A DNA stretch of 64,000 nucleotides. It comes from Streptomyces umbrinus. Lineage in GTDB: Bacteria; Actinomycetota; Actinomycetes; Streptomycetales; Streptomycetaceae. Position numbers and translations under genes: made by a program. This document shows positions 1-64,000 of this stretch, in pieces (position 1 is the first letter of the stretch; each line of letters starts with the position of its first letter). The stretch spans positions 7,626,001 through 7,690,000 of the forward strand of contig NZ_JAUSZI010000002.1 in the NCBI RefSeq assembly GCF_030817415.1, given 5' to 3'. The notes below the pieces were generated by a model. That model saw only the letters and a program-made list of their open reading frames with translations. It did not search any database and was not told where the DNA came from.

Positions 1-540
1 AATTAGAATCCGTCGCGCCGTGCTCGGCGCGTGGAAAGTCAAGCGGTTTGTCTTTTGAATTCTTCTCGGACAGGGGGAAGGATTTGCCTCAGGCGGACCG
101 GGTTGGGTGGCATCCTCATGGTGGCTTCGGTCGTAGCCGCATCCCTGCGGCCTCCGTTCGTCAACGGTGGTAGCGGGCCGCCGGCGCCACGTCTGGCATC
201 AACGGCGGTGGACGGCGGCAGCCAACGACGCTCCGGGCGGCGTCCGTCAGGTCGGCACGGCCGTCACGAAGACCGCCCGACCGAACTCGTGCAGCGGATG
301 CCTGCGCGGATCCACGCCATCCCCTGGGGAGACGCACACCTCGAACCCGATCGCACCTTCACGTGGCTCTGCCGCGAAAGCCTGCGGTCGCTCCCCAGCT
401 GCCCTGGCCGCGCACGAGTGACCGGCGGGCCGTCGCTTCCTGCCGGGGCCGGACGCGAGTCGGCTGATTCCTGGGCCGTCTCCGGGCCGTGTGAGGCCCC
501 CGACGTCGATCGCTGACGACTGACAGTGACAGACCGACTA
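1..540. other. Left-edge region without a convincing gene
   Basis: Several overlapping open frames run through this stretch on both strands (for example plus-strand 31-516 and 167-421), but none gives a recognisable domain, none has a good ribosome site and they overlap one another out of frame. The base composition looks less extreme than in the genes to the right. It could be the decayed end of a gene lying outside the window, or sequence displaced by the neighbouring insertion sequence. I see no RNA gene here. Confidence 0.4.
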
Positions 541-872
541 CAGAGTCGAGCAGGGGAAACCTCAGGTCAGCGATCCAGCGCACCTTCGGTGCGCGCCGGG
601 GACGTGGTAAATCCTGTGGCGTGCGCTGGGGTGCTTCCGTCTGCCCCTGACGTGGGCTGGTACCGCTGCGGGACGCTGGTGGGGTTCGTTCCGGCCGAAG
701 CCGATTGCTCTGTGATGCCGGTGAGCTCGCAGGTCGGCGTGGCACTGAGGGCCGTCCGTCCATGGGAACCGTGGAGTGTTGCTCTGAGCACGGGCGCCAG
801 AATTCTTGTTCCACCCTGGCCCTCCCGGAACGGCGTACCGCTTGGCCATTCGGCGGGGGAGGGAGCGGGGCC
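541..872 (+). other. Non-coding left end of the IS110 remnant, possible bridge RNA relic
   Basis: This stretch of about 330 bases precedes the transposase start and has no plausible coding frame. IS110-family elements carry a structured non-coding end that encodes the bridge RNA choosing target and donor DNA. The segment contains short complementary blocks, such as GCGCACC-TTC-GGTGCGC at about 578-594, compatible with a folded RNA. The outer boundary of the element cannot be fixed from one copy because IS110 elements lack terminal inverted repeats. The RNA assignment is inference from the family, not a recognised sequence match. Confidence 0.35.
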
Positions 873-2118
873 GTGGACGTGCTGCACGAACGCCGCGCCG
901 GTGTGGACATCAGCAAGAAGGATGCCAAGGCGTGCGTCCGCCGCCCGAGTACGAAACGACGGGGCCCGTTCACCAACGAGACCACGACCTGGGGCTCGAC
1001 CACGAACACTGTGCTCGCCCTGCGGGATCACCTGCTCGCCGCCCAGGTCACACTCGTCGTGACCCGGGCCACCAGCGACTACTGGAAGCCGTTCCACCAC
1101 CTGCCGGCCGAGGACCTGAACGTGATCCTGGTCAACGCCCGGCAGGTCAAGAATTTGCCCGGCCGCAAGACGGAACGTCTCCGACGCCGCCTGGCTTGCC
1201 CAGCTCGGCACCCACGGCCTGGTCCGCCCCTCGTTCGTGCCGCCGCAGCCGGTGCGCGAACTGCGGGACCTGACCCGGGCCCGCACCCAGATGACCGCGA
1301 GCGCGGGCAGATCGTGCAACGACTGGAGAAGCTGCTGGAGGACACCGGGATCAAGCCGGCCGCGGTCGCCTCCGACCTCATGGGCGTCTCGGGCCGGGCC
1401 ATGCCGGAGGCCCTCATCCGTGGTGAACGCGACCCGCAGGAGCTCGCGGACCTGGCCAGACGCAAGCTCCGCAACAAAATCCCCGAACTCACCGAGGCCC
1501 TGACCGGACGCTTCCGCGACCACCACGCCTTCCTCACCCGGCCGCACCTGGACCACTACGGCCAGTTCACCGGCGCAATCGGACAGCTGGATACCCGGAT
1601 CACGGAGGCGATGGCCCCCTATCGAGGCACCCCCGGCCTGCTCGACACCATCCCCGGCATCAACCAGGCCGTCGCCGAAGTGATCACCGCGGAGACCGGC
1701 GGCGACATGGCCCGGTTCGCCTCCGCCAGGCACCTCGCGTCCTGGGCCGGGGTCTGCCCCGGCCACCACGAGTCCGCCGGCCGCACCAAGAACACCAGGC
1801 TCCGGCCCGGGAACCCGTATCTCAAAGGCCGCCCTTGGCCTGGCCGCCTTCGGGGCGGTGAGAACCAAGGACACCTACCTGCAGGCCCGTTACAAGCGGC
1901 TGACCGCCCGGCGCGGCCCGCTCAGTGCCCTGGCCGCCGTCGAACACCCGATCATCACCGCGATCTGGCACATGCTCACCGACAACGTCCCCCATCACGA
2001 CCTTGGCCGCACCCGCTTCGCCCAGCGCGACCCCGAACGCGCCACCCGCCGCGCGATCAGCGCGCTCAACCAGCTCGGCTACACCGTCACCCTCGACCCC
2101 CTGGAAGGCGCGGCCTGA
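873..2118 (+). pseudogene. IS110-family transposase, three frameshifts
   Basis: The reading frame can be rebuilt across three shifts into a full-length IS110-family (DEDD N-terminal, Tnp_20 C-terminal) transposase starting at GTG 873. Frame one carries GVDISKKDAK and ATSDYWKPF. Near 1174 an extra A shifts the frame, so the motif DVSDAAWLAQLG is only readable in another frame. Near 1301 a missing G restores it, giving RGQIVQRLEKLLEDTG through NPYLKG. Near 1831 an extra C shifts it again and the C-terminus ends at 2118. The expected catalytic Glu before ATSDYW is Arg (TRATSDYW), so the element looks dead in more than one way. The HESAG segment, around the family's catalytic serine, is kept. The shifts could include sequencing errors, but the Glu to Arg change argues for genuine decay. 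Confidence 0.85.
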
Positions 2119-2308
2119 CCGACCCGAGCCCAGACACCCCGCGACCACCACGGTCACCGGGCACCCAGCCCTGCCCACACCCACCCCGACCTGCTGCTAT
2201 TTACGGGTCAGAGCGGTTCGGCCATACGGGTTTCCCCCGAGGGGTGGCGGTACGGCAAGATGGGGTGTATCTGCCCACTGCCGATTTCAAGCGTCCGGAC
2301 GGTTTCTC

Positions 2309-3973
<1,665 letters not shown>

Positions 3974-3977
3974 TCTC

Positions 3978-4397
3978 TTGCGGCACATCTACCGCTGCCC
4001 GCTGCGCTGGGCGGACATGGACGCGTACGGCCACATCAACAACGTGGTCTTCCTCCGCTATCTGGAGGAGGCGCGTATCGACTTCCTGTTCCGCCCGGAC
4101 AAGGATTTCCAGCAGGGGTCCGTGGTGGCACGCCATGAGATCGACTACAAGCAGCAGTTGGTCCACCGGCACCAGCCGGTGGACATCGAGCTGTGGGTCA
4201 CGCAGATAAGGGCGGCGTCGTTCACCGTCGCCTACGAGGTCAAGGATCCGGACCAGGTGTATGTCCGGGCCCGGACGGTCATAGTGCCGTTCGACTTCGA
4301 GGCGCAGCGTCCGCGCCGTCTCACCGCCGAGGAGCGGGAGTTCCTCGCGGAGTACGCGGACGACGAGGACGACCCTGCGGGGGCCGTCGCGGCATGA
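3978..4397 (+). CDS. Acyl-CoA thioesterase, hot-dog fold (4HBT/YbgC type)
   Basis: A 139-residue protein of the single hot-dog thioesterase family. The N-terminus CPLRWADMDAYGHINN holds the 4HBT signature, Asp followed by GHxNN, in which the Asp is catalytic in the YbgC group, and FLRYLEEARIDFL is the following conserved helix. Such enzymes hydrolyse acyl-CoA thioesters in the cytoplasm; the chain length preferred cannot be read from sequence. The start is TTG 3978 just after the ettA stop. The C-terminal 20 residues are acidic and probably disordered. The stop overlaps the next start as ATGA (4394-4397), implying translational coupling. Confidence 0.9.
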   Translation: MRHIYRCPLRWADMDAYGHINNVVFLRYLEEARIDFLFRPDKDFQQGSVVARHEIDYKQQLVHRHQPVDIELWVTQIRAASFTVAYEVKDPDQVYVRARTVIVPFDFEAQRPRRLTAEEREFLAEYADDEDDPAGAVAA

Positions 4398-5119
4398 CGG
4401 CCCTGCACCTCGCCGACGAGGGGGAGGCGGCGGATCTCGCCGCCTTCCTGGCCCGCCTGATCCACTACGACCGTGCGGCCGCGGTGCGGCTGCAGGCGTC
4501 GGGGACGACGCTCGCGGTGTTCGGCCGGCCACCGTCGTTCGAGGTGCTCGCGATCCGTACGGCCCGGCTCGACAAGCCGTACGAGAACGGGCTCGATCTC
4601 TCGCTCGACGTGACCGTCTCGGCCGGTGAACTCCTGGAGTCCCTCGACGAGTCGGCGGCCACCGCGACCGTGCCCGCCGCCGTCACCGGCCCGCCGTGGG
4701 CCGGGGTGCTGCCGCCCCGCGGGGGCTGGCGGTCCGAGCCGGGGCTGCCCGGGTCCGACGCGGTGCGGACCATGGTGGCCGGGGCCGTCGCCGAATTCCG
4801 TTCGCGCATCGACGAGTTGGCGCCCGAGGGGCGTACGCGGAGCGCGCTCGACCGGATCGGGCGGGAGATCTGGTCCCGGCCGGTCGGCGACACCGAACTC
4901 CCCGTCCGGGCCGCGCACGCCGCCCAGTCGCTGGGATTCCTGCGGCCCGCACGCCCGGCCGCGACCACGGGCACGGCGGCGACCACGAACACGGCCGGGC
5001 CCGATGGGGCCGTACTGCGGCTGCTTTCGTCGGGCGCGTGGCTCAGGCTGCGTACGCCGTACGGGTCGATCGCCGTACGCAGGGCGGGACTCGGGGCGTT
5101 GGACGTCAGCGTTCGCTGA
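4394..5119 (+). CDS. Conserved hypothetical protein
   Basis: A 241-residue protein with no motif I can name. ATG 4394 overlaps the thioesterase stop, so it is the third gene of the ettA transcript. It has no signal peptide or membrane segment. The N-terminal half is a mixed alpha/beta sequence (LARLIHYDRAAAVRLQ, then FEVLAIRTARLD). The middle is proline/glycine-rich around PPWAGVLPPRGGW. A short Ala/Thr-rich linker (about 195-210) precedes a C-terminal strand-rich piece, WLRLRTPYGSIAVRRAG. The constant pairing with ettA and a thioesterase seems to be a Streptomyces trait, but I infer no function from it. Confidence 0.75.
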   Translation: MTALHLADEGEAADLAAFLARLIHYDRAAAVRLQASGTTLAVFGRPPSFEVLAIRTARLDKPYENGLDLSLDVTVSAGELLESLDESAATATVPAAVTGPPWAGVLPPRGGWRSEPGLPGSDAVRTMVAGAVAEFRSRIDELAPEGRTRSALDRIGREIWSRPVGDTELPVRAAHAAQSLGFLRPARPAATTGTAATTNTAGPDGAVLRLLSSGAWLRLRTPYGSIAVRRAGLGALDVSVR

Positions 5120-5126
5120 GCGTCCT

Positions 5127-5243
5127 GAACTTCTCGACCAGCGGCGGCGAGCACCGGAACTTCTCGGACCAGCGGCGGTGGGTGCCGGCCGGGTTCACTC
5201 GCCGGCCGGGTCCACTCATCGGCCTGGTCCACTCGTCAGCCGT
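5127..5243. repeat. Direct and tandem short repeats between convergent genes
   Basis: The gap between the hypothetical gene and the convergent ABC ATPase has two repeat sets. GAACTTCTCG(G)ACCAGCGGCGG occurs at 5127 and again at 5157. A 17-base unit is tandemly repeated three times at 5187-5203, 5204-5220 and 5221-5237 (GGCCGGGTTCACTCGCC, GGCCGGGTCCACTCATC, GGCCTGGTCCACTCGTC). No hairpin terminator is obvious. Confidence 0.7.
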
Positions 5244-5248
5244 GCTCG

Positions 5249-6217
5249 CTAGCCGTGATCGCTGTCGTCCGGCCATACGCCGATGTGGTCCGGTTCCAGT
5301 TCCAGGGCGACGCGGTCGCGCATGCCGAGAGCCTCGGTGTACTCGGCGGGGAGTTGCAGCCGGCCCGCCCGGTCGAGCATCGCGTACTCGCGGGCCACCA
5401 CCGTCTCGTGGCCGGTCGTGGCGTCGACCTCGGTGCGGCGCAGGACCTCCGTGGAGGTGCGGCCGTCGCGGATGGCGACCGTGCGGCGGACCTCGCCGGC
5501 GACCGCCTGGTCGTGCGTGACGATGACGACGGTGGTGCCGAGGTGTTCGTTCGCCGTGCGGAAGGCGGCGAAGATCTGCTCGGCGGTGTGCGAGTCGAGT
5601 TCGCCGGTGGGCTCGTCGGCGAGGAGCACGGCGGGGGCGTTGGCCAGGGCCACGGCGATGGCCACGCGCTGCTGCTGACCGCCGGACATCTGGAACGGAC
5701 GGCGGGCCCGGCAGTCGGCGACGCCCAGCAACTCCAGGAGTTCCAGGGCGCGTTCGGACTGGGCTCGACGGCCCCTGCGGCCGCCGGTGAGCTGCATCGG
5801 CAGGGTGACGTTCTGGGCGGCCGTCAGATAGGGCAGAAGATTGCGGGCCGTCTGCTGCCAGACGAAGCCGACGGTGTCGCGGCGGTAGCGGAGCCGGTCC
5901 TTCGCGTTCATGGTCAGCAGGTCGTGGCCCGAGACCCGGGCGGCGCCCGCGGTGGGGGTGTCCAGGCCGGCCAGGATGTTCATCAGGGTCGACTTGCCGC
6001 TGCCTGACGCTCCCACCAACGCCATCAACTCGCCCTCCCGGACGAGGAGATCGAGGCCCTGGAGCGCCTGGACCTCTACGCCGTCCGCGGAGAAGATCCG
6101 CACCAGCCGGTCGCAGGTGATCAGGGCGTCGTGACCGTAGGCGGGCCGGTCGCGACGAGCGGCGGCACGTTCGGCCAGGTCGGCGAAGCTGGGGCCGGTG
6201 GGCTCGGTGGTGGTCAT
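5249..6217 (-). CDS. ABC transporter ATP-binding protein with AbrB-like C-terminal domain
   Basis: A 322-residue MacB/LolD-type ATPase that would energise the two large FtsX-type permeases encoded just upstream. Walker A is GASGSGKST, the Q-loop region VGFVWQQTARN, the signature MSGGQQQRVAIA and Walker B VLLADEPTGELD. Unusually, about 50 residues follow the ATPase core and end with YAMLDRAGRLQLPAEYTEAL-GMRDRV, which reads like a SpoVT/AbrB swapped-hairpin domain (xLDxxGRxxLPxE, then G(M/L)xxGDxV). The start chosen is ATG 6217, 7 bases after GGGAG; it overlaps the stop of the small upstream ORF as ATGA. A longer in-frame extension to 6415 is His/Arg-rich and not credible. Confidence 0.9.
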   Translation of the reverse strand: MTTTEPTGPSFADLAERAAARRDRPAYGHDALITCDRLVRIFSADGVEVQALQGLDLLVREGELMALVGASGSGKSTLMNILAGLDTPTAGAARVSGHDLLTMNAKDRLRYRRDTVGFVWQQTARNLLPYLTAAQNVTLPMQLTGGRRGRRAQSERALELLELLGVADCRARRPFQMSGGQQQRVAIAVALANAPAVLLADEPTGELDSHTAEQIFAAFRTANEHLGTTVVIVTHDQAVAGEVRRTVAIRDGRTSTEVLRRTEVDATTGHETVVAREYAMLDRAGRLQLPAEYTEALGMRDRVALELEPDHIGVWPDDSDHG

Positions 6218-6468
6218 CGGGCGACTCCCGTGGTGATCGTCATGGAGAGCACGTCTCCGCCGGTGCCAGTTGTCGTGGTGGGCGCGCTTCCGCCGAAGCC
6301 GGTGGTCGCGATGGGCACGTCTGCGCCGGTCCCGGCCGTGGTGGCGGGCACGCCTGTGCCGGTCCAAGCCGTCGTGGCGAGCATGCCGGTGCCGGTCGTC
6401 GTGGACGGCACACATCCGCCGCTGCCGTCCGTCGTGACGGGCACGTGCCCGCCGTTGCCGCGAGTCAT
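6214..6468 (-). CDS. Thr/Gly-rich repeat small protein between permease and ATPase genes
   Basis: An 84-residue ORF exactly fills the gap between permease and ATPase. Its ATG (6468-6466) overlaps the permease stop as ATGA, and its TGA (6216-6214) overlaps the ATPase start as ATGA. The product is built from degenerate 12-17 residue repeats of the type PxTTxGTGxxVP, with units such as VPSTTTGTG, VPATTAGTG, VPIATTGFG and APTTTTGTG. It has no signal peptide or long hydrophobic segment and only one Cys. Perfect coupling at both ends argues for real translation, but low-complexity repeats in GC-rich DNA can keep frames open by chance, and overlapping frames are also open. I cannot assign a function. 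Confidence 0.5.
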   Translation of the reverse strand: MTRGNGGHVPVTTDGSGGCVPSTTTGTGMLATTAWTGTGVPATTAGTGADVPIATTGFGGSAPTTTTGTGGDVLSMTITTGVAR

Positions 6469-9383
6469 CGGCTGTCCCCCGCCCTCAGCTCCCGCACCGA
6501 TCCGCGTCGGCCCGTCCACCACGCCTGGCCCGCGGCGATTCCGGTGGCCAGGAGGAGGACGGTCAGGGCGGGCAGGAAGAGGGACGCCGGGTCCGTGTGG
6601 AGCGAGGCGGTGCCGGTCGGGGGTGCTCCGCCGGGGGTGGCGAGGGCGATGGAGGTGAGGTCGATGCCAGGGGCCAGGAGACGGACCGCCGCCCAGCCGG
6701 TCAGGACGCCGCCCACCGCGGCGAGGAGCGCCTGGGGCAACGCCTCCAGTACGAGCAGTCGGCGCCCTTGGCTCCGGGTGAGGCCCATCGTGCGCAGCCG
6801 GGCCAGCAGGGCGGCACGCTCGGGCGCGGCGCGCACCAGGGCGAGCAGCAGCGCGAGTACGGCGTATCCGGAGCCCGCAGCCACCGCGACCGCGTAGACG
6901 CGTTCCGCGCCGGACTGGAGAGGGGAGTCGACGTAACGAGCCCGCTCCTCCGAACGCAGACGTACGTCGGCACGGGCGGTGGCGCCCGCATCGGCACCCG
7001 TACCGGCGGCGACGGCCTTGCGGAGGGCGCCGCCGCTCACCTGGTCGCCCGTCACCAGGAGCGTGGTGGGGCGCGCGGCAACCGTGCTGAGGCCGGCCCG
7101 GTCCACGATGAGGAAGTCCGTGCCCGGCAGGGCCGGGGTCAGGTCGCGTACGAGGGTGATGCGGACGGTGACGTCGCTGCCGTCCGCCAGCCGCAGCGAG
7201 AAGGGATGGGTGCCGTAGCGGTCGGCGACGGCGGAGGAGGCGAGGGCGGGAAGCGGGGCCTTCGCCGAGCCGTCGGCCCCGGACTTCGAAGGGCTGCCAG
7301 CGCCGGACTTCGCCGTGCCGCCGGCCGGTGAAGCCTTCAACTCGCCCGCCGGGAACGCCCCGAGGCCAGTCCGTCCCGCCAGCCGCGCGTACCCCTCGGG
7401 GTCCACCCCGGCCAGGGGCACCGATTCCACGCCGGCTCCCGGCTTGGCCTCGTAAGCGATGCTCAGCGGGGTGACCTCCCGTACGCCGGGTGCCGAGCGG
7501 ACGCGCTCCGGCAGGGTGGCGGGCAGGGCGCCCTCCGCCTCGACGCGGGCGTCCGCGCCGAGGCTGAGCACGGCCGCCCGGTCCCGCGCGTCCGCGACGC
7601 CCGCGAGGACCGAACCCCCGAACGCGGCGGTGGTGAGCGCCGTCAGCAGGGCGAGCAGCGGGAGCACGGTGGAGACGGAGGTACGGCCCGCGCGGGCCAG
7701 CGACAGATGGCCGATCGCGCCGCGCAGCCGCCCGGCGGGACGGGCCAGCCAGCGCAGTGGCAGCGGATAGAGCCGGACCAGGACGAGCGCGGCGATGACA
7801 CCGATCAACACCGGGGCCATCGCGACGAGTTGGTCGCCGGAGCTGCCGAGGTTGCCGGAGGCGCCGGAGTCGAGGGCCTCGTCGGAGGTGCCCGACGTCC
7901 CCCGGCTGCGCAGCGCGAGCACCGCCGCCGACGCCAGCACGAGCAGGGTGAGTTCGGCGATGGTGCGGCGCCGCGAGGGCCGTACGGACGCGAGGTCCTC
8001 GCGGGCGCCGTGCACCCCCACGACCCGGTGGGCGGCCAGGGCGCGCAGGGGCAGCGCGGCGCAGGCGAGGAGGGTGACCGCGAGGGCCGCCCCGACGGCG
8101 TACGGCGCGCGGCCGTACGGGACGAGGAGCAGCGCGCCCGCGAGGCCGAGCGCGCCCGCGGGCAGCGCGACCACCGCCGTCTCGGTGAGCAGCCGCCTCG
8201 TGAGCCCGCGCAGCGAGGCGCCGCGGGCACGCAGGAGGGCGAGTTCGGTGCGGCGGCGGTCGGCGGTGAGGCGGCCTGCCATCAGAAGGACGACGACCGC
8301 GACCGCACCGGTGCCGAAGGCGGCGACGGAGACCAGGGGCCGGACGCCGGAACGGAGTTCGGCGTACGAGGTGAGGACCTCGTCGAGGTCGGTGCTCACA
8401 CCGGTGTCCGCGTCCGTGGACGCGCGGACCTTCACCAGGCCCGGGCCCGATTCCAGCGAGGCGACCGCGCTGCCCAGTCGGGACAGGTCGTGCGCGGTGA
8501 GCGCGGCGGGGTCCGGAGTGAGCAGCCAGTAGCGCGCGGGTTCGCCCGGAGTGCCGAGGAGCACCGGGGCCGCGTCCGGCGGCAGCAGCAGGGCGCCCAG
8601 CCAGTAGGTCTCCGGCTCGGCACCCTGTGTGGGCGGCCGGATCAGGGACGGGGTGCGCAGGAGGGGCTGTGTGGTCCAGTACGCGCTCTCGGGGTCACGC
8701 GGGACGACGATGCCGGTGATACGCACGGCGAGCGGGGCACGCTGCACCCCTGGCACGTGGATCACCGAACCCACCTTGATGTTGAGGCGCTTGGCGGTCT
8801 CCGTGGTGACCGCGGCCTCCACCTCCCGGGTCCCGGCGGACACCGTGTCCTCGGCGCGCGGGAGGCGGCCCGTGCTCAGCCTGGAGTGCTCGGCGAGTCC
8901 GCTCTGCGCGGCGAGCGACATCTGTGCGGGCAGCCCGCTCGGCATCGGCAGCCAGGTCTCCGCCGCTTCGAGGTTGTTGATGTTGCGGACGCCGTACATG
9001 GACTGCGCGGAGTCGACGGCGAGCGGCCGCTCCACCACGTTCAGCACCCGCTCGTACGCCTTGCGCATGCTCTCCGGGCGCAGGGCCGTCTCCCGCTCAG
9101 GCTGCGGGATGTAGTTGCCGGGCTGCGGTGCGGACACCTGCAGGGAGGTCCTGGGCGCCGTCGCGTCCACGACGGCTCGGCGCAGGCCCGCGTCCTCGTA
9201 GCGTTCGACGGCCCGGGGGAAGGCCGCGGCCAGACAGGCGGTCGCCATCACCAGGAGCGCGAGGGCGACCGCGGCGCCGGGGGCCGTGCGCAGGCGGGTA
9301 CGGATCCAGGGGGCGACGGGGTGGTCCCGCCGCCGGAAGCCCGGACGTCCACCGGAGCCGGAATCACGCCCCATCTCACTCAC
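6465..9383 (-). CDS. ABC transporter permease, FtsX/MacB-like (972 aa)
   Basis: A large integral membrane permease with an N-terminal hydrophobic anchor (about 30-52, GAAVALALLVMATACLAAAF), a long extracytoplasmic domain, a cluster of membrane segments in the middle (about 345-560) and a final set near the C-terminus (about 845-950). This is the duplicated FtsX domain layout of large actinobacterial exporters. It should pair with the other permease and the ATPase of this operon. An Ala/Gly/Ser/Lys-rich linker occurs around 695-720 (KSGAGSPSKSGADG). GTG 9383 overlaps the end of the upstream permease gene by 8 bases. The substrate is unknown; related systems move lipoproteins, peptides or antibiotics. 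Confidence 0.85.
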   Translation of the reverse strand: MSEMGRDSGSGGRPGFRRRDHPVAPWIRTRLRTAPGAAVALALLVMATACLAAAFPRAVERYEDAGLRRAVVDATAPRTSLQVSAPQPGNYIPQPERETALRPESMRKAYERVLNVVERPLAVDSAQSMYGVRNINNLEAAETWLPMPSGLPAQMSLAAQSGLAEHSRLSTGRLPRAEDTVSAGTREVEAAVTTETAKRLNIKVGSVIHVPGVQRAPLAVRITGIVVPRDPESAYWTTQPLLRTPSLIRPPTQGAEPETYWLGALLLPPDAAPVLLGTPGEPARYWLLTPDPAALTAHDLSRLGSAVASLESGPGLVKVRASTDADTGVSTDLDEVLTSYAELRSGVRPLVSVAAFGTGAVAVVVLLMAGRLTADRRRTELALLRARGASLRGLTRRLLTETAVVALPAGALGLAGALLLVPYGRAPYAVGAALAVTLLACAALPLRALAAHRVVGVHGAREDLASVRPSRRRTIAELTLLVLASAAVLALRSRGTSGTSDEALDSGASGNLGSSGDQLVAMAPVLIGVIAALVLVRLYPLPLRWLARPAGRLRGAIGHLSLARAGRTSVSTVLPLLALLTALTTAAFGGSVLAGVADARDRAAVLSLGADARVEAEGALPATLPERVRSAPGVREVTPLSIAYEAKPGAGVESVPLAGVDPEGYARLAGRTGLGAFPAGELKASPAGGTAKSGAGSPSKSGADGSAKAPLPALASSAVADRYGTHPFSLRLADGSDVTVRITLVRDLTPALPGTDFLIVDRAGLSTVAARPTTLLVTGDQVSGGALRKAVAAGTGADAGATARADVRLRSEERARYVDSPLQSGAERVYAVAVAAGSGYAVLALLLALVRAAPERAALLARLRTMGLTRSQGRRLLVLEALPQALLAAVGGVLTGWAAVRLLAPGIDLTSIALATPGGAPPTGTASLHTDPASLFLPALTVLLLATGIAAGQAWWTGRRGSVRELRAGDSR

Positions 9384-12300
9384 CGTCCTGCCCGTTGAGC
9401 GACTTCATCGACCGCAGCGAAGGAGCGGTGTCCTCCCGCCGCAGCGCCAGCACCGCGGTGACGGCCAGCGGCGCGACCACCACGGCGGCCAGCAGGAACA
9501 CGACCTGGCCGAGCGGCAGTTCCACCAGCACCTCCGGGACCGGCCGACTCGCCCCGGACGTCAGCACGATCAACGGAATCACCGCCCGCGTCAGAACCGC
9601 CCCCAGCGCCACCCCCACCACCAACGCCAGCGCCATCAGCACGCCCTGCTCGGCGGCGACCAGCCGGGCGAGCTGCCGCCGAGGTGCCCCCAGCGCGCGC
9701 AGCAGCGCGAACTCACCGCTGCGCGCCTGCAACGACCCCGCCGTGCTCACGGCGAAGCCGACCGCCGCCAGCGCCGCCGCGACCACGGACGCCGCCGCGA
9801 AGGCCGCCTCGGGCCCTGCCCCGAAGGGGTCGTCCCGCAACTGCTCGGCGACCTCGTCGCGCACGACCACCTGCGACGGCTCGACGTCGGGCCGCTCGCG
9901 CAACTCCGCGGCCACCCGCGCCGCCGCCCCCGGTTCGGTCCGCAGCCACCACTCGCCGGGCGCGACACTCTCCCCGTACCGTTGCTCCAACACCCGGTTC
10001 ACGGACCGGAGATCGACCAGCAGCGCCCCGCCGGAGGGATCCCCGCCACCGGCGTCCTGCGTGGTCGGCAGCGCCCGCACGTGGTCCACGATCCGCACCG
10101 GTACGGCAGAGCCGCCGAAGGTCACGTCCACCCGTTGGCCCGTACGCGCCCCTGCGGCCTTCAGATAGCCGTCCGTCGCGACCGCGGCGACCTCGGGCAC
10201 GTCGGGCCGGTCCACCCGCAGCCGGATCGTCAACGACGAGACCTCCCAGGCGTAGTCGCCGGGTACGTAACCGGTGCCGTAGCCGACCGTCAGCGGCTTC
10301 TCGGACTTCACGGTCGCCGCCGTCGGGCTGGAGTCGGCCTCGGGATCCGCCGTGCTGCTGTTGCTGCGGGACTTCGCCAGCCAGGACTTGGGCTGCTCAA
10401 GACGTTGCTCCGAGCCGTCGGCTCCCGTGGCCGTCAACTCCTCGACGGACAGCAGGTGGCGCTCGGCGCGGCCCGTCGGCTGGAGCATGTCCAACTGCAG
10501 CCCGGTCAGCGCCAGCGGCTCGGCGGTCCGGCCGGCCGGGGCCTCGGCCGCCTTCGACAGGTCCAGGGTGAGCCGGTGGGCCCGTCCGTCGGCGGGCAGT
10601 TCACCGACGGGAACGCGGTACGGAGTGCCGTACCGGTCCTCCAGCGTCACCGCCACGTCCGCCGACATCTCGGAGCGGAACGCCGACGGGTCCGAGCCTG
10701 ACCCCGCCGCTTCCGAACCCGACGCCTCAGCGCCCGAGTCCGAAGCGTCCGAACCCTCCTTCACCTCCGAACCCTCCTTCACCGGCGCGGCCTCCGCCCG
10801 GATCCGCAGCATCAGCCCCAGCCGCGTACTTCCCTTCGGCAGCACCGCGCCGGGTGACGCGGCCCCCTTCGGCCCGAGCCCGGCCAGCATCCGCCCCACC
10901 GGCTCCTGTGCCAGATCCCCGCGCATCAGCAAACCGTCCTCGCCCCCGGAGTCCGCCGTGTCCAGCGCCAGCACCGTCGCCGTCCGGTTCCCGGACAACG
11001 GCAGCGTCGTACGCATCGCGGGAGCCGTCCCGCTCACACCGTCGACCGCCGAGTAGGTCCCGGCCTGTCCCAGGCCGCTCTCGCCCGCCTCCGTCACACG
11101 TACGGACGTGCCGGCCCTGAAGTCCGCCTGGTCGTCCTGCGAGCCGTTCCACGACGCGCCCTGGCCGATCGCGAGCATGCCCATGGCGATGGCGAGGACG
11201 AGCAGCAGGACGGGCCCGGCGCCGCCCATCGGACGGCGGCTGAACTGCCAGCCCGCGAGCGCCGTCGGCAGGCCCCGGCCGCTCGCCGCGCGCCGCTCGG
11301 CGAGGCGGGCGACGGGCGGCAGCAGACGCAGGGTGAGCACGGTTCCGGCGAGCAGGGCGAGGGCGGGCGCGGAGACGAGGAGCGGGTCGATGCCGAGCGT
11401 GCCCGAACGGTCGTCGGTGACGGCACCGGAGTTCTGCCGGCTCAACTGCCAGTACGCGACGGCCGCGATCACCAGCAGCCCGACATCCGCACCGGCCCGT
11501 ACCGGCGCGGGCAGCGCCCGGGCCCGGCCGCCTCCCGAACCCCCGGTCAGCGCGGGCACGGTCACCGCCAGCGCGCACCCGAGGGCCACCCCGGCCGCCA
11601 CCACCCACACACCGCCGGCCGTCACCGAGGTGTCCAGCCGCAGCCCGATCCGCGACAGCGCCCCCTGCCCGGCCAGCAGCCGCGTCAACGGCCCCGCGAG
11701 CAGCGGCGCGCACACCGCGGCCGGGATCGCCAGCAGCAGTGCCTCCAGCGCGGCGAGCCACGCCACCCGCCCGCGCGTGGCGCCACGGGCCCGCAACAGC
11801 CGTGTCTCACCGGCCCGTTCGACGCTCAGCAGGCGTGCCACGAGCAGCAGCGCGTACCCGGCGAGCAGCGAGAGCTGGAGCGCCACGATCAGCAGCGTCG
11901 AACGGGAGACCAGCAACGACCGTTCGACGCGGTCCAGTTCCTCCGGCAACGATGTCGTGACGGCCGTGGTGCCGTGCAGCGAGGGGGACTTGAGCAGCGA
12001 ACGGGGGCCGGAGCGCGCCGCGTCCCGCAGGGCGTCGATCCGCCCGGTCGTCAGCGTGGAGAAGTCGGCGGACGCCAGCCAGCCGGTCTGCCCGGCGCTC
12101 ACCGTCACGCCCGCCCGGTCCGTCCCGCCTTTCTGCCCGCTGCCCGTCGCCGCCGCGAGCACCGCCGGATCGGCGAGCAGCGGCCCGTACGTCGTGAAGT
12201 CCAGCCTGCTGACCCCGCGTCCGCGCAGGTCCTCCAACTGCCAGTAGGGGGAGGTGACACGCGCGGGCCGGTACACCCCGGTCACCCGGATCCGCACCTT

Positions 12301-12852
12301 GGGTCCGCCGAACCGGTCGACGAGCGTCAGCCCGGCGCCCGCCTTCAGCGCGAGTTCCCGGGCGGCCGCCTCGGGAAGGGCCACCTCGATCTCGCGGTCG
12401 TCCCCCGGGGCACCGGGCAGGCGGCCCGAGACCATCCGCACCTGGGTCCGGTCGAGCGCCGCGAAGTGCGTGAGGTCCGGATCGCCCGAGCGTTCGGCGG
12501 CGGGCTGCAGCGACCTCGGCAGCGCGTACGGCCCCGACCGCGTCAGTGTCCGCAGCGTCACCGGCAGCCCGTCGAAGGTGCGCCGCGCGCCCTCCCGTAC
12601 GGCCTTGTCGGCGGCCGCGCGTTCCTGCGGGGGCACGTCGGCCTTGACGATCAGTGTCGTGGCCGCCGCGCTCTCCTCGCGTCCGGCACCCTGTGAGGTG
12701 TCGAGGAGCGAGTGGCGCAGGGCGGCGTCACCGATCGCGCCGGAGTACGCGGTGAGGGTCGCCAGGACCGCCGTGGTGAGCACGACGGTGAGCAGCGCGG
12801 CGGTCAGCAGCAGTCGATGTGCCCGCACGCGCGAAAGAACGAACCCCGTCAC
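9376..12852 (-). CDS. ABC transporter permease, FtsX/MacB-like (1158 aa)
   Basis: The first gene of the exporter operon. The N-terminal membrane segment (about 12-35, HRLLLTAALLTVVLTTAVLA) is followed by a large outside domain, a group of membrane segments (about 320-560), a second outside domain and four C-terminal helices, with LRALGAPRRQLARLVAAEQG a typical FtsX cytoplasmic loop. A Ser/Glu/Asp/Gly-rich low-complexity stretch lies near 690-725 (EVKEGSDASDSGAEASGSEA), probably an exposed linker. At 1158 residues it is much longer than MacB (about 650), because of the two expanded outside domains. The order permease, permease, small repeat ORF, ATPase with overlapping ends implies a single transcript. 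Confidence 0.85.
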   Translation of the reverse strand: MTGFVLSRVRAHRLLLTAALLTVVLTTAVLATLTAYSGAIGDAALRHSLLDTSQGAGREESAAATTLIVKADVPPQERAAADKAVREGARRTFDGLPVTLRTLTRSGPYALPRSLQPAAERSGDPDLTHFAALDRTQVRMVSGRLPGAPGDDREIEVALPEAAARELALKAGAGLTLVDRFGGPKVRIRVTGVYRPARVTSPYWQLEDLRGRGVSRLDFTTYGPLLADPAVLAAATGSGQKGGTDRAGVTVSAGQTGWLASADFSTLTTGRIDALRDAARSGPRSLLKSPSLHGTTAVTTSLPEELDRVERSLLVSRSTLLIVALQLSLLAGYALLLVARLLSVERAGETRLLRARGATRGRVAWLAALEALLLAIPAAVCAPLLAGPLTRLLAGQGALSRIGLRLDTSVTAGGVWVVAAGVALGCALAVTVPALTGGSGGGRARALPAPVRAGADVGLLVIAAVAYWQLSRQNSGAVTDDRSGTLGIDPLLVSAPALALLAGTVLTLRLLPPVARLAERRAASGRGLPTALAGWQFSRRPMGGAGPVLLLVLAIAMGMLAIGQGASWNGSQDDQADFRAGTSVRVTEAGESGLGQAGTYSAVDGVSGTAPAMRTTLPLSGNRTATVLALDTADSGGEDGLLMRGDLAQEPVGRMLAGLGPKGAASPGAVLPKGSTRLGLMLRIRAEAAPVKEGSEVKEGSDASDSGAEASGSEAAGSGSDPSAFRSEMSADVAVTLEDRYGTPYRVPVGELPADGRAHRLTLDLSKAAEAPAGRTAEPLALTGLQLDMLQPTGRAERHLLSVEELTATGADGSEQRLEQPKSWLAKSRSNSSTADPEADSSPTAATVKSEKPLTVGYGTGYVPGDYAWEVSSLTIRLRVDRPDVPEVAAVATDGYLKAAGARTGQRVDVTFGGSAVPVRIVDHVRALPTTQDAGGGDPSGGALLVDLRSVNRVLEQRYGESVAPGEWWLRTEPGAAARVAAELRERPDVEPSQVVVRDEVAEQLRDDPFGAGPEAAFAAASVVAAALAAVGFAVSTAGSLQARSGEFALLRALGAPRRQLARLVAAEQGVLMALALVVGVALGAVLTRAVIPLIVLTSGASRPVPEVLVELPLGQVVFLLAAVVVAPLAVTAVLALRREDTAPSLRSMKSLNGQDGE

Positions 12853-13049
12853 CCGGCCCCCCGCCGTATCCCGGAGTCCCCGTCACTCCGGATCTTCGGG
12901 CGATGCTGTCAGAGGTGACGGCTTCGGGGTAAGCGCTTGAGAGCCGACTTTGACCGGATCGTGACCGGAATCCGGCGACACGCGACCGGAATGCGCGCGT
13001 CGAGAGAGGCGGCGACGGTGTCCGGCCCGACGGTGCTCAGCGGCGGTGC

Positions 13050-13454
13050 TCAGCCCTCCGTGTTCACCATCGACGCCGCCGCGTACGTCAGGTAGTTCCA
13101 CAGCGTGTGCTCGTGCTCCTCGGAGAGACCGAGTTCGTCGACGGCGACCCGCATGTGCTTCAGCCAGGCGTCGTGCGCCGCGCGGTCGACCGCGAACGGG
13201 GCGTGCCGCATCCGCAGCCGGGGGTGACCGCGGTTCTCGCTGTACGTGGTCGGGCCGCCCCAGTACTGGATCAGGAACAGGGTGAAGCGCTCCTCGGCCG
13301 GGCCCAGGTCCTCCTCGGGATACATGGGCCGCAGCAGCGGGTCCTCGGCGACGCCCTCGTAGAACCGGTGCACCAGTCGACGGAAGGTCTCCTCGCCGCC
13401 GACCTGCTCGTAGAAGGTCTGCTCCTGAAGCGTGCCGCGCGGAATCTCTTTCAC
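13050..13454 (-). CDS. glbO: Group II truncated haemoglobin (trHbO)
   Basis: A 134-residue globin of the truncated 2-on-2 fold, group II. Visible family features are TFYEQVGGEETFRRLVHRFY at the start, DPLLRPMYPEEDL, LFLIQYWGGPTTYSENRGHP and the LRMRHAPFAV segment holding the proximal haem His. These cytoplasmic proteins bind O2 and act in oxygen or peroxide/NO chemistry. ATG 13454 follows a plausible purine stretch. It is a single gene, transcribed away from the methyltransferase on the other strand. Confidence 0.93.
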   Translation of the reverse strand: MKEIPRGTLQEQTFYEQVGGEETFRRLVHRFYEGVAEDPLLRPMYPEEDLGPAEERFTLFLIQYWGGPTTYSENRGHPRLRMRHAPFAVDRAAHDAWLKHMRVAVDELGLSEEHEHTLWNYLTYAAASMVNTEG

Positions 13455-13690
13455 GTCAGTTGGCCCTCACAAAGGTCGTTCCGGTCAGCCCCTGGTCGTC
13501 GCGGCCGGGGGGCCGGGGTCGTCCCCCGGCAAATGCAGCACGCTGTCCATGGTCTCAGACGGGGGGACCGAGGACTCAAGGCTTAGGACCACGCGAATCG
13601 AAGGGCCGGTTCCGGATCGTTGAAGGGCCTATTCCGGATCGGTCGTCCCCGGCGCTCGCCTCCTGGGCCGTCCGGCAGCACAGTGGAGGT

Positions 13691-14680
13691 ATGGGCGCGC
13701 ACGCCATCGACCCCGGTCTCGACGACCTCGCCGCCACGGCGCGGGCGGCGCTGGTGCGTGAGATCGAGGCGAGCGGGGCCTGGGCCACGGACCCGGTCTG
13801 GCGGGAGGCTTTCGAAAGCGTCCCGCGCCACCTCTTCGTGCCGTACTACTACGTCGGCGCGCTCGGCGGCGGCTACGAGCGCCGGTGGGGTGAGGACCCC
13901 AGCGCGCGCAGGCGCGAGAACTGGGTGCGCGGCGCCTACGCGGACGCCCCGCTGGCCACCCGGGTGCGCGACGGCGAGCTGCTCTCGTCCAGCAGCCAGC
14001 CCTCCCTGATGGCGAAGATGTTGGCCGAGCTGGCGGTACGGGACGGCGACGCGGTCCTGGAGATCGGCGCGGGCACCGGCTACAACGCGGCCCTGCTCTC
14101 GCACCGGCTGGGCGACGGGCAGGTCACCACGGTCGATCTGGACCCGGAGATCACCGACTCCGCCCGGCGGCACCTGGCCCTCGCAGGCCACCACCCCACC
14201 GTCGTCACCGGCGACGGGGCGCGCGGCTGCCCGGAGCGCGCCCCCTTCGACCGGATCATCGCGACCTGCACGCTCAGCACGATCCCGCGCGCCTGGCTGG
14301 CCCAGTGCGCGCCGGGCGCCCGGATCCTCGCGCCGTTCGCCACCGGCCTCATCGCGCTGCGGGTGCGCGACTCCGGGTACGCCGAGGGCCGCTTCCTGCA
14401 CACGCCCGCCTACTTCGTGCCCCTGCGCGGCAGCGGCTGGCCCGGGCCCGAACTCCCGGACGCGGACCTGTCGGAGCTGCCGCGCCGGACCAGGAGCCAC
14501 GAGCTGCTCCGCTTCCTGCTGACCCTGACGGTGGACAGCCTCGACCCGCACGAGGCGTACGGGATCTGGGAGCGGGAGGGGCAGCCGCCCCGGCAGCGGT
14601 ACGGGATCACGGTCGACGGCGGCCGCGCGTGGGCGTGGCTGGACGACCCCGCGGGGCCGTACGCCTGGCCGCTGCCGTGA
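13691..14680 (+). CDS. PCMT-like SAM-dependent methyltransferase
   Basis: A 329-residue protein related to protein-L-isoaspartate O-methyltransferase. The SAM-binding motif I is VLEIGAGTGYNAALL and motif post-I is VTTVDLDPE; SSSSQPSLMAKML before the core is typical of Streptomyces PCMT-like proteins. The final third (about 215-329) replaces the short PCMT tail and may confer another substrate. Some members of this branch modify RiPP precursors, but no precursor or partner enzyme is nearby, so repair or an unknown substrate is equally likely. ATG 13691 is only one base after GGAGGT, too close for a normal site, so the real start may differ slightly. A REP-like element and a MITE follow the stop. 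Confidence 0.8.
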   Translation: MGAHAIDPGLDDLAATARAALVREIEASGAWATDPVWREAFESVPRHLFVPYYYVGALGGGYERRWGEDPSARRRENWVRGAYADAPLATRVRDGELLSSSSQPSLMAKMLAELAVRDGDAVLEIGAGTGYNAALLSHRLGDGQVTTVDLDPEITDSARRHLALAGHHPTVVTGDGARGCPERAPFDRIIATCTLSTIPRAWLAQCAPGARILAPFATGLIALRVRDSGYAEGRFLHTPAYFVPLRGSGWPGPELPDADLSELPRRTRSHELLRFLLTLTVDSLDPHEAYGIWEREGQPPRQRYGITVDGGRAWAWLDDPAGPYAWPLP

Positions 14681-14723
14681 GCTCCGCCGGTTGGGCGGTT
14701 CGTCGACTGCGGGCCGGTGGGGG

Positions 14724-14790
14724 CTGGATGCGCCCCGCGGCGGAGCCGCGCATGGTCACGGCCCCGCGCCCCTCACGGGGCCCGGCCCCG
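14724..14790 (-). repeat. REP-like intergenic repeat (copy A)
   Basis: Read on the minus strand this contains CCCCGTGAGGGGCGCGGGGC, then GCGGCTCCGCCGC, then CATCCAGCC. The same order of blocks occurs at 44086, 47966 and 62731. It starts some 40 bases after the methyltransferase stop. The GCGGCTCCGCCGC part is a self-complementary hairpin. It belongs to a repeat family common at gene ends in Streptomyces. Confidence 0.7.
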
Positions 14791-14792
14791 CC

Positions 14793-14996
14793 TAGGGCCT
14801 GTCTGACAATTCCCTCCCCCAGCCTCCGGCCGGGAGGTGCCCCCAGCCTCACGACGCCATGCACGCACTCTCGCCGCACCGGGCGCAGAGCCAAGTACGT
14901 CCAGTACGAGGCTCTACGCCCGGCACGCCGAGAGCACGCACCTGACGCCGCGAGGCCGCCCTCCGGGCGACGACGGGAATTGTCAGACAGGCCCTA
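14793..14996. mobile_element. 204-bp MITE-like element with perfect 22-bp terminal inverted repeats
   Basis: The arms at 14793-14814 (starting TAGGGCCTGTCTGACAATTC) and 14975-14996 are perfect reverse complements over 22 bases. The interior is itself a long imperfect palindrome: CTCTCGCCGC pairs with GCGCCGAGAG-like sequence, CGGGCG with CGCCCG, AGAGCC with GGCTCT, and AGTAC with GTAC around the centre near 14895. It has no coding capacity. The right arm supplies the TAG stop codon of the FHA gene (14996-14994). The whole resembles a non-autonomous element mobilised in trans by a transposase not present here. No clear target duplication is seen because the flanks are repetitive. Confidence 0.8.
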
Positions 14997-16397
14997 GCCC
15001 CGTCGGACCGTGATCGTCGTCCACGCGCCCACGTGCACCCGGTCGCCGTCCTGCAGCGGTACGGGGACGAAGGGCTGGATGGGCTCCTCGGCGCCGTTGA
15101 CCGTGGTGCCGTTGGTGGAGTTCTGGTCGACGACCGCCCAGCTGCCGTCGGGCTGCTGGACGAGCACCGCGTGCTGGTGCGAGACGCCCGGGTCCTCCGG
15201 CGGCACCGCCAGGTCGATGTCCGGGGACTCGCCCGTGGAGTGACGGCGGCGGCCGATGGTGATCTGGTTGCCGGTGAGCGGACGCTGCTGCTCGGGGGAG
15301 TACGCGGGCAGGTTCAGCCCCGCGGCCTCCGGTCCCGAGCGCTGCATCATCGCCATGAAGTACTCACGGTCGGGCCCGATCGTGATGCTCCACGACAGCG
15401 GCTGCTGCTGGTAGACGGGCGGCGCCTGCGTCGCGCCGGGCTGCGGGTAGCCGTAGCCACCGCCCGGACCGCCACCGGGGCCGGGAGGGCCGCCGGGACC
15501 ACCAGGACCGCCGGGCGTACCGGTCGACGGGGGCGGGAGCACCCAGTCGTCCTCACCGCCACCGAAGGACTGCCCTCCGGGACCACCGGGACCACTAGGT
15601 CCACCGGGTGCCTGAGGGCGCCCGGTCTCCTGCGGGTACGCGGGCGGAGCGGGCGGACCGGACTGCTGGTACCCCTGCGGAGCACCGGGACCGCCCGGAC
15701 CGCCAGGACCGCCGAGACCGTTCGGACCGCCGGGGCCACCGGGCCCACCCTGGCCGCCAGGTCCACCGGGACCGTTGGGTCCGCCGGGAGGCCCGCCGGG
15801 CCCGCCGAAGCCGCCAGGCATCCCGGGTCCCGTGCCGCCCGGGCCGGGCGGCGGCGGAACCGGTCGTGACGGGTCACCGGGGAAGCCCGAGGGGTTCTCG
15901 CCGTACGGCGGGATCGGCTCGGCGGGCCGGTTCATCTGCGAGGGCCGGGAGCCCTGGTAGTCGTACCCGCCGGGGGCGCCACCGGGCTGTCCGGGCGGCT
16001 GCTGCTGGAAGCGCAGCGCCGGGTTCTGTCCACCGGGACCACCAGGACCGGGACCGGGACCGCCGCCGGGCCCGGGGGGGCGCGGCGCGGCCGGGGTGTA
16101 CGAGGTCGCGGTGTTCGTCAGGAAGTTCCACCGGCACTCCTCGCAGAACGGTGCCCCGCCCTCACGCGGAGTACGGCACTGCGGGCAGAGCTCGGCCGAG
16201 GGCGCGTCGGGCACCGCGGAGAGATGCGGGCGGCCGCCCTGGCCGGGCGGCGGGGGCGAACCGGGCGGCGGATAGCCGTAGCCGGCCGCCGGGGGCGGCG
16301 GTGGAGGTGGCGGGGGCACGGCACCGGCCATGCGGTGACCGCAGACCTCGCACCAGTCGTCGGAACCCGACTGGTGTCCGTTCGGGCAGGTCGGCAT
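14994..16397 (-). CDS. FHA-domain protein with two N-terminal zinc ribbons
   Basis: A 467-residue protein, last gene of the PknG-type operon. Residues 1-23 form a ribbon ([20 protein letters not shown]) and about 70-92 a second ([18 protein letters not shown]). About 95-330 is a long Gly/Pro-rich, collagen-like linker of GGPGGPG repeats. The C-terminus (about 376-467) is a forkhead-associated domain with IGRRRHS, SHQHAVL and [10 protein letters not shown], the phosphothreonine-binding signatures. By analogy with GarA/OdhI it could be a target or reader of the kinase in the same operon, though it lacks their short N-terminal phospho-Thr motif. Its TAG stop is provided by a MITE arm, so the original C-terminus may have been altered. 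Confidence 0.9.
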
Positions 16398-16514
16398 GTC
16401 GGCGCTTCCCCCTCTCCTGTTCCGGCCCGAGAGGGCCGCAAATCGTGCAAACCGCTTGCGTACTGCTGGTTACTGCCTGCTTGTTGCCGCGCTCGCAACC
16501 GAGTGCGTACCGCT

Positions 16515-17861
16515 CTACTTCTTTACACGGACAGTCTTTGTGGACCGTGTCTCGAGAGTCATCTCGTCGGCCTCCGCGACCTTCGCCTTCAATCGCACAG
16601 TACCTGCCGCGGCGTCGACCACGTCCACCACCTTCGAAAGCAGTTTCGCCGTATCCGCGTTTCCGGAGGCGCTGGCGAGCTGAACGGCCCGTCCCAGCTT
16701 GGCCGTTGCGCCGTCGACATCTCCCGCTTTGCGGGCATCCAGGCCCTGTTGGATGACTTGTGCCAGTTCCGCCTGACCCGTGTAGTGCGCGACCTGCGGG
16801 TTGATCGACGTGGACGCCGCCATGTCGTCGGTCCACACGGCCCGTACGAGACCCTGGGCGCCCAGCGTCTGGGCGGTGCCGTCGCCCTGCGGGATCACCA
16901 GGGAGACGCGGGCGGCGAGCATCTCCTGGCCGAGGTCGGCCTCGGGGACCTCGACGCACACGTGGTAGTCGCGGGACTCGTCCCCCCAGGAGCCGGTGGG
17001 GTAGTCCCCGGCACGCGGTCCCGCCTCCGTGCGGCGGTCGGTCAACTCCTCGACCGTGGGCGCGACCTGCTTGACGAACTTGATCGACGTGCCGACCGGG
17101 GTCCACAGCCGCAGCGCCACGTCCGCGACCTCCTTGCCCATGGCCGTCTCCATCATCTGCGTGAAGTCGGCGGACAGGCCCGCCGGGTCGGCGACGATGT
17201 CGGAGGTGCCGAGCAGCGCGGACGCGATCCCGGTGACCTCCTTGACCTCCCAGTCCGTGCCGACGCCCCGCGCGTCCGCGGTGAACCGGCCCGCGCAGGC
17301 CTCCAGGGCGGCCTTGAGGTCCTCGGGCGACTCGTGTTCGTTGCGGCCGTCGGTGAGCACGATGCCGTGCCGGATGGCGACGTCCGCCGAGGACAGCAGC
17401 CGGTCGGCCAGCCGCAGCCAGGTGCCGATCGCCGTGCCGCCGCCCGCGCTCAGCTTGCGCAGCGCCTGCTTGGCCTGGTCGCGGGTCTGCGCGTCGGCGA
17501 CGGCGAGCCGGCCGCCGCCCGGGTAGACCTCCTTGGCCACATGCGTCCCGCCGATCACCGCGAAGTGCACCCCGTCGCGCACCGCGTCGATCGCCGCCGC
17601 CGTCGCGTCCCGGGCGCCCCGCATCTTCGTCGGCGGATAGTCCATGGACCCCGAACAGTCGACCATGATCGCCACGGCCGCGTCCGGGCCCTCACCCGGC
17701 GTGTAGAGGTGGGGTGCCGCCACGGCACTGCCCACCGTGCCGCCGCCGGTCGAGGTCACCGTGACGATCGCGTTGACCTCGCGGCCGCCCTCCGGCAGGT
17801 ACTCGTTCTGGTAGACGTCCACCGAGAACTGCGGCACGTTCGACTTCGAGAAATTGGCCAT
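16515..17861 (-). CDS. VWA-domain protein
   Basis: A 448-residue cytoplasmic protein. The von Willebrand A domain (about 70-250) carries a complete MIDAS: DCSGSMD (DxSxS), a conserved Thr in the GGGTAIG loop and the later Asp in TDGRNEH. VWA domains bind protein partners through a metal ion. Around it are beta-sandwich-like segments, and the C-terminal 80 residues are helical (ARKAGDVDGATAKLGRAVQL), resembling a TPR-like repeat. ATG 17861 (ANFSKSNVPQF) is chosen because the in-frame extension to 17891 lacks conservation features. The operon places it between the PP2C phosphatase and the FHA protein, suggesting a scaffold or target in the same phospho-signalling pathway. Confidence 0.88.
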   Translation of the reverse strand: MANFSKSNVPQFSVDVYQNEYLPEGGREVNAIVTVTSTGGGTVGSAVAAPHLYTPGEGPDAAVAIMVDCSGSMDYPPTKMRGARDATAAAIDAVRDGVHFAVIGGTHVAKEVYPGGGRLAVADAQTRDQAKQALRKLSAGGGTAIGTWLRLADRLLSSADVAIRHGIVLTDGRNEHESPEDLKAALEACAGRFTADARGVGTDWEVKEVTGIASALLGTSDIVADPAGLSADFTQMMETAMGKEVADVALRLWTPVGTSIKFVKQVAPTVEELTDRRTEAGPRAGDYPTGSWGDESRDYHVCVEVPEADLGQEMLAARVSLVIPQGDGTAQTLGAQGLVRAVWTDDMAASTSINPQVAHYTGQAELAQVIQQGLDARKAGDVDGATAKLGRAVQLASASGNADTAKLLSKVVDVVDAAAGTVRLKAKVAEADEMTLETRSTKTVRVKK

Positions 17862-17976
17862 GCCTTCTCTGCTCCCCCTCAGGACTCCCACGAGGTGTGG
17901 GTGATGTCGGTGGGCGGACCGGTCCCCTCCGGTCCTGGCCCCTCCGAGGCCGATGCCGTTTCGTACCGCTTCGGCC

Positions 17977-19395
17977 TCAGGCCGATCCTGCCCCCTGCGG
18001 CGGGGCCGGGAACGGCACGACGGCCACTGTTACGTTGTCGTGGCCCCCGCCGTCCAGCGCGTGGCCCACCAGGACCTGGGCGCTGTGCAGCGGACGGTCC
18101 GCGGCGTCGGGCGGGATGACCTCGGCCATTTCCTCCGCGGCCTCCGCGTAGTTCCACAGTCCGTCGGTGCACACCACCACTACACCCGGCCGGTCCGGCT
18201 TGAAGGAAGCGGTGTGCGGCTCCAGTTCGTACGCGTCCGCCCCGAGCCAGCCCGTGATGGCGTGGGCGCGCTCGTCCGCGTACGCCTCGGCCTCGTTCAT
18301 CAGGCCCGCGGCGACCATCTGGGCGGCCCAGGAGTCGTCCTCGGTGAGCCGGGCCGGGGGCGACGACCGGTCCACGGGCACCCAGTAGGCGCGGCTGTCG
18401 CCGACCCAGCCGACGATCAGCAGGCTGGGGGTGACGACGGAGCCGACGATGGTGCAGGCGGGCGCGTTCACGTGCGGCTGGTGCTCGTGGGCCGGAGCGC
18501 TGCGGTCCGCCAGGGAGTTGACCGCCTCCGAGGCCGCGAGGATCGCGTCGTGCATCGCCTGCTGCGGGTGCGTGCCGCGCGGCAGGGCCGCCAGGAGGGA
18601 CTCGTTGGCCGCGCGGGAGGCGGCCAGGGAGGCCTCGTCGGGGCGCGTCGCCGAGGAGACGCCGTCGCAGACGATCGCGACGACCGCCGGCGAGCCGTCG
18701 GACAACGCGGTCGAGGACACCGTGAACGCGTCCTCGTTGCGGTGGTGGCGCAGACCCCGGTCGCTGACCGCGGCCACCGAGCCCAGCTCCTGCTCCATGT
18801 GGTCGCGCTCGCGCGGCTGCGCGTGCCCGCAGTTCTCGCAGTAGCCGTCCCGGTCGACCTGGCCCGCGCGGCAGGCCACACAGACCTTCAGACCCGCGGG
18901 GGGCGTCGGAAGGTCGGCCGTACGCGGATCGGCGGGCGGCGCCTCGGGAGGCAGCGGCGCGGCGAGCGGGTACTCGTCCGGTTCCGCGGACGCCTGAGCG
19001 GCGGGCCGGGCGCCGGGTTGGGCTGCGGGCTGCGGCGCATGCGCGGGGGAGGGCGGCGGCGGTGGTGAGGCGGGGGCCGACGGCGGCTGCGCGGGCCGGT
19101 CGAACCGAACCCCCGGGCTGTCGGAGCCCGCCGACTCGCGGCCGTCGATGTCCGTCGGCAGGACCACGGGCGCGGGTGTGTCCGAGGTGTCCGCCTCGGG
19201 GGCGACCGGCCAGTCCACGGAGGCCGCGGCCGAAGGGGGCCGCGGTGCGGCCCCGTTGACGGCGACCGTGGGGTTGTCGTCCGGCGGCGCGGGTACGGCG
19301 GTCAGGTCGTACCCGCACGCACCGCAGAAACGGTCCCCCGACTCCAGCGGCTCCTCGCAGCTGGGGCAGGCGGCCAGTTGAGGCATCTGCGACAT
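17977..19395 (-). CDS. PP2C-type protein phosphatase with two zinc ribbons
   Basis: A 472-residue serine/threonine phosphatase of the PPM/PP2C family, the likely counterpart of the kinase encoded 3 bases upstream. A zinc ribbon at 10-27 (CPSCEEPLESGDRFCGAC) and another at about 172-190 (CVACRAGQVDRDGYCENC) are separated by an Ala/Pro-rich linker. The catalytic domain follows (about 205-470): SDRGLRHHRNEDAF, CDGVSS, GWVGDSRAYW, TEDDSWAAQMV and GHDNVTVAVV, including the Asp residues that hold two Mn/Mg ions. ATG 19395 is preferred to a TTG one codon earlier. Confidence 0.92.
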   Translation of the reverse strand: MSQMPQLAACPSCEEPLESGDRFCGACGYDLTAVPAPPDDNPTVAVNGAAPRPPSAAASVDWPVAPEADTSDTPAPVVLPTDIDGRESAGSDSPGVRFDRPAQPPSAPASPPPPPSPAHAPQPAAQPGARPAAQASAEPDEYPLAAPLPPEAPPADPRTADLPTPPAGLKVCVACRAGQVDRDGYCENCGHAQPRERDHMEQELGSVAAVSDRGLRHHRNEDAFTVSSTALSDGSPAVVAIVCDGVSSATRPDEASLAASRAANESLLAALPRGTHPQQAMHDAILAASEAVNSLADRSAPAHEHQPHVNAPACTIVGSVVTPSLLIVGWVGDSRAYWVPVDRSSPPARLTEDDSWAAQMVAAGLMNEAEAYADERAHAITGWLGADAYELEPHTASFKPDRPGVVVVCTDGLWNYAEAAEEMAEVIPPDAADRPLHSAQVLVGHALDGGGHDNVTVAVVPFPAPPQGAGSA

Positions 19396-19398
19396 CAA

Positions 19399-22146
19399 TT
19401 ACACCCACGTCCGGGGGCGGTAGCGGTTGGCGCGCTCCACCAGATCGATCCTCTCCTCGCCACGCTGGGCGAGCCGGGCCAGTGTCCGGTACGAGCGCTC
19501 CAGACCGAAGCGCAGGCCCCGCTCGTCCAGGTCGCTGCCGAGCAGTACGGTCCGCGCCCCAGTGCTCGGCGGGGCGGAACCCTGGCTACCGGAGAGTACC
19601 CAGTCCAGGGCGCAACCAAGGACCTCTGTGGACAACTGCTCGCGGCGCACCGCGTCCAGACCGTACCCGTCCAGCGCCTCGACCTGGGCCGCGGCCGAGG
19701 TCAGGTCGTCCAGGAACGGGGCGTCGGGAACCCCCGCACCGGACAGCCCAGGACCGGGAACTCCCGTACCCGGCACGCCCGCGGCGGGCACCGCCGTACC
19801 GGACGTACCCAGAGCCGGTGGGCCCGGTGGGGGCGGCGCGGTCTCGGCGAGCCGCTGGCGCAGCCGGGCCCGGACGGCGGCGACCCGGGCCGCCGTGTAG
19901 TGGATCGACGCCTCCGGCACCGACTCCAGCGTCCGTACGGCGCCACGGCGGTCGCCCGCCGCGAGCTGGACGCGGGCCAGGCCGAACGCGGTGCTCACAT
20001 AGCTGGGGTCGGTGGTCCACACCAGGCGGTAGTACTCGGCGGCGTTGTCCAGCTGCCCGAGGACCTCCGCGCACACGCCGAGGGCCAGCTTGGGCGCGGG
20101 CTCGCCGGGGAACGCGTCGTAGATCGCGTCGAAGGACACCGCCGCGATCTCGTGGTCGCCGGTCGCGAGCGCCGCCACGCCCCGGTACCAGACCACCCGC
20201 CAGTCGTCGGGATGGTCCGCCTCCAGGGCTTCGAGCGTCCTGGTCGCCTGGTCGAGCTCGCCCATCTCCAGGCGCGCCCGCAGCTCGCGCAGCCGCAGCT
20301 CCAGGGAGCCGGTGGGCGCCGCCTGCAGCGCGGTGATCAGCTCGGCCGGTGCGGATGTCATCAGCCCGGCCAGGAAGCCCGCGTTCGGGTCACCCGGGTC
20401 CACCCGCGGCACCGGCAGCGCGAGGGCCGCGGCGGCGGTGTTCAGCGGCTTGATGAGGGAGGCCTGAGCGGCCGCGGAGGGCGGCGGGAGGAACGGCGTG
20501 CCGTTCGGCCCGGCGGTCCCGCTCGCCGCCGTCGCCCCGTTCGTGCCGTTCGTTCTGTTCGCCCCGGCCGTCAGCGCGGGCACGCCCTTCTTTCCCCGTA
20601 CGGGATCGACCCGCACGCCCAGCCGCGACACATCGCCGGCCAGCGAGCCGAACAACTCCGTGTCCGTGACCTTCAGTTCGGGTCCGAACAGGGTGGACAG
20701 CGAGGGCCGGGCGCGTCCCGTCTGCACGGAGACGACCTCGCGCAGCACACCCGTGAGCTGCTCGGCCATCTCCTGCGCGGAGGCGAACCGGCGGGCCGGG
20801 TCCGGGTCGGTGGCGCGCACGAGGAGCCGGTAGAAGGACTCGTACGTGCGGAAGACCTCGATGTTGTCGGGGTCGGGCAGGGAGTCCACGAAGACGTTCG
20901 TGTAGCCCTGGAAGTCGAAGGTCAGGACCGCCAGTGTGCGGGCGACCGTGTAGAGGTCCGAGGCGACCGACGGGCCGACGTCGGCGACCTCCGGCGCCTG
21001 GTAGCCGACCGTGCCGTAGATGGCCGACTCGTCGTCGTCCATCCTGCGCACCGCGCCCATGTCGATCAGCTTGAGCTGATCCTCGGTCTGTATCGCGTTG
21101 TCGACCTTGAAGTCGCAGTACAGGAGGTTGCGGCTGTGCAGATGGCCGAGGGCCTCAAGCGCCTCGATGCCGTACGCGCAGGCCTGCTCCACCGGCAGCG
21201 GATCGCGCTTGCCGGTCGCCGTGCGGCGGCCGTTGGCGATCTCCTTGAGGGACTTGCCGCCCACGTACTCCATGACGATGTACCCGTCCAGCGAACCCGT
21301 CCGCTGGTCGAGGTGCTCCACGAAGTTGTAGATCCGCACGATGTTGGAGTGCTCGATCTCGGCGAGGAAGCGGCGCTCGGAGATCGCGGCCTCCATCGCG
21401 TCCTGGTCGCCCGTGTCGAGGAGGCCCTTGAGGACCACCCAGCGGTCGGACACCGCACGGTCGACGGCGAGATAGACCCAGCCGAGCCCGCCGTGCGCGA
21501 GGCAGCCCACGACCTCGTACTGGCCGTGCACGATGTCACCGGTCTGCAGCTTCGGCACGAACGAGTACGGGTGGCCGCACTTGGTGCAGAAGCCCTCCGT
21601 GCGGCCGGGCCGCTCGCCGCGCGAACGCCCCACCGGCGCACCGCAGTCGGAGCGCGAGCAGAACCGCTTGCGCTCGGGGACCTCGGGGTTCTCCTGGATC
21701 ATCACGCGCGGGTCGGGCCGCGGCACGTCCGGGACCTGCACCAGGCCGACGCCGAGCCGGCCGCGCCCCGAGGACCCGGCGGTCGAGCCGGAACTGCGCA
21801 CCGACACCGAACGGCCAGTCGTCCGGCCCGACACCGAGCGCGAGAGACGGCCCGACACCGAGCGCCGCGACTGGGACGACCGCGACGAGGCGCGTGAGGA
21901 GGCGCGGGAGCTGGAGCGCGAACTGGCGCTGCCCGAACTCCGCGAACCGCTCCTGCCGCCCCCGGTGATCCCGGTCGGCGGGGAGCCCACCATGCCGGTC
22001 GACGAGACGACCGGGGCCAGACCGCAGGTGTCGCAGTACAGCTCGCCGCCGCCCACGTCCTCGTACGACCCCGAGCAGCCGGGCCGCTGACACGGTTGCT
22101 GTGAACTCTGCCCACTCGCTTCGGTGTTGACGTTCTGCTGACTCAC
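19399..22146 (-). CDS. pknG: PknG-like serine/threonine protein kinase with zinc ribbons and TPR domain
   Basis: A 915-residue soluble kinase with PknG architecture. Two zinc ribbons are seen, at 19-44 (CQRPGCSGSYEDVGGGELYC, then DTC) and 163-191 (CSRSDCG and CTKCGHPY), joined by a Ser/Arg-rich linker. The kinase domain runs from about 208 to 475: a Gly-loop in VVGCLAHGGLGWVYLAVD, Lys in WVVLKGLLD, catalytic loop YCDFKVDN (for HRDxKxxN) and metal site LIDMGAVRR. The C-terminal 400 residues are TPR-like helices (LGVCAEVLGQLDNAAEYYRL). GTG 22146 overlaps the preceding stop as GTGA. In mycobacteria PknG regulates 2-oxoglutarate metabolism via FHA proteins; here GlnH-like and GlnX-like genes precede it, as in that system. 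Confidence 0.93.
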   Translation of the reverse strand: MSQQNVNTEASGQSSQQPCQRPGCSGSYEDVGGGELYCDTCGLAPVVSSTGMVGSPPTGITGGGRSGSRSSGSASSRSSSRASSRASSRSSQSRRSVSGRLSRSVSGRTTGRSVSVRSSGSTAGSSGRGRLGVGLVQVPDVPRPDPRVMIQENPEVPERKRFCSRSDCGAPVGRSRGERPGRTEGFCTKCGHPYSFVPKLQTGDIVHGQYEVVGCLAHGGLGWVYLAVDRAVSDRWVVLKGLLDTGDQDAMEAAISERRFLAEIEHSNIVRIYNFVEHLDQRTGSLDGYIVMEYVGGKSLKEIANGRRTATGKRDPLPVEQACAYGIEALEALGHLHSRNLLYCDFKVDNAIQTEDQLKLIDMGAVRRMDDDESAIYGTVGYQAPEVADVGPSVASDLYTVARTLAVLTFDFQGYTNVFVDSLPDPDNIEVFRTYESFYRLLVRATDPDPARRFASAQEMAEQLTGVLREVVSVQTGRARPSLSTLFGPELKVTDTELFGSLAGDVSRLGVRVDPVRGKKGVPALTAGANRTNGTNGATAASGTAGPNGTPFLPPPSAAAQASLIKPLNTAAAALALPVPRVDPGDPNAGFLAGLMTSAPAELITALQAAPTGSLELRLRELRARLEMGELDQATRTLEALEADHPDDWRVVWYRGVAALATGDHEIAAVSFDAIYDAFPGEPAPKLALGVCAEVLGQLDNAAEYYRLVWTTDPSYVSTAFGLARVQLAAGDRRGAVRTLESVPEASIHYTAARVAAVRARLRQRLAETAPPPPGPPALGTSGTAVPAAGVPGTGVPGPGLSGAGVPDAPFLDDLTSAAAQVEALDGYGLDAVRREQLSTEVLGCALDWVLSGSQGSAPPSTGARTVLLGSDLDERGLRFGLERSYRTLARLAQRGEERIDLVERANRYRPRTWV

Positions 22147-23465
22147 GATTCCCCCCTCCGGTCCTGTGGTCCGCCGTGCCCGGGGACCCTGGGCACCAGC
22201 ACTTCGGCGGCCGCGTGCTGGTAGCGCAGCACCGCCTGTTCCGCCACACGCAGGTCGCAGGGCGCGCTCCACAGCATGCGGCGCGCCGCGTCGTACCGCT
22301 CCACCAGCAGCGGGTCCTCGGCGAAGCCGTGCCGGGCGACCTTCGCCTTGTACGCGTCGAGACGGCCGCGCAGCTCCGCGCGGACCGCGAGCGGCGCGGT
22401 GACCGCGGTCAACGACTCGCGGGCGCGCAGCAGTTCGTCGTCGGCCTTCGCCTCCAGGGACTCCAGGAGCGGCGAGAGGCGGTGCCACTGGGCGTGCCTG
22501 CGGTACTCGGCCGCCGTCGCCAGCTGTTCCTGCAGCGCGGTCGGCGGGCCGCTCACCGCGGGCACCTCGGACGCGGCGATCTTCGCGAGGACCTCGCCGC
22601 GGGCACTTCGCGCCTCGGCGAGCGTGCGGTCCGCGCGGCTCAGCACGTCCCGCAGCCGCACCAGCCGCGCCTCCGCGTCCTGCCGCACGGTGAGCACCGC
22701 GTCGATCTCGCGGCGCACCTCTTCCAGGGCGCGCGCCTCGCGGTCGTAGCGCGTGGTGTCGGGGCGCCCGCCGCCAGGCGCCGAACTGCCCTGCGCGGGC
22801 AGCCAGAAGTCCAGCGGATCGGACACCACCCGCTCGCGCAGCGTGGTCAGGGTGCGCGTGATCCGCTCCAGGTCGTCGCCCGACGGGTGTTCACCGGGCC
22901 GTACGCCCACGGAGTGCGCGAGCTGACGGGTGCGCTGCAACTCCGCGGCCAGTAAATCGATCCGGGCGGGCAGCGCCGACCACACGGCGTCGGCCGTCAC
23001 GACCATGTCCAGCGAGGTCGCGTACAACTCGTTCATGCGCTCCACGAGTTCGGCGAGCGAGAAGCGCTCGCTGAGCTTGCCCGTGCCCGCCATCGTGGGC
23101 GCGGCGGCCGTCGCGGACGCGCTGCCGGCGACCGTGACGCTCTGGCCGCGCAGCAACTCGGTGAGCTCCACGAGGTCGTCGCGGTTCGACCAGCGTCTGC
23201 GCGAGCGGATCTCACGCGCGGAACGCAGCGCGTCGGCGTACGCGTCGAAGTACGCCCACAGCAGGGAGATCGACGCCTCGGCGGCCCCCCAGCGCTCCTT
23301 GGTCGTACCAGTGAGCTCGGCGCCTTCGAGGAGTCTGCGGCCCGCGTGGTCCTGCAGGGCGAGGAGTGAGGTCTCGATGGCCTCGTGCTCCGCGCCGAGC
23401 CGCGCCAGCGCACGGTCCACCTCGTCCCGGTCCATCACCGGCCCGGAGGGTCCCGTGTCGCCCAT
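22143..23465 (-). CDS. Coiled-coil hypothetical protein of the PknG operon
   Basis: A 440-residue, helix-rich cytoplasmic protein with no recognised enzyme motif. Long Arg/Glu/Ala heptad-like stretches are seen, for example REARALEEVRREIDAVLTVR, RLVRLRDVLSRADRTLAEAR and the C-terminal RAELRGRLDAYKAKVARHGF. It has no signal peptide or membrane segment. ATG 23465 follows GAGGGGTGATCG. It sits between the glutamate-binding protein and the kinase, so it probably connects sensor to kinase or forms part of the complex, which is inference from position only. I know of no equivalent in the three-gene mycobacterial glnX-glnH-pknG set. Confidence 0.8.
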   Translation of the reverse strand: MGDTGPSGPVMDRDEVDRALARLGAEHEAIETSLLALQDHAGRRLLEGAELTGTTKERWGAAEASISLLWAYFDAYADALRSAREIRSRRRWSNRDDLVELTELLRGQSVTVAGSASATAAAPTMAGTGKLSERFSLAELVERMNELYATSLDMVVTADAVWSALPARIDLLAAELQRTRQLAHSVGVRPGEHPSGDDLERITRTLTTLRERVVSDPLDFWLPAQGSSAPGGGRPDTTRYDREARALEEVRREIDAVLTVRQDAEARLVRLRDVLSRADRTLAEARSARGEVLAKIAASEVPAVSGPPTALQEQLATAAEYRRHAQWHRLSPLLESLEAKADDELLRARESLTAVTAPLAVRAELRGRLDAYKAKVARHGFAEDPLLVERYDAARRMLWSAPCDLRVAEQAVLRYQHAAAEVLVPRVPGHGGPQDRRGES

Positions 23466-23558
23466 CGATCACCCCTCGCTTCGTGAAGAACTGCGTGAAG
23501 AACTTTTGTGAAGTACCGCGTGAAGAACTGTTCGTGAGGAACTACTGGAACATTCCGG

Positions 23559-24566
23559 CTACTTGTACTGGACCGCGGGCGGCCCGCTGCTCTTGCCGAG
23601 CGTCCCGGCGAGCCAGGTGTCGTACGACTTCTGCCAGTCGGCCTTGCGGTAGTCCACCAGGATCTGGTTGACCCGGCGGATCAGATCGGTTGCGTCCTTC
23701 TTCATCGCCACGCCGTAGTACTCGTCCGTGAACGGCTTGCCCTTGAGCTCGACCGTCGGGTCCTGCGCGGCCTGGCTCGCGGCGAGCGCGCCGTCGGTCA
23801 CCACGGCGTCGACCTCACCGAGCTGCAGCCGCACCAGGCAGTCGAGTTGGTTCGGCACGACGGTGTCGATGTTGGCGGACTTGGGGATGACGCTTCCCAG
23901 GTCCGCTTTCAGTTTGTCGAGGGCGATCGAACCCGACGCCGAGCAGATCCGCTTGTCCGCGAGCGTGTCGTCGTATCCCTTGATGTCCGACTTCTTCGGG
24001 GCGAGCACCTGCTGGCCGGTCTCGAAGTAGGGGGAGGAGAACGCCACGAGCTTCAGCCGGTCGCAGTTGATCGTCATGGTGCGCACCACCATGTCGACAT
24101 CGCCGCGCTGGATCGCCGGGATGCGCTCGTTGGTCGGGATGGCGCGGAAGACGACCTTCTTCGGGTCGCCGAGAATGTCTTGGGCGATCGCGTGCACGAG
24201 ATCGATGTCGAAGCCTTCCAACTCGGCTTTCTTCGTCTCGCTGTTCGGGTCGCGGTAGCCCCAGCGGTAGCTGTTCTGGTCGACGCCGACCGTCAGAGAG
24301 CCCTTCTCCTTGATCTTCTGGATGGTCGTACCGTCCTGGGGGCCGGAGCCCGGGGCCAGGCTCTGGTTCTGGGGGGCCGGGCACTTCTCGGCCTTGGCCT
24401 GCGAGCCCTGGGCCACCCCCTGGCCGTCGGCATCCGTGCCGCCGTCCTCGCGGCTCTGGGTCACCGGCAGCAGCAGCGCGAACACCGCCGCCAGGGCGCA
24501 GACGACCGCCATCGCAGCCACCCCGCCCCAGCCCCTCAGACTGGTCCGCAAACGCCGTGCGTTCAT
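23559..24566 (-). CDS. glnH: GlnH-like glutamate-binding protein
   Basis: A 335-residue extracytoplasmic amino-acid-binding protein (SBP_bac_3). Residues 10-35 are a hydrophobic signal or anchor (GWGGVAAMAVVCALAAVFAL) without a lipobox Cys, so it may stay membrane-tethered. The binding domain (about 75-325) contains GSLTVGVDQNSYRWGYRDP, ELEGFDIDLVHAIAQDI and YFETGQQVLAP, typical of glutamate/glutamine receptors. No ABC permease or ATPase lies nearby, supporting a sensing rather than import role as for mycobacterial GlnH. ATG 24566 is 7 bases after AGGGGG; an ATG two codons earlier (24572) is possible. Confidence 0.9.
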   Translation of the reverse strand: MNARRLRTSLRGWGGVAAMAVVCALAAVFALLLPVTQSREDGGTDADGQGVAQGSQAKAEKCPAPQNQSLAPGSGPQDGTTIQKIKEKGSLTVGVDQNSYRWGYRDPNSETKKAELEGFDIDLVHAIAQDILGDPKKVVFRAIPTNERIPAIQRGDVDMVVRTMTINCDRLKLVAFSSPYFETGQQVLAPKKSDIKGYDDTLADKRICSASGSIALDKLKADLGSVIPKSANIDTVVPNQLDCLVRLQLGEVDAVVTDGALAASQAAQDPTVELKGKPFTDEYYGVAMKKDATDLIRRVNQILVDYRKADWQKSYDTWLAGTLGKSSGPPAVQYK

Positions 24567-24580
24567 CGTCATGCCCCCTC

Positions 24581-26038
24581 TCACCGGTACTCCGAAAGCC
24601 TGCGCCCGATGCCGAGCACCGCGCCGGCCGCGGCCAGCACCGCGAGGACCGCGGCGCCCACCACAAGGCCGTTCATCGCGCCCCGGCCGTCTCCGGCGGC
24701 CTGCTTGAACTCGGTCTCCTCGTGGTCGATCGCCGCCTTCAGGGCCGCGTCGACGTTCCTGAAGCACTCGCCCGTCGGCTTCTTGTCGTCGGAGCCGATC
24801 ACCCGGTCCAGCGCGCCCTGGTAGTTGCCCAGGTTGTCCGCCACGCGGGCTTCCTCGTGCCGGTCCTTCCAGACCTTCATGTTGGCCGTCGCGTCCTGGA
24901 CCGGCTTCTCGCCCGCGCTGTTGTCGGCGAGGCCCTCGGCGGCGGCCAGTTTCGTGGTGAGGGCCTTCATCTGCTGCTCGTAGTCGTAGTCGTACACGTC
25001 CACGATGTCCGGTTTCTGGGGCGTGCCCACGTCCCTGGTCTCCGCGCCGCGGGCGACCAGTGTGAGGTTCTCGTTGCCCCGGGCCTTGAGCGAGGCGATC
25101 CGGGCGTCGTTGAGCGTGTTCAGCGAGCGGACCGCGTTGTCGTACGAGTCGTTCAGGCCGGCGCGGGCGACGCTGTGACCGACGACCAGCCACAGCAGGA
25201 CGACCGTGGAGGCGGCCGTGGCGGCGACCAGGCCGTGGTTCAGCACACGGTTCGTACGGCGGTAGTTGCGGTGCTGGGCCCAGGCGAGGCCGCCGATGGC
25301 GAGGACGCCGGCGCCGATCGCGATCCACGGGTAGGGCGTCGCGTCGTCGTAGTCGGCGCGCAGGCGCTGGTTCTCCACCGTGTAGAGACGCTCGGCGTCA
25401 TCGAGCATCACCTGCATCTTCGAGTTCGCGTACCGGAGGTAGGCGCCGCCGAGGGGGAAGCCCTGGCGGTTGTTGGCCCGGGCGCGCTCCACCAGGCCCT
25501 TGTACTCGGGCAGCATCCTGTTCAGCTTGGTGATGGTCTTCTCGGAGGCGGAGCCGGGTTCCGAGTTGGCCGCCGCGGTGACCAGCTTCTCCGCCGCGTT
25601 GTCGATGTCCCGCTCATAGAGGTCGCGGGACGCCTTCGTCTCCTGGCCGCCCGCGAGGAAGCCGCTGGACGCGACCGTGTTGGCGTCGGCGAGGGAGCGG
25701 TAGATCTCCGCAGCGTCGGCGCTCAGCGGCTGGCTGCTGTGCAGCACGTCGTCCGCGGCGGCCGAACGATCCGTCATCTGCCAGGCGGTGACCGCCCCGA
25801 ACGCGACGACGAGGAGGGCGAGCACCGCGCCGATGATGCGCAGCCGCCCGGGCTCGGTGGTCGCCGCGGCACGCAGCTGGTCCACGCCCTCCGCCCACGC
25901 CGTACGGCGGGGAAGCCCGGTGTCGGGCACGGCGGAGCGGACCTGCGGCCCGGGCGGCGGTGCCTGTGGCGGCACCGCGGGCATCGTGGGCGCGGGCGCC
26001 CCCGGTGGCGCCGCACCGCCCTTCTGCTGATATGTCAC
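24581..26038 (-). CDS. glnX: GlnX-like membrane sensor protein
   Basis: A 485-residue membrane protein, first gene of the signalling operon. A proline-rich cytoplasmic N-terminus is followed by four hydrophobic segments: about 68-90 (IIGAVLALLVVAFGAVTAW), 238-256 (IAIGAGVLAIGGLAWA), 270-290 (VAATAASTVVLLWLVVGHSV) and 458-476 (VVGAAVLAVLAAAGAVLGI). Between them lie two helical outside domains resembling four-helix-bundle sensor domains. This matches the layout expected for GlnX, the partner that relays GlnH occupancy to PknG in mycobacteria. The start is GTG 26038. The name rests on gene order and topology, not on a recognised sequence match. Confidence 0.75.
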   Translation of the reverse strand: MTYQQKGGAAPPGAPAPTMPAVPPQAPPPGPQVRSAVPDTGLPRRTAWAEGVDQLRAAATTEPGRLRIIGAVLALLVVAFGAVTAWQMTDRSAAADDVLHSSQPLSADAAEIYRSLADANTVASSGFLAGGQETKASRDLYERDIDNAAEKLVTAAANSEPGSASEKTITKLNRMLPEYKGLVERARANNRQGFPLGGAYLRYANSKMQVMLDDAERLYTVENQRLRADYDDATPYPWIAIGAGVLAIGGLAWAQHRNYRRTNRVLNHGLVAATAASTVVLLWLVVGHSVARAGLNDSYDNAVRSLNTLNDARIASLKARGNENLTLVARGAETRDVGTPQKPDIVDVYDYDYEQQMKALTTKLAAAEGLADNSAGEKPVQDATANMKVWKDRHEEARVADNLGNYQGALDRVIGSDDKKPTGECFRNVDAALKAAIDHEETEFKQAAGDGRGAMNGLVVGAAVLAVLAAAGAVLGIGRRLSEYR

Positions 26039-26145
26039 TCGACCTCCCCCATGGTCATAGGCCGGTCACCTCCGCCCGGGCGCCAGGAAGCGCGGGCAGA
26101 GGTACACGGCCGCAAGTATCGCCGCCGGGACTGACATCCGCACAG

Positions 26146-26203
26146 GCCTTGCCGCGATCTTGTTCCGATTGCAGCAAGGCCTTGTCCGGATCGCAGCACG
26201 GCG
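26146..26203. promoter_or_regulatory. Dyad and direct repeats upstream of the GlnX/PknG operon
   Basis: GGCCTTGC (26146-26153) and GCAAGGCC (26175-26182) are inverted repeats. Within and beyond them TTCCGATTGCAGCAAGG is imperfectly repeated as TCCGGATCGCAGCACGG. It lies in the 227-base gap between the csnK stop and the sensor gene start. It could be a terminator for the csn operon, an operator for the signalling operon, or both; there is no T-run. Confidence 0.4.
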
Positions 26204-26265
26204 AAGATCCCGTACCACCCCTGCCCATGAATACGCCAACCCGAACTGTTCGGTTCCCGGCGCGC

Positions 26266-27234
26266 TCAGACCCTCTCGTAAAACTCCCGCACGCGGGCGT
26301 GCGCCAGGGCCGGGGCCTCCTCGTGGTCGAGTCCGAGGAGGGCGGAGCCGAGGACCGGCCGGGCGATGACGACGCTGGGTACGGCCTTGGGGGCGCGCTC
26401 GGCCAGCAGTTCCCTTATCCGGTCGTCGAGTTGGGGGTGGCGGGCGGCCAGGACGCCCCCGCCGAGCAGGACCGGCGTCTCCTCGTCGAGCAGGTCGAGA
26501 CGGGTCAGGGCGACGACCGACATGGCCGTGACCTCGTCCGCGAGCCGGTCGACGAGCGCGCGGGCGACCGGGTCGCCGTCCGTCGCCGTGGCGAACAGCA
26601 CCGGCGTCAGCTCGTGACGCCTCGCGTGCTCGATGTGTTCCAGATGCAGGGCCTCGATCAGCGCGTACATGGAGTCGAGGCCGAAGTGCGCGGGCAGCGT
26701 GCGGGCCAGCGCGGTCGGACCGCCCCGCCCGTCCTCGGCCCGCGCCCCGTGCCACAGGGCCTCCTCGGCCAGGCCCCATCCGCCGCCCCAGTCACCGGAG
26801 ATACGGCCCAGGGCGGGGAAGCGGGCGACCCGGCCGTCGGGCCGCATGCCCACGCAGTTGATGCCCGCGCCGCACACCACGGCCACCCCGCGCGGCTCCT
26901 CCACACCGGCCCGCAGGATCGCGAAGGTGTCGTTGCGGACCTCCACCGTCGTCCCCCACGCGCGCGCGTGCAGCGCGGCGGCCAACTGCTCCTCCTCCAC
27001 GGGCAGATCGGCGTTGGCCAGACACGCCGAGACATGCTTCACGGAGTCGACGCCCGCCGCGGCGAAGGCCCGGCCGACGGCGTCCGCGACCGTGTCGACC
27101 GCCTCCCGGATGCCGACGACGGGCGGCCGGAACCCGCCGGCGCGCGCCGTGGCGAGCACGCTCCCGTCGTCCGCCACGACCGCGACGTCGGTCTTGCTGT
27201 TCCCCGCGTCGACGGCGAGGACCCGTGCGGTCAC
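26266..27234 (-). CDS. csnK: BadF/BadG-type sugar kinase of the csn operon
   Basis: A 322-residue ASKHA-fold kinase of the BadF/BadG/BcrA/BcrD family that includes N-acetylglucosamine kinases. The phosphate-1 loop is VLAVDAGNSKTDVAVV, a second ATP-site segment is GAGINCVGM, and GRISGDWGGGWGLAEEALW is the hallmark of the GlcNAc-kinase branch. It probably phosphorylates glucosamine released from chitosan oligosaccharides. GTG 27234 overlaps the csnH stop as GTGA. It is the last gene of the operon. Confidence 0.88.
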   Translation of the reverse strand: MTARVLAVDAGNSKTDVAVVADDGSVLATARAGGFRPPVVGIREAVDTVADAVGRAFAAAGVDSVKHVSACLANADLPVEEEQLAAALHARAWGTTVEVRNDTFAILRAGVEEPRGVAVVCGAGINCVGMRPDGRVARFPALGRISGDWGGGWGLAEEALWHGARAEDGRGGPTALARTLPAHFGLDSMYALIEALHLEHIEHARRHELTPVLFATATDGDPVARALVDRLADEVTAMSVVALTRLDLLDEETPVLLGGGVLAARHPQLDDRIRELLAERAPKAVPSVVIARPVLGSALLGLDHEEAPALAHARVREFYERV

Positions 27235-28496
27235 GCCCACGCGAGGTGCTCCCGGTTGTGCGCGATCAGCCGGTCGGTGAGGCCCTCGGCGTACGCGTAC
27301 TGGCCCACCAGGGGATGGGCGAGCAGCGCCCGGAACACCCGCTCGCGTCCCCCGCGCAGCGCGGCCTCCAGAGCCAGGTCCTCGTACGCGGTGACGTTGG
27401 CCATCAGCCCCGCGTACAGCGGGTCCACCGGGGCCACCGGCAGCGGGGTCGCCCCCGCGTGCCCGACCGAGGCCTGCACCTCGATCACGGCGTCGTCCGG
27501 CAGGAACGGCAGCGTCCCGCGGTTGTACGTGTTCACCACCTGGTACCTGCTCCCGCCCCCGCCCAGAAGCGACGCGGCGAGGTCCACGGCTGCCTCGGAG
27601 TAGTAGGCCCCGCCCCGCTTGGCGAGCAGCGCCGGCTTCTCGTCCAGCTCCGGGTCGCCGTACATCTTCAGCAACTCCCGCTCCATCTCCGCCACTTCCG
27701 CGGCCCGCGACGGCTTCGTACCGAGTTCTCGTACGACCTCGTCGTGCGCGTAGAAGTAGCGCAGGTAGTAGGACGGGACGACGCCAAGACGGTCGAGGAT
27801 GTCGCTCGGCATGCGCAGGGTGTCGGCGAGGGTGTCGCCGTGCTCGGCGAGCAGCTTGGGCAGGACGTTCTCGCCCTCGGGGCCGCCCAACCGCACACCG
27901 GTCTCCCAGGTGAGGTGGTTGAGGCCCACATGGTCCAGGTGCACATCGGCTGCGGTGACCCCCAGCATTCCGGCGAACCTCCGCTGGAATCCGATCGCCA
28001 CGTTGCACAGTCCGACCGCCTTGTGACCGGCCTGGAGCAGGGCGCGGGTCACGATGCCGACGGGGTTGGTGAAGTCGATGATCCAGGCGTCGGGGTTGGC
28101 ACGCCGTACGCGCTCGGCGATGTCGAGCACCACCGGGACCGTACGCAGCGCCTTGGCGAGGCCGCCGGCGCCGGTCGTCTCCTGGCCGACGCAGCCGCAC
28201 TCCAGCGGCCAGGTCTCGTCCTCGCCCCGGGCGGCCTGCCCGCCGACGCGGAGCTGGAGCAGCACCGCGTCGGCGCCCTCGACACCCGCGTCGAGATCGT
28301 CGGTCGTGGTGACGCGCCCGGGGTGCCCCTGCTTGGCGAAGATGCGCCGGGCCAGACCGCCGACCAGTTCGAGACGGTCGAGGGCGGGGTCGACCAGGAC
28401 CAGCTCCTCTATGGGCAGGGTGTCCCTCAGCCTCGCGAATCCGTCGATGAGTTCAGGGGTGTAGGTGGAGCCCCCGCCCACTACTGCGAGTTTCAT
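27231..28496 (-). CDS. csnH: Glycoside hydrolase family 4 enzyme (6-phospho-beta-glucosidase type)
   Basis: A 421-residue GH4 enzyme. This family hydrolyses glycosides by an NAD- and metal-dependent redox mechanism. The N-terminal dinucleotide fold is KLAVVGGGSTYTPELIDGF, the metal-binding Cys is in VGLCNVAIGFQRR, and HLDHVGLNHLTW is a further active-site segment; PDAWIIDFTNPVGI is also typical. In the csn context it should cleave imported glucosamine oligosaccharides in the cytoplasm, with or without prior phosphorylation. ATG 28496 is one base after the csnG stop. Confidence 0.92.
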   Translation of the reverse strand: MKLAVVGGGSTYTPELIDGFARLRDTLPIEELVLVDPALDRLELVGGLARRIFAKQGHPGRVTTTDDLDAGVEGADAVLLQLRVGGQAARGEDETWPLECGCVGQETTGAGGLAKALRTVPVVLDIAERVRRANPDAWIIDFTNPVGIVTRALLQAGHKAVGLCNVAIGFQRRFAGMLGVTAADVHLDHVGLNHLTWETGVRLGGPEGENVLPKLLAEHGDTLADTLRMPSDILDRLGVVPSYYLRYFYAHDEVVRELGTKPSRAAEVAEMERELLKMYGDPELDEKPALLAKRGGAYYSEAAVDLAASLLGGGGSRYQVVNTYNRGTLPFLPDDAVIEVQASVGHAGATPLPVAPVDPLYAGLMANVTAYEDLALEAALRGGRERVFRALLAHPLVGQYAYAEGLTDRLIAHNREHLAWA

Positions 28497-28497
28497 G

Positions 28498-29394
28498 TCA
28501 GCCCTTCACTCCGGTGAGCGTGACGCCCTCGACGAACGCCTTCTGCGCGAAGAAGAACACGAGGATCACGGGGGCCATGACCAGGACGGTCGCGGCCATC
28601 GTCAGATTCCAGTCGGTGTGGTGCGCGCCCTTGAAGGACTCCAGGCCGTAGCTCAGGGTCCAGGCGCCGGGATTCTCGGACGCGTAGATCTGCGGTCCGA
28701 AGTAGTCGTTCCAGGCGTAGAAGAACTGGAAGAGAGCGACGGCGGCGATGCCCGGCTTGGCCATCGGCAGGACGACCTTGAGCAGGGTCTTGAAGTCCCC
28801 GCAGCCGTCGACCTTCGCCGCGTCGATGTACTCGTTCGGGATCGTCATCAGGAACTGCCGCAGCAGGAAGATCGAGAACGCGTCCCCGAACGCCATCGGG
28901 ATGATCAGCGGCCACAGGGTGCCCGACAGATCCAGCTGCTTCGCCCAGAACAGGTACATCGGGATGATGATGACCTGCGGCGGCAGCATCATCATCGAGA
29001 TGACCAGCATCAACGACAGGTTCCGGCCACGGAAGCGGAACTTGGCGAGCGCGTACGCCACCGGAATGCTGGACACCACCGTCAGGACGGTGCCGCCACC
29101 CGCGTACAGAAGGGTGTTCTTCCACCAGGTGAGGAAGCCGGGCGTGTCGAAGACCTTCGCGTAGTTGCCCCACTCCCAGGTGTGCGGGATCAGGTCCCTG
29201 GTGAGGGTCTGGTTGTCGCTCATCAGGGAGGTGAGGACGACGAACACGAAGGGCAGGACGAAGAACAGCGCGGCCGCGACGCCGAGCGCGTGCACGGCGA
29301 TCCATTCGAGGAGGGCCTTGCGACGGGCGGTCCGCTCGGCGGGTGTGACCGGCGGCGCCACCAACTCCACGGGCTTGTCGAGTACTTGGGTCAT
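28498..29394 (-). CDS. csnG: Carbohydrate ABC transporter permease (MalG type)
   Basis: A 298-residue inner permease with six hydrophobic segments and the cytoplasmic EAA loop DAAKVDGCGDFKTLLKVVLP that docks on the ATPase. It works with csnF and csnE to import oligosaccharides. No ATPase gene lies in the operon, as usual for Streptomyces sugar importers served by the shared MsiK ATPase, which is known for the group and not seen here. It starts 3 bases after the csnF stop. Confidence 0.92.
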   Translation of the reverse strand: MTQVLDKPVELVAPPVTPAERTARRKALLEWIAVHALGVAAALFFVLPFVFVVLTSLMSDNQTLTRDLIPHTWEWGNYAKVFDTPGFLTWWKNTLLYAGGGTVLTVVSSIPVAYALAKFRFRGRNLSLMLVISMMMLPPQVIIIPMYLFWAKQLDLSGTLWPLIIPMAFGDAFSIFLLRQFLMTIPNEYIDAAKVDGCGDFKTLLKVVLPMAKPGIAAVALFQFFYAWNDYFGPQIYASENPGAWTLSYGLESFKGAHHTDWNLTMAATVLVMAPVILVFFFAQKAFVEGVTLTGVKG

Positions 29395-29397
29395 GGG

Positions 29398-30339
29398 TCA
29401 GTCACCTGCCTGGATGAGACCGCCCCGGCGCCGCATCAGGAACGCGGTGAACACCATGGACAGGGCGAACAGCACCAGCGCGACCACGCACGCGGAGCCG
29501 TAGTCGAAGCGCTGGAAGCCGAGGTTGTAGACGAGCTGCGGCAGGGTGAGCGTCGACTTGTCGGGGTATCCCGGTTCGAACTGCTGGCCCGAGCCGCCGA
29601 TGATCCCGGAGGCGACCTTCCCCGCGACCAGCGGCTGTGTGTAGTACTGCATCGTCTGGATCACGCCGGTGACCACCGCGAACATCACGATCGGTGAGAT
29701 GTTCGGCAGCGTCACGAACCGGAACCGGTGCCAGGCGGAGGCCCCGTCCAGCTCGGCGGCCTCGTACTGCTCCTTCGGTACGTCGAGCAGCGCGGCCATG
29801 AAGATGACCATCAGGTCGCCGACGCCCCAGAGGGCCAGCATGGTGAGGGCGGGCTTGGACCACGCGGCGTCCGTGAACCAGCCGGGCGTCGGCAGGCCGA
29901 GGTCGCCGAGGACCGAGTTGACCGGCCCCGTACCCGGGTTGAGCAGGAAGACGAAGGCCAGCGTCGCCGCGACGGGCGGCGCCAGGTAGGGCAGGTAGAA
30001 GAGGGTGCGGAACACACCCGTGCCCGTCTTGATCTTCGTGATCAACAGGCCGATGCCCAAGCCGAAGGCGACCCGCAGGGTGACCATGACGACCACCAGC
30101 CACAGGGTGTTGCGCAGCGCCGGCCAGAACATGGGGTAGTCGTTGAAGACGTAGTTCCAGTTCTCCAGACCCCGGAAGACGGGGACACCGAAGCCGTCGT
30201 ACTTCATGAAGGAGAAGTACACGGTCGAGATCAGCGGATACGCGAAGAAGACGCTGAAGCCGATCAGCCACGGCGACATGAAGGCGGCCGTGCGAAGCGC
30301 CGACCGGCGGCGCTTCGCACGCAGAGTGAGCGTGGACAT
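29398..30339 (-). CDS. csnF: Carbohydrate ABC transporter permease (MalF type)
   Basis: A 313-residue permease with a hydrophobic N-terminus (SPWLIGFSVFFAYPLISTVY) and six predicted membrane spans. The EAA loop is YEAAELDGASAWHRFRFVTL. It is followed 3 bases later by csnG and preceded 5 bases earlier by csnE, a tightly packed importer. The N-terminal Arg-rich stretch (LRAKRRRSALR) fits the inside-positive rule. Confidence 0.92.
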   Translation of the reverse strand: MSTLTLRAKRRRSALRTAAFMSPWLIGFSVFFAYPLISTVYFSFMKYDGFGVPVFRGLENWNYVFNDYPMFWPALRNTLWLVVVMVTLRVAFGLGIGLLITKIKTGTGVFRTLFYLPYLAPPVAATLAFVFLLNPGTGPVNSVLGDLGLPTPGWFTDAAWSKPALTMLALWGVGDLMVIFMAALLDVPKEQYEAAELDGASAWHRFRFVTLPNISPIVMFAVVTGVIQTMQYYTQPLVAGKVASGIIGGSGQQFEPGYPDKSTLTLPQLVYNLGFQRFDYGSACVVALVLFALSMVFTAFLMRRRGGLIQAGD

Positions 30340-30344
30340 CGGTG

Positions 30345-31673
30345 CTACTTCGCCTGCTCGATGTCACGGTCGATCTGGTCGGCCGTCTTCTTCAGGCCGG
30401 CCTTCAGATCCTTCGCCTTGCCGGACTCGTACTGGTAGCCGAAGTCCTGCAGGGTCGTCTGGTACGTCGAGCCGTTGACGGAGGCCGGCGGGGTGTTGGA
30501 GTGCGGGTTCTGCGCGATGTCCAGGAACGTCTTGAAACCGGGGTCGACCGTCAGGTCGGGCGACTTCAGCGCGGCGAACGTGGACGGCACGTTGTGGATG
30601 GCGTTGGCGAAGGCGACGACGGCCGCGGTGTCGGTCGTCATGTACTTCACCAGCTCCCAGGCCGCGTTCTGCTTCTTGCTCTGCGGCGCGATGCCCATGA
30701 CCGTGCCGGACAGGAAGCCCTTCCCGTACTCGTCGACCTCGTCGTCGGCGACGGGCATGGGAGCCGTGCCGATGTCGAACTTCACGCCCGCGTCCTTCGC
30801 CATGCCGAGCCGCCACTCGCCGTCGAGCTGCATGGCCACCTGGCCGGTCTGGAAGGGGTGCTTGGCGCCCCATTCGTCGCCGAAGGTGTTGCGGTACTTC
30901 TCCAGCTTCTGGAAGCCGCCGAGGCTGTCGACGAGCTTCTTCTGGTACGTGAACATCTCGGCGAACGCCGGGTCCTCGGCGATGCTGGACTTGCCGTCCT
31001 TGTCGAAGTAGGCGTGGTCCCACTGCGACATGTAGTGGTCCACGACGGTCTCGTAGCCGTGGTAGTTCGGCATGAAGCCGAGCTGCTGGTACGAGTCGCC
31101 CTTGGTCTTCGTCAGCTTCTTGGCGACCTCGGTGAACTCGGACCACGTCTTCGGCGGCGCCTTGATGCCGGCCTTCTTGAAGGCGTCCTTGTTGTAGTAG
31201 AGGCCGTACGCGTCGCCCAGCAGCGGCATCGCGCAGCGCGTGCCCTCGAACTGGGTGTACTCCAGCATCGGCTTCGGAATGATCTTGTCGAGGTCGAGCT
31301 TCGACTTCTCGATGAACGGCTTGAGGTCGGCGAAGGCGCCGGACGAACAGAACTTGCCGATGTTGGATGTGGTGAACGACGACACCACGTCGGGTCCGCT
31401 GGAACCACCCGCGCGCAGCGCCTGGTTGAGCTTGTCGTCGTTGATGTTGCCGACGACCTTCACCTTGATGTTGGGGTGTTCCTTCTCGAAGCGGTCGATG
31501 TTCGCCTGGATGGCCTTGACCTCGGCGGGAGCGCTCCAGCCGTGCCAGAACGTGATCGTGGTCGACGCGTTCGGGTCGTCCGTGGCGCCGGTGTCCGACT
31601 GACCGGTACAGGCGGTGGTGAGAAGGGCTATCGAGGCGGCGGCGAGCACCGCTTTCCTGGGCATTCCGGGCAT
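30345..31673 (-). CDS. csnE: Sugar-binding lipoprotein of the chitosan-oligosaccharide importer
   Basis: A 442-residue extracellular solute-binding protein (family 1). The signal peptide ends in a lipobox (ALLTTAC), so Cys22 or thereabouts is lipidated and the protein is anchored outside the membrane. TITFWHGWSAPAEVKAIQ and the Trp/Tyr-rich middle (DAYGLYYNKDAFKKAG) are typical of oligosaccharide-binding members. ATG 31673 lies 8 bases after GGGAG. The substrate is assigned from the operon's match to the Streptomyces csn locus, where chitosan-derived oligosaccharides are the inducer. Confidence 0.9.
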   Translation of the reverse strand: MPGMPRKAVLAAASIALLTTACTGQSDTGATDDPNASTTITFWHGWSAPAEVKAIQANIDRFEKEHPNIKVKVVGNINDDKLNQALRAGGSSGPDVVSSFTTSNIGKFCSSGAFADLKPFIEKSKLDLDKIIPKPMLEYTQFEGTRCAMPLLGDAYGLYYNKDAFKKAGIKAPPKTWSEFTEVAKKLTKTKGDSYQQLGFMPNYHGYETVVDHYMSQWDHAYFDKDGKSSIAEDPAFAEMFTYQKKLVDSLGGFQKLEKYRNTFGDEWGAKHPFQTGQVAMQLDGEWRLGMAKDAGVKFDIGTAPMPVADDEVDEYGKGFLSGTVMGIAPQSKKQNAAWELVKYMTTDTAAVVAFANAIHNVPSTFAALKSPDLTVDPGFKTFLDIAQNPHSNTPPASVNGSTYQTTLQDFGYQYESGKAKDLKAGLKKTADQIDRDIEQAK

Positions 31674-31754
31674 GGCGAAGTCTCCCTGGGGCGGGACGGG
31701 GGTGTGGGACGGGTTGTGTACGGAGATGTGCGGGGGGAGGCGTGCGGGTCCTGC

Positions 31755-32966
31755 TCAGCGCGAGGTGTCGAAGGCCTCGTCGCGGGTGGCCGCGAGCGCG
31801 CTCTCCAACGCGCCGCGCAGCACGGGGTGTTCGTCGACGTCGCCGACCACGAGGCGCGGCCGGGGTGCGGCCAGCTCCTCCAGCTCGGCCTGCACCAGGG
31901 CGCGCAGCAGTTCGCCGCCCCTGGTGAGCGAGGCCCCGCTGAGGACGACGAGTTCGGGGTCGAGGACGGAGACGAGCGAGGCGAGACCGGTGGCGAGCCC
32001 CGTCGCGTACGTCTCCAGGAGCTGCCGGTGGGCTCCCGCGTTGATGTCCGCCGCCTGCTCGACGAGCGCGGCGGCGACTTCGGCGTACGGCCCGGTCGGC
32101 AGGGGTTGGATGCCGAGTTCGCGGGCGAGTTTCGGGATGGCCTGGGAGCCGGCCAGCTCCTGGTAGCCGCCGCTGTTGGCCTTGGTGACGTGCCGCACGA
32201 GCGGCGCGCCGGGTACGGGGAGGAAGCCGACCTCGCCCGCGCCGCCGGTCCAGCCGCGGTGCAGGCGTCCGCCGAGGACGAGCGCGGCACCGAGGCCGCC
32301 CTCGTTCCACAGCAGTACGAAGTCCTCGTGGCCCCGGGCCGCACCGAGCCGCTGCTCGGCTATGGCGACGAGGTTGACGTCGTTCTCGTACTCGACGGGC
32401 ATCGGCAGTGTGGCCGCGAGCTCGTCGAGCAGGGCGGGGGAGTGCCACCCGGGAAGGTGGGAGGCGTAGCGCAGCCGCCCCGTGTTGGGGTCGAAGGCGC
32501 CGGGGGTGCCGATGACGAGCCGCTGGATGTCGGCCCGGACCAGCCCCGCCGCCTTCACGGCGCCGTCGAGGGCGTCGGTGACCTGCCGTACGACGGTCTG
32601 TCCTGCGCGACGTCCGGGGGTGAGCAGTTCGTACTCTCCCACCGTCCGCCCCGTCACATCGGCGACGGCGGCGAGGATCCGCTCGGGCGTCACGTCGAGA
32701 CCGGCGGCGTAGGCGGCGGCCGGGTTCACCGCGTACAGCTGTGCGTTGGGCCCCGGCCGGCCCTCGCTGGTGCCGGTGACGAGGACGAGCCCCGCCGCCT
32801 CCAGCCGGGCCAGCAGCTGCGAAGCGGTCGGCTTCGACAGGCCGGTCAGCTTGCCGATCCGCGTCCGGGACAACGGCCCGTGCTCCAGCAGGAGATCGAG
32901 TGCGGCACGGTCGTTCATGGTGCGCAGAACGCGAGGGGTGCCCGGCGTACCGGCGGTTCCTGCCAT
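31755..32966 (-). CDS. csnR: ROK-family transcriptional repressor CsnR
   Basis: A 403-residue ROK regulator. The N-terminal winged helix (about 18-75, GPLSRTRIGKLTGLSKPTAS) binds DNA and the remainder is a ROK sugar-kinase-like sensor domain (VIGTPGAFD, WNEGGLGAALVLGG). Glucosamine oligosaccharides are the expected effector. ATG 32966 is preferred over the in-frame extension to 33026, as AGGTG lies 9 bases upstream. It leads the csnR-E-F-G-H-K unit with an 81-base gap before csnE, and its probable operator lies 75 bases upstream of the start. Confidence 0.9.
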   Translation of the reverse strand: MAGTAGTPGTPRVLRTMNDRAALDLLLEHGPLSRTRIGKLTGLSKPTASQLLARLEAAGLVLVTGTSEGRPGPNAQLYAVNPAAAYAAGLDVTPERILAAVADVTGRTVGEYELLTPGRRAGQTVVRQVTDALDGAVKAAGLVRADIQRLVIGTPGAFDPNTGRLRYASHLPGWHSPALLDELAATLPMPVEYENDVNLVAIAEQRLGAARGHEDFVLLWNEGGLGAALVLGGRLHRGWTGGAGEVGFLPVPGAPLVRHVTKANSGGYQELAGSQAIPKLARELGIQPLPTGPYAEVAAALVEQAADINAGAHRQLLETYATGLATGLASLVSVLDPELVVLSGASLTRGGELLRALVQAELEELAAPRPRLVVGDVDEHPVLRGALESALAATRDEAFDTSR

Positions 32967-33040
32967 GAGTGTCGACACCTGCCTTTCGGCTGCCCAGCTT
33001 CCCAGTGGTGTCATCGGGAAGTCCACCGCGGAATCATTGT

Positions 33041-33055
33041 TAGGAAACTTTCCTA
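33041..33055. promoter_or_regulatory. Probable CsnR operator
   Basis: TAGGAAACTTTCCTA is a perfect 15-base palindrome with a central C, in the csnR promoter region. It agrees with the AGGAAA/TTTCCT-type palindrome I recall for CsnR in Streptomyces. Binding here would autoregulate the whole operon. Confidence 0.75.
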
Positions 33056-33249
33056 TCGGTGGGAGGAAGGTAGGCCCGGGGTGGGGGACGCGTCAATACC
33101 GGCCACTGTCGGGCAATGAAGTCGTTACCCGCCGGACGGTGAGGGGACACGCGGCCCGGCGGACAGTGGGACACGCGTGTGGGGCGGCACTCGGAGTGAC
33201 CCGGATACCGCCCCACGGAGGCCGTGCGCGTATGAGAAAGCTCTCGCCT

Positions 33250-34329
33250 CTACTTCGTCACATTCGTCGGTACCGCCGCCGGCGCTATGGGGGACGCCGT
33301 CTGCGACTGGGGGGACGCGGAGTTGGAGTAGGCCGACGGGGCCGCCATGCCCGCCGTCGGGTCGGGGGTCGCCTCCTCGTCCTGCTGGGCGGGGAGGCCG
33401 CCGACGATGCGGATGCCCGCCCCGTCGAGGGCGTGCTTGATGCGCCAGCGGAGTTCGCGCTCCACGCTCAGCGCCTTGCCGGGCATCGTCTTCGCGGAGA
33501 CGTGGACGACCATCGAGTCGAGCAGGACGCTGTCGAGGCCGAGGACCTCGATGGGGCCCCAGAGGCGTTCGTTCCAGGGCTCGGCCTTGCTCATGTCCTC
33601 GCCGACCTGGTTGAGGAGCGTCTTCACCCGGTCCAGGTCCTCCGAGGGGTGGACCGTGACGTCGACACCGGCCGTGGCCCAGCCCTGGGAGAGGTTGCCG
33701 ATGCGCTTGACCTCGCCGTTGCGGACGTACCAGATCTCGCCGTTGTCGCCGCGGAGCTTGGTGACGCGCAGGCCCACCTCGATGACCTCGCCGGAGGCGA
33801 CGCCCGCGTCGACCGTGTCGCCCACGCCGTACTGGTCCTCCAGGATCATGAAGACGCCGGAGAGGAAGTCCGTGACCAGGTTGCGGGCCCCGAAACCGAT
33901 GGCCACGCCCGCCACACCGGCGGAGGCCAGCAGCGGGGCCAGGTTGATCTCGAACGTGCCGAGGATCATCAGCGCGGCCGTACTCATGATCGCGAAGGAC
34001 GCGACCGAGCGGAGCACCGAACCGATGGCCTGGGACCGTTGACGACGGCGTTCGACGTTGACCAGGAGACCGCCGAGGGCCGTCCCGTCGACCGCCTGGG
34101 CCGTACGGTTCATGCGGTCTATGAACTTCGTGATGGTCCGCCGTATGACCACTCTCAGCACGGCCGCTATCACCAGGATCAGCAGCACGCGCAGGCCGAT
34201 GCTGAGCCATGTGGACCAGTTCTGCTCGACCCAGCTCGCGGCGTTGTTCGCGCTTTCCTGGGCGTCCTGGAGCGTTGGCGCCGTCGGTTCCTCGGTGGGA
34301 TCGGCGGCCGACAGGACGGACAAGAACAC
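33250..34329 (-). CDS. Mechanosensitive ion channel, MscS family
   Basis: A 359-residue membrane channel that opens under membrane tension to release solutes. Three hydrophobic segments are seen at about 43-62 (IGLRVLLILVIAAVLRVV), 103-123 and 127-150. The last, ASAGVAGVAIGFGARNLVTD, is the pore-lining TM3 with its Gly/Ala pattern. The cytoplasmic domain follows (EDQYGVGDTVDAG), and the last 45 residues are Pro/Ala/Ser-rich and probably disordered. GTG 34329 lies 9 bases after AGGT. Confidence 0.92.
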   Translation of the reverse strand: MFLSVLSAADPTEEPTAPTLQDAQESANNAASWVEQNWSTWLSIGLRVLLILVIAAVLRVVIRRTITKFIDRMNRTAQAVDGTALGGLLVNVERRRQRSQAIGSVLRSVASFAIMSTAALMILGTFEINLAPLLASAGVAGVAIGFGARNLVTDFLSGVFMILEDQYGVGDTVDAGVASGEVIEVGLRVTKLRGDNGEIWYVRNGEVKRIGNLSQGWATAGVDVTVHPSEDLDRVKTLLNQVGEDMSKAEPWNERLWGPIEVLGLDSVLLDSMVVHVSAKTMPGKALSVERELRWRIKHALDGAGIRIVGGLPAQQDEEATPDPTAGMAAPSAYSNSASPQSQTASPIAPAAVPTNVTK

Positions 34330-34604
34330 GGCAGGTACCTCCAGGCGTAGCGGTCCGCCCGCGGCAGGGACATCGGAATAGGGGCACCGACGGGCAGAAC
34401 AACCACACTAACGGGGCAGCATGTGCGGATCGTTGCAATGTTCGAGGGAGAGACTGTGCTCACCTGGGGATGAAGAGGGTGTGGTCGAAAACACTCCCAG
34501 CCCGTTACCGGGACATGGTGGCGCTTCCACCAGGCATGAGGGGAGACTGACTACAGATCGTCCCGGCGCGAGCCACGCGCCGCCGGCGTACAAGGAGGCC
34601 ATCC

Positions 34605-35141
34605 GTGCCGCATGTCCTGGTCCTCAACGCGTCGTACGAGCCCCTCGGCGTCGTACCGCTCCGCCGCGCGCTCGTCCTCGTCCTCGAGAACAAGGCTGTC
34701 TGCCTCGAGGAATCCGGCGCCTTTATGCATAGTGCAACCGTTACTGTCCCCGCACCCAGCGTGGTCCGGCTGAAGAGGTTCGTACGGGTCCCTTACAGGG
34801 GGCCCGTTCCGCTGACCCGTCGGGCGTTGTTCGCCCGCGACGGCGGCCGGTGCATGTATTGCGGTGGCGTCGCAACCAGCGTCGACCACGTCATCCCGCG
34901 CAGTCGCGGGGGTCAGCACGTCTGGGACAACGTGGTGGCGTCCTGCCGCCGCTGCAACCACGTCAAGGCCGACCGTCACCTGGTCGAGATCGGCTGGCGC
35001 CTGCGCCATAAACCGGCCCCGCCGACGGGGCTCGCTTGGCGCATCATCGGAACCGGGCATAGGGACCCGCGCTGGCTGCCATACCTGCAGCCGTACGGCG
35101 CGGAGGACGCGATGGCCCGGATCGACGGCATTTCTGCCTGA
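34605..35141 (+). CDS. HNH endonuclease
   Basis: A 178-residue HNH nuclease of the type found widely in Streptomyces outside phages. The core is CMYCG, then TSVDHVIPRSRGG, WDNVVASCRRCN and KADR: two CxxC zinc pairs frame the catalytic DH and N residues. The N-terminus VLVLNASYEPLGVVPLRRAL is typical of the family. GTG 34605 is 6 bases after a strong AAGGAGG. No restriction or toxin partner is adjacent, so its role (repair or defence) stays open. Confidence 0.92.
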   Translation: MPHVLVLNASYEPLGVVPLRRALVLVLENKAVCLEESGAFMHSATVTVPAPSVVRLKRFVRVPYRGPVPLTRRALFARDGGRCMYCGGVATSVDHVIPRSRGGQHVWDNVVASCRRCNHVKADRHLVEIGWRLRHKPAPPTGLAWRIIGTGHRDPRWLPYLQPYGAEDAMARIDGISA

Positions 35142-35303
35142 CGATCCGGGCCTTCGTCTTGCCTTGTGGGGGCCGGTTCCGCTTCTTTGGCGCGGGCCGG
35201 TCCGCCGTCTCCTTCGTGTGCCGGCCCGCTGCTTCTTTCGTCTTTTCCGGCTCGCCAGGAAGTCCCCTCGTGCCTCCCGGAGAGCCGGAGTTCTGCGGTG
35301 CGG

Positions 35304-36659
35304 CTACGCGAAGCGCAGCTCCGCCGGATGCACCGAACGGCGCAGCAGCGGCAGGGAAGTGGCGGCGGCGAGGAGACAGGCCGCGTAGACGGCCACCGGC
35401 ACGAGCAGCGGCACCAGTATCGGGATGGCCGCAGCGTCGACGACCGTTCCGTACGCGATGTACACCGCCGTGCCGCCGAAGCCCGCGAGCAGCATCGCCG
35501 GGGCCAGCGGCAGCGCGGTCTCAAGGAGCAGCGCCCGGCCGAGCACCTTCTGCGGTACACCGGCCGCGGCCTGCGCGGCGAGGCCCCGGCGCCGGGTGGC
35601 GAGCGACTCGGCGGTGCCCACGGCAAGACCGCCCAGGCTGATCAGCAGCCCGATCAGGACGGCGACGCCCGCCAGGTTGACGCCGGTGGTGTAGAACGCC
35701 AGGTCCTCGGGGCTGTGGGGCAGGCCCTCCCGTGGGTGATGCACGGAGTCGAGGAACATCTGGCGTACGCCCATGAAGCCCACGCCCACGACGGCCACCA
35801 GGAGTACGGCCGCGTTGGTGCGCGCGGTGGCCCACGGGTCGGCCCGGAGCCGTTCGGCGGCGATCAGGACCGCGGGGTTCTCGGTCCGGGCGGCGAGCCG
35901 CCTGCCGATGGTCCGTGCGGTGATACCGGCAACCGCCACCGAGCCCGCACCGGTCAGCGCCACCGCGGAGAACACCAGCAGGGGGAACGAGGTGGCCCCC
36001 GGCCCGGTGCTCCGCATGACGACCAGCAGGGCGGCCAGGCCCATCAGCACCGCCGGCACCACAAGGGTGAGGGTGGCGACCCGGCCGTGGCTCGGTCGCA
36101 CCCGGCGTACCCAGCCGAGCGGCGAGGCCACGACCCGGCGCAGTGCGACCACACTCACCAGCACGGCGAGGAGCGGCACGCCGAGCGCCACCAGGGCGAA
36201 GCCGCCCCAGGCCGACAGCGGAAGCGGCTGCTGCAGCAGGTTCACCATGAGGAGCGCGGAGAACACCGCGGCGACCACCGCCCCCAGCAGACAGGCGAGG
36301 CCGGACTCCAGGGCCGCGACGCGCCGCACCTGCCGCGGCGTCGCCCCGGCGAGGCGCAGTCCGGCCAGCCTGCGGTCGCGGTGCACGGCGCCGATGCGTG
36401 CGCACTGGCCGAGGAAGCCGAGCACCGGCACCCACAGGAGCAACAGCGTGACGATCACCCCGCCGCGCTGCCCAGGCTGGTTCAGGAGACCGTGAAAGTA
36501 CGAGGTGGACACCTGCCCCTCCACCGAGGCGACCGCGACCGCCGCGAACCCGAGGCCGGTGGCCAGCGCGGCCCCCACCGCCGTCAGCGTCACCCGCCAC
36601 CACTCCCGCCGGTCCGAGCCCCGTGTCAGCAGCCAGGCGAGTCTGACATCTCCGATCAC
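35304..36659 (-). CDS. ABC transporter permease, FtsX type
   Basis: A 451-residue permease with about eight hydrophobic segments and the FtsX cytoplasmic loop RLAGLRLAGATPRQVRRVAA. It pairs with the ATPase encoded immediately upstream. GTG 36659 overlaps the ATPase stop as GTGA; the in-frame extension to 36680 is less likely. A PadR regulator heads the operon, the arrangement of drug- or bacteriocin-responsive exporters. Confidence 0.87.
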   Translation of the reverse strand: MIGDVRLAWLLTRGSDRREWWRVTLTAVGAALATGLGFAAVAVASVEGQVSTSYFHGLLNQPGQRGGVIVTLLLLWVPVLGFLGQCARIGAVHRDRRLAGLRLAGATPRQVRRVAALESGLACLLGAVVAAVFSALLMVNLLQQPLPLSAWGGFALVALGVPLLAVLVSVVALRRVVASPLGWVRRVRPSHGRVATLTLVVPAVLMGLAALLVVMRSTGPGATSFPLLVFSAVALTGAGSVAVAGITARTIGRRLAARTENPAVLIAAERLRADPWATARTNAAVLLVAVVGVGFMGVRQMFLDSVHHPREGLPHSPEDLAFYTTGVNLAGVAVLIGLLISLGGLAVGTAESLATRRRGLAAQAAAGVPQKVLGRALLLETALPLAPAMLLAGFGGTAVYIAYGTVVDAAAIPILVPLLVPVAVYAACLLAAATSLPLLRRSVHPAELRFA

Positions 36660-37384
36660 AGCGCCCCCTCCAGCGTCCACGCGTCCTCCGCGGAGACGAC
36701 GACCCCGTCGCGCAGATGCACCTCACGGTCCGCGTACGCCGCGACCTGCGCGTCGTGCGTGATCAGCAGCACCGCCGTGCCGGACTCCCGGGCCGTGTGC
36801 ACCAGCGCCGTCATCACCCCCTCGCTCGCGAGGGAGTCGAGCGCGCCGGTCGGCTCGTCCGCGAAGACGACCTTCGGACCGGTCACCAACGCCCGTGCCA
36901 GCGACACCCGTTGGGCCTGACCACCGCTCATCTCCCCGGGCCGCAGCTCCCCCTGGCCGCGTACGCCGAACCGCTCCAGCCACTCGCCCGCCCGCTCGTG
37001 GGAATCCTTGCGGGAGGCCCCCGCGAGCAGCAGCGGCAGCGCCACATTGTCGAGCGCGGTCAACTCGGGTATCAGCTGCCCGAACTGGAACACCACTCCG
37101 AACTCCGTACGCCGCAGCTCGCTCAGCCGCTGTTCCGGCAGCTGGTCGAGGCGCTGCTCGGCGTAGACGACCGAGCCCTCGTCGGGGTGGACGATGCCGG
37201 CCAGGCAGTGCAGCAGCGTGGACTTGCCGCTGCCGCTCGCGCCGGTGACGGCGAGGATCTCCCCCGGGTGCAGCTCGACCGAGGCGCCGCGCAGTGCCTG
37301 GGTCCTGCCGTGCGTCTTGGCGAGGCCGCGGGCAGCCAGGACCGGCACGGTCTTCTGCGTACTGCTCATGGGCGGGCTGCTCAT
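36656..37384 (-). CDS. ABC transporter ATP-binding protein (MacB/LolD type)
   Basis: A 242-residue ATPase. Walker A is GASGSGKST, the Q-loop lies in FGVVFQFGQLIPELTA, the signature is MSGGQAQRVSLARAL and Walker B is VVFADEPTGALD. It energises the FtsX-type permease downstream. ATG 37384 overlaps the PadR stop as ATGA; a second ATG at 37369 is also possible. Confidence 0.92.
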   Translation of the reverse strand: MSSPPMSSTQKTVPVLAARGLAKTHGRTQALRGASVELHPGEILAVTGASGSGKSTLLHCLAGIVHPDEGSVVYAEQRLDQLPEQRLSELRRTEFGVVFQFGQLIPELTALDNVALPLLLAGASRKDSHERAGEWLERFGVRGQGELRPGEMSGGQAQRVSLARALVTGPKVVFADEPTGALDSLASEGVMTALVHTARESGTAVLLITHDAQVAAYADREVHLRDGVVVSAEDAWTLEGAL

Positions 37385-37914
37385 GCTCCGTCGACCTCCG
37401 CGGTCAGAGTGGTGAGCCGGGCCGCGGTGGTGGTCATCCAGCGCAGATCGGCGTCGAGGTGGTTGAGGGCGTAGTCGGCCGAGAGGACGGTTGCGAGATC
37501 GGCGCCGGGCGCCGTCTTGACCGCCGTGAGCTCCCGCATACGCGCCATGTGTGCGGCGCGCTGGGCGCTCAGATACCGGGCGGGATCGGCCGAGGCGAGG
37601 ATCGCGCACACGACCTTGGCGAAGATCTCGTTCGTCACGAAGGGCGCGGGCGGGGTGATCTCGCCCGTCCACGCGACGAGTTCCTTCGCCCCGTCGTCGG
37701 TGGACCGGTACAGCGTCCGCTCCGGACCGCCGTCCGAATCCGTCCCGTCGACCTCCGCGAGACCGTCGCGGACCAGGCGCTGCAACGTCGTATAGACCTG
37801 GCCGTAGGCCAGCGGGCGGGCTTGCGGGAAGCGTTCGTCATGGCGTCGCTTGAGGTCGTAGCCATGGCTCGGCCCTCCGGCGAGCAGCCCCAGCAGGATG
37901 TGGCGGGTGCTCAT
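37381..37914 (-). CDS. PadR-family transcriptional regulator
   Basis: A 177-residue regulator: an N-terminal winged helix (RHILLGLLAGGPSHGYDLKR, then YTTLQRLVRDGLAEV) and a C-terminal helical dimerisation domain. PadR proteins usually repress their own operon, often an exporter, until a ligand binds; that fits the two ABC genes overlapping downstream. ATG 37914 is chosen; an ATG three codons earlier (37923) is an alternative. There is no clear ribosome site, so translation may be leaderless or nearly so. A 22-base palindrome lies just upstream. Confidence 0.9.
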   Translation of the reverse strand: MSTRHILLGLLAGGPSHGYDLKRRHDERFPQARPLAYGQVYTTLQRLVRDGLAEVDGTDSDGGPERTLYRSTDDGAKELVAWTGEITPPAPFVTNEIFAKVVCAILASADPARYLSAQRAAHMARMRELTAVKTAPGADLATVLSADYALNHLDADLRWMTTTAARLTTLTAEVDGA

Positions 37915-37927
37915 GGCGGCCATTATG

Positions 37928-37949
37928 CACTCAGTATATGTATCGAGTG
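37928..37949. promoter_or_regulatory. Probable PadR operator
   Basis: An imperfect 22-base palindrome with perfect 5-base ends, CACTC at 37928-37932 and GAGTG at 37945-37949, around an AT-rich core TATATGTAT. It lies 14 to 35 bases before the PadR start, in unusually AT-rich DNA for this chromosome, and overlaps the expected promoter. Confidence 0.55.
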
Positions 37950-38204
37950 AATAGTGCTTGCGGAAAAACCTTCGGCCGCGCCCCGGGGAGAGGGTTCGGG
38001 GGAGGGAGCCTCGCGGGTGGGTGTCTCTGGGGGGGGGCTTGATCGCGGGCGGTGGCCGTCCAGGCGCTCTTGGTAACCAGGCGCATCCGGGACAAGGTGT
38101 GAACAAGGGCACGTTGTCCGGGCTGTCACGTCTGCACGCCCGCCCACTGGGTAGGGCTGCCCTGACCCGCCGTACGACCACCCGCGACGACCAAGGAGGC
38201 CCCC

Positions 38205-38456
38205 GTGGCCGCATCAGCACAGCTTCTGCTCTCGGCCCTCTCCAAACGCCCGGCGGACCGGCCCGCCGACCCCGACCCGCACTTCTGTGTCTTCACCGCC
38301 GAAGGACCCTGCGCGGAGACGCCGCTCACCAGCGAACCGCCGCTGCCCGACGCCGCCCCCCTCACCAGCGAACCGCCTCTCGCCGACGCCGCCCCCCTGA
38401 CGAGCGAGCCCACCTCCATGGGCGCCGCCGCGGGCCTGGACCCATCGGGGGTCTGA
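38205..38456 (+). CDS. Small repeat protein coupled to malQ
   Basis: An 83-residue ORF starting at GTG 38205, 5 bases after a strong AAGGAGG, so translation is likely. The N-terminal half (AASAQLLLSALSKR, then DPHFCVFTAEGPCAE) is of ordinary composition with two Cys. The second half repeats a 12-residue unit, PLTSEPPL(P/A)DAA, twice and ends with a third PLTSEP. The stop overlaps the malQ ATG (TGATG, 38454-38458). I do not recognise the family. Its position suggests a regulator or partner of MalQ; a leader plus repeated acidic/Ser/Thr core also resembles some RiPP precursors, but no modifying enzyme is adjacent. Confidence 0.7.
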   Translation: MAASAQLLLSALSKRPADRPADPDPHFCVFTAEGPCAETPLTSEPPLPDAAPLTSEPPLADAAPLTSEPTSMGAAAGLDPSGV

Positions 38457-41239
38457 TGCCGCTCTCCCGGCTCGCCGCGCTGCACGGCGTCGCCACCTCC
38501 TTCAGCCCGTCCCCGGGGCGCACGGTCGCGGCCTCGGACGCCGCGGTCGTCGCCGTCCTCGCCGCACTGGGCGTCGCCGCCGGCACGCCGGACGCGATCC
38601 GCACGGCGCTCACGGCGCGCGAGACGGAGCTACGGGAGCGACTGCTCCCACCGACACTGGTGAGCTGGAGCGGTGGGCCGACGGCCGCCGGGAGCGACGA
38701 CGGCCCCGGGGCGCGCGAATCCGCCCCGGGGGCGGACGAGGACGAGCGCGCGCGGGTCGAGAACCGCTCCGCGCGGAGCGAGCACCGGCCCGCGCCGGAC
38801 AAGCACCGGCCCGCGCCGGACAAGCACCGGCCCGGGGTGGACGAGCACCGGCCCGCGCCGGACAAGCACCGGCCCGGGGTGGACGAGCACCGGCCCGCGC
38901 CGGACAAGCACCGGCCCGGGGTGGACGAGCACCGGCCCGCGCCGGACAAGCACCGGCCCGCGCCGGACAAGCACCGGCCCGCGCCGGACAAGCACCGGCC
39001 CGGGGTGGACGAGCACCGGCCCGGGGTGGACGAGCACCGGCCCGGGGTGGACGAGCACCGGCCCGGGGTGGACGAGCACCGGCCCGGGGTGGACGAGCAC
39101 CGGCCCGGGGTGGACGAGCACCGGCCCGCGCCGGACGAGAACTCTCCCGGGGCAATTGAGGGCCGACCCGCGCCCGACGGAGGTGCGCCCGCGCCGGGCG
39201 GCTCGCCGCCCGCGGCCCGTGCGTCCGCGGCCGACGGTTCCGGTGGCTCCGCGCCCGCGCCGGGTGACCATGACCCGACCACCACCCCTCCCGGCTTCCC
39301 GGGAGACTCCTCGCTCGCCTCAGCCCTCGCCGCGCTGCCCGCCGGGACCCGGTTGCGGATCCGTACCGAGCAGGGCGAGACGCGTGCGTCCGCCGAGCAA
39401 CTGCCGCTCGGTGTCCATGAGTTGGAGGCCACCGCTCCCGACGGGCGGACCGCCCGCGCCCATCTTGTCGTCGCGCCGACCCGGCTGCCCGCGGCACCGG
39501 GGCGTACGTACGGGCTGCTCGTGCAGGTCTACTCGCTGCTGTCCCGGCGCTCCTGGGGCATGGGTGACCTCGGGGACCTCGCCGAGCTGACGGCCTGGGC
39601 CGGGCGGGCGCTCGGCGCCGGATTCGTACAGGTCAACCCGATGCACGCGGCCGTGCCCGGCGCACCCACCGACCCCTCCCCGTACCGGCCGTCCTCCCGC
39701 CGCTACCCCGACCCCGTGTACCTGCGCGTCGAGGACGTCCCCGAGTTCGCGTACGCCGGCGAGCGTGACCGCGACCGCGTCCGTACGCTCCTGGAGCGGG
39801 CCGAGCGGCAGCGCGAATCCGTGCTGAGCAAAGGTGCGTTGATCGACCGTGACGCCGTGTGGGAGTTGAAGCGCGAGGCCCTGGAGCTCGTACGGGACGT
39901 GCCGCTCGGGCCCGGACGGCGCGCCGCCTACTGCGACTTCCTCGCCGAGGAGGGCGAGGCGCTGGAGGACCACGCCACCTGGTGCGCCCTCGCCGAGGTC
40001 TACGGCTCCGACTGGCAGAAGTGGCCGGCCGCCCTGCGCGACCCCCGCTCGGCCGAAACCGCCCGCGCCCGGGGCGAGTTGATGGACCGCGTCGACTTCC
40101 ACAGCCGCCTCGCCTGGCTGACGGACGCCCAGCTCGCCACCGCCCAGCGCAGCGCGCGCGACGCGGGCATGGGGGTGGGGCTTGTGCACGACCTCGCGGT
40201 GGGCGTCCACCCGGGCGGCGCCGACGCCTGGGCGCAGCAGGAGTACTTCGCGGCGGGCATGTCGGTCGGCGCGCCCCCGGACGCGTTCAGCGTGCAGGGC
40301 CAGGACTGGGGGCTGCCGCCGTGGCGCCCGGACCGCCTCGCCGAGTCCGGCTACGCCCCCTACCGCCGCCTCCTGCGCGCCCTCTTCCGCTACGCCGGCG
40401 CCCTCCGTATCGACCACGTCATGGGCCTCTTCCGCCTCTGGTGGATCCCGCAGGGCCGCCCGGCCACCGAGGGCACGTACGTCCGTTACGACGCCGAGGC
40501 CATGCTCGCGATCCTCGCGCTGGAGGCGTACCGCGCCGGGGCACTGGTGATCGGCGAGGACCTGGGCACCGTCGAGCCGGGCGTCCGGGAGAAGCTGCAC
40601 GAACACGGCGTGCTCGGAACGTCCGTGCTGTGGTTCGAACGCGACTGGGACGGTACGGGGCTGCCGTTGCCCCCCGAAAGCTGGCGTGCCGACTGCCTCG
40701 CCACCGCCACCACCCACGACCTGCCGCCCACCGCGTCCCGGCTCACCGGCGACCACGTGGAACTCCGCGACCGGCTGGGCCTGTTGACCCGCCCCGTGGA
40801 GGAGGAACGGGCCGAGGCGGCCACCGACGTGGGGGAGTGGCTGGCGCTGCTCGCCCGGCTCGGACTGCTCCAGGGCGCCGCCGGCGGGCAGTCGGAGGAC
40901 TCGGAGGAGGCGCAGATCCAGGGCCTGCACCGGTTCCTGTTGCGCACCCCCGCCCGCATGATCGGCGTCTGGCTCCCGGACACGGTCGGCGACCGCCGCC
41001 CGCAGAACCTGCCGGGCACCTGGGACCAGTACCCCAACTGGCGCCTGCCCGTCGCCGACGCCGAGGGCCGCCCCGTCACCCTGGAGGAACTCGCCGCCTC
41101 ACCCCGGCTGCACGCCCTCATCGACGTGGTGCGCGCGGGCCGGGCGGTGGGCGGATGCGGGCCGGACGTCGTAGATTCCGGGCCGGACTCGGGAGGCGCT
41201 TCGCCCCGTACGGCACCCCCGGGCGCGCGGCCGGATTAG
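38456..41239 (+). CDS. malQ: 4-alpha-glucanotransferase (GH77) with large repeat insertion
   Basis: A 927-residue amylomaltase that moves alpha-1,4-glucan segments in maltodextrin and glycogen metabolism. The catalytic residues are visible: nucleophile Asp in ALRIDHVMGLFRLWW, acid/base Glu in VIGEDLGTVE and the third Asp in TTHDLPP. The sugar-binding N-terminal segment SSRRYPDPVYLRVEDV is also typical. Residues about 1-80 form a small helical domain. About 110-228 is an insertion of 17 heptapeptides, and about 230-285 is Ala/Pro/Gly-rich. Family members are usually near 700 residues, so the excess is almost all this insertion. ATG 38456 overlaps the stop of the small upstream gene. Confidence 0.93.
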   Translation: MPLSRLAALHGVATSFSPSPGRTVAASDAAVVAVLAALGVAAGTPDAIRTALTARETELRERLLPPTLVSWSGGPTAAGSDDGPGARESAPGADEDERARVENRSARSEHRPAPDKHRPAPDKHRPGVDEHRPAPDKHRPGVDEHRPAPDKHRPGVDEHRPAPDKHRPAPDKHRPAPDKHRPGVDEHRPGVDEHRPGVDEHRPGVDEHRPGVDEHRPGVDEHRPAPDENSPGAIEGRPAPDGGAPAPGGSPPAARASAADGSGGSAPAPGDHDPTTTPPGFPGDSSLASALAALPAGTRLRIRTEQGETRASAEQLPLGVHELEATAPDGRTARAHLVVAPTRLPAAPGRTYGLLVQVYSLLSRRSWGMGDLGDLAELTAWAGRALGAGFVQVNPMHAAVPGAPTDPSPYRPSSRRYPDPVYLRVEDVPEFAYAGERDRDRVRTLLERAERQRESVLSKGALIDRDAVWELKREALELVRDVPLGPGRRAAYCDFLAEEGEALEDHATWCALAEVYGSDWQKWPAALRDPRSAETARARGELMDRVDFHSRLAWLTDAQLATAQRSARDAGMGVGLVHDLAVGVHPGGADAWAQQEYFAAGMSVGAPPDAFSVQGQDWGLPPWRPDRLAESGYAPYRRLLRALFRYAGALRIDHVMGLFRLWWIPQGRPATEGTYVRYDAEAMLAILALEAYRAGALVIGEDLGTVEPGVREKLHEHGVLGTSVLWFERDWDGTGLPLPPESWRADCLATATTHDLPPTASRLTGDHVELRDRLGLLTRPVEEERAEAATDVGEWLALLARLGLLQGAAGGQSEDSEEAQIQGLHRFLLRTPARMIGVWLPDTVGDRRPQNLPGTWDQYPNWRLPVADAEGRPVTLEELAASPRLHALIDVVRAGRAVGGCGPDVVDSGPDSGGASPRTAPPGARPD
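38783..39139 (+). repeat. 21-bp minisatellite, 17 units, inside malQ
   Basis: Seventeen head-to-tail 21-base units encode HRPAPDK or HRPGVDE (the last HRPAPDE). The unit order is A A G A G A G A A A G G G G G G A. The two DNA forms are CACCGGCCCGCGCCGGACAA(G) and CACCGGCCCGGGGTGGACGA(G), nearly identical between copies, so the array expanded recently. The frame is kept, since 21 is a multiple of 3. There are no spacers. Confidence 0.97.
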
Positions 41240-41259
41240 GTGTTCGCTACGTTTGCACC

Positions 41260-41538
41260 GTGGACAAGAAGAACGCCCTGCGCGCCGGCGCCCTGGCTGC
41301 CGGTACGACGCTGATGATGCTGCTGATGTCGTCCCCCGCGCTCGCGGTGACGCCTGACGACGGCGACGACCCCGGTCCGGGCCTGAGCGTCATCGAGACG
41401 CTGGGGCTCTACGTCGTGGCGCCGATCGGGCTGTTCCTGCTGATCGCCGGTCTGGTCTGGGTCCTCGACGGGTCGACGGACCGTCACCCGAAGGCGAAGG
41501 GCAAGGCCAAGTCGAAGGCGGCCGTGAAGGCTTCCTGA
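41260..41538 (+). CDS. Small membrane protein
   Basis: A 92-residue protein with two hydrophobic segments: a signal-like one at about 8-27 (AGALAAGTTLMMLLMSSPAL followed by AVTP, a plausible cleavage site) and a transmembrane helix at about 45-65 (LGLYVVAPIGLFLLIAGLVW). The tail is Lys-rich (PKAKGKAKSKAAVK). GTG 41260 follows the malQ stop by 20 bases without a clear ribosome site. The function is unknown. Confidence 0.78.
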   Translation: MDKKNALRAGALAAGTTLMMLLMSSPALAVTPDDGDDPGPGLSVIETLGLYVVAPIGLFLLIAGLVWVLDGSTDRHPKAKGKAKSKAAVKAS

Positions 41539-41591
41539 CCTCGGCCCGCTCCGGCCGCTGAGGCTTCCTGCAGCCACTGAGGCTTTCTGTT

Positions 41592-41655
41592 TCGAGGGCA
41601 CCGTCCTCGTGTACGTACGGCAGTCGTCGTGCGTGCCCGAGGACGGTGCCCTCGA
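41592..41655. terminator. Long hairpin between convergent genes
   Basis: TCGAGGGCACCGTCCTCG at 41592-41609 and its exact reverse complement at 41638-41655 form an 18-bp perfect stem. With wobble pairs the stem can continue several more pairs into the 28-base loop. It lies between the small membrane protein gene and the convergent TetR gene, so it probably terminates both transcripts. Confidence 0.75.
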
Positions 41656-41747
41656 CGTGTTCCCGGCCAGGTCCAGTGCCGGGTGCAAGGTGCCGGGTGA
41701 CAGGTGCCGAGTGCCGGTGTCGCCGCTGCGCGCCGCGCCTGGCGGCC

Positions 41748-42377
41748 TCAGTGGGAGGGGCCCGGGTGCGGGGCCGTCAGATAGCGCTGGACGGTCGGTG
41801 CCAGCCAGGCCACGATCTCCTCGCGGGTCAGATCCACGGCGGGCGGCAGGCGCAGGACGTACCGCGTCAGCGCCATGCCCAGCATCTGTGACGCCACGAG
41901 CGCGGCGCGGGCCGGGACCTGCTCGGGGTCGGGGCAGACGCGCAGGGCCACCGGCACCAACTGCTCCTTGAAGATGCCCTGCATGCGCTCGGCCCCGGCG
42001 GCGTTGGTGACGCCGACCCGCAGCAGCGCCGTGAGCACCTCGTTCTTCTCCCAGAGCGCCACGAAGTGCCCGACGAAGATCCGGCCGACCTCCTCCTTCG
42101 GCACCTTCTCCGGCACCGGCAGCCGCAGATCGATGTCGACGGCCGCCGCGAACAGGCCCTCCTTGTTGCCGTAGTAGCGCATCACCATCGACGGGTCGAT
42201 CTTCGCGTCGCGGGCGATGGCGCGGATGGTCGCGCGCTCGTATCCGTCGGCGGCGAAGCGTTCGCGTGCGGCGGTGAGGATCGTGGCGCGGGTGGCGTCG
42301 GAGCGGCGGGCGGGCTGCGCGTGCTGTGCCGGTGGGGAGGGCTGCGCGTGCTGGGTGGGGGAGTCGGTGTCGGTCAT
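41748..42377 (-). CDS. TetR-family transcriptional regulator
   Basis: A 209-residue regulator. The N-terminal 25 residues are a Gln/Pro/Ala-rich tail, then the TetR helix-turn-helix (about 28-75): ILTAARERFAADGYERATIR, AIARDAKIDPSMVMRYYGNK. The rest is a helical ligand-binding domain of unknown specificity. ATG 42377 faces the divergent FAD monooxygenase across a 177-base promoter region crowded with TTGGCC-type repeats. It probably represses that gene and itself. Confidence 0.92.
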   Translation of the reverse strand: MTDTDSPTQHAQPSPPAQHAQPARRSDATRATILTAARERFAADGYERATIRAIARDAKIDPSMVMRYYGNKEGLFAAAVDIDLRLPVPEKVPKEEVGRIFVGHFVALWEKNEVLTALLRVGVTNAAGAERMQGIFKEQLVPVALRVCPDPEQVPARAALVASQMLGMALTRYVLRLPPAVDLTREEIVAWLAPTVQRYLTAPHPGPSH

Positions 42378-42393
42378 GCCAACAAGCGTAGGC

Positions 42394-42540
42394 CAACAGC
42401 TGTTGACGGGCCAGGGGGGTCGCCCTATGGTGGCAAACGGGCGTTGGCCTACAAACGTTGGCCTACAAACGTTGGCCTACGAGTGTTGGCAACCGGACCG
42501 CCCGGTGTTGGCCAACAGCCCTTGACCAACAACCGTTGGC
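42394..42540. promoter_or_regulatory. Shared tetR/monooxygenase promoter with operator repeats
   Basis: A good promoter toward the monooxygenase is TTGACG (42403-42408), 17 bases, TATGGT (42426-42431). The palindrome CAACAGCTGTTG (42394-42405) overlaps its -35. Downstream, GTTGGCCTACAAAC is tandemly repeated at 42443, 42457 and, less perfectly, 42471; GTTGGCCAAC (42507-42516) is another palindrome, and further GTTGGC/CCAAC boxes occur to 42540. The likely reader is the adjacent TetR protein. Confidence 0.7.
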
Positions 42541-42554
42541 ACCAGGAGGCCGCC

Positions 42555-44084
42555 ATGACAGGTACGACAGGTACGACCGACAACAACGGCACCCCCCGTA
42601 CCACCGTCCCCGCTTCCCGCGACGTCATCGTCGTCGGCGCGGGCCCCACCGGTCTGCTGCTGGCCGGCGACCTCGCCACCGCCGGCATCCCCGTCACCCT
42701 CGTCGAGAAGCGCCCGCACAGGACCAGCAACCTCTCCCGCGCGTTCGTCCTGCACGCCCGCACACTGGAGCAGCTCGACGCCCGAGGCCTCGCCGACGAG
42801 CTGGAGAGCAAGGGCCGGACGCTCGACCGGCTCCGGCTCTTCTCCCGCCTGACCGTCGACCTGACCACCCTCCCCTCCCGCTTCAACCACCTGCTCGTGC
42901 TGCCGCAGTACGAGGTGGAGCGGGCGTTGGAGCGGCGGGCGGTGGAGGCCGGGGTGCGGTTCGCGTACGAGACCGAGGTGACCGGGCTGGTCCAGGACGC
43001 GGACGGGGTGACCCTCAGGGTGCGGGCGGCCGCCGGGGCCGAGGGTGCTGAGGGCGCCGACAGGGGACCGGCGGAACTGCGGGCCGCGTACGTCGTCGGT
43101 ACGGACGGGATGCGCAGTGCCGTGCGGGAGGCGGTGGGGCTGCCGTTCCCCGGGCGTTCGGCGATCCGTTCCGTCGTCCTCGCCGACGTCCGGCTCGCCG
43201 AGGAGCCGGAGACGCTGCTGACCGTGAACGCGGTCGGAGACGCGTTCGCGTTCCTGGCGCCCTTCGGGGACGGCTACTACCGGGTGATCGGCTGGGACCG
43301 CCGACGCGACGTCGCCGACGACGCGTCCCTCGACCTCGACGAGGTCAAGGAGATCACCAGGCTCGCCCTCGGCCGCGACTACGGCATGCACGACGCCCGC
43401 TGGATGTCCCGCTTCCACAGCGACGAGCGGCAGGCTCCGGCCTACCGGGTCGGCCGGGTCTTCCTCGCTGGGGACGCCGCGCACGTGCACACCCCGGCCG
43501 GCGGCCAGGGCATGAACACCGGCCTCCAGGACGCCGCCAACCTGAGCTGGAAGCTGGCGGCGACTCTCAACGGTCACGCCCGCACCGACCTGTTGGACAC
43601 CTACCAGTCCGAGCGCCACCCCGTCGGCAAGTCCGTCCTCCGCAGCAGCGGCGGAATCGTCCGGCTCGCGATGGCCAACCGGCCCTGGACGCTCACGGCC
43701 CGCACCCTGCTCACCACGTTCCTGGACCACGCCCGCCCGGCCCGCACCCGCATGATCGGCCAGATCACCGGCATCGGCTACTCCTACCCGTCCCCGCGCG
43801 GCGCCCACCCTCTGGTCGGCAAGCGCGTCCCGGACGTGGCCCTCCGCGACGGCCGCCTGTACGAGGCCCTGCGAGGCGGCAGGTTCGTACTCATCACCCA
43901 GCCCGACGCACCCACGCCCCCCGACCCCGAAACCCGCAAGGACCGCCTCACCGTGGCAAGTTGGACAAGCGACCGCCGCACAACCCTCCTGATCCGCCCG
44001 GACGGCTACGCGGCCTGGGCAGCGGACGCACCGACCACCGAGGAACTCGAGGCGGCACTGACGGCATCGATGGGGCGGGACTGA
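42555..44084 (+). CDS. FAD-dependent aromatic monooxygenase
   Basis: A 509-residue flavoprotein of the PHBH/aromatic hydroxylase group, which adds oxygen to ring substrates using NAD(P)H and FAD. Motifs are the Rossmann loop DVIVVGAGPTGLLLAGDLA, the DG-type motif VVGTDGMRSAVREAVG and the GD motif FLAGDAAHVHTPAGGQGMN. The C-terminal 130 residues form the thioredoxin-like domain of this group. ATG 42555 is 5 bases after AGGAGG. The TetR divergent gene suggests induction by its substrate or a related compound; drug inactivation is possible but not shown. Confidence 0.92.
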   Translation: MTGTTGTTDNNGTPRTTVPASRDVIVVGAGPTGLLLAGDLATAGIPVTLVEKRPHRTSNLSRAFVLHARTLEQLDARGLADELESKGRTLDRLRLFSRLTVDLTTLPSRFNHLLVLPQYEVERALERRAVEAGVRFAYETEVTGLVQDADGVTLRVRAAAGAEGAEGADRGPAELRAAYVVGTDGMRSAVREAVGLPFPGRSAIRSVVLADVRLAEEPETLLTVNAVGDAFAFLAPFGDGYYRVIGWDRRRDVADDASLDLDEVKEITRLALGRDYGMHDARWMSRFHSDERQAPAYRVGRVFLAGDAAHVHTPAGGQGMNTGLQDAANLSWKLAATLNGHARTDLLDTYQSERHPVGKSVLRSSGGIVRLAMANRPWTLTARTLLTTFLDHARPARTRMIGQITGIGYSYPSPRGAHPLVGKRVPDVALRDGRLYEALRGGRFVLITQPDAPTPPDPETRKDRLTVASWTSDRRTTLLIRPDGYAAWAADAPTTEELEAALTASMGRD

Positions 44085-44085
44085 C

Positions 44086-44170
44086 GGGCCCCGCCCCGTC
44101 AGGGGCGCGGGGCCGTGACATCGTGCGGCTCCGCCGCGTGGGCGCGACCAGCCACATCCGACCCGCAGCC
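44086..44170 (+). repeat. REP-like intergenic repeat (copy B)
   Basis: It begins one base after the monooxygenase stop. Block order is CCCCGTCAGGGGCGCGGGGC, GTGCGGCTCCGCCGC, GTGGGCGCGACCAGCCACA and ACCCGCAGCCG, the same as copies A, C and D. Confidence 0.75.
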
Positions 44171-44211
44171 GAACAACGAACGGGCCCCTCTCCGGCAAGT
44201 CGGCCAGCGAC

Positions 44212-44727
44212 TTATCCGGCCGTGCCGGCGAGCAACTGACGCAACAGGTCGGCCAGTTGGTCGGCCTGTTCCTCGTCGAGGGAGGAGAGGGCCTCTGTCT
44301 GGACGGCGAGGCCGGCGCCGACCGCCTCGTCGACGAGCGTCAACCCCTTGTCCGTGAGGGTCACTTGGAGGGCGCGGCGGTCGTGGGGGTCGGGGGACCT
44401 GCGGAGGAGGCCGGCCCGTTCCAGTTTGTCGAGGCGGCCGGTCATGCCTCCCGTGGTGAGCATCAGCGTCGCCGAGAGCTGACGGGGTGAGAGGGCGTAC
44501 GGGGCGCCGGACCGTCGCAGGGTGGCGAGCACGTCGAACTCGCCGCGCGAGATGCCGAGCCGCGCGTACGTCTTCTCCATCCGGTCGCCCATCGCGCGCG
44601 AGAGCCGGAAGACGCGACCGAAGACCTCCATCGCGGCCGTGTCCAGGTCGGGCCGGACGGCGGCCCACTGGTCGATGATCGCGTCGACGGGGTCCGCGGG
44701 GGTCCTGGCGGCCTTGGATGTGCTCAT
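44212..44727 (-). CDS. MarR-family transcriptional regulator
   Basis: A 171-residue winged-helix regulator. Conserved pieces are YARLGISRGEFDVLATLRRS, LSATLMLTTGGMTGRLDKLE and the wing LLRRSPDPHDRRALQVTLT. It faces a DMT-family exporter gene across 132 bases holding a near-perfect palindrome, the usual MarR autoregulated divergent pair. The effector is unknown. Confidence 0.93.
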   Translation of the reverse strand: MSTSKAARTPADPVDAIIDQWAAVRPDLDTAAMEVFGRVFRLSRAMGDRMEKTYARLGISRGEFDVLATLRRSGAPYALSPRQLSATLMLTTGGMTGRLDKLERAGLLRRSPDPHDRRALQVTLTDKGLTLVDEAVGAGLAVQTEALSSLDEEQADQLADLLRQLLAGTAG

Positions 44728-44771
44728 GGGGCGAGTATCCGCACCGCGTCACTCGGCCGCAAGAAGGTGGC

Positions 44772-44805
44772 TTGACGGTAAGTAGCTTAGCGCTAAGCTA
44801 ATTAC
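44772..44805. promoter_or_regulatory. MarR-type operator and promoter
   Basis: TAGCTTAGCGCTAAGCTA (44783-44800) is a perfect 18-base palindrome, extendable to 28 bases (44778-44805, GTAA to TTAC) with one mismatched pair. A plausible promoter toward the exporter is TTGACG (44772-44777), 16 bases, TAAGCT (44794-44799), so a bound repressor would cover the -10. Confidence 0.8.
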
Positions 44806-44859
44806 TGCCAAGCCATCCCGGAGTCATCTCCCCGAGCCACCTCCCTCATGGAGCCGGTC

Positions 44860-45798
44860 ATGAACCGCAGCACCGTCATCGCGCTCACCGCCCTGGCCCC
44901 CGTCTCCTGGGGCAGCACCTACGCCGTCACCACGGAGTTCCTGCCGGCCGACCGCCCCCTGTTCACCGGCCTGATGCGTGCCCTGCCCGCCGGGCTGGTC
45001 CTGCTCGCCATCGCCCGCACGCTGCCCCGCGGTGTCTGGTGGTGGAAGGCGGCGGCCCTGGGCGCGCTGAACATCGGCGCCTTCTTCCCGCTCCTCTTCC
45101 TCTCCGCGTACCGGCTGCCGGGCGGTATGGCGGCGGTCGTCGGTTCCGTCGGCCCGCTCTTCGTCGTGGGCCTCGCGGCGGCCCTGCTCGGCGAACGCCC
45201 GACGCTCCGTACGCTCCTCACCGGCATCGTGGCTGCCCTCGGCGTGAGCCTGGTCGTACTGAAGGCGGCCGGTGCGCTGGACGCCGTGGGTGTGCCGGCC
45301 GCCCTCGCCGCGACCGCGTCGATGTCCGCGGGTACCGTGCTGACGAAGCGGTGGGGGCGTCCCGAGGGGGTCGGCCCGCTGGCCCTCACCGGCTGGCAAC
45401 TGACCGCGGGCGGGCTGCTGATGGCCCCGGTCGCGCTGCTCGTGGAGGGCGCGCCGCCCGCGCTCGACGGCCGGGCGGTCGGCGGCTACCTCTATCTGGC
45501 GCTGGCCAACACGGCGGTCGCGTACTGGCTCTGGTTCCGCGGCATCGGCCGGCTCACCGCCACCCAGGTCACCTTCCTCGGCCCGCTCTCCCCGCTCACG
45601 GCGGCCGTCATCGGCTGGGCGGCGCTGGGTCAGGCGCTGGGTCCCGTGCAGCTGGCGGGCATGGCCCTGGCCTTCGGGGCGACGGTGTTCGGCCAGCTTG
45701 GGGCACGCCCCGTGCGTGCCACCCAAACGTTCAGCTCAGCTGAAAGGAATGGTCGAAAAGATTCGATGGACGTGACAGTTCAGGCGCTGCGACGGTAG
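44860..45798 (+). CDS. EamA/DMT-superfamily exporter
   Basis: A 312-residue membrane protein with ten hydrophobic helices in two EamA repeats (WGSTYAVTTEFLPADRPLF opens the first, MSAGTVLTKRWGRPEG the second). Such proteins export metabolites or drugs. ATG 44860 is chosen because GGAG lies 6 bases upstream; ATG 44848 is an alternative. The last 30 residues are hydrophilic. It is divergent from marR and followed, after 56 bases, by a second exporter of the same superfamily. Confidence 0.9.
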   Translation: MNRSTVIALTALAPVSWGSTYAVTTEFLPADRPLFTGLMRALPAGLVLLAIARTLPRGVWWWKAAALGALNIGAFFPLLFLSAYRLPGGMAAVVGSVGPLFVVGLAAALLGERPTLRTLLTGIVAALGVSLVVLKAAGALDAVGVPAALAATASMSAGTVLTKRWGRPEGVGPLALTGWQLTAGGLLMAPVALLVEGAPPALDGRAVGGYLYLALANTAVAYWLWFRGIGRLTATQVTFLGPLSPLTAAVIGWAALGQALGPVQLAGMALAFGATVFGQLGARPVRATQTFSSAERNGRKDSMDVTVQALRR

Positions 45799-45854
45799 AT
45801 CCACATCGACCGGGTTCCCGGTGACGGGAAGAGCAGGAAGACGGGAAGAGAGGC

Positions 45855-46835
45855 GTGGGACACACCGTGGGAGTCCTGGACCGGATCACCCGTACGAGCA
45901 GTGCGCCGGACGCGGACCGAACGAAGGGAAAGGGCGTCGGTCCCGGACCCCGCCCCCGCCTCGGCCTGGGTCTCGGCGTCGCGCTCGCGGTGGTCGCCAC
46001 GGTCGTCTGGTCCGGCAGCTTCGTCACGTCCCGCGCCCTGCACGACAGCGTCCCGCCCGTCCAACAGGCCTTCTGGCGCTGGATCGTGGCGCTCGCGGCC
46101 CTCGCCTCGTTCGCGGCGCGGGCGGCCTGGCGGCAACGGCACGTACTCCGCCGCCACCTCGGCTTCCTCCTCCTCGCCTCCCTCCTCGGCATCGCCGCGT
46201 ACAACACCCTCGTCAACCAGGCGGCCCTCTCCACCTCCGCAGGCACCATGGGCATGATCATGGCCGCGTCGCCGGTCCTGATGGCGGTGTACGAGCGTGT
46301 CGGCGGCGTACGTCTCGGGGTGCGCCGGATCGCGGGCATGCTGATCGCCTGCGCCGGGGTCCTGCTGCTCATGGGCGGCGGGCGGCCCTCGCTCGACTTC
46401 GGCGCCGGGGACCTCTGGATGGCGGGGGCGGCCGCGTGCTTCGCGTCGTACAGCGCGCTGTTGCGTCACAAGCCGCGCGAGCTCGCCGGACTCGCGTTCC
46501 TCTTCGCGGCGTTCGTGCTCGGGACGGCGATGCTGCTTCCGGCGTACGCGGTGAGTCTGGCCGTGCAGGGCCCCTTCGACCCGACGCCGTCGACCGTCGG
46601 ACCGATCCTCTACATCGGCGTCTTCTCCTCCGCGCTCGCCTTCTTCGCCTGGAGCAGGGCGATCGCGCTGATCGGCGCGGCGCGGGCCGGGGCGGGCTAC
46701 TACCTCCAGCCGGTGTGCGTGGTGGCGCTGTCGTACGTGGTCCTGGGTGAGGCGACGAGTCCCGCGCAACTGCTCTGCATGGTGCTGATCCTGGGCGGGG
46801 TCGTCCTCGGCGCCGGACAGTGGCAGGCGGCCTGA
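45855..46835 (+). CDS. EamA/DMT-superfamily exporter
   Basis: A 326-residue ten-helix transporter distinct in sequence from the one before it (VVATVVWSGSFVTSRALHDS, GTMGMIMAASPVLMAVYERV, SALAFFAWSRAIALIGAARA). A charged N-terminal tail of about 35 residues precedes the first helix. GTG 45855 is close to GAGAGG; GTG 45870 is possible. A LysR gene follows in the same direction after 27 bases and may control it. Confidence 0.9.
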   Translation: MGHTVGVLDRITRTSSAPDADRTKGKGVGPGPRPRLGLGLGVALAVVATVVWSGSFVTSRALHDSVPPVQQAFWRWIVALAALASFAARAAWRQRHVLRRHLGFLLLASLLGIAAYNTLVNQAALSTSAGTMGMIMAASPVLMAVYERVGGVRLGVRRIAGMLIACAGVLLLMGGGRPSLDFGAGDLWMAGAAACFASYSALLRHKPRELAGLAFLFAAFVLGTAMLLPAYAVSLAVQGPFDPTPSTVGPILYIGVFSSALAFFAWSRAIALIGAARAGAGYYLQPVCVVALSYVVLGEATSPAQLLCMVLILGGVVLGAGQWQAA

Positions 46836-46862
46836 CGGCTTGTGCCGGATAGGTTGCCGTCC

Positions 46863-47807
46863 ATGGCCGAGCACGACAAGTGGGACATCAAGAAGCTGAT
46901 CATTCTGCGTACGTTGCGTGAGCGCGGCACCGTCACGGCCACGGCGGAGGCCCTCCTGCTGACCCCCTCGGCCGTCTCCCAGCAACTCACCAACCTCGCC
47001 AAGCAGCTCGGTGTGCCGCTCCTGGAGGCGCAGGGGCGGCGGGTACGGCTCACCGGCGCGGCGCATCTCGTCCTGCGGCACGCGGAGTCGGTGTTCGAGC
47101 AACTGGAGCGGGCGGACGCGGAGTTGGCGGCGTACGCGCACGGGGAGGTCGGCGAGGTGCGCGTCGCCGCCTTCTCCACGTCCGTGCCCGCGCTCGTCGT
47201 GCCCGTCGTGCGGGCGTTGCGTGTGGAGCGGCCCGGGGTCCGGGTGCAGGTGCGGGAGGCCGAGGCGGGGGAGGCGTACGAGTTGCTGGGGGCCGGGGAG
47301 GCCGATCTCGCGCTGTCCCTCGCGGCGCGGGCCGTGCCGGACGCGGGGGACGGGCGGTTCACCCGGGTGCCGTTGCTCGCCGATCCGCTGGATGTCGCCC
47401 TGCCCGTCGATCACGCGCTGGCCGGGGCGGCGGAGGTGCGGCTCGCCGATCTGGCGGGGGAGGCCTGGATCTTCGGCGGGAGCGGGCCGTGGTCCGACAT
47501 CACGCGGGGGGCGTGCGAGGCGGCCGGGTTCGCACCTCGGCAGGGGCATTCGGCGGCCGGGTGGACCGCCATCCTCGCCATGGTGGGGGCGGGGATGGGG
47601 GTTGCGCTGGTGCCCCGGATGGCTGTGGCTGGGACCGTGGCGGGGCGAGGGGACGGCGTGGTGATGCGGGCCCTCGACGCCGACCGGCCACGGCGGCATG
47701 TGGTGGCCGCGGTTCGGCGTGGGGGTGAGGGGGCGCCGGCGGTGGCGTCCGTGCTTGACGCCCTGCGGGCGGAAGCGCGGGCGTTGACGGCCCGCCGTCC
47801 TGGGTGA
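46863..47807 (+). CDS. LysR-family transcriptional regulator
   Basis: A 314-residue regulator with an N-terminal helix-turn-helix (about 9-65: RTLRERGTVTATAEALLLTP, SAVSQQLTNLAKQLG) and a periplasmic-binding-like effector domain (about 95-295). ATG 46863 is chosen over an in-frame TTG at 46842. It is transcribed with the exporter rather than divergently, which is less usual for LysR proteins. Confidence 0.9.
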   Translation: MAEHDKWDIKKLIILRTLRERGTVTATAEALLLTPSAVSQQLTNLAKQLGVPLLEAQGRRVRLTGAAHLVLRHAESVFEQLERADAELAAYAHGEVGEVRVAAFSTSVPALVVPVVRALRVERPGVRVQVREAEAGEAYELLGAGEADLALSLAARAVPDAGDGRFTRVPLLADPLDVALPVDHALAGAAEVRLADLAGEAWIFGGSGPWSDITRGACEAAGFAPRQGHSAAGWTAILAMVGAGMGVALVPRMAVAGTVAGRGDGVVMRALDADRPRRHVVAAVRRGGEGAPAVASVLDALRAEARALTARRPG

Positions 47808-48294
47808 CCTTTTCTCGCCCCCGCCGCCCCTACCGATTCCCGTCCCTTACCGGGGGCTACCGCCCCCCAGACCCCCGCATCGGCCTTGCGGCCTCGTCCT
47901 TGAGCGCCGGACGGGCTGGGTGGTGCGGGGCTGGCGGGCTTGATGCTGCTGGACTGGGCTGCGAGGGCCCGCCCCGTAAGGGGCGCGGGGAACTGCGTGC
48001 CCAGCCACACGCAACCCGCACTCGGCAGAAGACGAGCAGTACTTCAGCCCCTCCGGCGTTTGAGGAGCGGGGGTTCGGGGGGCGGAGCCCCTGAGCCAGG
48101 TACGGGAACCGGCGAGGACAGCCGGGACGAAAACGCACCCGGCATATTCGCATAAGTTGATCGCCGTCGCCGCCGCCCCAAGGGCCCCTTGACACCCTGA
48201 CCCGGCACATCGAGCCTTGACGGGGCGCGCTCCCCGGACCGCCGGAACCGCCTGTTCGAGACGCTCAACGGCCGTATCGAGGTGAGGAGTTGGC
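47808..48294. repeat. Intergenic repeat cluster (three REP-like elements)
   Basis: This 487-base gap holds no credible gene. At 47850-47918 and 48041-48097 are two copies, in opposite orientation, of a repeat with CAGCCC(G/C)TCCGGCG and GCGGGGGT..GGGGGGCGG blocks. Between them at 47966-48025 is copy C of the other family (GCCCCGTAAGGGGCGCGGGG, AACTGCG, GCCACACGCAACCCGCA). Both families are frequent at Streptomyces gene ends. From 48100 to 48294 I see only the probable promoter region of the carboxypeptidase gene. Confidence 0.75.
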
Positions 48295-49587
48295 GTGAGG
48301 GCAGAGGGCGCCCGGAGCCGGGGAAACCCGTATCCCACCGTCGTCGAGCTGGCGCGGCGCGCGCGGGCGATGGTCGCGGAGCGGCCCGGGACGTTGCGTC
48401 TGCGCACCGTCGGAACGTCCCGCGCGGGCCGGCCCCTGTGGCTGCTCTCCGCAGGCCACGGCGAGCACCAGATACTCACCGTGGCCGGCGCGCACGCCAA
48501 CGAACCGGTCGGCGGTGCCTCGTCCCTCACCCTCGCCGAGGACTTCGTACGCGACCCGCGCGTCCTGGACGAACTCGGCTGCACCTGGCACTTCCTGCTC
48601 TGTCTGGACCCGGACGGCACGACCCTCGGCGAGCGCAGGTTCGCCGAACACCCGGCGTCGGCGCCGACCCTGGACGGCTACTACCGCGGCTTCTACCGGC
48701 CCGCGTTCATCAGCCAGCCCGAGTTCCCGCCCGTGGATACGGACCCGCACACCGCGATGCCCGAATCCCGCGCGCTGACCCGGCTCATCGACGAGCTGCG
48801 GCCCGTGGTGCAGTTCTCCCTGCACGGAGTCGAAGTAGGAGGATCGTTCCTGCAGTTGACCCGCCCCATACCCGGAGCACCGCGCGCCTTCCGTTCCGTG
48901 GCGGCTGAGCTCGGTATCCCGCTGGAGTACCGGCCGTTCGACGGCATGGGCTGGTTCGTCGACAGCCCCGGCGTGCTCGTCCTGCCCGACGGCAGCCCCG
49001 CCGACGAACGCGACCCCTCCGGCTACACCTCCCAGGCGACCTGGATGTACGCGATGCGGCACGGGACCGTCTCCGCCGTCGTCGAGGCACCCTTCTGGAG
49101 CGTGGCCGGCGTCAGCGATCCGAGCCCCGTCACCCGGCCGCAGCGGGAGATCTCCCGGGCCGCCGAGATCCTGCTCAGCCGCGCCAAGCAGCTGGAGAAG
49201 GTGCTCGGCGCGCTCGCCGACCAGCCGCCCGCGGACGAGCGCCGGCTGCCGTTCCACACCGCCGCCCGCGAACTCATGGACATCGGGCCCGGCGTGGTGG
49301 ACACCTGGAACACCCACGACGCGCATGGCCTCGGTGACGCCGAACTCGCCACCACCGTCGGCAACTCCGTCTCCCTCGGCATAGCCGCCCGCCGCATCCC
49401 CCTGCGCGCGGCCGCGATGATGCGCAGCGCCCTCGACGAACCGCCCGAGGCCCTCGACACCCTCGTCCGCGACTGGAGCCAGGAGCTGGAGACCACCTTC
49501 GTCGCGCGCTGGGTGCCGGTGCACCGGCAGACCGCCCTGCACATCCGCACGATGCTGCACCTGACCCGGCAGCTCGTGAGTGCATGA
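48295..49587 (+). CDS. M14-family zinc carboxypeptidase
   Basis: A 430-residue metallopeptidase. The first zinc pair is HANEP (HxxE) and the second His lies in QFSLHGVEVGG; a candidate catalytic Glu is in SAVVEAPFWS. There is no signal peptide, so it acts in the cytoplasm. The N-terminal 60 residues (YPTVVELARRARAMVAERPG) are typical of the family. GTG 48295 is 5 bases after GAGGAG. It converges on pepN, with a shared terminator between them. Confidence 0.88.
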   Translation: MRAEGARSRGNPYPTVVELARRARAMVAERPGTLRLRTVGTSRAGRPLWLLSAGHGEHQILTVAGAHANEPVGGASSLTLAEDFVRDPRVLDELGCTWHFLLCLDPDGTTLGERRFAEHPASAPTLDGYYRGFYRPAFISQPEFPPVDTDPHTAMPESRALTRLIDELRPVVQFSLHGVEVGGSFLQLTRPIPGAPRAFRSVAAELGIPLEYRPFDGMGWFVDSPGVLVLPDGSPADERDPSGYTSQATWMYAMRHGTVSAVVEAPFWSVAGVSDPSPVTRPQREISRAAEILLSRAKQLEKVLGALADQPPADERRLPFHTAARELMDIGPGVVDTWNTHDAHGLGDAELATTVGNSVSLGIAARRIPLRAAAMMRSALDEPPEALDTLVRDWSQELETTFVARWVPVHRQTALHIRTMLHLTRQLVSA

Positions 49588-49615
49588 CACCCGGCAGTGC
49601 GTGAGCACATGAAAA

Positions 49616-49646
49616 GGGCGCCCGGCACAGCACACGCCGGGCGCCC
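49616..49646. terminator. Bidirectional terminator between carboxypeptidase and pepN
   Basis: GGGCGCCCGGC and GCCGGGCGCCC form a perfect 11-bp stem with a 9-base loop. The preceding AAAA (49612-49615) gives a T-run for the minus-strand pepN transcript. Confidence 0.85.
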
Positions 49647-49669
49647 CCATTCACGTATCCACGTACGGC

Positions 49670-52276
49670 CTACCGCGTGGTCGCCGCCGCGTCCGCCGCC
49701 TGGGCCCTGAGCGCGCGCTCGATGCCCGCGCGGGACTCCGAGATCAGCCGGCGCAGCGCCGGGCCGGGCTCGGCCGAGGCCAGCCACTCGTCCGTCTTGC
49801 GGAGCGTCTCCTCGGAGACCTGGACCGACGGGTAGAGCCCGACCACGATCTGCTGGGCCATCTCGTGCGAGCGTGAGTCCCAGACGTCCTTGACCGCCGC
49901 GAAGTACTTGTCCGTGTACGGGGCGAGCAGCTCGCGCTGGCCGGTCTGGACGAAGCCGCCGATCACGGCCTCCTGCACGGCGTTCGGCAGCTTGTCGGAC
50001 TCGACGACCGACGCCCAGGCCTCCGACTTCGCCTCCTCCGTCGGTCGGGCCGAGCGGGCGGACGCCGCGTGGCGCTCACCGGCGGCCGTCTTGTCGCGCT
50101 CGTACTCGCCCGCGATCTCCGCCTCGTCGAACCGGCCCACCGCCGCGAGCTGCTGCACGAACGCCCAGCGCAGCTCGGTGTCGACGGCCAGCCCCTCGAT
50201 GGTCTCGCGGCCGTCGAGCAGGTGCTCCAGGAGGTCCAGCTGCTCCGGCGTACGGGCCGTCGCCGCGAAGGCGCGCGCCCAGGCCAGTTGGTGGTCGCTG
50301 CCGGCCGCGGCGGACTTCAGGTGGGCCAGCGTGGCGTCCGTCCAGCGGGTCAGCAGTGCCTCGCGCGCGGTCGGGTCGGCGTACAGCTCGATCGCCAGCT
50401 TCACCTGCCGGTGCAGCGACTGCACGACACCGATGTCCGACTCCTTGCCGATGCCGGACAGCACGAGGGACAGGTAGTCGCGGGTCGCCAGCTCGGCGTC
50501 ACGCGTCATGTCCCAGGCCGAGGCCCAGCACAGGGCGCGCGGCAGGGAGGACTCGAAGTCGCCGAGGTGCTCGGTGACGAAGGCCAGGGACTGCTCGTCG
50601 AGACGGACCTTCGCGTACGAGAGGTCGTCGTCGTTGAGGAGGATCACCGCCGGGCGGCGCCTGCCCACCAGCTCGGGCACGGCGGTCAGTTCGCCGTCGA
50701 CGTCCAGCTCGATGCGGCCGTTCTCGTCGTCCCGCAGCAGCTTGCCGCTGGCAGTGTCTGTGTCCGGGGCGGACAGGTCGTACAGGCCGACGGCGATGCG
50801 GTGCGGACGCAGCGTCGACTCGCCCTTGGTGCCCGCGGGCAGGGCCGGAGCCTCCTGGCGGATGGCGAAGGCGGTGATGACGCCGTCCGCGTCCGTCTCG
50901 ATCTCGGGGCGCAGGACGTTGATGCCGGCCGTCTCCAGCCACGCCTTCGACCAGGTCTTCAGGTCTCGGCCGGAGGTCTCCTCCAGAGCGCCCAGCAGGT
51001 CGGACAGGCGCGTGTTGCCGAACGCGTGCCGCTTGAAGTAGGCCTGCACGCCCTGGAAGAACTCGTCCTCACCGACATAGGCGACGAGCTGCTTGAGGAC
51101 GCTCGCGCCCTTGGCGTAGGTGATGCCGTCGAAGTTGACGAGCACGTCGTCCAGGTCGTTGATCTCGGCCATGATCGGGTGGGTGGAGGGCAGTTGGTCC
51201 TGCCGGTACGCCCAGGTCTTCATGGAGTTGGCGAAGGTGGTCCAGGAGTGCGGCCAGCGCGACTGGGGGGCGTACGCCTGGCACGCGGCCTCGGCGTAGG
51301 TGGCGAACGACTCGTTCAGCCACAGGTCGTTCCACCACTCCATGGTGACCAGGTCGCCGAACCACATGTGCGCCAGCTCGTGCAGGATCGTGGCGGCCCG
51401 CACCTCGTACGCGGCGTCCGTGACCTTCGAGCGGAACACGTACTGGTCGCGGATGGTGACCGCGCCCGCGTTCTCCATCGCGCCCGCGTTGAACTCCGGC
51501 ACGAACAGCTGGTCGTACTTCTTGAACGGGTACGCGTAGTCGAACTTCTCCTGGAACCACTCGAAGCCCTGCCGCGTCACCTCGAAGATCGCGTCCGAGT
51601 CGAGGAACTCGGCGAGCGAGGGCCGGCAGTAGATCCCGAGCGGGACCGACTGCCCGTCCTTCTCGTACACGCTGTGCACCGAGTGGTACGGGCCCAGGAT
51701 GAGCGCCGTGATGTACGTGGAGATGCGCGGCGTCGGCTCGAAGACCCAGATGTCGTCCTTGGGCTCCGGCGTCGGCGAGTTGGAGATGACGGTCCAGCCG
51801 TTGGGCGCCTTCACGGTGAACTGGAAGGTGGCCTTCAGGTCCGGCTGCTCGAAGCTCGCGAAGACCCGGCGCGCGTCCGGGACCTCGAACTGCGTGTAGA
51901 GATAGGCCTGCTGGTCGACCGGGTCGACGAACCGGTGCAGGCCCTCACCGGTGTTGGTGTACGCGCAGTCGGCGACGACCCGCAGGATGTTGCGGCCCTC
52001 CAGGATCCCGGGCAGCGCGATCCGTGAGTCCTTGAAGACCTCGGCCGGGTCGAGGGAGTCGCCGTTGAGGGTGACTTCGAGGACGGCAGGGGCCACCAGG
52101 TCGATGAACGACTCGGCGCCGGTCTCGGCCGAGTCGAAGCGCACGGTGGTCACGGACCGGTAGGTGCCTCCCTCGCCCTGCGCGCCGGAGAGGTCGAGAT
52201 CGATCTCGTACGAGTCAACGGTGAGCAGCTTCGCCCGCTGCTGCGCCTCTTCGCGGGTCAGGTTTGTGCCAGGCAC
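49670..52276 (-). CDS. pepN: Aminopeptidase N (M1 family)
   Basis: An 868-residue cytoplasmic zinc aminopeptidase that trims N-terminal residues from peptides. The substrate-anchoring motif is GAMENAGAVTIRDQ. The zinc site is HELAHMWFGDLV (HExxHx18E), completed by NESFATYAE. The C-terminal half is the ERAP1-like helical domain. GTG 52276 is 9 bases after GAGGAG. Its length matches the family. Confidence 0.97.
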   Translation of the reverse strand: MPGTNLTREEAQQRAKLLTVDSYEIDLDLSGAQGEGGTYRSVTTVRFDSAETGAESFIDLVAPAVLEVTLNGDSLDPAEVFKDSRIALPGILEGRNILRVVADCAYTNTGEGLHRFVDPVDQQAYLYTQFEVPDARRVFASFEQPDLKATFQFTVKAPNGWTVISNSPTPEPKDDIWVFEPTPRISTYITALILGPYHSVHSVYEKDGQSVPLGIYCRPSLAEFLDSDAIFEVTRQGFEWFQEKFDYAYPFKKYDQLFVPEFNAGAMENAGAVTIRDQYVFRSKVTDAAYEVRAATILHELAHMWFGDLVTMEWWNDLWLNESFATYAEAACQAYAPQSRWPHSWTTFANSMKTWAYRQDQLPSTHPIMAEINDLDDVLVNFDGITYAKGASVLKQLVAYVGEDEFFQGVQAYFKRHAFGNTRLSDLLGALEETSGRDLKTWSKAWLETAGINVLRPEIETDADGVITAFAIRQEAPALPAGTKGESTLRPHRIAVGLYDLSAPDTDTASGKLLRDDENGRIELDVDGELTAVPELVGRRRPAVILLNDDDLSYAKVRLDEQSLAFVTEHLGDFESSLPRALCWASAWDMTRDAELATRDYLSLVLSGIGKESDIGVVQSLHRQVKLAIELYADPTAREALLTRWTDATLAHLKSAAAGSDHQLAWARAFAATARTPEQLDLLEHLLDGRETIEGLAVDTELRWAFVQQLAAVGRFDEAEIAGEYERDKTAAGERHAASARSARPTEEAKSEAWASVVESDKLPNAVQEAVIGGFVQTGQRELLAPYTDKYFAAVKDVWDSRSHEMAQQIVVGLYPSVQVSEETLRKTDEWLASAEPGPALRRLISESRAGIERALRAQAADAAATTR

Positions 52277-52388
52277 GCGGTCATCTCCTCGTTATGTGTG
52301 GGTTGCGCCATCCTTCCACGGCTGATGCGGGGAATGCGATGTCCGTTTCCCGCCGGTGAGGTGGGGTGGGCGGCGGGACGCTGGACGC

Positions 52389-52883
52389 ATGACGACATAC
52401 ACCGCACGGGCCGTCGAACCGGCCGCGCTGAAGGAACTCCGAGATGTCGATGACGCGGGCCGGTCCTGTGTCCCGTTCGTGGAGGAGGAGGGCGGAAGCC
52501 CGCTGCGGTGCTGTCTGCGGCGCAGCGGCCCCGGGGAGCGGATCGCTCTCGTCTCCTACGCACCGTTGCGGCGGTGGGCCGCGGACACCGGGGCCGAGCC
52601 CGGCGCGTACGACGAGCAGGGCCCCGTCTTCGTCCACGCCGCGGAGTGCCCGGGCCCGGACACCGCCAGGTACCCCTTCGCCCGGCCGGGTGCCGTGCGT
52701 ACCGTCCGCCGGTACTCCGCCGACGGACACATCCTCGGCGGACGTCTCCTGGAGATCCCGGAGTCGGCCGACGAGGCGCTGGACGCGGCCTTCGAGGAGG
52801 CCTTCGCCGATCCGGCGGTGGCGTTGGTGCACGTCAGGGCCGTCGAGTACGGCTGTTTCCTCTACGAGGTGCGCCGCCCCTGA
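52389..52883 (+). CDS. DUF1203-family protein
   Basis: A 164-residue protein matching the DUF1203 pattern: TYTARAVEPAALKELRDVDD, RCCLRRSGPGERIALVSYAP, GPVFVHAAECPGPD, RRYSADGHILGG and a final segment ending YGCFLYEVRRP. It is cytoplasmic, with function unknown. ATG 52389 is chosen over an in-frame ATG at 52356, because the extension is Arg/Gly-rich and the conserved N-terminus starts here. Confidence 0.82.
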   Translation: MTTYTARAVEPAALKELRDVDDAGRSCVPFVEEEGGSPLRCCLRRSGPGERIALVSYAPLRRWAADTGAEPGAYDEQGPVFVHAAECPGPDTARYPFARPGAVRTVRRYSADGHILGGRLLEIPESADEALDAAFEEAFADPAVALVHVRAVEYGCFLYEVRRP

Positions 52884-52946
52884 CCGCCGGACACCGGCCG
52901 GGGCGAGGAGCGGGGGAGTGGTACGGAACGGACTGGGAACCCGGTT

Positions 52947-52973
52947 CGGGTCAAGTAGACCGTCTATGACCCG
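52947..52973. promoter_or_regulatory. Dyad upstream of the lipoprotein gene
   Basis: CGGGTCA (52947-52953) and TGACCCG (52967-52973) are inverted repeats 13 bases apart, directly before the lipoprotein start. GGGAACC precedes them. It could be an operator; no known consensus is recognised. Confidence 0.4.
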
Positions 52974-52993
52974 AGTTGAGGGGAAACATTCCG

Positions 52994-53869
52994 ATGGCGG
53001 GAACGGGAACACGGGCTTTGGGCGCCACCGCCGTGGCGCTGGTGCTCACCGCGGGACTGGCCGCCTGCTCCGACGGCGAGGACAAGGCGGAATCACCGTC
53101 GAAGAAGGACAAGGCGACGACCGGGGCGTCCGAGTCCCAGGTGGTTCGGGCGGCCCATCGCAGAACGGCCGCGGCGGACACGGCGAGGATGACCGTCGAC
53201 ACCAGGGCGGCCGCGGCCGGCGAGTCCGTGACGGTGCGCGGTGCCGGCGTGATGGACCTGGAGGACGGTGACAGCCGTATGACGCTGACCGCCCAGGGCC
53301 AGAAGGTCGAGCAGCGGGTCCTCGACGGTGTCGTCTACCAGAAGCCGCCCGCCGAGCAGCGCAAGCAGCTCCAGCTGCCCGGGAACAAGACCTGGATGAA
53401 GATCGACCCGGCCCGGCTGAACGGCTCGGGCGGTGCGGGCGGGCAGGTCAGCGACCCGGCCGAGTCGTTCGCGTACACCAAGGGCGTCGACGACCGGGAC
53501 GTCACCAAGGTCGGGACCGAGACGATCGACGGGGCGCGCACCACGCACTACCGTGTCAAGGTCGACGTGGCGGCGCTGGCCGAGGGCGACCGGGCGAAGG
53601 CGCAGCAGCTGCGGGAGCAGCTGGGCACGTCGTCACTGCCGCTCGACATGTGGCTCGACGACGAGGGCCGTCTGCGCCAGGAGACCGTCCGGCTCACCCT
53701 GCGTCCCCAGTCCGGGGAGGGACAGAAGAGCCGGCAGGTCACCAGCACCACCACGCTCAGGTTCAGCGACTTCGGTACCGAGGCCGACATCGAGGAGCCG
53801 GCCGCCGGTGACACCGTGGACGTGACGGACAAGCTCGCCCGGGAAGCACAGTCCCCGGGCACCGTCTGA
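52994..53869 (+). CDS. Secreted lipoprotein
   Basis: A 291-residue lipoprotein: signal peptide GATAVALVLTAGLAAC with the lipidation Cys near position 25, then a Lys/Ser/Glu-rich spacer and a beta-rich domain (about 55-290) of the LppX/LolA-like type (VKVDVAALAEGDRAKAQQ, LPLDMWLDDEGRLRQETVRL). Such domains carry lipids or hydrophobic ligands in other actinobacteria; that role is inferred. ATG 52994 is the start, with GAGGGG 12 bases upstream. Confidence 0.85.
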   Translation: MAGTGTRALGATAVALVLTAGLAACSDGEDKAESPSKKDKATTGASESQVVRAAHRRTAAADTARMTVDTRAAAAGESVTVRGAGVMDLEDGDSRMTLTAQGQKVEQRVLDGVVYQKPPAEQRKQLQLPGNKTWMKIDPARLNGSGGAGGQVSDPAESFAYTKGVDDRDVTKVGTETIDGARTTHYRVKVDVAALAEGDRAKAQQLREQLGTSSLPLDMWLDDEGRLRQETVRLTLRPQSGEGQKSRQVTSTTTLRFSDFGTEADIEEPAAGDTVDVTDKLAREAQSPGTV

Positions 53870-53881
53870 CCGGCACTCGGA

Positions 53882-55130
<1,249 letters not shown>

Positions 55131-55154
55131 AGAGAAAACGCGGCGAGGGGAGGG

Positions 55155-55715
55155 GTGGCTGTGCTGCGCAGAAAAGCCCGCCGCGTCCTGGGGGGCGGGG
55201 AGAGCGCCGGGGGGACGCTCGACGACCCCCTGGACGCGGCCCAGGAGCGCCGGGTGCGAGCCGTGCTCGCGCTCGGCGGGGTGCCGCAGGCGGACCTGCC
55301 GGACGGGGTACAGCAGGTCCGGCTGCGGCTCCTGGAACGGGCGGCGAGCGGGGCGGAGGCACCGCGTGACGTGTCGGCGTGGGCGGCGGTCGTCGCCTCG
55401 AACCTGGCGATGGACTGGCATCGCGCCAGGCGCCGCCAGGAGCGGATCGGTGAGCGGCTGGCCTCGCTGAGGCAGTCGCCGCACACCGAGGGCGACTCGG
55501 GCGACGACACCAAGGTGATGTCGCTCGCGGTGGCCCAGGGCCTGGACGAACTGCCGGACGCCCAGCGGCAGATCCTCGTGCTGCGCTTCTACGCCGACCT
55601 GCCCGTCCGTGGCATCGCCGAGGAACTCGGCATCCCGGAGGGCACGGTCAAGAGCAGGCTGCACACGGCGGTCCGCGCGCTGCGCGCCCGCCTGCACGAG
55701 GACGAGGTGGTGTGA
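55155..55715 (+). CDS. ECF-type RNA polymerase sigma factor
   Basis: A 186-residue sigma factor. Region 2 is around WAAVVASNLAMDWHRARRRQ and region 4 is LPDAQRQILVLRFYADLPVR, GIAEELGIPEGTVKSRLHTA. It directs RNA polymerase to stress-type promoters. GTG 55155 is preceded by GAGGGGAGGG. The next gene, starting one base after the stop, encodes a membrane protein likely to hold it inactive. Confidence 0.9.
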   Translation: MAVLRRKARRVLGGGESAGGTLDDPLDAAQERRVRAVLALGGVPQADLPDGVQQVRLRLLERAASGAEAPRDVSAWAAVVASNLAMDWHRARRRQERIGERLASLRQSPHTEGDSGDDTKVMSLAVAQGLDELPDAQRQILVLRFYADLPVRGIAEELGIPEGTVKSRLHTAVRALRARLHEDEVV

Positions 55716-55716
55716 C

Positions 55717-56592
55717 GTGGCCGAGTACGAGGGAATGGACGCGCTGATGGCCGCGCTCACGGACGAACCCCTCCCCGAGGACGCCCGGGACGACGCGGAG
55801 TTCCTGGCGGAGCACCGGTCCGCGCTCGCGGACGTCGCCCTGCTCAGGGAACAGCTACGGCTCATGGGCGACACGCTGGCCGCGGAGACACCGGGTACGG
55901 AGGCAGCGAGTTCGCGGACAGCGAGTGCGCAGACACCGGTGGCGGAAGGCGGGCGGCCCGAAGCCGAGCCGTCCACGGCACCCGTACCGCTCCGGAAGCC
56001 GAAGCCGCGCAGGACACCCAGGCCGCTCTGGAAACCGAAGTCGCTCAGGGCGCCCAAACCGGTGAGGCCGTCCCAGCCGCCCTGGTACCGGCGTTACGCG
56101 GGCGTGGCTCTCGGCACCCTCGTGGTGGGCGCGGGCACGGCGCTGCTCGGCGGGATGGTGTGGCTCGGAGTGCAGGGGGGCGCCGACGACGGAGGGGCGG
56201 CGAGCGACTCGGCCGCCAAGCAGGAGTCCGGCGCGGGCGACTCGTCGTACTCGCCCGAGATGCACCTCGCGTGCTCCAAGGTCCTCGTCGAGGGGACCGT
56301 ACGGAGCATCACACCCACCGACGACGGGAACGTACGCGTCGTCCTGAAGGTGAAGCGCTACTACCGGCCCGAGCAGGCCGCGGTGGACCACCCGACGATC
56401 ACCGTCACGCTGCTCGACAGTGCCAGGGCGGACCTGAAGGTCGGCACGTACACGCTGATCCGGGTGCCGGTGTACCCGCAGGACCGGCAGGACTGGGAGA
56501 CCGGCTCGGGCGTCGCCGACGCCCGCAAGGGCATCGTGGACGCGCTGCCGGGAGCGCGGGGGATGGAGTGCGCGGGCCCGAACGGGGGATAG
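55717..56592 (+). CDS. Membrane partner (probable anti-sigma factor) of the ECF sigma
   Basis: A 291-residue single-span protein. The cytoplasmic N-terminus (about 1-115) has an acidic helical part (EGMDALMAALTDEPLPEDAR) and a basic Pro/Lys/Arg tract. The membrane helix is at about 124-146 (VALGTLVVGAGTALLGGMVW). The outside domain contains CSKVLVEGTVRSITPTDDGN and ends with a second Cys (RGMECAGP), which may form a disulphide. It lacks the HxxxCxxC motif of zinc anti-sigma factors. The assignment rests on gene order and topology. Confidence 0.75.
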   Translation: MAEYEGMDALMAALTDEPLPEDARDDAEFLAEHRSALADVALLREQLRLMGDTLAAETPGTEAASSRTASAQTPVAEGGRPEAEPSTAPVPLRKPKPRRTPRPLWKPKSLRAPKPVRPSQPPWYRRYAGVALGTLVVGAGTALLGGMVWLGVQGGADDGGAASDSAAKQESGAGDSSYSPEMHLACSKVLVEGTVRSITPTDDGNVRVVLKVKRYYRPEQAAVDHPTITVTLLDSARADLKVGTYTLIRVPVYPQDRQDWETGSGVADARKGIVDALPGARGMECAGPNGG

Positions 56593-56613
56593 GGCCCGCG
56601 GACGACGGGAAGA

Positions 56614-56640
56614 GCGGGCGCCCGGTGACCGGACGCCCGC
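56614..56640. terminator. Bidirectional terminator
   Basis: GCGGGCG-C-CCGGT pairs with ACCGG-A-CGCCCGC around a single G, a very stable hairpin with one internal mismatch. It lies between the anti-sigma gene and the convergent subtilisin gene. Confidence 0.75.
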
Positions 56641-56698
56641 CCTTCTCGTACAGAGAGCAAGCCGTACAGAGAGCAAGCCGTTCAGAGCGTCACGAAAG

Positions 56699-59600
56699 CT
56701 ACGGCGTGACCTTCTCGATCAGCACGCTGCCGGTACCGGCGACCGTGCCCCGCGCGTTCACGAGCTGAGCGCGCCCGAAGAACGTCCGGCCCTCCGGCGG
56801 CGCCGCGTTCGCGACGACCTTCGCCTCGACCGAGGCGGTGGCCCCGGTGCCGAGCTTCACGGGCGTCGAGTCGACCTGGACCTCGCCGAGCGAAGGCGCG
56901 AAGTACACGTCGAGGTAGTCGTACGCCGTGGAGCCCGCCGGGATCGCGTAGCCGACGACCTCGATGGTGTACGTGCCGGCGGCCGGCGACAGGACGGAGA
57001 CGGACTCCTCGGAGTCGCCGTCCGCGGACTGGCCGACCTGGTTGCCCTGAGCGTCGTAGACGGTCAGGTCGAGGTCCGCCGCGGCGTCCGAGACGTTGCC
57101 GATGGTCACGTCGAGCGAACCGGCGCCCGCGGGCACGTCCACCGTGGTGGTGTCCGTGGCGCCGTCGGCGATGGTCGGCCGGGCGTTCTTGGAGGAGCCG
57201 AGCGGGCCGCCCTTCAGCGAACCGTCGACCGGGACGAGCTTGTTCGTCACCTTCCAGGAGACCGGGGCCGGCGTGCCGACCTTGGCCTCGGGGACGGTCA
57301 CGACCGCCGGGTCGAAGTCGGCGCCGAGTACCTCGATGTTCAGCTTGTACGGGTTGTCGAGCACCGGCGACGTACGGCGCGACTCGACCTCGATCTCCCA
57401 GACGCCGGGCTGCGGGTCGGCGTACGAACGCACGTCGGGCTTGCAGCCGTTGCCGTCGAGGTAGTTGTTGTAGCAGAACGGCGTCGAGGTGTTGTCGACC
57501 GGAACGCCGTACGGGTGGATGGCGATGAACCGGGTCTGGCTCTTGTCCTTCAGCCCGCCGATCGCGACCTCGAGGGCCTTGGCACCCTCGGGGACGGTCA
57601 CGAAGTACGACTTGCTGGAGTTGCGCTGGACCGTGCCGGACGCCGAGTAGGTGTACTTCAGCGGCGCGGAGACCACGACCGTGGTGAGGACCTGCTTGTC
57701 GATGCCCTCGGTCCTCGGGTCGTCGACCTCCAGGATCGCGCTGCTGAGACCGGAGTTCTCCGCCTTGGCCGCGACCTTCACCGTCACCGGCTTGTTCAGC
57801 GGCAGGGAGACCTCGTCGCTGCCGACGATCTTGAACGTGTCGTCCCGGTTGTTCTCCAGGTGCAGCTCGTGCCGGATGGCACGGTCGGCACCGGTCGTAC
57901 GGGTGATGGTGACGTCGTACGTCTTCTTCTGGCCGACCTTGAGGCCGCCCTCGCGGTCGTAGAGGCCCGTGCCGAAGCCCGGGGTCTTGAGCGCGAAGTC
58001 GATCGCGGTGTCGACCGGGGCCTTCACCACGTATTCAGAAGGCACGGCCTCGTGGGCGGTGGCGCCGTCACGGATCGAGTCCCAGGCGTCCGGGATGTTG
58101 ACGAGGCCCGCGCCCTCCGCGTACGCCTGCGTGCCGCTGATGTGGTCCGCGGTCGAGGTGAGCGCGGTGCGCAGCTTGGCGGGCGTCAGGTCGATGTTCT
58201 TCTGCTTCGCGGCGCTCAGCAGCAGCGCGGACGCGCCCGCGGCCTGCGGGGACGCCATCGAGGTGCCCTGGAGCATCGAGTAGCCGGCCGGCAGGGAGTA
58301 GCCCGCCTCGGCGACCGGGCCGCCGGGCAGCCAGGTCTGCGTGGTGTTGATGGAGGCGCCGGGCGCGGTCAGCGTCGGCGTGAAGCCGCCGTCCTCACGC
58401 GGGCCGCGCGAGGAGAAGGGCAGCATCGCGTACTTCTTCTCCACGGCCGAGCCGTAGTTGGAGGCCCAGGTCTCCTTGGAGATGGACGCGCCGACCGAGA
58501 TGACCTTGTCGGCCAGGCCGGGGTCGCCGATCGTGTTGGCGCCGGGGCCCGAGTTGCCGGCCGAGATGACCAGCTCGACGCCGTAGGTGTCGATCAGGCG
58601 GGTGTAGAGCTCGGCGCGCGCGTTGTTGCCGTCGTTCAGCGCCGGGAGACCGCCGATGGACATGTTGACGATGTCGACGCCACGGTTGGCGACGAGGTCG
58701 ATCATGCCCTCGGTGAGCGCGACGTTGGTGCAGCTGGGGCCGAAGAGGCAGGCGCGGGAGGAGACGACCTTCGCACCGGGCGCGGCGCCGTTCATCTTGC
58801 CGCCGAACAGCCCGTTCGCGGCGGTGATACCGGCGACGTGCGTGCCGTGCTCGCTCGATATCAGGCCGATGTTGACGAAGTCGCGCTTCTGGCCGACCCA
58901 GTCGCCGCCCAGCGGGTCCATCGGGACGTCCTTGCGGATCTCCACGACGAACGGCTGCCGCTCGACCACGTCGGTGGCCGGGTTGTCGGTACCGAAGTAG
59001 CCGATCTGGTACCCGTCCTTGTACGGCTTCATCGGCGCGTCGTCGGTGAAGTCGCTGTTGCCGTTGGAGTCGACACGGACCGTGCCGGCCGCCGCGTCGT
59101 ACAGGACACCCCAGGCGTCGGTGGTGTCGCCGTCGCGGTTCACGTCACCGGCCGCGTCGCCGCCGGCGGTCGCGGACTCGCGGAAGAGGTTCACCTGGTA
59201 GCTGCCCGCGGGCGCGGTCCAGGTCTTGCCGCTGAAGGCGAACGTGGGCCCGGACACGGAGGTCAGCATCGCGCGCCAGGACGCGTCGCCGTCGATGATC
59301 GGGTCGGTGGACGTCACCCAGTCGACGATCTTGCGCTCGCCGGTGGTGGTCTTCTGCAGCGCGGGGTGCGCCAGGTCCACACCGGAGTCGAGGACGCCGA
59401 TGGTGATGCCCCGGCCGTCCGCCTTCGGGTTCTTCTTCACGAAGTCGACGGCACCCGTCTCGAACGACGGGTTGTACGGGTTCTCGGCGGGGGTGTTCTT
59501 GCCGGGCGCCGGGTAGGCGCCGGCCGTCGGGGCCTTCTTGGCGCCCTTGGCGGTGTCGGCGGACGGCGTCGGGTCGTCCAGCGCGATCTCCTGGCGCAGG

Positions 59601-60019
59601 TCGATGCCGTGCACGGAGGAGAGCTTGGAGGCCGCCTTGATGGCCGCGTCGGCCTTGGCGGTCGGGACGGTGGCGCGGACGTAGCCGAGCTTGTCGTAGG
59701 TACGGCCCACGGAGCCGCCCTTCACCGCGTCGAGCTGGTCCGCGACCTGCTCGGTCTGCCCCGGCGCGGTGGCGACCATCATCGTGACGTTCTTGTCGCC
59801 GCCGGCCTCGGCCTCGGCGAGGAGGTCGGCGTCGTCCGAACCGAGCTTGCCGCTCGCGGACTTGACCGATGTGTCGACGGGAGTACCCGGATCGTCCGCG
59901 GAGAAGGCCATGGGTATCGGCCCCGCCGCGGAGAGTGCGGCCACGAGACCGGCGGCCACGGCTATGCGCGCCGCGCGTCTCGCGCCGGTGATCGGAGCTC
60001 GCTGAGGGTTGGGGGTCAT
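56699..60019 (-). CDS. Secreted S8-family (subtilisin-like) serine peptidase
   Basis: A 1106-residue exported protease. The signal peptide is about 1-42 (RRAARIAVAAGLVAALSAAG, then MAFSADD). A prodomain-like segment (about 75-150) is followed by the catalytic domain: Asp in IGVLDSGVDLAHPAL, His in SSEHGTHVAGI, oxyanion Asn in VISAGNSGPGAN and Ser in LQGTSMASPQAAGASAL. Between Asp and His is an insertion of about 130 residues. The C-terminal 450 residues are beta-sandwich repeats ending with a PPC-like domain (LDLTVYDAQGNQVGQS). ATG 60019 is 5 bases after AAGGA; ATG 60025 is too close to it. Confidence 0.93.
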   Translation of the reverse strand: MTPNPQRAPITGARRAARIAVAAGLVAALSAAGPIPMAFSADDPGTPVDTSVKSASGKLGSDDADLLAEAEAGGDKNVTMMVATAPGQTEQVADQLDAVKGGSVGRTYDKLGYVRATVPTAKADAAIKAASKLSSVHGIDLRQEIALDDPTPSADTAKGAKKAPTAGAYPAPGKNTPAENPYNPSFETGAVDFVKKNPKADGRGITIGVLDSGVDLAHPALQKTTTGERKIVDWVTSTDPIIDGDASWRAMLTSVSGPTFAFSGKTWTAPAGSYQVNLFRESATAGGDAAGDVNRDGDTTDAWGVLYDAAAGTVRVDSNGNSDFTDDAPMKPYKDGYQIGYFGTDNPATDVVERQPFVVEIRKDVPMDPLGGDWVGQKRDFVNIGLISSEHGTHVAGITAANGLFGGKMNGAAPGAKVVSSRACLFGPSCTNVALTEGMIDLVANRGVDIVNMSIGGLPALNDGNNARAELYTRLIDTYGVELVISAGNSGPGANTIGDPGLADKVISVGASISKETWASNYGSAVEKKYAMLPFSSRGPREDGGFTPTLTAPGASINTTQTWLPGGPVAEAGYSLPAGYSMLQGTSMASPQAAGASALLLSAAKQKNIDLTPAKLRTALTSTADHISGTQAYAEGAGLVNIPDAWDSIRDGATAHEAVPSEYVVKAPVDTAIDFALKTPGFGTGLYDREGGLKVGQKKTYDVTITRTTGADRAIRHELHLENNRDDTFKIVGSDEVSLPLNKPVTVKVAAKAENSGLSSAILEVDDPRTEGIDKQVLTTVVVSAPLKYTYSASGTVQRNSSKSYFVTVPEGAKALEVAIGGLKDKSQTRFIAIHPYGVPVDNTSTPFCYNNYLDGNGCKPDVRSYADPQPGVWEIEVESRRTSPVLDNPYKLNIEVLGADFDPAVVTVPEAKVGTPAPVSWKVTNKLVPVDGSLKGGPLGSSKNARPTIADGATDTTTVDVPAGAGSLDVTIGNVSDAAADLDLTVYDAQGNQVGQSADGDSEESVSVLSPAAGTYTIEVVGYAIPAGSTAYDYLDVYFAPSLGEVQVDSTPVKLGTGATASVEAKVVANAAPPEGRTFFGRAQLVNARGTVAGTGSVLIEKVTP

Positions 60020-60221
60020 CAGCATCCTTGTAGGTAAAGGAAAGTCCGTTGACGATCGGAACGATCGCCCCAGTCCGGTATGTGAACCCGGATGACCGCT
60101 CAGCTTTACCCAAGTGATGGATGTTTGGGGAGGGTTGACCGTGGCGTGAAGTGTCCATGGCGTACTTCCGCCATACGCCACCGCGGGCATAGCGGCGTAT
60201 GGACGGACATTCCCGGAGGGC

Positions 60222-60761
60222 TCAGCCCTCTCGCGTGCGCGCGTAGTGGCGGGACGCCTTCGCGCGGTTGCCGCAGGCGGCCATCGAGCACCAGCGGCGG
60301 GTGCCGTTCCGCGAGGTGTCGAAGAAGTGCAGGACGCACGCCTCGTGGGCGCAGTGCCGGATGCGGTCGGGGGCGGTGTCCAGCAGTTCCAGGTAGTCGC
60401 GGGCCGCGAGCCAGGCCGGTCCCCAGGACGGGTCGCGGAACTCGGCTTCCTCGCCCGGCCCCTCCGCGGTCAGGGTCGCCCTGATCCGCCCGTGCGCGAG
60501 CACGGCGTCGACACGGCCCGCGCCCTCCGCCAGGGATCCGTCCACGGCGGCCCGCAGGGCGTCCCGTGCCGTCAGCGCATGGCGCAGGGCCGCCTCGTCG
60601 GCAGTGAAGTCCAGCGCGTTGGCGGCCAGCCACACCGCGAGCCCCTCGGTGTCCGTCAGCAGGTCCTGGATCACGCCGTCGTGCATCCACCGCGTGTTGA
60701 GCAGGTCGAGCGAGAGCGGCTCCCCGGTGAGCGGACGTGGATCCCGGGCGGCGACGGACAT
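60222..60761 (-). CDS. CGNR zinc-finger (ABATE-domain) regulator
   Basis: A 179-residue protein with an ABATE helical domain (PLSLDLLNTRWMHDGVIQDL) and a C-terminal CGNR zinc finger (CAHEACVLHFFDTSRNGTRR, then WCSMAACGNRAKASRHYART). These are probable DNA-binding regulators with a stress or ligand-sensing N-terminus. ATG 60761 is chosen because GGGAG lies 7 bases upstream. It is divergent from the VOC gene, whose promoter it probably controls. Confidence 0.9.
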   Translation of the reverse strand: MSVAARDPRPLTGEPLSLDLLNTRWMHDGVIQDLLTDTEGLAVWLAANALDFTADEAALRHALTARDALRAAVDGSLAEGAGRVDAVLAHGRIRATLTAEGPGEEAEFRDPSWGPAWLAARDYLELLDTAPDRIRHCAHEACVLHFFDTSRNGTRRWCSMAACGNRAKASRHYARTREG

Positions 60762-60808
60762 CTGGCGGCTCCCTGCTTCCCCGGCCGGCGTGCACCGACC
60801 GGCCCCTG

Positions 60809-60884
60809 CTAACCGGTTAAGAGTATGTGACCGGTTGACGTTCACCGATTCTAACTCCTAAAGTCATCTACAACGGTTAGTCCA
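60809..60884. promoter_or_regulatory. CGNR/VOC divergent promoter with CCGGTT boxes
   Basis: A promoter toward the VOC gene is TTGACG (60835-60840), 18 bases, TAAAGT (60859-60864). CTAACCGGTTAAG (palindromic core TAACCGGTTA, 60810-60819) lies upstream, a second TGACCGGTTGAC overlaps the -35, and CAACGGTTAGT follows the -10. These look like operator sites for the CGNR protein. Confidence 0.55.
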
Positions 60885-60911
60885 TGCCGGGCTCGACACA
60901 AGGGGAGTGCC

Positions 60912-61367
60912 ATGTCGACGACCACCGCACCACGCATCGGCCACACCGGCCTGAATGTCACGGATCTCGACCGCTCGCTCGCCTTCTACCGGGACGTCCT
61001 CGGCTTCACGGTGATCGTCGAGGGCAAGGAGGAGGACCGGCGGTACGCGTTCCTCGGCGAGGACGGCCGCCCCGTACTCACGCTGTGGCAGCAGGCCGAC
61101 CACGGATACGCGGCGACCGGCGCGGGGCTGCACCACCTGGCCCTGGAGGTCGACACGGTCGAGCAGGTCAGGGCGTACGAGACGGCACTGCGCGCCCAAG
61201 GCGTGGAGTTCGCCCACGAGGGCGTCGTGGCCCATCGGGAGGGCGCCGCGTCCGGGGGCATCTTCTTCCACGACCCGGACGGCACGCGCCTGGAGATCTC
61301 CATGGCCCACGGCGTGGAGGGGGCACCGGCCCCGTCGGGCGAGGCTCCGACCTGCGGTTTCTTCTAG
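60912..61367 (+). CDS. VOC-family (glyoxalase/dioxygenase-like) protein
   Basis: A 151-residue protein of two beta-alpha-beta-beta-beta modules. The first starts RIGHTGLNVTDLDRSLAFYR with the metal His, the second GLHHLALEVDTVEQVRAYE; IFFHDPDGTRLEIS supplies the metal-binding Glu. The reaction is unknown; VOC proteins include glyoxalases, drug-resistance proteins and dioxygenases. ATG 60912 is 6 bases after AAGGGGAG. Confidence 0.92.
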   Translation: MSTTTAPRIGHTGLNVTDLDRSLAFYRDVLGFTVIVEGKEEDRRYAFLGEDGRPVLTLWQQADHGYAATGAGLHHLALEVDTVEQVRAYETALRAQGVEFAHEGVVAHREGAASGGIFFHDPDGTRLEISMAHGVEGAPAPSGEAPTCGFF

Positions 61368-61406
61368 CCCGGACCGATGGAGCTCGAACCGATGGAGGAG
61401 GACACC

Positions 61407-62285
61407 ATGACCTACCACTCCGGCTCGCGTGCCGTGCAGGACCGGGTCGGCGTGCGTGACATGGCCGACCATGTCGGACGGTCGATCGGGGAGGGGCTGC
61501 GACCGGTGGCCGCCGCCTTCCTGGAACTCCAGCCGATGCTCGTGCTCGGCGCCGCCGACCCGGACACCGGCCGGGTCTGGGCCTCCCCGGTCACCGGCGA
61601 GCCCGGATTCGTACGGGCCACCGGACCGCGGCAGATCTCCGTCGCGCACGGCCCGCGCGCGGGCGACCCGCTCACCGCGGCGCTCGCCGTCGCCGGAACC
61701 CCGGTCGGCACCATCGCGCTCGACCCGCGCACCCGTCGCCGCATGCGGCTCAACGGCCGCTCCCGGCCCACACCCCGCGGTCTGGCGGTCGAGGCCGACC
61801 AGGTCTTCTCCAACTGCCCCAAGTACCTCCAGAAACGGGAGTCGTACGAGACGGTCGCGCGCACCCCGGGCGAACCGCTGCGCGGCAGCGAACTGGACGC
61901 GTCCCAGCGGGAGTTCGTCCGCGCCGCAGACACCTTCCTCCTCGCCACCGTGCACGGGGGCGGCGCGGACGCCAGCCACCGCGGCGGCAACCCCGGCTTC
62001 GTACACGTCACTTCGCCGACCGAGCTGAGCTGGCGCGACTACCCCGGCAACTCCATGTTCCTCACCCTCGGCAACCTCGCCGCCGACCCGCGCGCCGGAC
62101 TCCTCTTCCTCGACTGGGAGACGGGCGCCGCGCTCCAGCTCTCCGGCACGGCCCGCACGGAGTTCGCCCCCGACGGCACACGCACCGTCCGCTTCACCGT
62201 CGAGGCCGTCGTGGACACGCCCGGGGCGAGCCCGCTGCGCTGGTCGCCGCCCGAATACTCACCGGCGAACCCGACCCTGCCGTAA
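61407..62285 (+). CDS. Pyridoxamine 5'-phosphate oxidase-like flavin/haem-binding protein
   Basis: A 292-residue protein with the split beta-barrel of the PNPOx-like superfamily, apparently duplicated. The C-terminal barrel is clear: DTFLLATVHGGGADASHRGG, FVHVTSPTELSWRDYPGNSM, LTLGNLAADPRAGLLFLDWE. The N-terminal half has LQPMLVLGAADPDTGRVWAS. ATG 61407 follows GGAGGAGG. It lies 39 bases after the VOC stop, in the same probable transcript. Confidence 0.85.
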   Translation: MTYHSGSRAVQDRVGVRDMADHVGRSIGEGLRPVAAAFLELQPMLVLGAADPDTGRVWASPVTGEPGFVRATGPRQISVAHGPRAGDPLTAALAVAGTPVGTIALDPRTRRRMRLNGRSRPTPRGLAVEADQVFSNCPKYLQKRESYETVARTPGEPLRGSELDASQREFVRAADTFLLATVHGGGADASHRGGNPGFVHVTSPTELSWRDYPGNSMFLTLGNLAADPRAGLLFLDWETGAALQLSGTARTEFAPDGTRTVRFTVEAVVDTPGASPLRWSPPEYSPANPTLP

Positions 62286-62297
62286 TAACGTCTGCGC

Positions 62298-62744
62298 ATG
62301 CACAAGGAGTTGAGGGTGGCGGCCTACGCCGTATGCGTGCGGGACGATCGGATACTCCTCGCGCGCCTGGTGGAGAAGAACGGCACCAGGCCCTGGACGC
62401 TGCCCGGCGGCGGCATGGACCACGGCGAGGACCCGTACGACACCGTGATCCGGGAGGCCGAGGAGGAGACCGGGTACACGGTCGAGCCCCTCGCGCTGCT
62501 CGGCGTCGACTCCATCAGGCGCACCTATGCGCGCCGCCTCGGCCCCGCCGCCGACTTCCAGGGCCTGCGGATCGTCTACGAGGTCGGCGTCACCGGCGGG
62601 GAACTGCGCCACGAGACGGACGGCTCCACTGACCTGGCGGCCTGGCACCCTCTGGACGAGGTACCTGCCTTGGACCGGGTGGGGCTCGTCGACGTCGGCC
62701 TCACACTGTGGCGGGACCGACCGGCGGCGGGGCGCGCCCCGTAA
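62298..62744 (+). CDS. NUDIX hydrolase
   Basis: A 148-residue nucleotide-diphosphate hydrolase. The Nudix box is complete: GMDHGEDPYDTVIREAEEET followed by GY, matching Gx5Ex7REUxEExGU. The substrate is unknown. ATG 62298 lies 12 bases after the preceding stop without a good ribosome site. The TAA stop lies inside a REP-like repeat, which also encodes the last few residues. Confidence 0.92.
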   Translation: MHKELRVAAYAVCVRDDRILLARLVEKNGTRPWTLPGGGMDHGEDPYDTVIREAEEETGYTVEPLALLGVDSIRRTYARRLGPAADFQGLRIVYEVGVTGGELRHETDGSTDLAAWHPLDEVPALDRVGLVDVGLTLWRDRPAAGRAP

Positions 62745-62811
62745 GGGGCGCGAGGCTGAGCCGATAGGCGGCTCCGCCGCGTGGGCGCGACCAGCCGAAG
62801 CGGACCCGCAG
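62731..62811 (+). repeat. REP-like intergenic repeat (copy D)
   Basis: Blocks GCGCCCCGTAAGGGGCGCG, GGCGGCTCCGCCGC, GTGGGCGCGACCAGCC and GACCCGCAG in the same order as copies A to C. It contains the NUDIX stop codon. Confidence 0.75.
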
Positions 62812-63074
62812 ATTCATGACCGCACCCCAGCGGAGCGTTCAGGTTCCGTACCCAGCCAGGTGAACTTGGAGTGACCGCCTCCTCTCGGTTCGAAGAGGGC
62901 TCGGTGGACGCGGAGGGTAACCAAGATCCACGTACGGTGATCGGCGCTGCCCGTTGCTGTCCAGTTAACGCGCAGGTCACCCCCGGTGCCAACGATCCAG
63001 TATGAGCGGGCAGTTCGCGTGAGCGAACCGCCCGCGACCACTGCTGACGCGTTCGGACCCGGGGAGATCGCGCC
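62812..63074. other. Upstream region of the phosphoesterase gene with a hairpin
   Basis: The only clear structure is at 63006-63035: GCGGGCAGTTCGC and GCGAACCGCCCGC form a 13-bp stem with one mismatch and a GTGA loop. It may be an attenuator or terminator before the phosphoesterase gene. No small gene is convincing on either strand. Confidence 0.5.
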
Positions 63075-64000
63075 ATGTCGCGCATACGCTCTGTCGCCAC
63101 CGCCACTGTTCGTGACCGCCGCGCCTTCCTGGCCGCAACCGGGGCGGTGTCCCTCTCCGCGGGCATCGGCCTCGCGCTGCGTCCCGGTTCGGGCGAGGCC
63201 GCCGCGCACACCGCCTCGACCCAGGGGCAGCCCCTCGCGGTCTCCCGCCCTGCGCCGGCCGCGCCGCTGGCCCCGTACACCCGCGGCACCACCCTCTCGA
63301 CGGTCGCGGTCCCGCGCGGCGGCTCCGGCTACCGGCGGCTCGGTGACGGGCCCGCCTGGTCGCGCGTCGTCCGCGGCGATCTGGCCGCGCCCAAGGCCGG
63401 CCGGGGCGAACGGCGCACCGCGCTCGCCGCGTTCGTGCAGTTCACCGACCTGCACCTGGTCGACGTACAGCAACGAGTACCTGCGCTCCCAGACCGCCAG
63501 CGCCTGGCGGCCCCAGGAAGCCCTGTCCGTGCCCGGCGCGGTCTCGCTCGTCGAGCGGGTCAACGCGCTGCGCGGCGCCCCGGTCACCGGCTCGCCGCTG
63601 CACTTCGTGATGACCACCGGCGACAACACCGACAACAACGCCAAGACGGAGCTGGACTGGTTCCTGAAGGTGATGAGCGGCGGCCGGATCACCCCCAACT
63701 CCGGTGACCCGAACCGCTACGAGGGCGTCCAGAACAGCGACCTCAAGCTGTACTGGCAGCCCGACGCGGCCCTGCGCGACGCCGACAAGCAGCTCGGCTT
63801 CCCGCGCATCGACGGCTTCCTCGCCGCCGCGATCCGCGAACTGCGCAGCCCCGGCCTCAACCTGCCCTGGTACTCCACGGTCGGCAACCACGACTCCCTG
63901 CCCGGCGGCTGCTACGCGCCCGGCGACTCCTTCTTCGCCGACTTCGCGGTCGGCGGCAGGAAGCTGATGACCCTCGACGAGTCGGAGGGCGTCGCCATCT
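63075..64000 (+). pseudogene. Metallophosphoesterase (TIGR03767-like), frameshifted and running off the window
   Basis: The N-terminus has a Tat-type signal (RDRRAFLAATGAVSLSAGIG), then a linker and the first metal-site motif FVQFTDLHLVDVQ. At about 63469 the frame changes: downstream coding continues in another frame as SNEYLRSQTASAWRPQEALS, FVMTTGDNTDNNAKTELDWF (metal site) and LPWYSTVGNHDSLPGGCYAP (GNHD motif). Homologues I recall have several extra residues at this point, so a small deletion of 11 bases, or another number leaving remainder 2 modulo 3, would explain it. It is either a true mutation or an assembly error. If intact, it would be an exported calcineurin-type phosphoesterase; the C-terminus lies beyond the window. 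Confidence 0.8.

Follow-up and report, generated by a model that had tools for sequence, protein, structure and literature searches.

An extended PknG signaling operon of Streptomyces umbrinus that may combine two coupled, separable modules

Seven genes on one strand

We analyzed 64,000 nt of Streptomyces umbrinus DNA (GCF_030817415.1, NZ_JAUSZI010000002.1, positions 7,626,001 to 7,690,000 of the forward strand), a stretch referred to here as the window and numbered from its first letter. An initial annotation had proposed a run of seven same-strand genes, and the analysis confirms it. Read along the minus strand from 26038 to 14994, the open reading frames follow one another in the order glnX-glnH-cc-pknG-pp2c-vwa-fha, and profile matches bear out the identities of all but cc. 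The starts of glnH, pknG, pp2c, and vwa are corrected relative to the first open reading frame calls, and the start and ribosome site of glnX were read by eye.

26039..26265, minus strand: intergenic region 5′ of glnX, likely promoter region
24581..26038, minus strand: glnX, GlnX-family signal-transduction membrane protein, 485 aa, GTG start
23559..24566, minus strand: glnH, family 3 solute-binding protein, 335 aa, ATG start at 24566 or 24572
22143..23465, minus strand: cc, all-helical coiled-coil protein
22143..22146, minus strand: 4-base overlap (GTGA) of cc stop and pknG start, seen in the sequence
19399..22146, minus strand: pknG, Ser/Thr kinase, 915 aa, GTG start at 22146; N-terminal Cys pairs, rubredoxin, kinase, TPR
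17977..19395, minus strand: pp2c, ATG start at 19395; two zinc ribbons, then PP2C phosphatase
16515..17861, minus strand: vwa, ATG start at 17861; VWA in a beta-sandwich plus C-terminal helical bundle (VWA_3_C), ArnB architecture by modeling
16518..16553, minus strand: VWA C-terminal tail (ETRSTKTVRVKK) with conserved Ser/Thr, putative phospho-docking site
14994..16397, minus strand: fha, two zinc ribbons, Pro/Gly-rich linker, C-terminal FHA domain
15027..15263, minus strand: FHA domain, residues 379 to 457; G382, R383, S406, H409, and N429 conserved

A promoter scan of the region upstream of glnX (26039..26265) returned no sigma-70-type match. The GTTCTTCACG motif, which is repeated in the glnH-cc spacer, was absent from 27 other Streptomyces spacers.

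Sensor and kinase

GlnX matched NF058618 with 492 bits (cut-off, 250) and scored 178.7 bits against the mycobacterial equivalog NF041460, below the cut-off of 780; it is therefore assigned as a subfamily member only. GlnH matched SBP_bac_3 (91.9 bits, Pfam) and Mtb GlnH 6h1u (E = 1.8e-45). Among the Asp/Glu-binding residues of Mtb GlnH listed in the available part of PMC6069109, R147, T162, R169, and D250 are retained, while S164 is replaced by T and W232 by Q (mapped by eye on the 6h1u alignment). Inspection of the GlnH N-terminus by eye revealed a hydrophobic stretch and no canonical lipobox, so that, judging from its sequence, GlnH seems to be membrane-anchored rather than a lipoprotein. 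PknG scored above the cut-off for PF16919, PF00069, and PF16918 (rubredoxin, kinase, and TPR; Pfam) and matched Mtb PknG 2pzi with an E value of 1.8e-165. Sampling and noncoding sequence upstream confounded the count of Cys pairs preceding its kinase domain, and this count was set aside. Residues that we take to be the kinase, PP2C, and FHA signatures were kept in at least 85% of the aligned sequences.

The linked sensor, binding-protein, and kinase genes are homologous to those of the GlnX-GlnH-PknG operon of mycobacteria and corynebacteria (available parts of PMC6069109, PMC9769921, and PMC8546545), the first of these sources already stating that conservation includes Streptomyces. The present operon differs in having four further conserved genes (cc, PP2C, VWA, and zinc-ribbon FHA), a seemingly anchored GlnH, and a GarA-like gene at a distance. 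In the accessible text of the three papers, leaving aside the Fig. 2B neighborhoods of PMC6069109, this four-gene extension is not mentioned.

The phosphatase, FHA, and coiled-coil proteins

The PP2C protein matched PP2C_2 and Zn_ribbon (Pfam), and its two ribbons (C10/13/24/27 and C172/175/186/189), encoded 5′ of the phosphatase domain, consist of residues conserved over 26 sequences. The FHA protein carries an FHA domain (61.5 bits, Pfam) and two ribbons (C4/H8/C16/C19 and C71/74/85/88) that fall under the Pfam cut-off and were read from the Cys pattern, their residues being conserved over 26 sequences. Its score against TIGR03354, the TagH/Fha1-type protein of type VI secretion (PpkA-PppA-Fha), was 37.2 bits, below the cut-off of 120.25.

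GarA/OdhI, the FHA regulator of 2-oxoglutarate dehydrogenase and a PknG substrate in relatives, shares the FHA domain with the operon protein. The latter differs by its two zinc ribbons, its long linker, and the absence of ETTS from the window translation. A GarA-like gene with the ETTS motif and an FHA domain lies about 2 Mb away in the same genome (G000:C2:9657323-9657655); it scored 189 bits, with the next best at 62, against NF041660, whose cut-off of 200 was passed by 6 of 30 genomes. With this separate gene present, we rejected the identification of the operon protein as GarA; it is not simply the GarA counterpart.

The cc protein had no match in Pfam or NCBIfam at E = 0.001. Its AF2 model reached a mean pLDDT of 89.6, and a fold search of the PDB gave no match with an E value of ≤0.001. 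The alignment shows a conserved C-terminal motif (ELRGRLxAYxAK...APCDL). Proteins in the cc slot of loci from two other families (f7 and f83) scored weakly against the cc profile (36, 13, and 4 bits), and a three-sequence profile of these proteins aligned with the cc C-terminus over 80 columns (probability, 97.7; E = 1.4e-12).

A defense system was also considered and rejected on present evidence, with PADLOC matches confined to the kinase domain.

An ArnB-like VWA protein

The VWA protein matched VWA and VWA_3_C (Pfam), and the residues that we take to be its metal site were invariant in 21 sequences. The VWA of one cluster (L044) is identical to the solved structure 4FX5. For fold comparison we used a model of the homologue from locus L071, 59% identical to the window VWA, which displayed a three-part ArnB fold with a MIDAS and had 4FX5 and ArnB as its best full-length matches. 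As modeled, the VWA protein has the ArnB three-part architecture. Where the initial annotation expected a new component, the protein is not structurally unknown. The likeness of 4FX5 to vWA2/ArnB has already been described (PMC6509490, available in part), and the accessible portions of PMC6509490 and PMC12852372 say nothing about its gene neighborhood.

In the ArnA-ArnB archaellum regulatory module of Sulfolobus, as presented in those same portions, a VWA in a split beta-sandwich with a C-terminal helical bundle likewise has a partner with a zinc finger followed by FHA, and kinase/phosphatase control and a nutrient response are listed as common to both systems. The likeness of the FHA protein to ArnA, which reads phosphothreonine on ArnB (N-terminal zinc finger, C-terminal FHA in both), is one of layout only; among solved sequences, it had no ArnA match at E ≤ 1. 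The systems differ in their enzymes (ArnC/ArnD and PP2A in archaea, PknG and PP2C here), in the additional sensor and cc protein, and in the pairing of VWA with FHA, which is not obligate here.

The VWA tail pattern was found in 122 of 125 intact VWA proteins (>400 bits) with fha at the same locus, a count that leaves out those below 400 bits (L057, L070, and remnants). The pattern was loosened after the tails were inspected, the first version having matched 107 of 125; because it was chosen after the alignment had been seen, it is a description and not a test. The tail was kept at L083, where fha is absent from the locus.

Conservation of the seven genes

The initial annotation named, as one finding that would refute it, a failure of the seven genes to stay together in other Streptomyces, and the proposal withstood this test. 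The same order was kept in all 20 Streptomyces loci retrieved and in all 5 from another family. Complete sets, some of them rearranged, were also present in further families and at two loci that lie outside the class (L071, with the genes rearranged, and L131, in the same order). This wider occurrence led us to reject the idea that the added genes are peculiar to Streptomyces. Among 80 loci chosen by VWA, and hence conditional on it, 68 have all seven genes in order, the other 12 being 11 loci under 15,000 bases and a Kutzneria locus (L105). At 25 hand-picked cluster loci outside Streptomyces, a set without the paralogues, the cut-off contig L070, and those of 40 hand-picked loci that have the three-gene form only, glnX, glnH, and pp2c were present in all 25, vwa and fha in 24, and cc in 18; none of the six genes flanking the operon in the window was found there. 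Across 394 genomes of the class, cc occurred in 84 of the 140 that have PknG and in 4 of the 254 that lack it. The locus was found in most Streptomyces sampled and is not patchy.

The seven-gene set is conserved far more widely than the initial annotation supposed.

Four loci of family f3, which we take to be Mycobacteriaceae (L066, L067, L068, and L073), contain glnX-glnH-pknG only. The claim that mycobacteria lack the other four genes holds for these loci, although a complete additional cluster occurs in one f3 genome (L076). With its three genes, the mycobacterial operon appears to be a reduced version.

Loss of the kinase half in Streptomyces

In 14 Streptomyces genomes without PknG, glnX, glnH, and pknG are gone or broken at the locus. 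The cc and pp2c genes are kept in all 14, as is fha (in two frames in L221), while vwa is intact in 4, a remnant in 3, and absent in 7, so that in 10 of these genomes fha shares its locus with no intact VWA. These counts refer to the locus for glnX and glnH and, in 9 of the 14 genomes, for vwa; in the 5 kinase-less genomes searched, an intact vwa elsewhere was excluded. The contig of L219 stops some 930 bases upstream of cc. Loss of the sensor-kinase genes corresponds to at least four state changes on the Streptomyces tree, a quick tree with long-branch warnings that used 69 of 98 ready loci, with named loci thinned by half.

The omega values of the retained cc, pp2c, and fha fell in the same range as those of 40 kinase-bearing pairs drawn at random from 190. 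Pairwise omega gave no sign of relaxed selection on these genes after kinase loss, a statement that assumes that the loss preceded the splits. Because cc, pp2c, and fha are kept in this way, the erase/read half does not need the sense/write half, and the initial view of a complete sense-write-erase-read pathway acting as one unit is not supported. The loss pattern suggests instead that a sensor-kinase(-VWA) module is coupled to a scaffold-phosphatase-reader module that can be separated from it.

Alternative readings

A strict bacterial Arn system would have an obligate VWA-FHA complex with its phosphorylation state as the output and with cc and PP2C as helpers. The ArnB fold, the ArnA-like layout, the adjacency of vwa and fha, the conserved Ser/Thr tail, and the nutrient link found in both Arn and PknG systems (in the available parts of the sources) are consistent with it. 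Yet fha persists without an intact VWA at most kinase-less loci and paralogous cassettes carry VWA without FHA, so that an obligate pair is unsupported; with a kinase and phosphatase from other families in addition, we regard this reading as unlikely.

The loss pattern counts strongly against one linear pathway, in which GlnH-GlnX senses, PknG writes, PP2C erases, and FHA reads, VWA and cc being accessory and everything kinase-dependent. Conserved gene order, tight spacing, and the start-stop overlap would fit such a pathway, but all 14 kinase-less genomes keep cc, pp2c, and fha at ordinary omega values, which makes it quite improbable.

Losses in both directions, with f3 keeping glnX-glnH-pknG and kinase-less Streptomyces keeping cc-pp2c-fha, could also mean that cc-pp2c-fha is an independent set flanking PknG by chance. 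We think this very unlikely given an association that spans several families and reaches L071 and L131 with none of the six tested flanking genes shared, the skew of cc toward genomes with PknG, and the phosphorylation theme common to both parts.

TerY-P triads and an actinobacterial kinase-PP2C-vWA neighborhood have been described (PMC11090510 and PMC7159879, respectively, each available in part). Capture of such a triad, possibly serving stress or defense, by a GlnX-GlnH sensor is hardly credible: adjacent kinase, PP2C, and VWA genes and zinc ribbons are common to both, but here the modeled VWA has the full ArnB architecture, the PP2C and FHA proteins carry ribbons as well, sensor genes are present, the six non-kinase proteins lack PADLOC matches at E = 0.001, and the locus is found in most Streptomyces sampled. 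TerY did not appear in a second VIA comparison, an absence that carries no weight against this reading.

A proposed two-module switch

The reading that we favor, and to which we give an even chance, is that the extended PknG operon comprises two coupled, separable modules with a VWA-FHA phospho-switch, the output module serving other kinases too. GlnH would bind an acidic amino acid outside the cell, and GlnX would relay the signal across the membrane and lead to activation of PknG, steps known from mycobacteria and corynebacteria and assumed here. The ArnB-like VWA may be the closest partner of PknG and its likely substrate, and the helical cc protein may be a scaffold for the zinc-ribbon PP2C and FHA proteins. 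PknG or another kinase would phosphorylate VWA, with the C-terminal bundle or the conserved S-x-x-T tail as the most probable site. By analogy with ArnA on ArnB, the FHA protein would then dock on VWA, loosely through a zinc ribbon and tightly through FHA; PP2C would reset the phosphorylation state.

More tentatively, the locus could be an ancient actinobacterial Arn-like switch, with a PknG-phosphorylated VWA, an FHA reader, a new helical scaffold, and its own PP2C, forming a hub for several kinases. Under that possible account, the pathway studied in mycobacteria would be a remnant of a larger system, because only the sensor-kinase half was kept there.

PknG has been studied mainly as part of a three-gene mycobacterial and corynebacterial pathway. 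Should Actinobacteria more widely have a seven-gene system that includes an ArnB-like platform, a phosphatase, and a reader, then the pathway known from textbooks would be a reduced version, and Streptomyces would become the group in which to study how PknG output is set and then reset. Species that lost the kinase in nature would offer a ready test of the scaffold-phosphatase-reader module alone, the structure 4FX5 would gain a genomic context, and bacterial and archaeal FHA-VWA signaling would be linked.

Gene order and conservation of the cluster in Streptomyces

The initial annotation described seven genes in the order glnX-glnH-cc-pknG-pp2c-vwa-fha on one strand, and we located all of them on the minus strand of the window:

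26038-24581, minus strand: glnX, membrane signal-transduction protein
24566-23559, minus strand: glnH, family 3 solute-binding protein
23465-22143, minus strand: cc, all-helical coiled-coil protein
22146-19399, minus strand: pknG, Ser/Thr kinase
19395-17977, minus strand: pp2c, zinc-ribbon PP2C phosphatase
17861-16515, minus strand: vwa, ArnB-like VWA protein
16397-14994, minus strand: fha, zinc-ribbon FHA protein

The cc stop and pknG start overlap by 4 bases, and the pknG stop lies three bases from the pp2c start. Upstream of glnX, a further minus-strand gene lies beyond a 227-base gap; on the downstream side, the cluster converges with a plus-strand frame that we interpret as a methyltransferase. 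At least 85% of the aligned sequences keep the residues that we read as signatures of the kinase (37 sequences), phosphatase (26), and FHA (26) domains; the residues interpreted as the metal site of the VWA domain were invariant in 21 sequences.

The glnH-cc spacer (23466-23558) holds four near-copies of GTTCTTCACG, three of them exact; the repeat was not seen in the glnH-cc spacers of 27 other Streptomyces loci. By eye, no canonical lipobox was seen in the window's GlnH (23559-24566), whereas GlnH of L044, L046, L066, and L131 has lipobox-like motifs.

The PknG profile (PknG_rubred) scored above its cut-off in 374 of 392 Streptomyces genomes and in 92/99 genomes of the order. The expectation that the seven genes stay together in other Streptomyces was borne out by a neighborhood check, with the same order in 20/20 fetched loci, three of which have one gene in two frames (fha in L087, pknG in L095, and cc in L098). 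The six genes flanking the window cluster are also common in Streptomyces (8-20 loci out of 20, depending on the gene) but occur in none of 25 hand-picked outside loci; synteny within Streptomyces is therefore weak proof, and conservation across families is what counts. Adjoining the operon, positions 26266-30339 carry genes for a sugar-kinase-like protein, a family 4 glycosidase, and permease-like proteins; in 20/20 Streptomyces loci, the sugar-kinase-like and glycosidase genes lie within the same 20-kb stretch.

Conservation across families

From profile-search matches, we hand-picked and fetched 40 loci of other families and paralogues. The full seven-gene set was present in 16, and pp2c, vwa, and fha lay beside pknG in 23. 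The remaining 17 comprise two loci of f113 and six of the seven from f3 (taken for Mycobacteriaceae), which have glnX-glnH-pknG or pknG by itself; L056 of f89 with three genes; L063 with four; and the paralogous cassettes L061, L072, L078, and L080-L083. All seven occur in order in a Solirubrobacteraceae MAG contig of the class Thermoleophilia (L131) and in Smaragdicoccus of the Mycobacteriales (L138). The sensor genes follow fha in f89, which is similar to Kutzneria (L105), and are divergent in L071, from outside the class; in f7 and f83, the cc slot is filled by a protein of similar length with the C-terminal motif of cc. When named loci were retrieved by way of VWA, 68 of 80 had all seven in order. 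In a class-wide draw of 394 genomes, cc was detected in 84 of the 140 PknG-bearing genomes versus 4 of the 254 others (G369, G635, G658, and G667).

In a quick kinase tree (53 rows, rooted on paralogues, with several open forks), the six f3 kinases from three-gene or solo loci formed a single group whose sister was L076, a seven-gene f3 copy (starred support, 99), and together they nested among seven-gene loci. The plainest reading is that cc, pp2c, vwa, and fha were lost in this line, although change counts alone cannot separate loss from gain. Two f3 genomes have cc near an extra PknG copy (G640:C144 and G719:C1, the latter being L076).

Loss of the kinase in Streptomyces

Of 21 genomes that lacked a PknG match, 18 of them drawn from the Streptomyces set and three from the order set, a search for cc found it in 18. 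No match was obtained in G811 (79% complete), G818, or G914; the first two also lacked an fha match, and in G914, pp2c, vwa, and fha lie on a contig whose start falls inside pp2c. Four loci (L225-L228) were left out of the losses because their contigs end inside or just before pknG. In the other 14 genomes, pknG at the locus is deleted or fragmentary, and PknG_rubred found nothing above cut-off genome-wide. Remnants of pknG beside pp2c (L185, L189, L193, L194, L216, L221, L222, and L224) show that the direction of change is loss; L189 and L190 have ~70 bases in common at the position of the pknG 3′ end. On a 69-row tree, the kinase state changed at least four times, with four changes forced by starred branches.

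In all 14 kinase-less genomes, glnX and glnH at the locus are gone or damaged (remnants in L185, L216, and L219, the contig of the last ending ~930 bases upstream of cc), and cc, pp2c, and fha are kept, fha being in two frames in L221. At the locus, the vwa gene is intact in four (L189, L190, L220, and L222) and reduced to a remnant in three (L185, L216, and L219); the other seven gave no vwa match there.

Pairwise omega estimates, from pairs with common branches and assuming that kinase loss preceded the split, gave no sign of relaxed selection in nine kinase-less versus 40 kinase-bearing pairs: 0.12-0.34 versus 0.13-0.36 for cc, 0.28-0.46 versus 0.26-0.54 for pp2c, and 0.20-0.53 versus 0.21-0.59 for fha.

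GarA-like genes and paralogues

A GarA-like gene separate from the cluster was present in all 30 genomes tested, including five PknG-lacking Streptomyces; only 6/30 genomes passed the GarA family cut-off. In the Streptomyces protein (L184, G000:C2:9656500-9658500), the ETTS motif is preceded by an N-terminal zinc ribbon, a difference from the f3 protein (L192).

The genome of the window has a second PknG-like kinase adjoining a GlnX-like gene (L072, G000:C2:11313000-11332999), and pp2c, vwa, and fha had no match within this 20-kb locus. VWA paralogues beside a second PknG-like kinase in L081 and L082 end in a zinc ribbon, not a Ser/Thr tail. A second VWA-like stretch in f117 genomes (G753:C1:1282799-1283902 and similar), in open frames of ~970 residues or more, may represent a fusion of a VWA with another sequence.

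A possible pathway

In the parts seen of the openly licensed literature, we found no description of the four extra genes with PknG and no link between PknG and archaeal ArnB. PMC7159879 mentions a kinase-PP2C-vWA neighborhood in actinobacteria in another context, and gene neighborhoods are the subject of Fig. 2B in PMC6069109. According to PMC6069109, PMC9769921, and PMC8546545, amino-acid sensing by GlnH-GlnX-PknG is established elsewhere, with GarA/OdhI as its effector, and direct GlnH-GlnX and GlnX-PknG contacts are still to be demonstrated.

Gene content, conservation, fold, and losses are observed here; in the pathway that we infer, the VWA protein would be a substrate of PknG, the FHA protein would dock, PP2C would reset the system, and cc may be a scaffold. 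The pattern of gene loss places the VWA protein nearer the kinase and suggests that cc, PP2C, and FHA form one unit that works without PknG.
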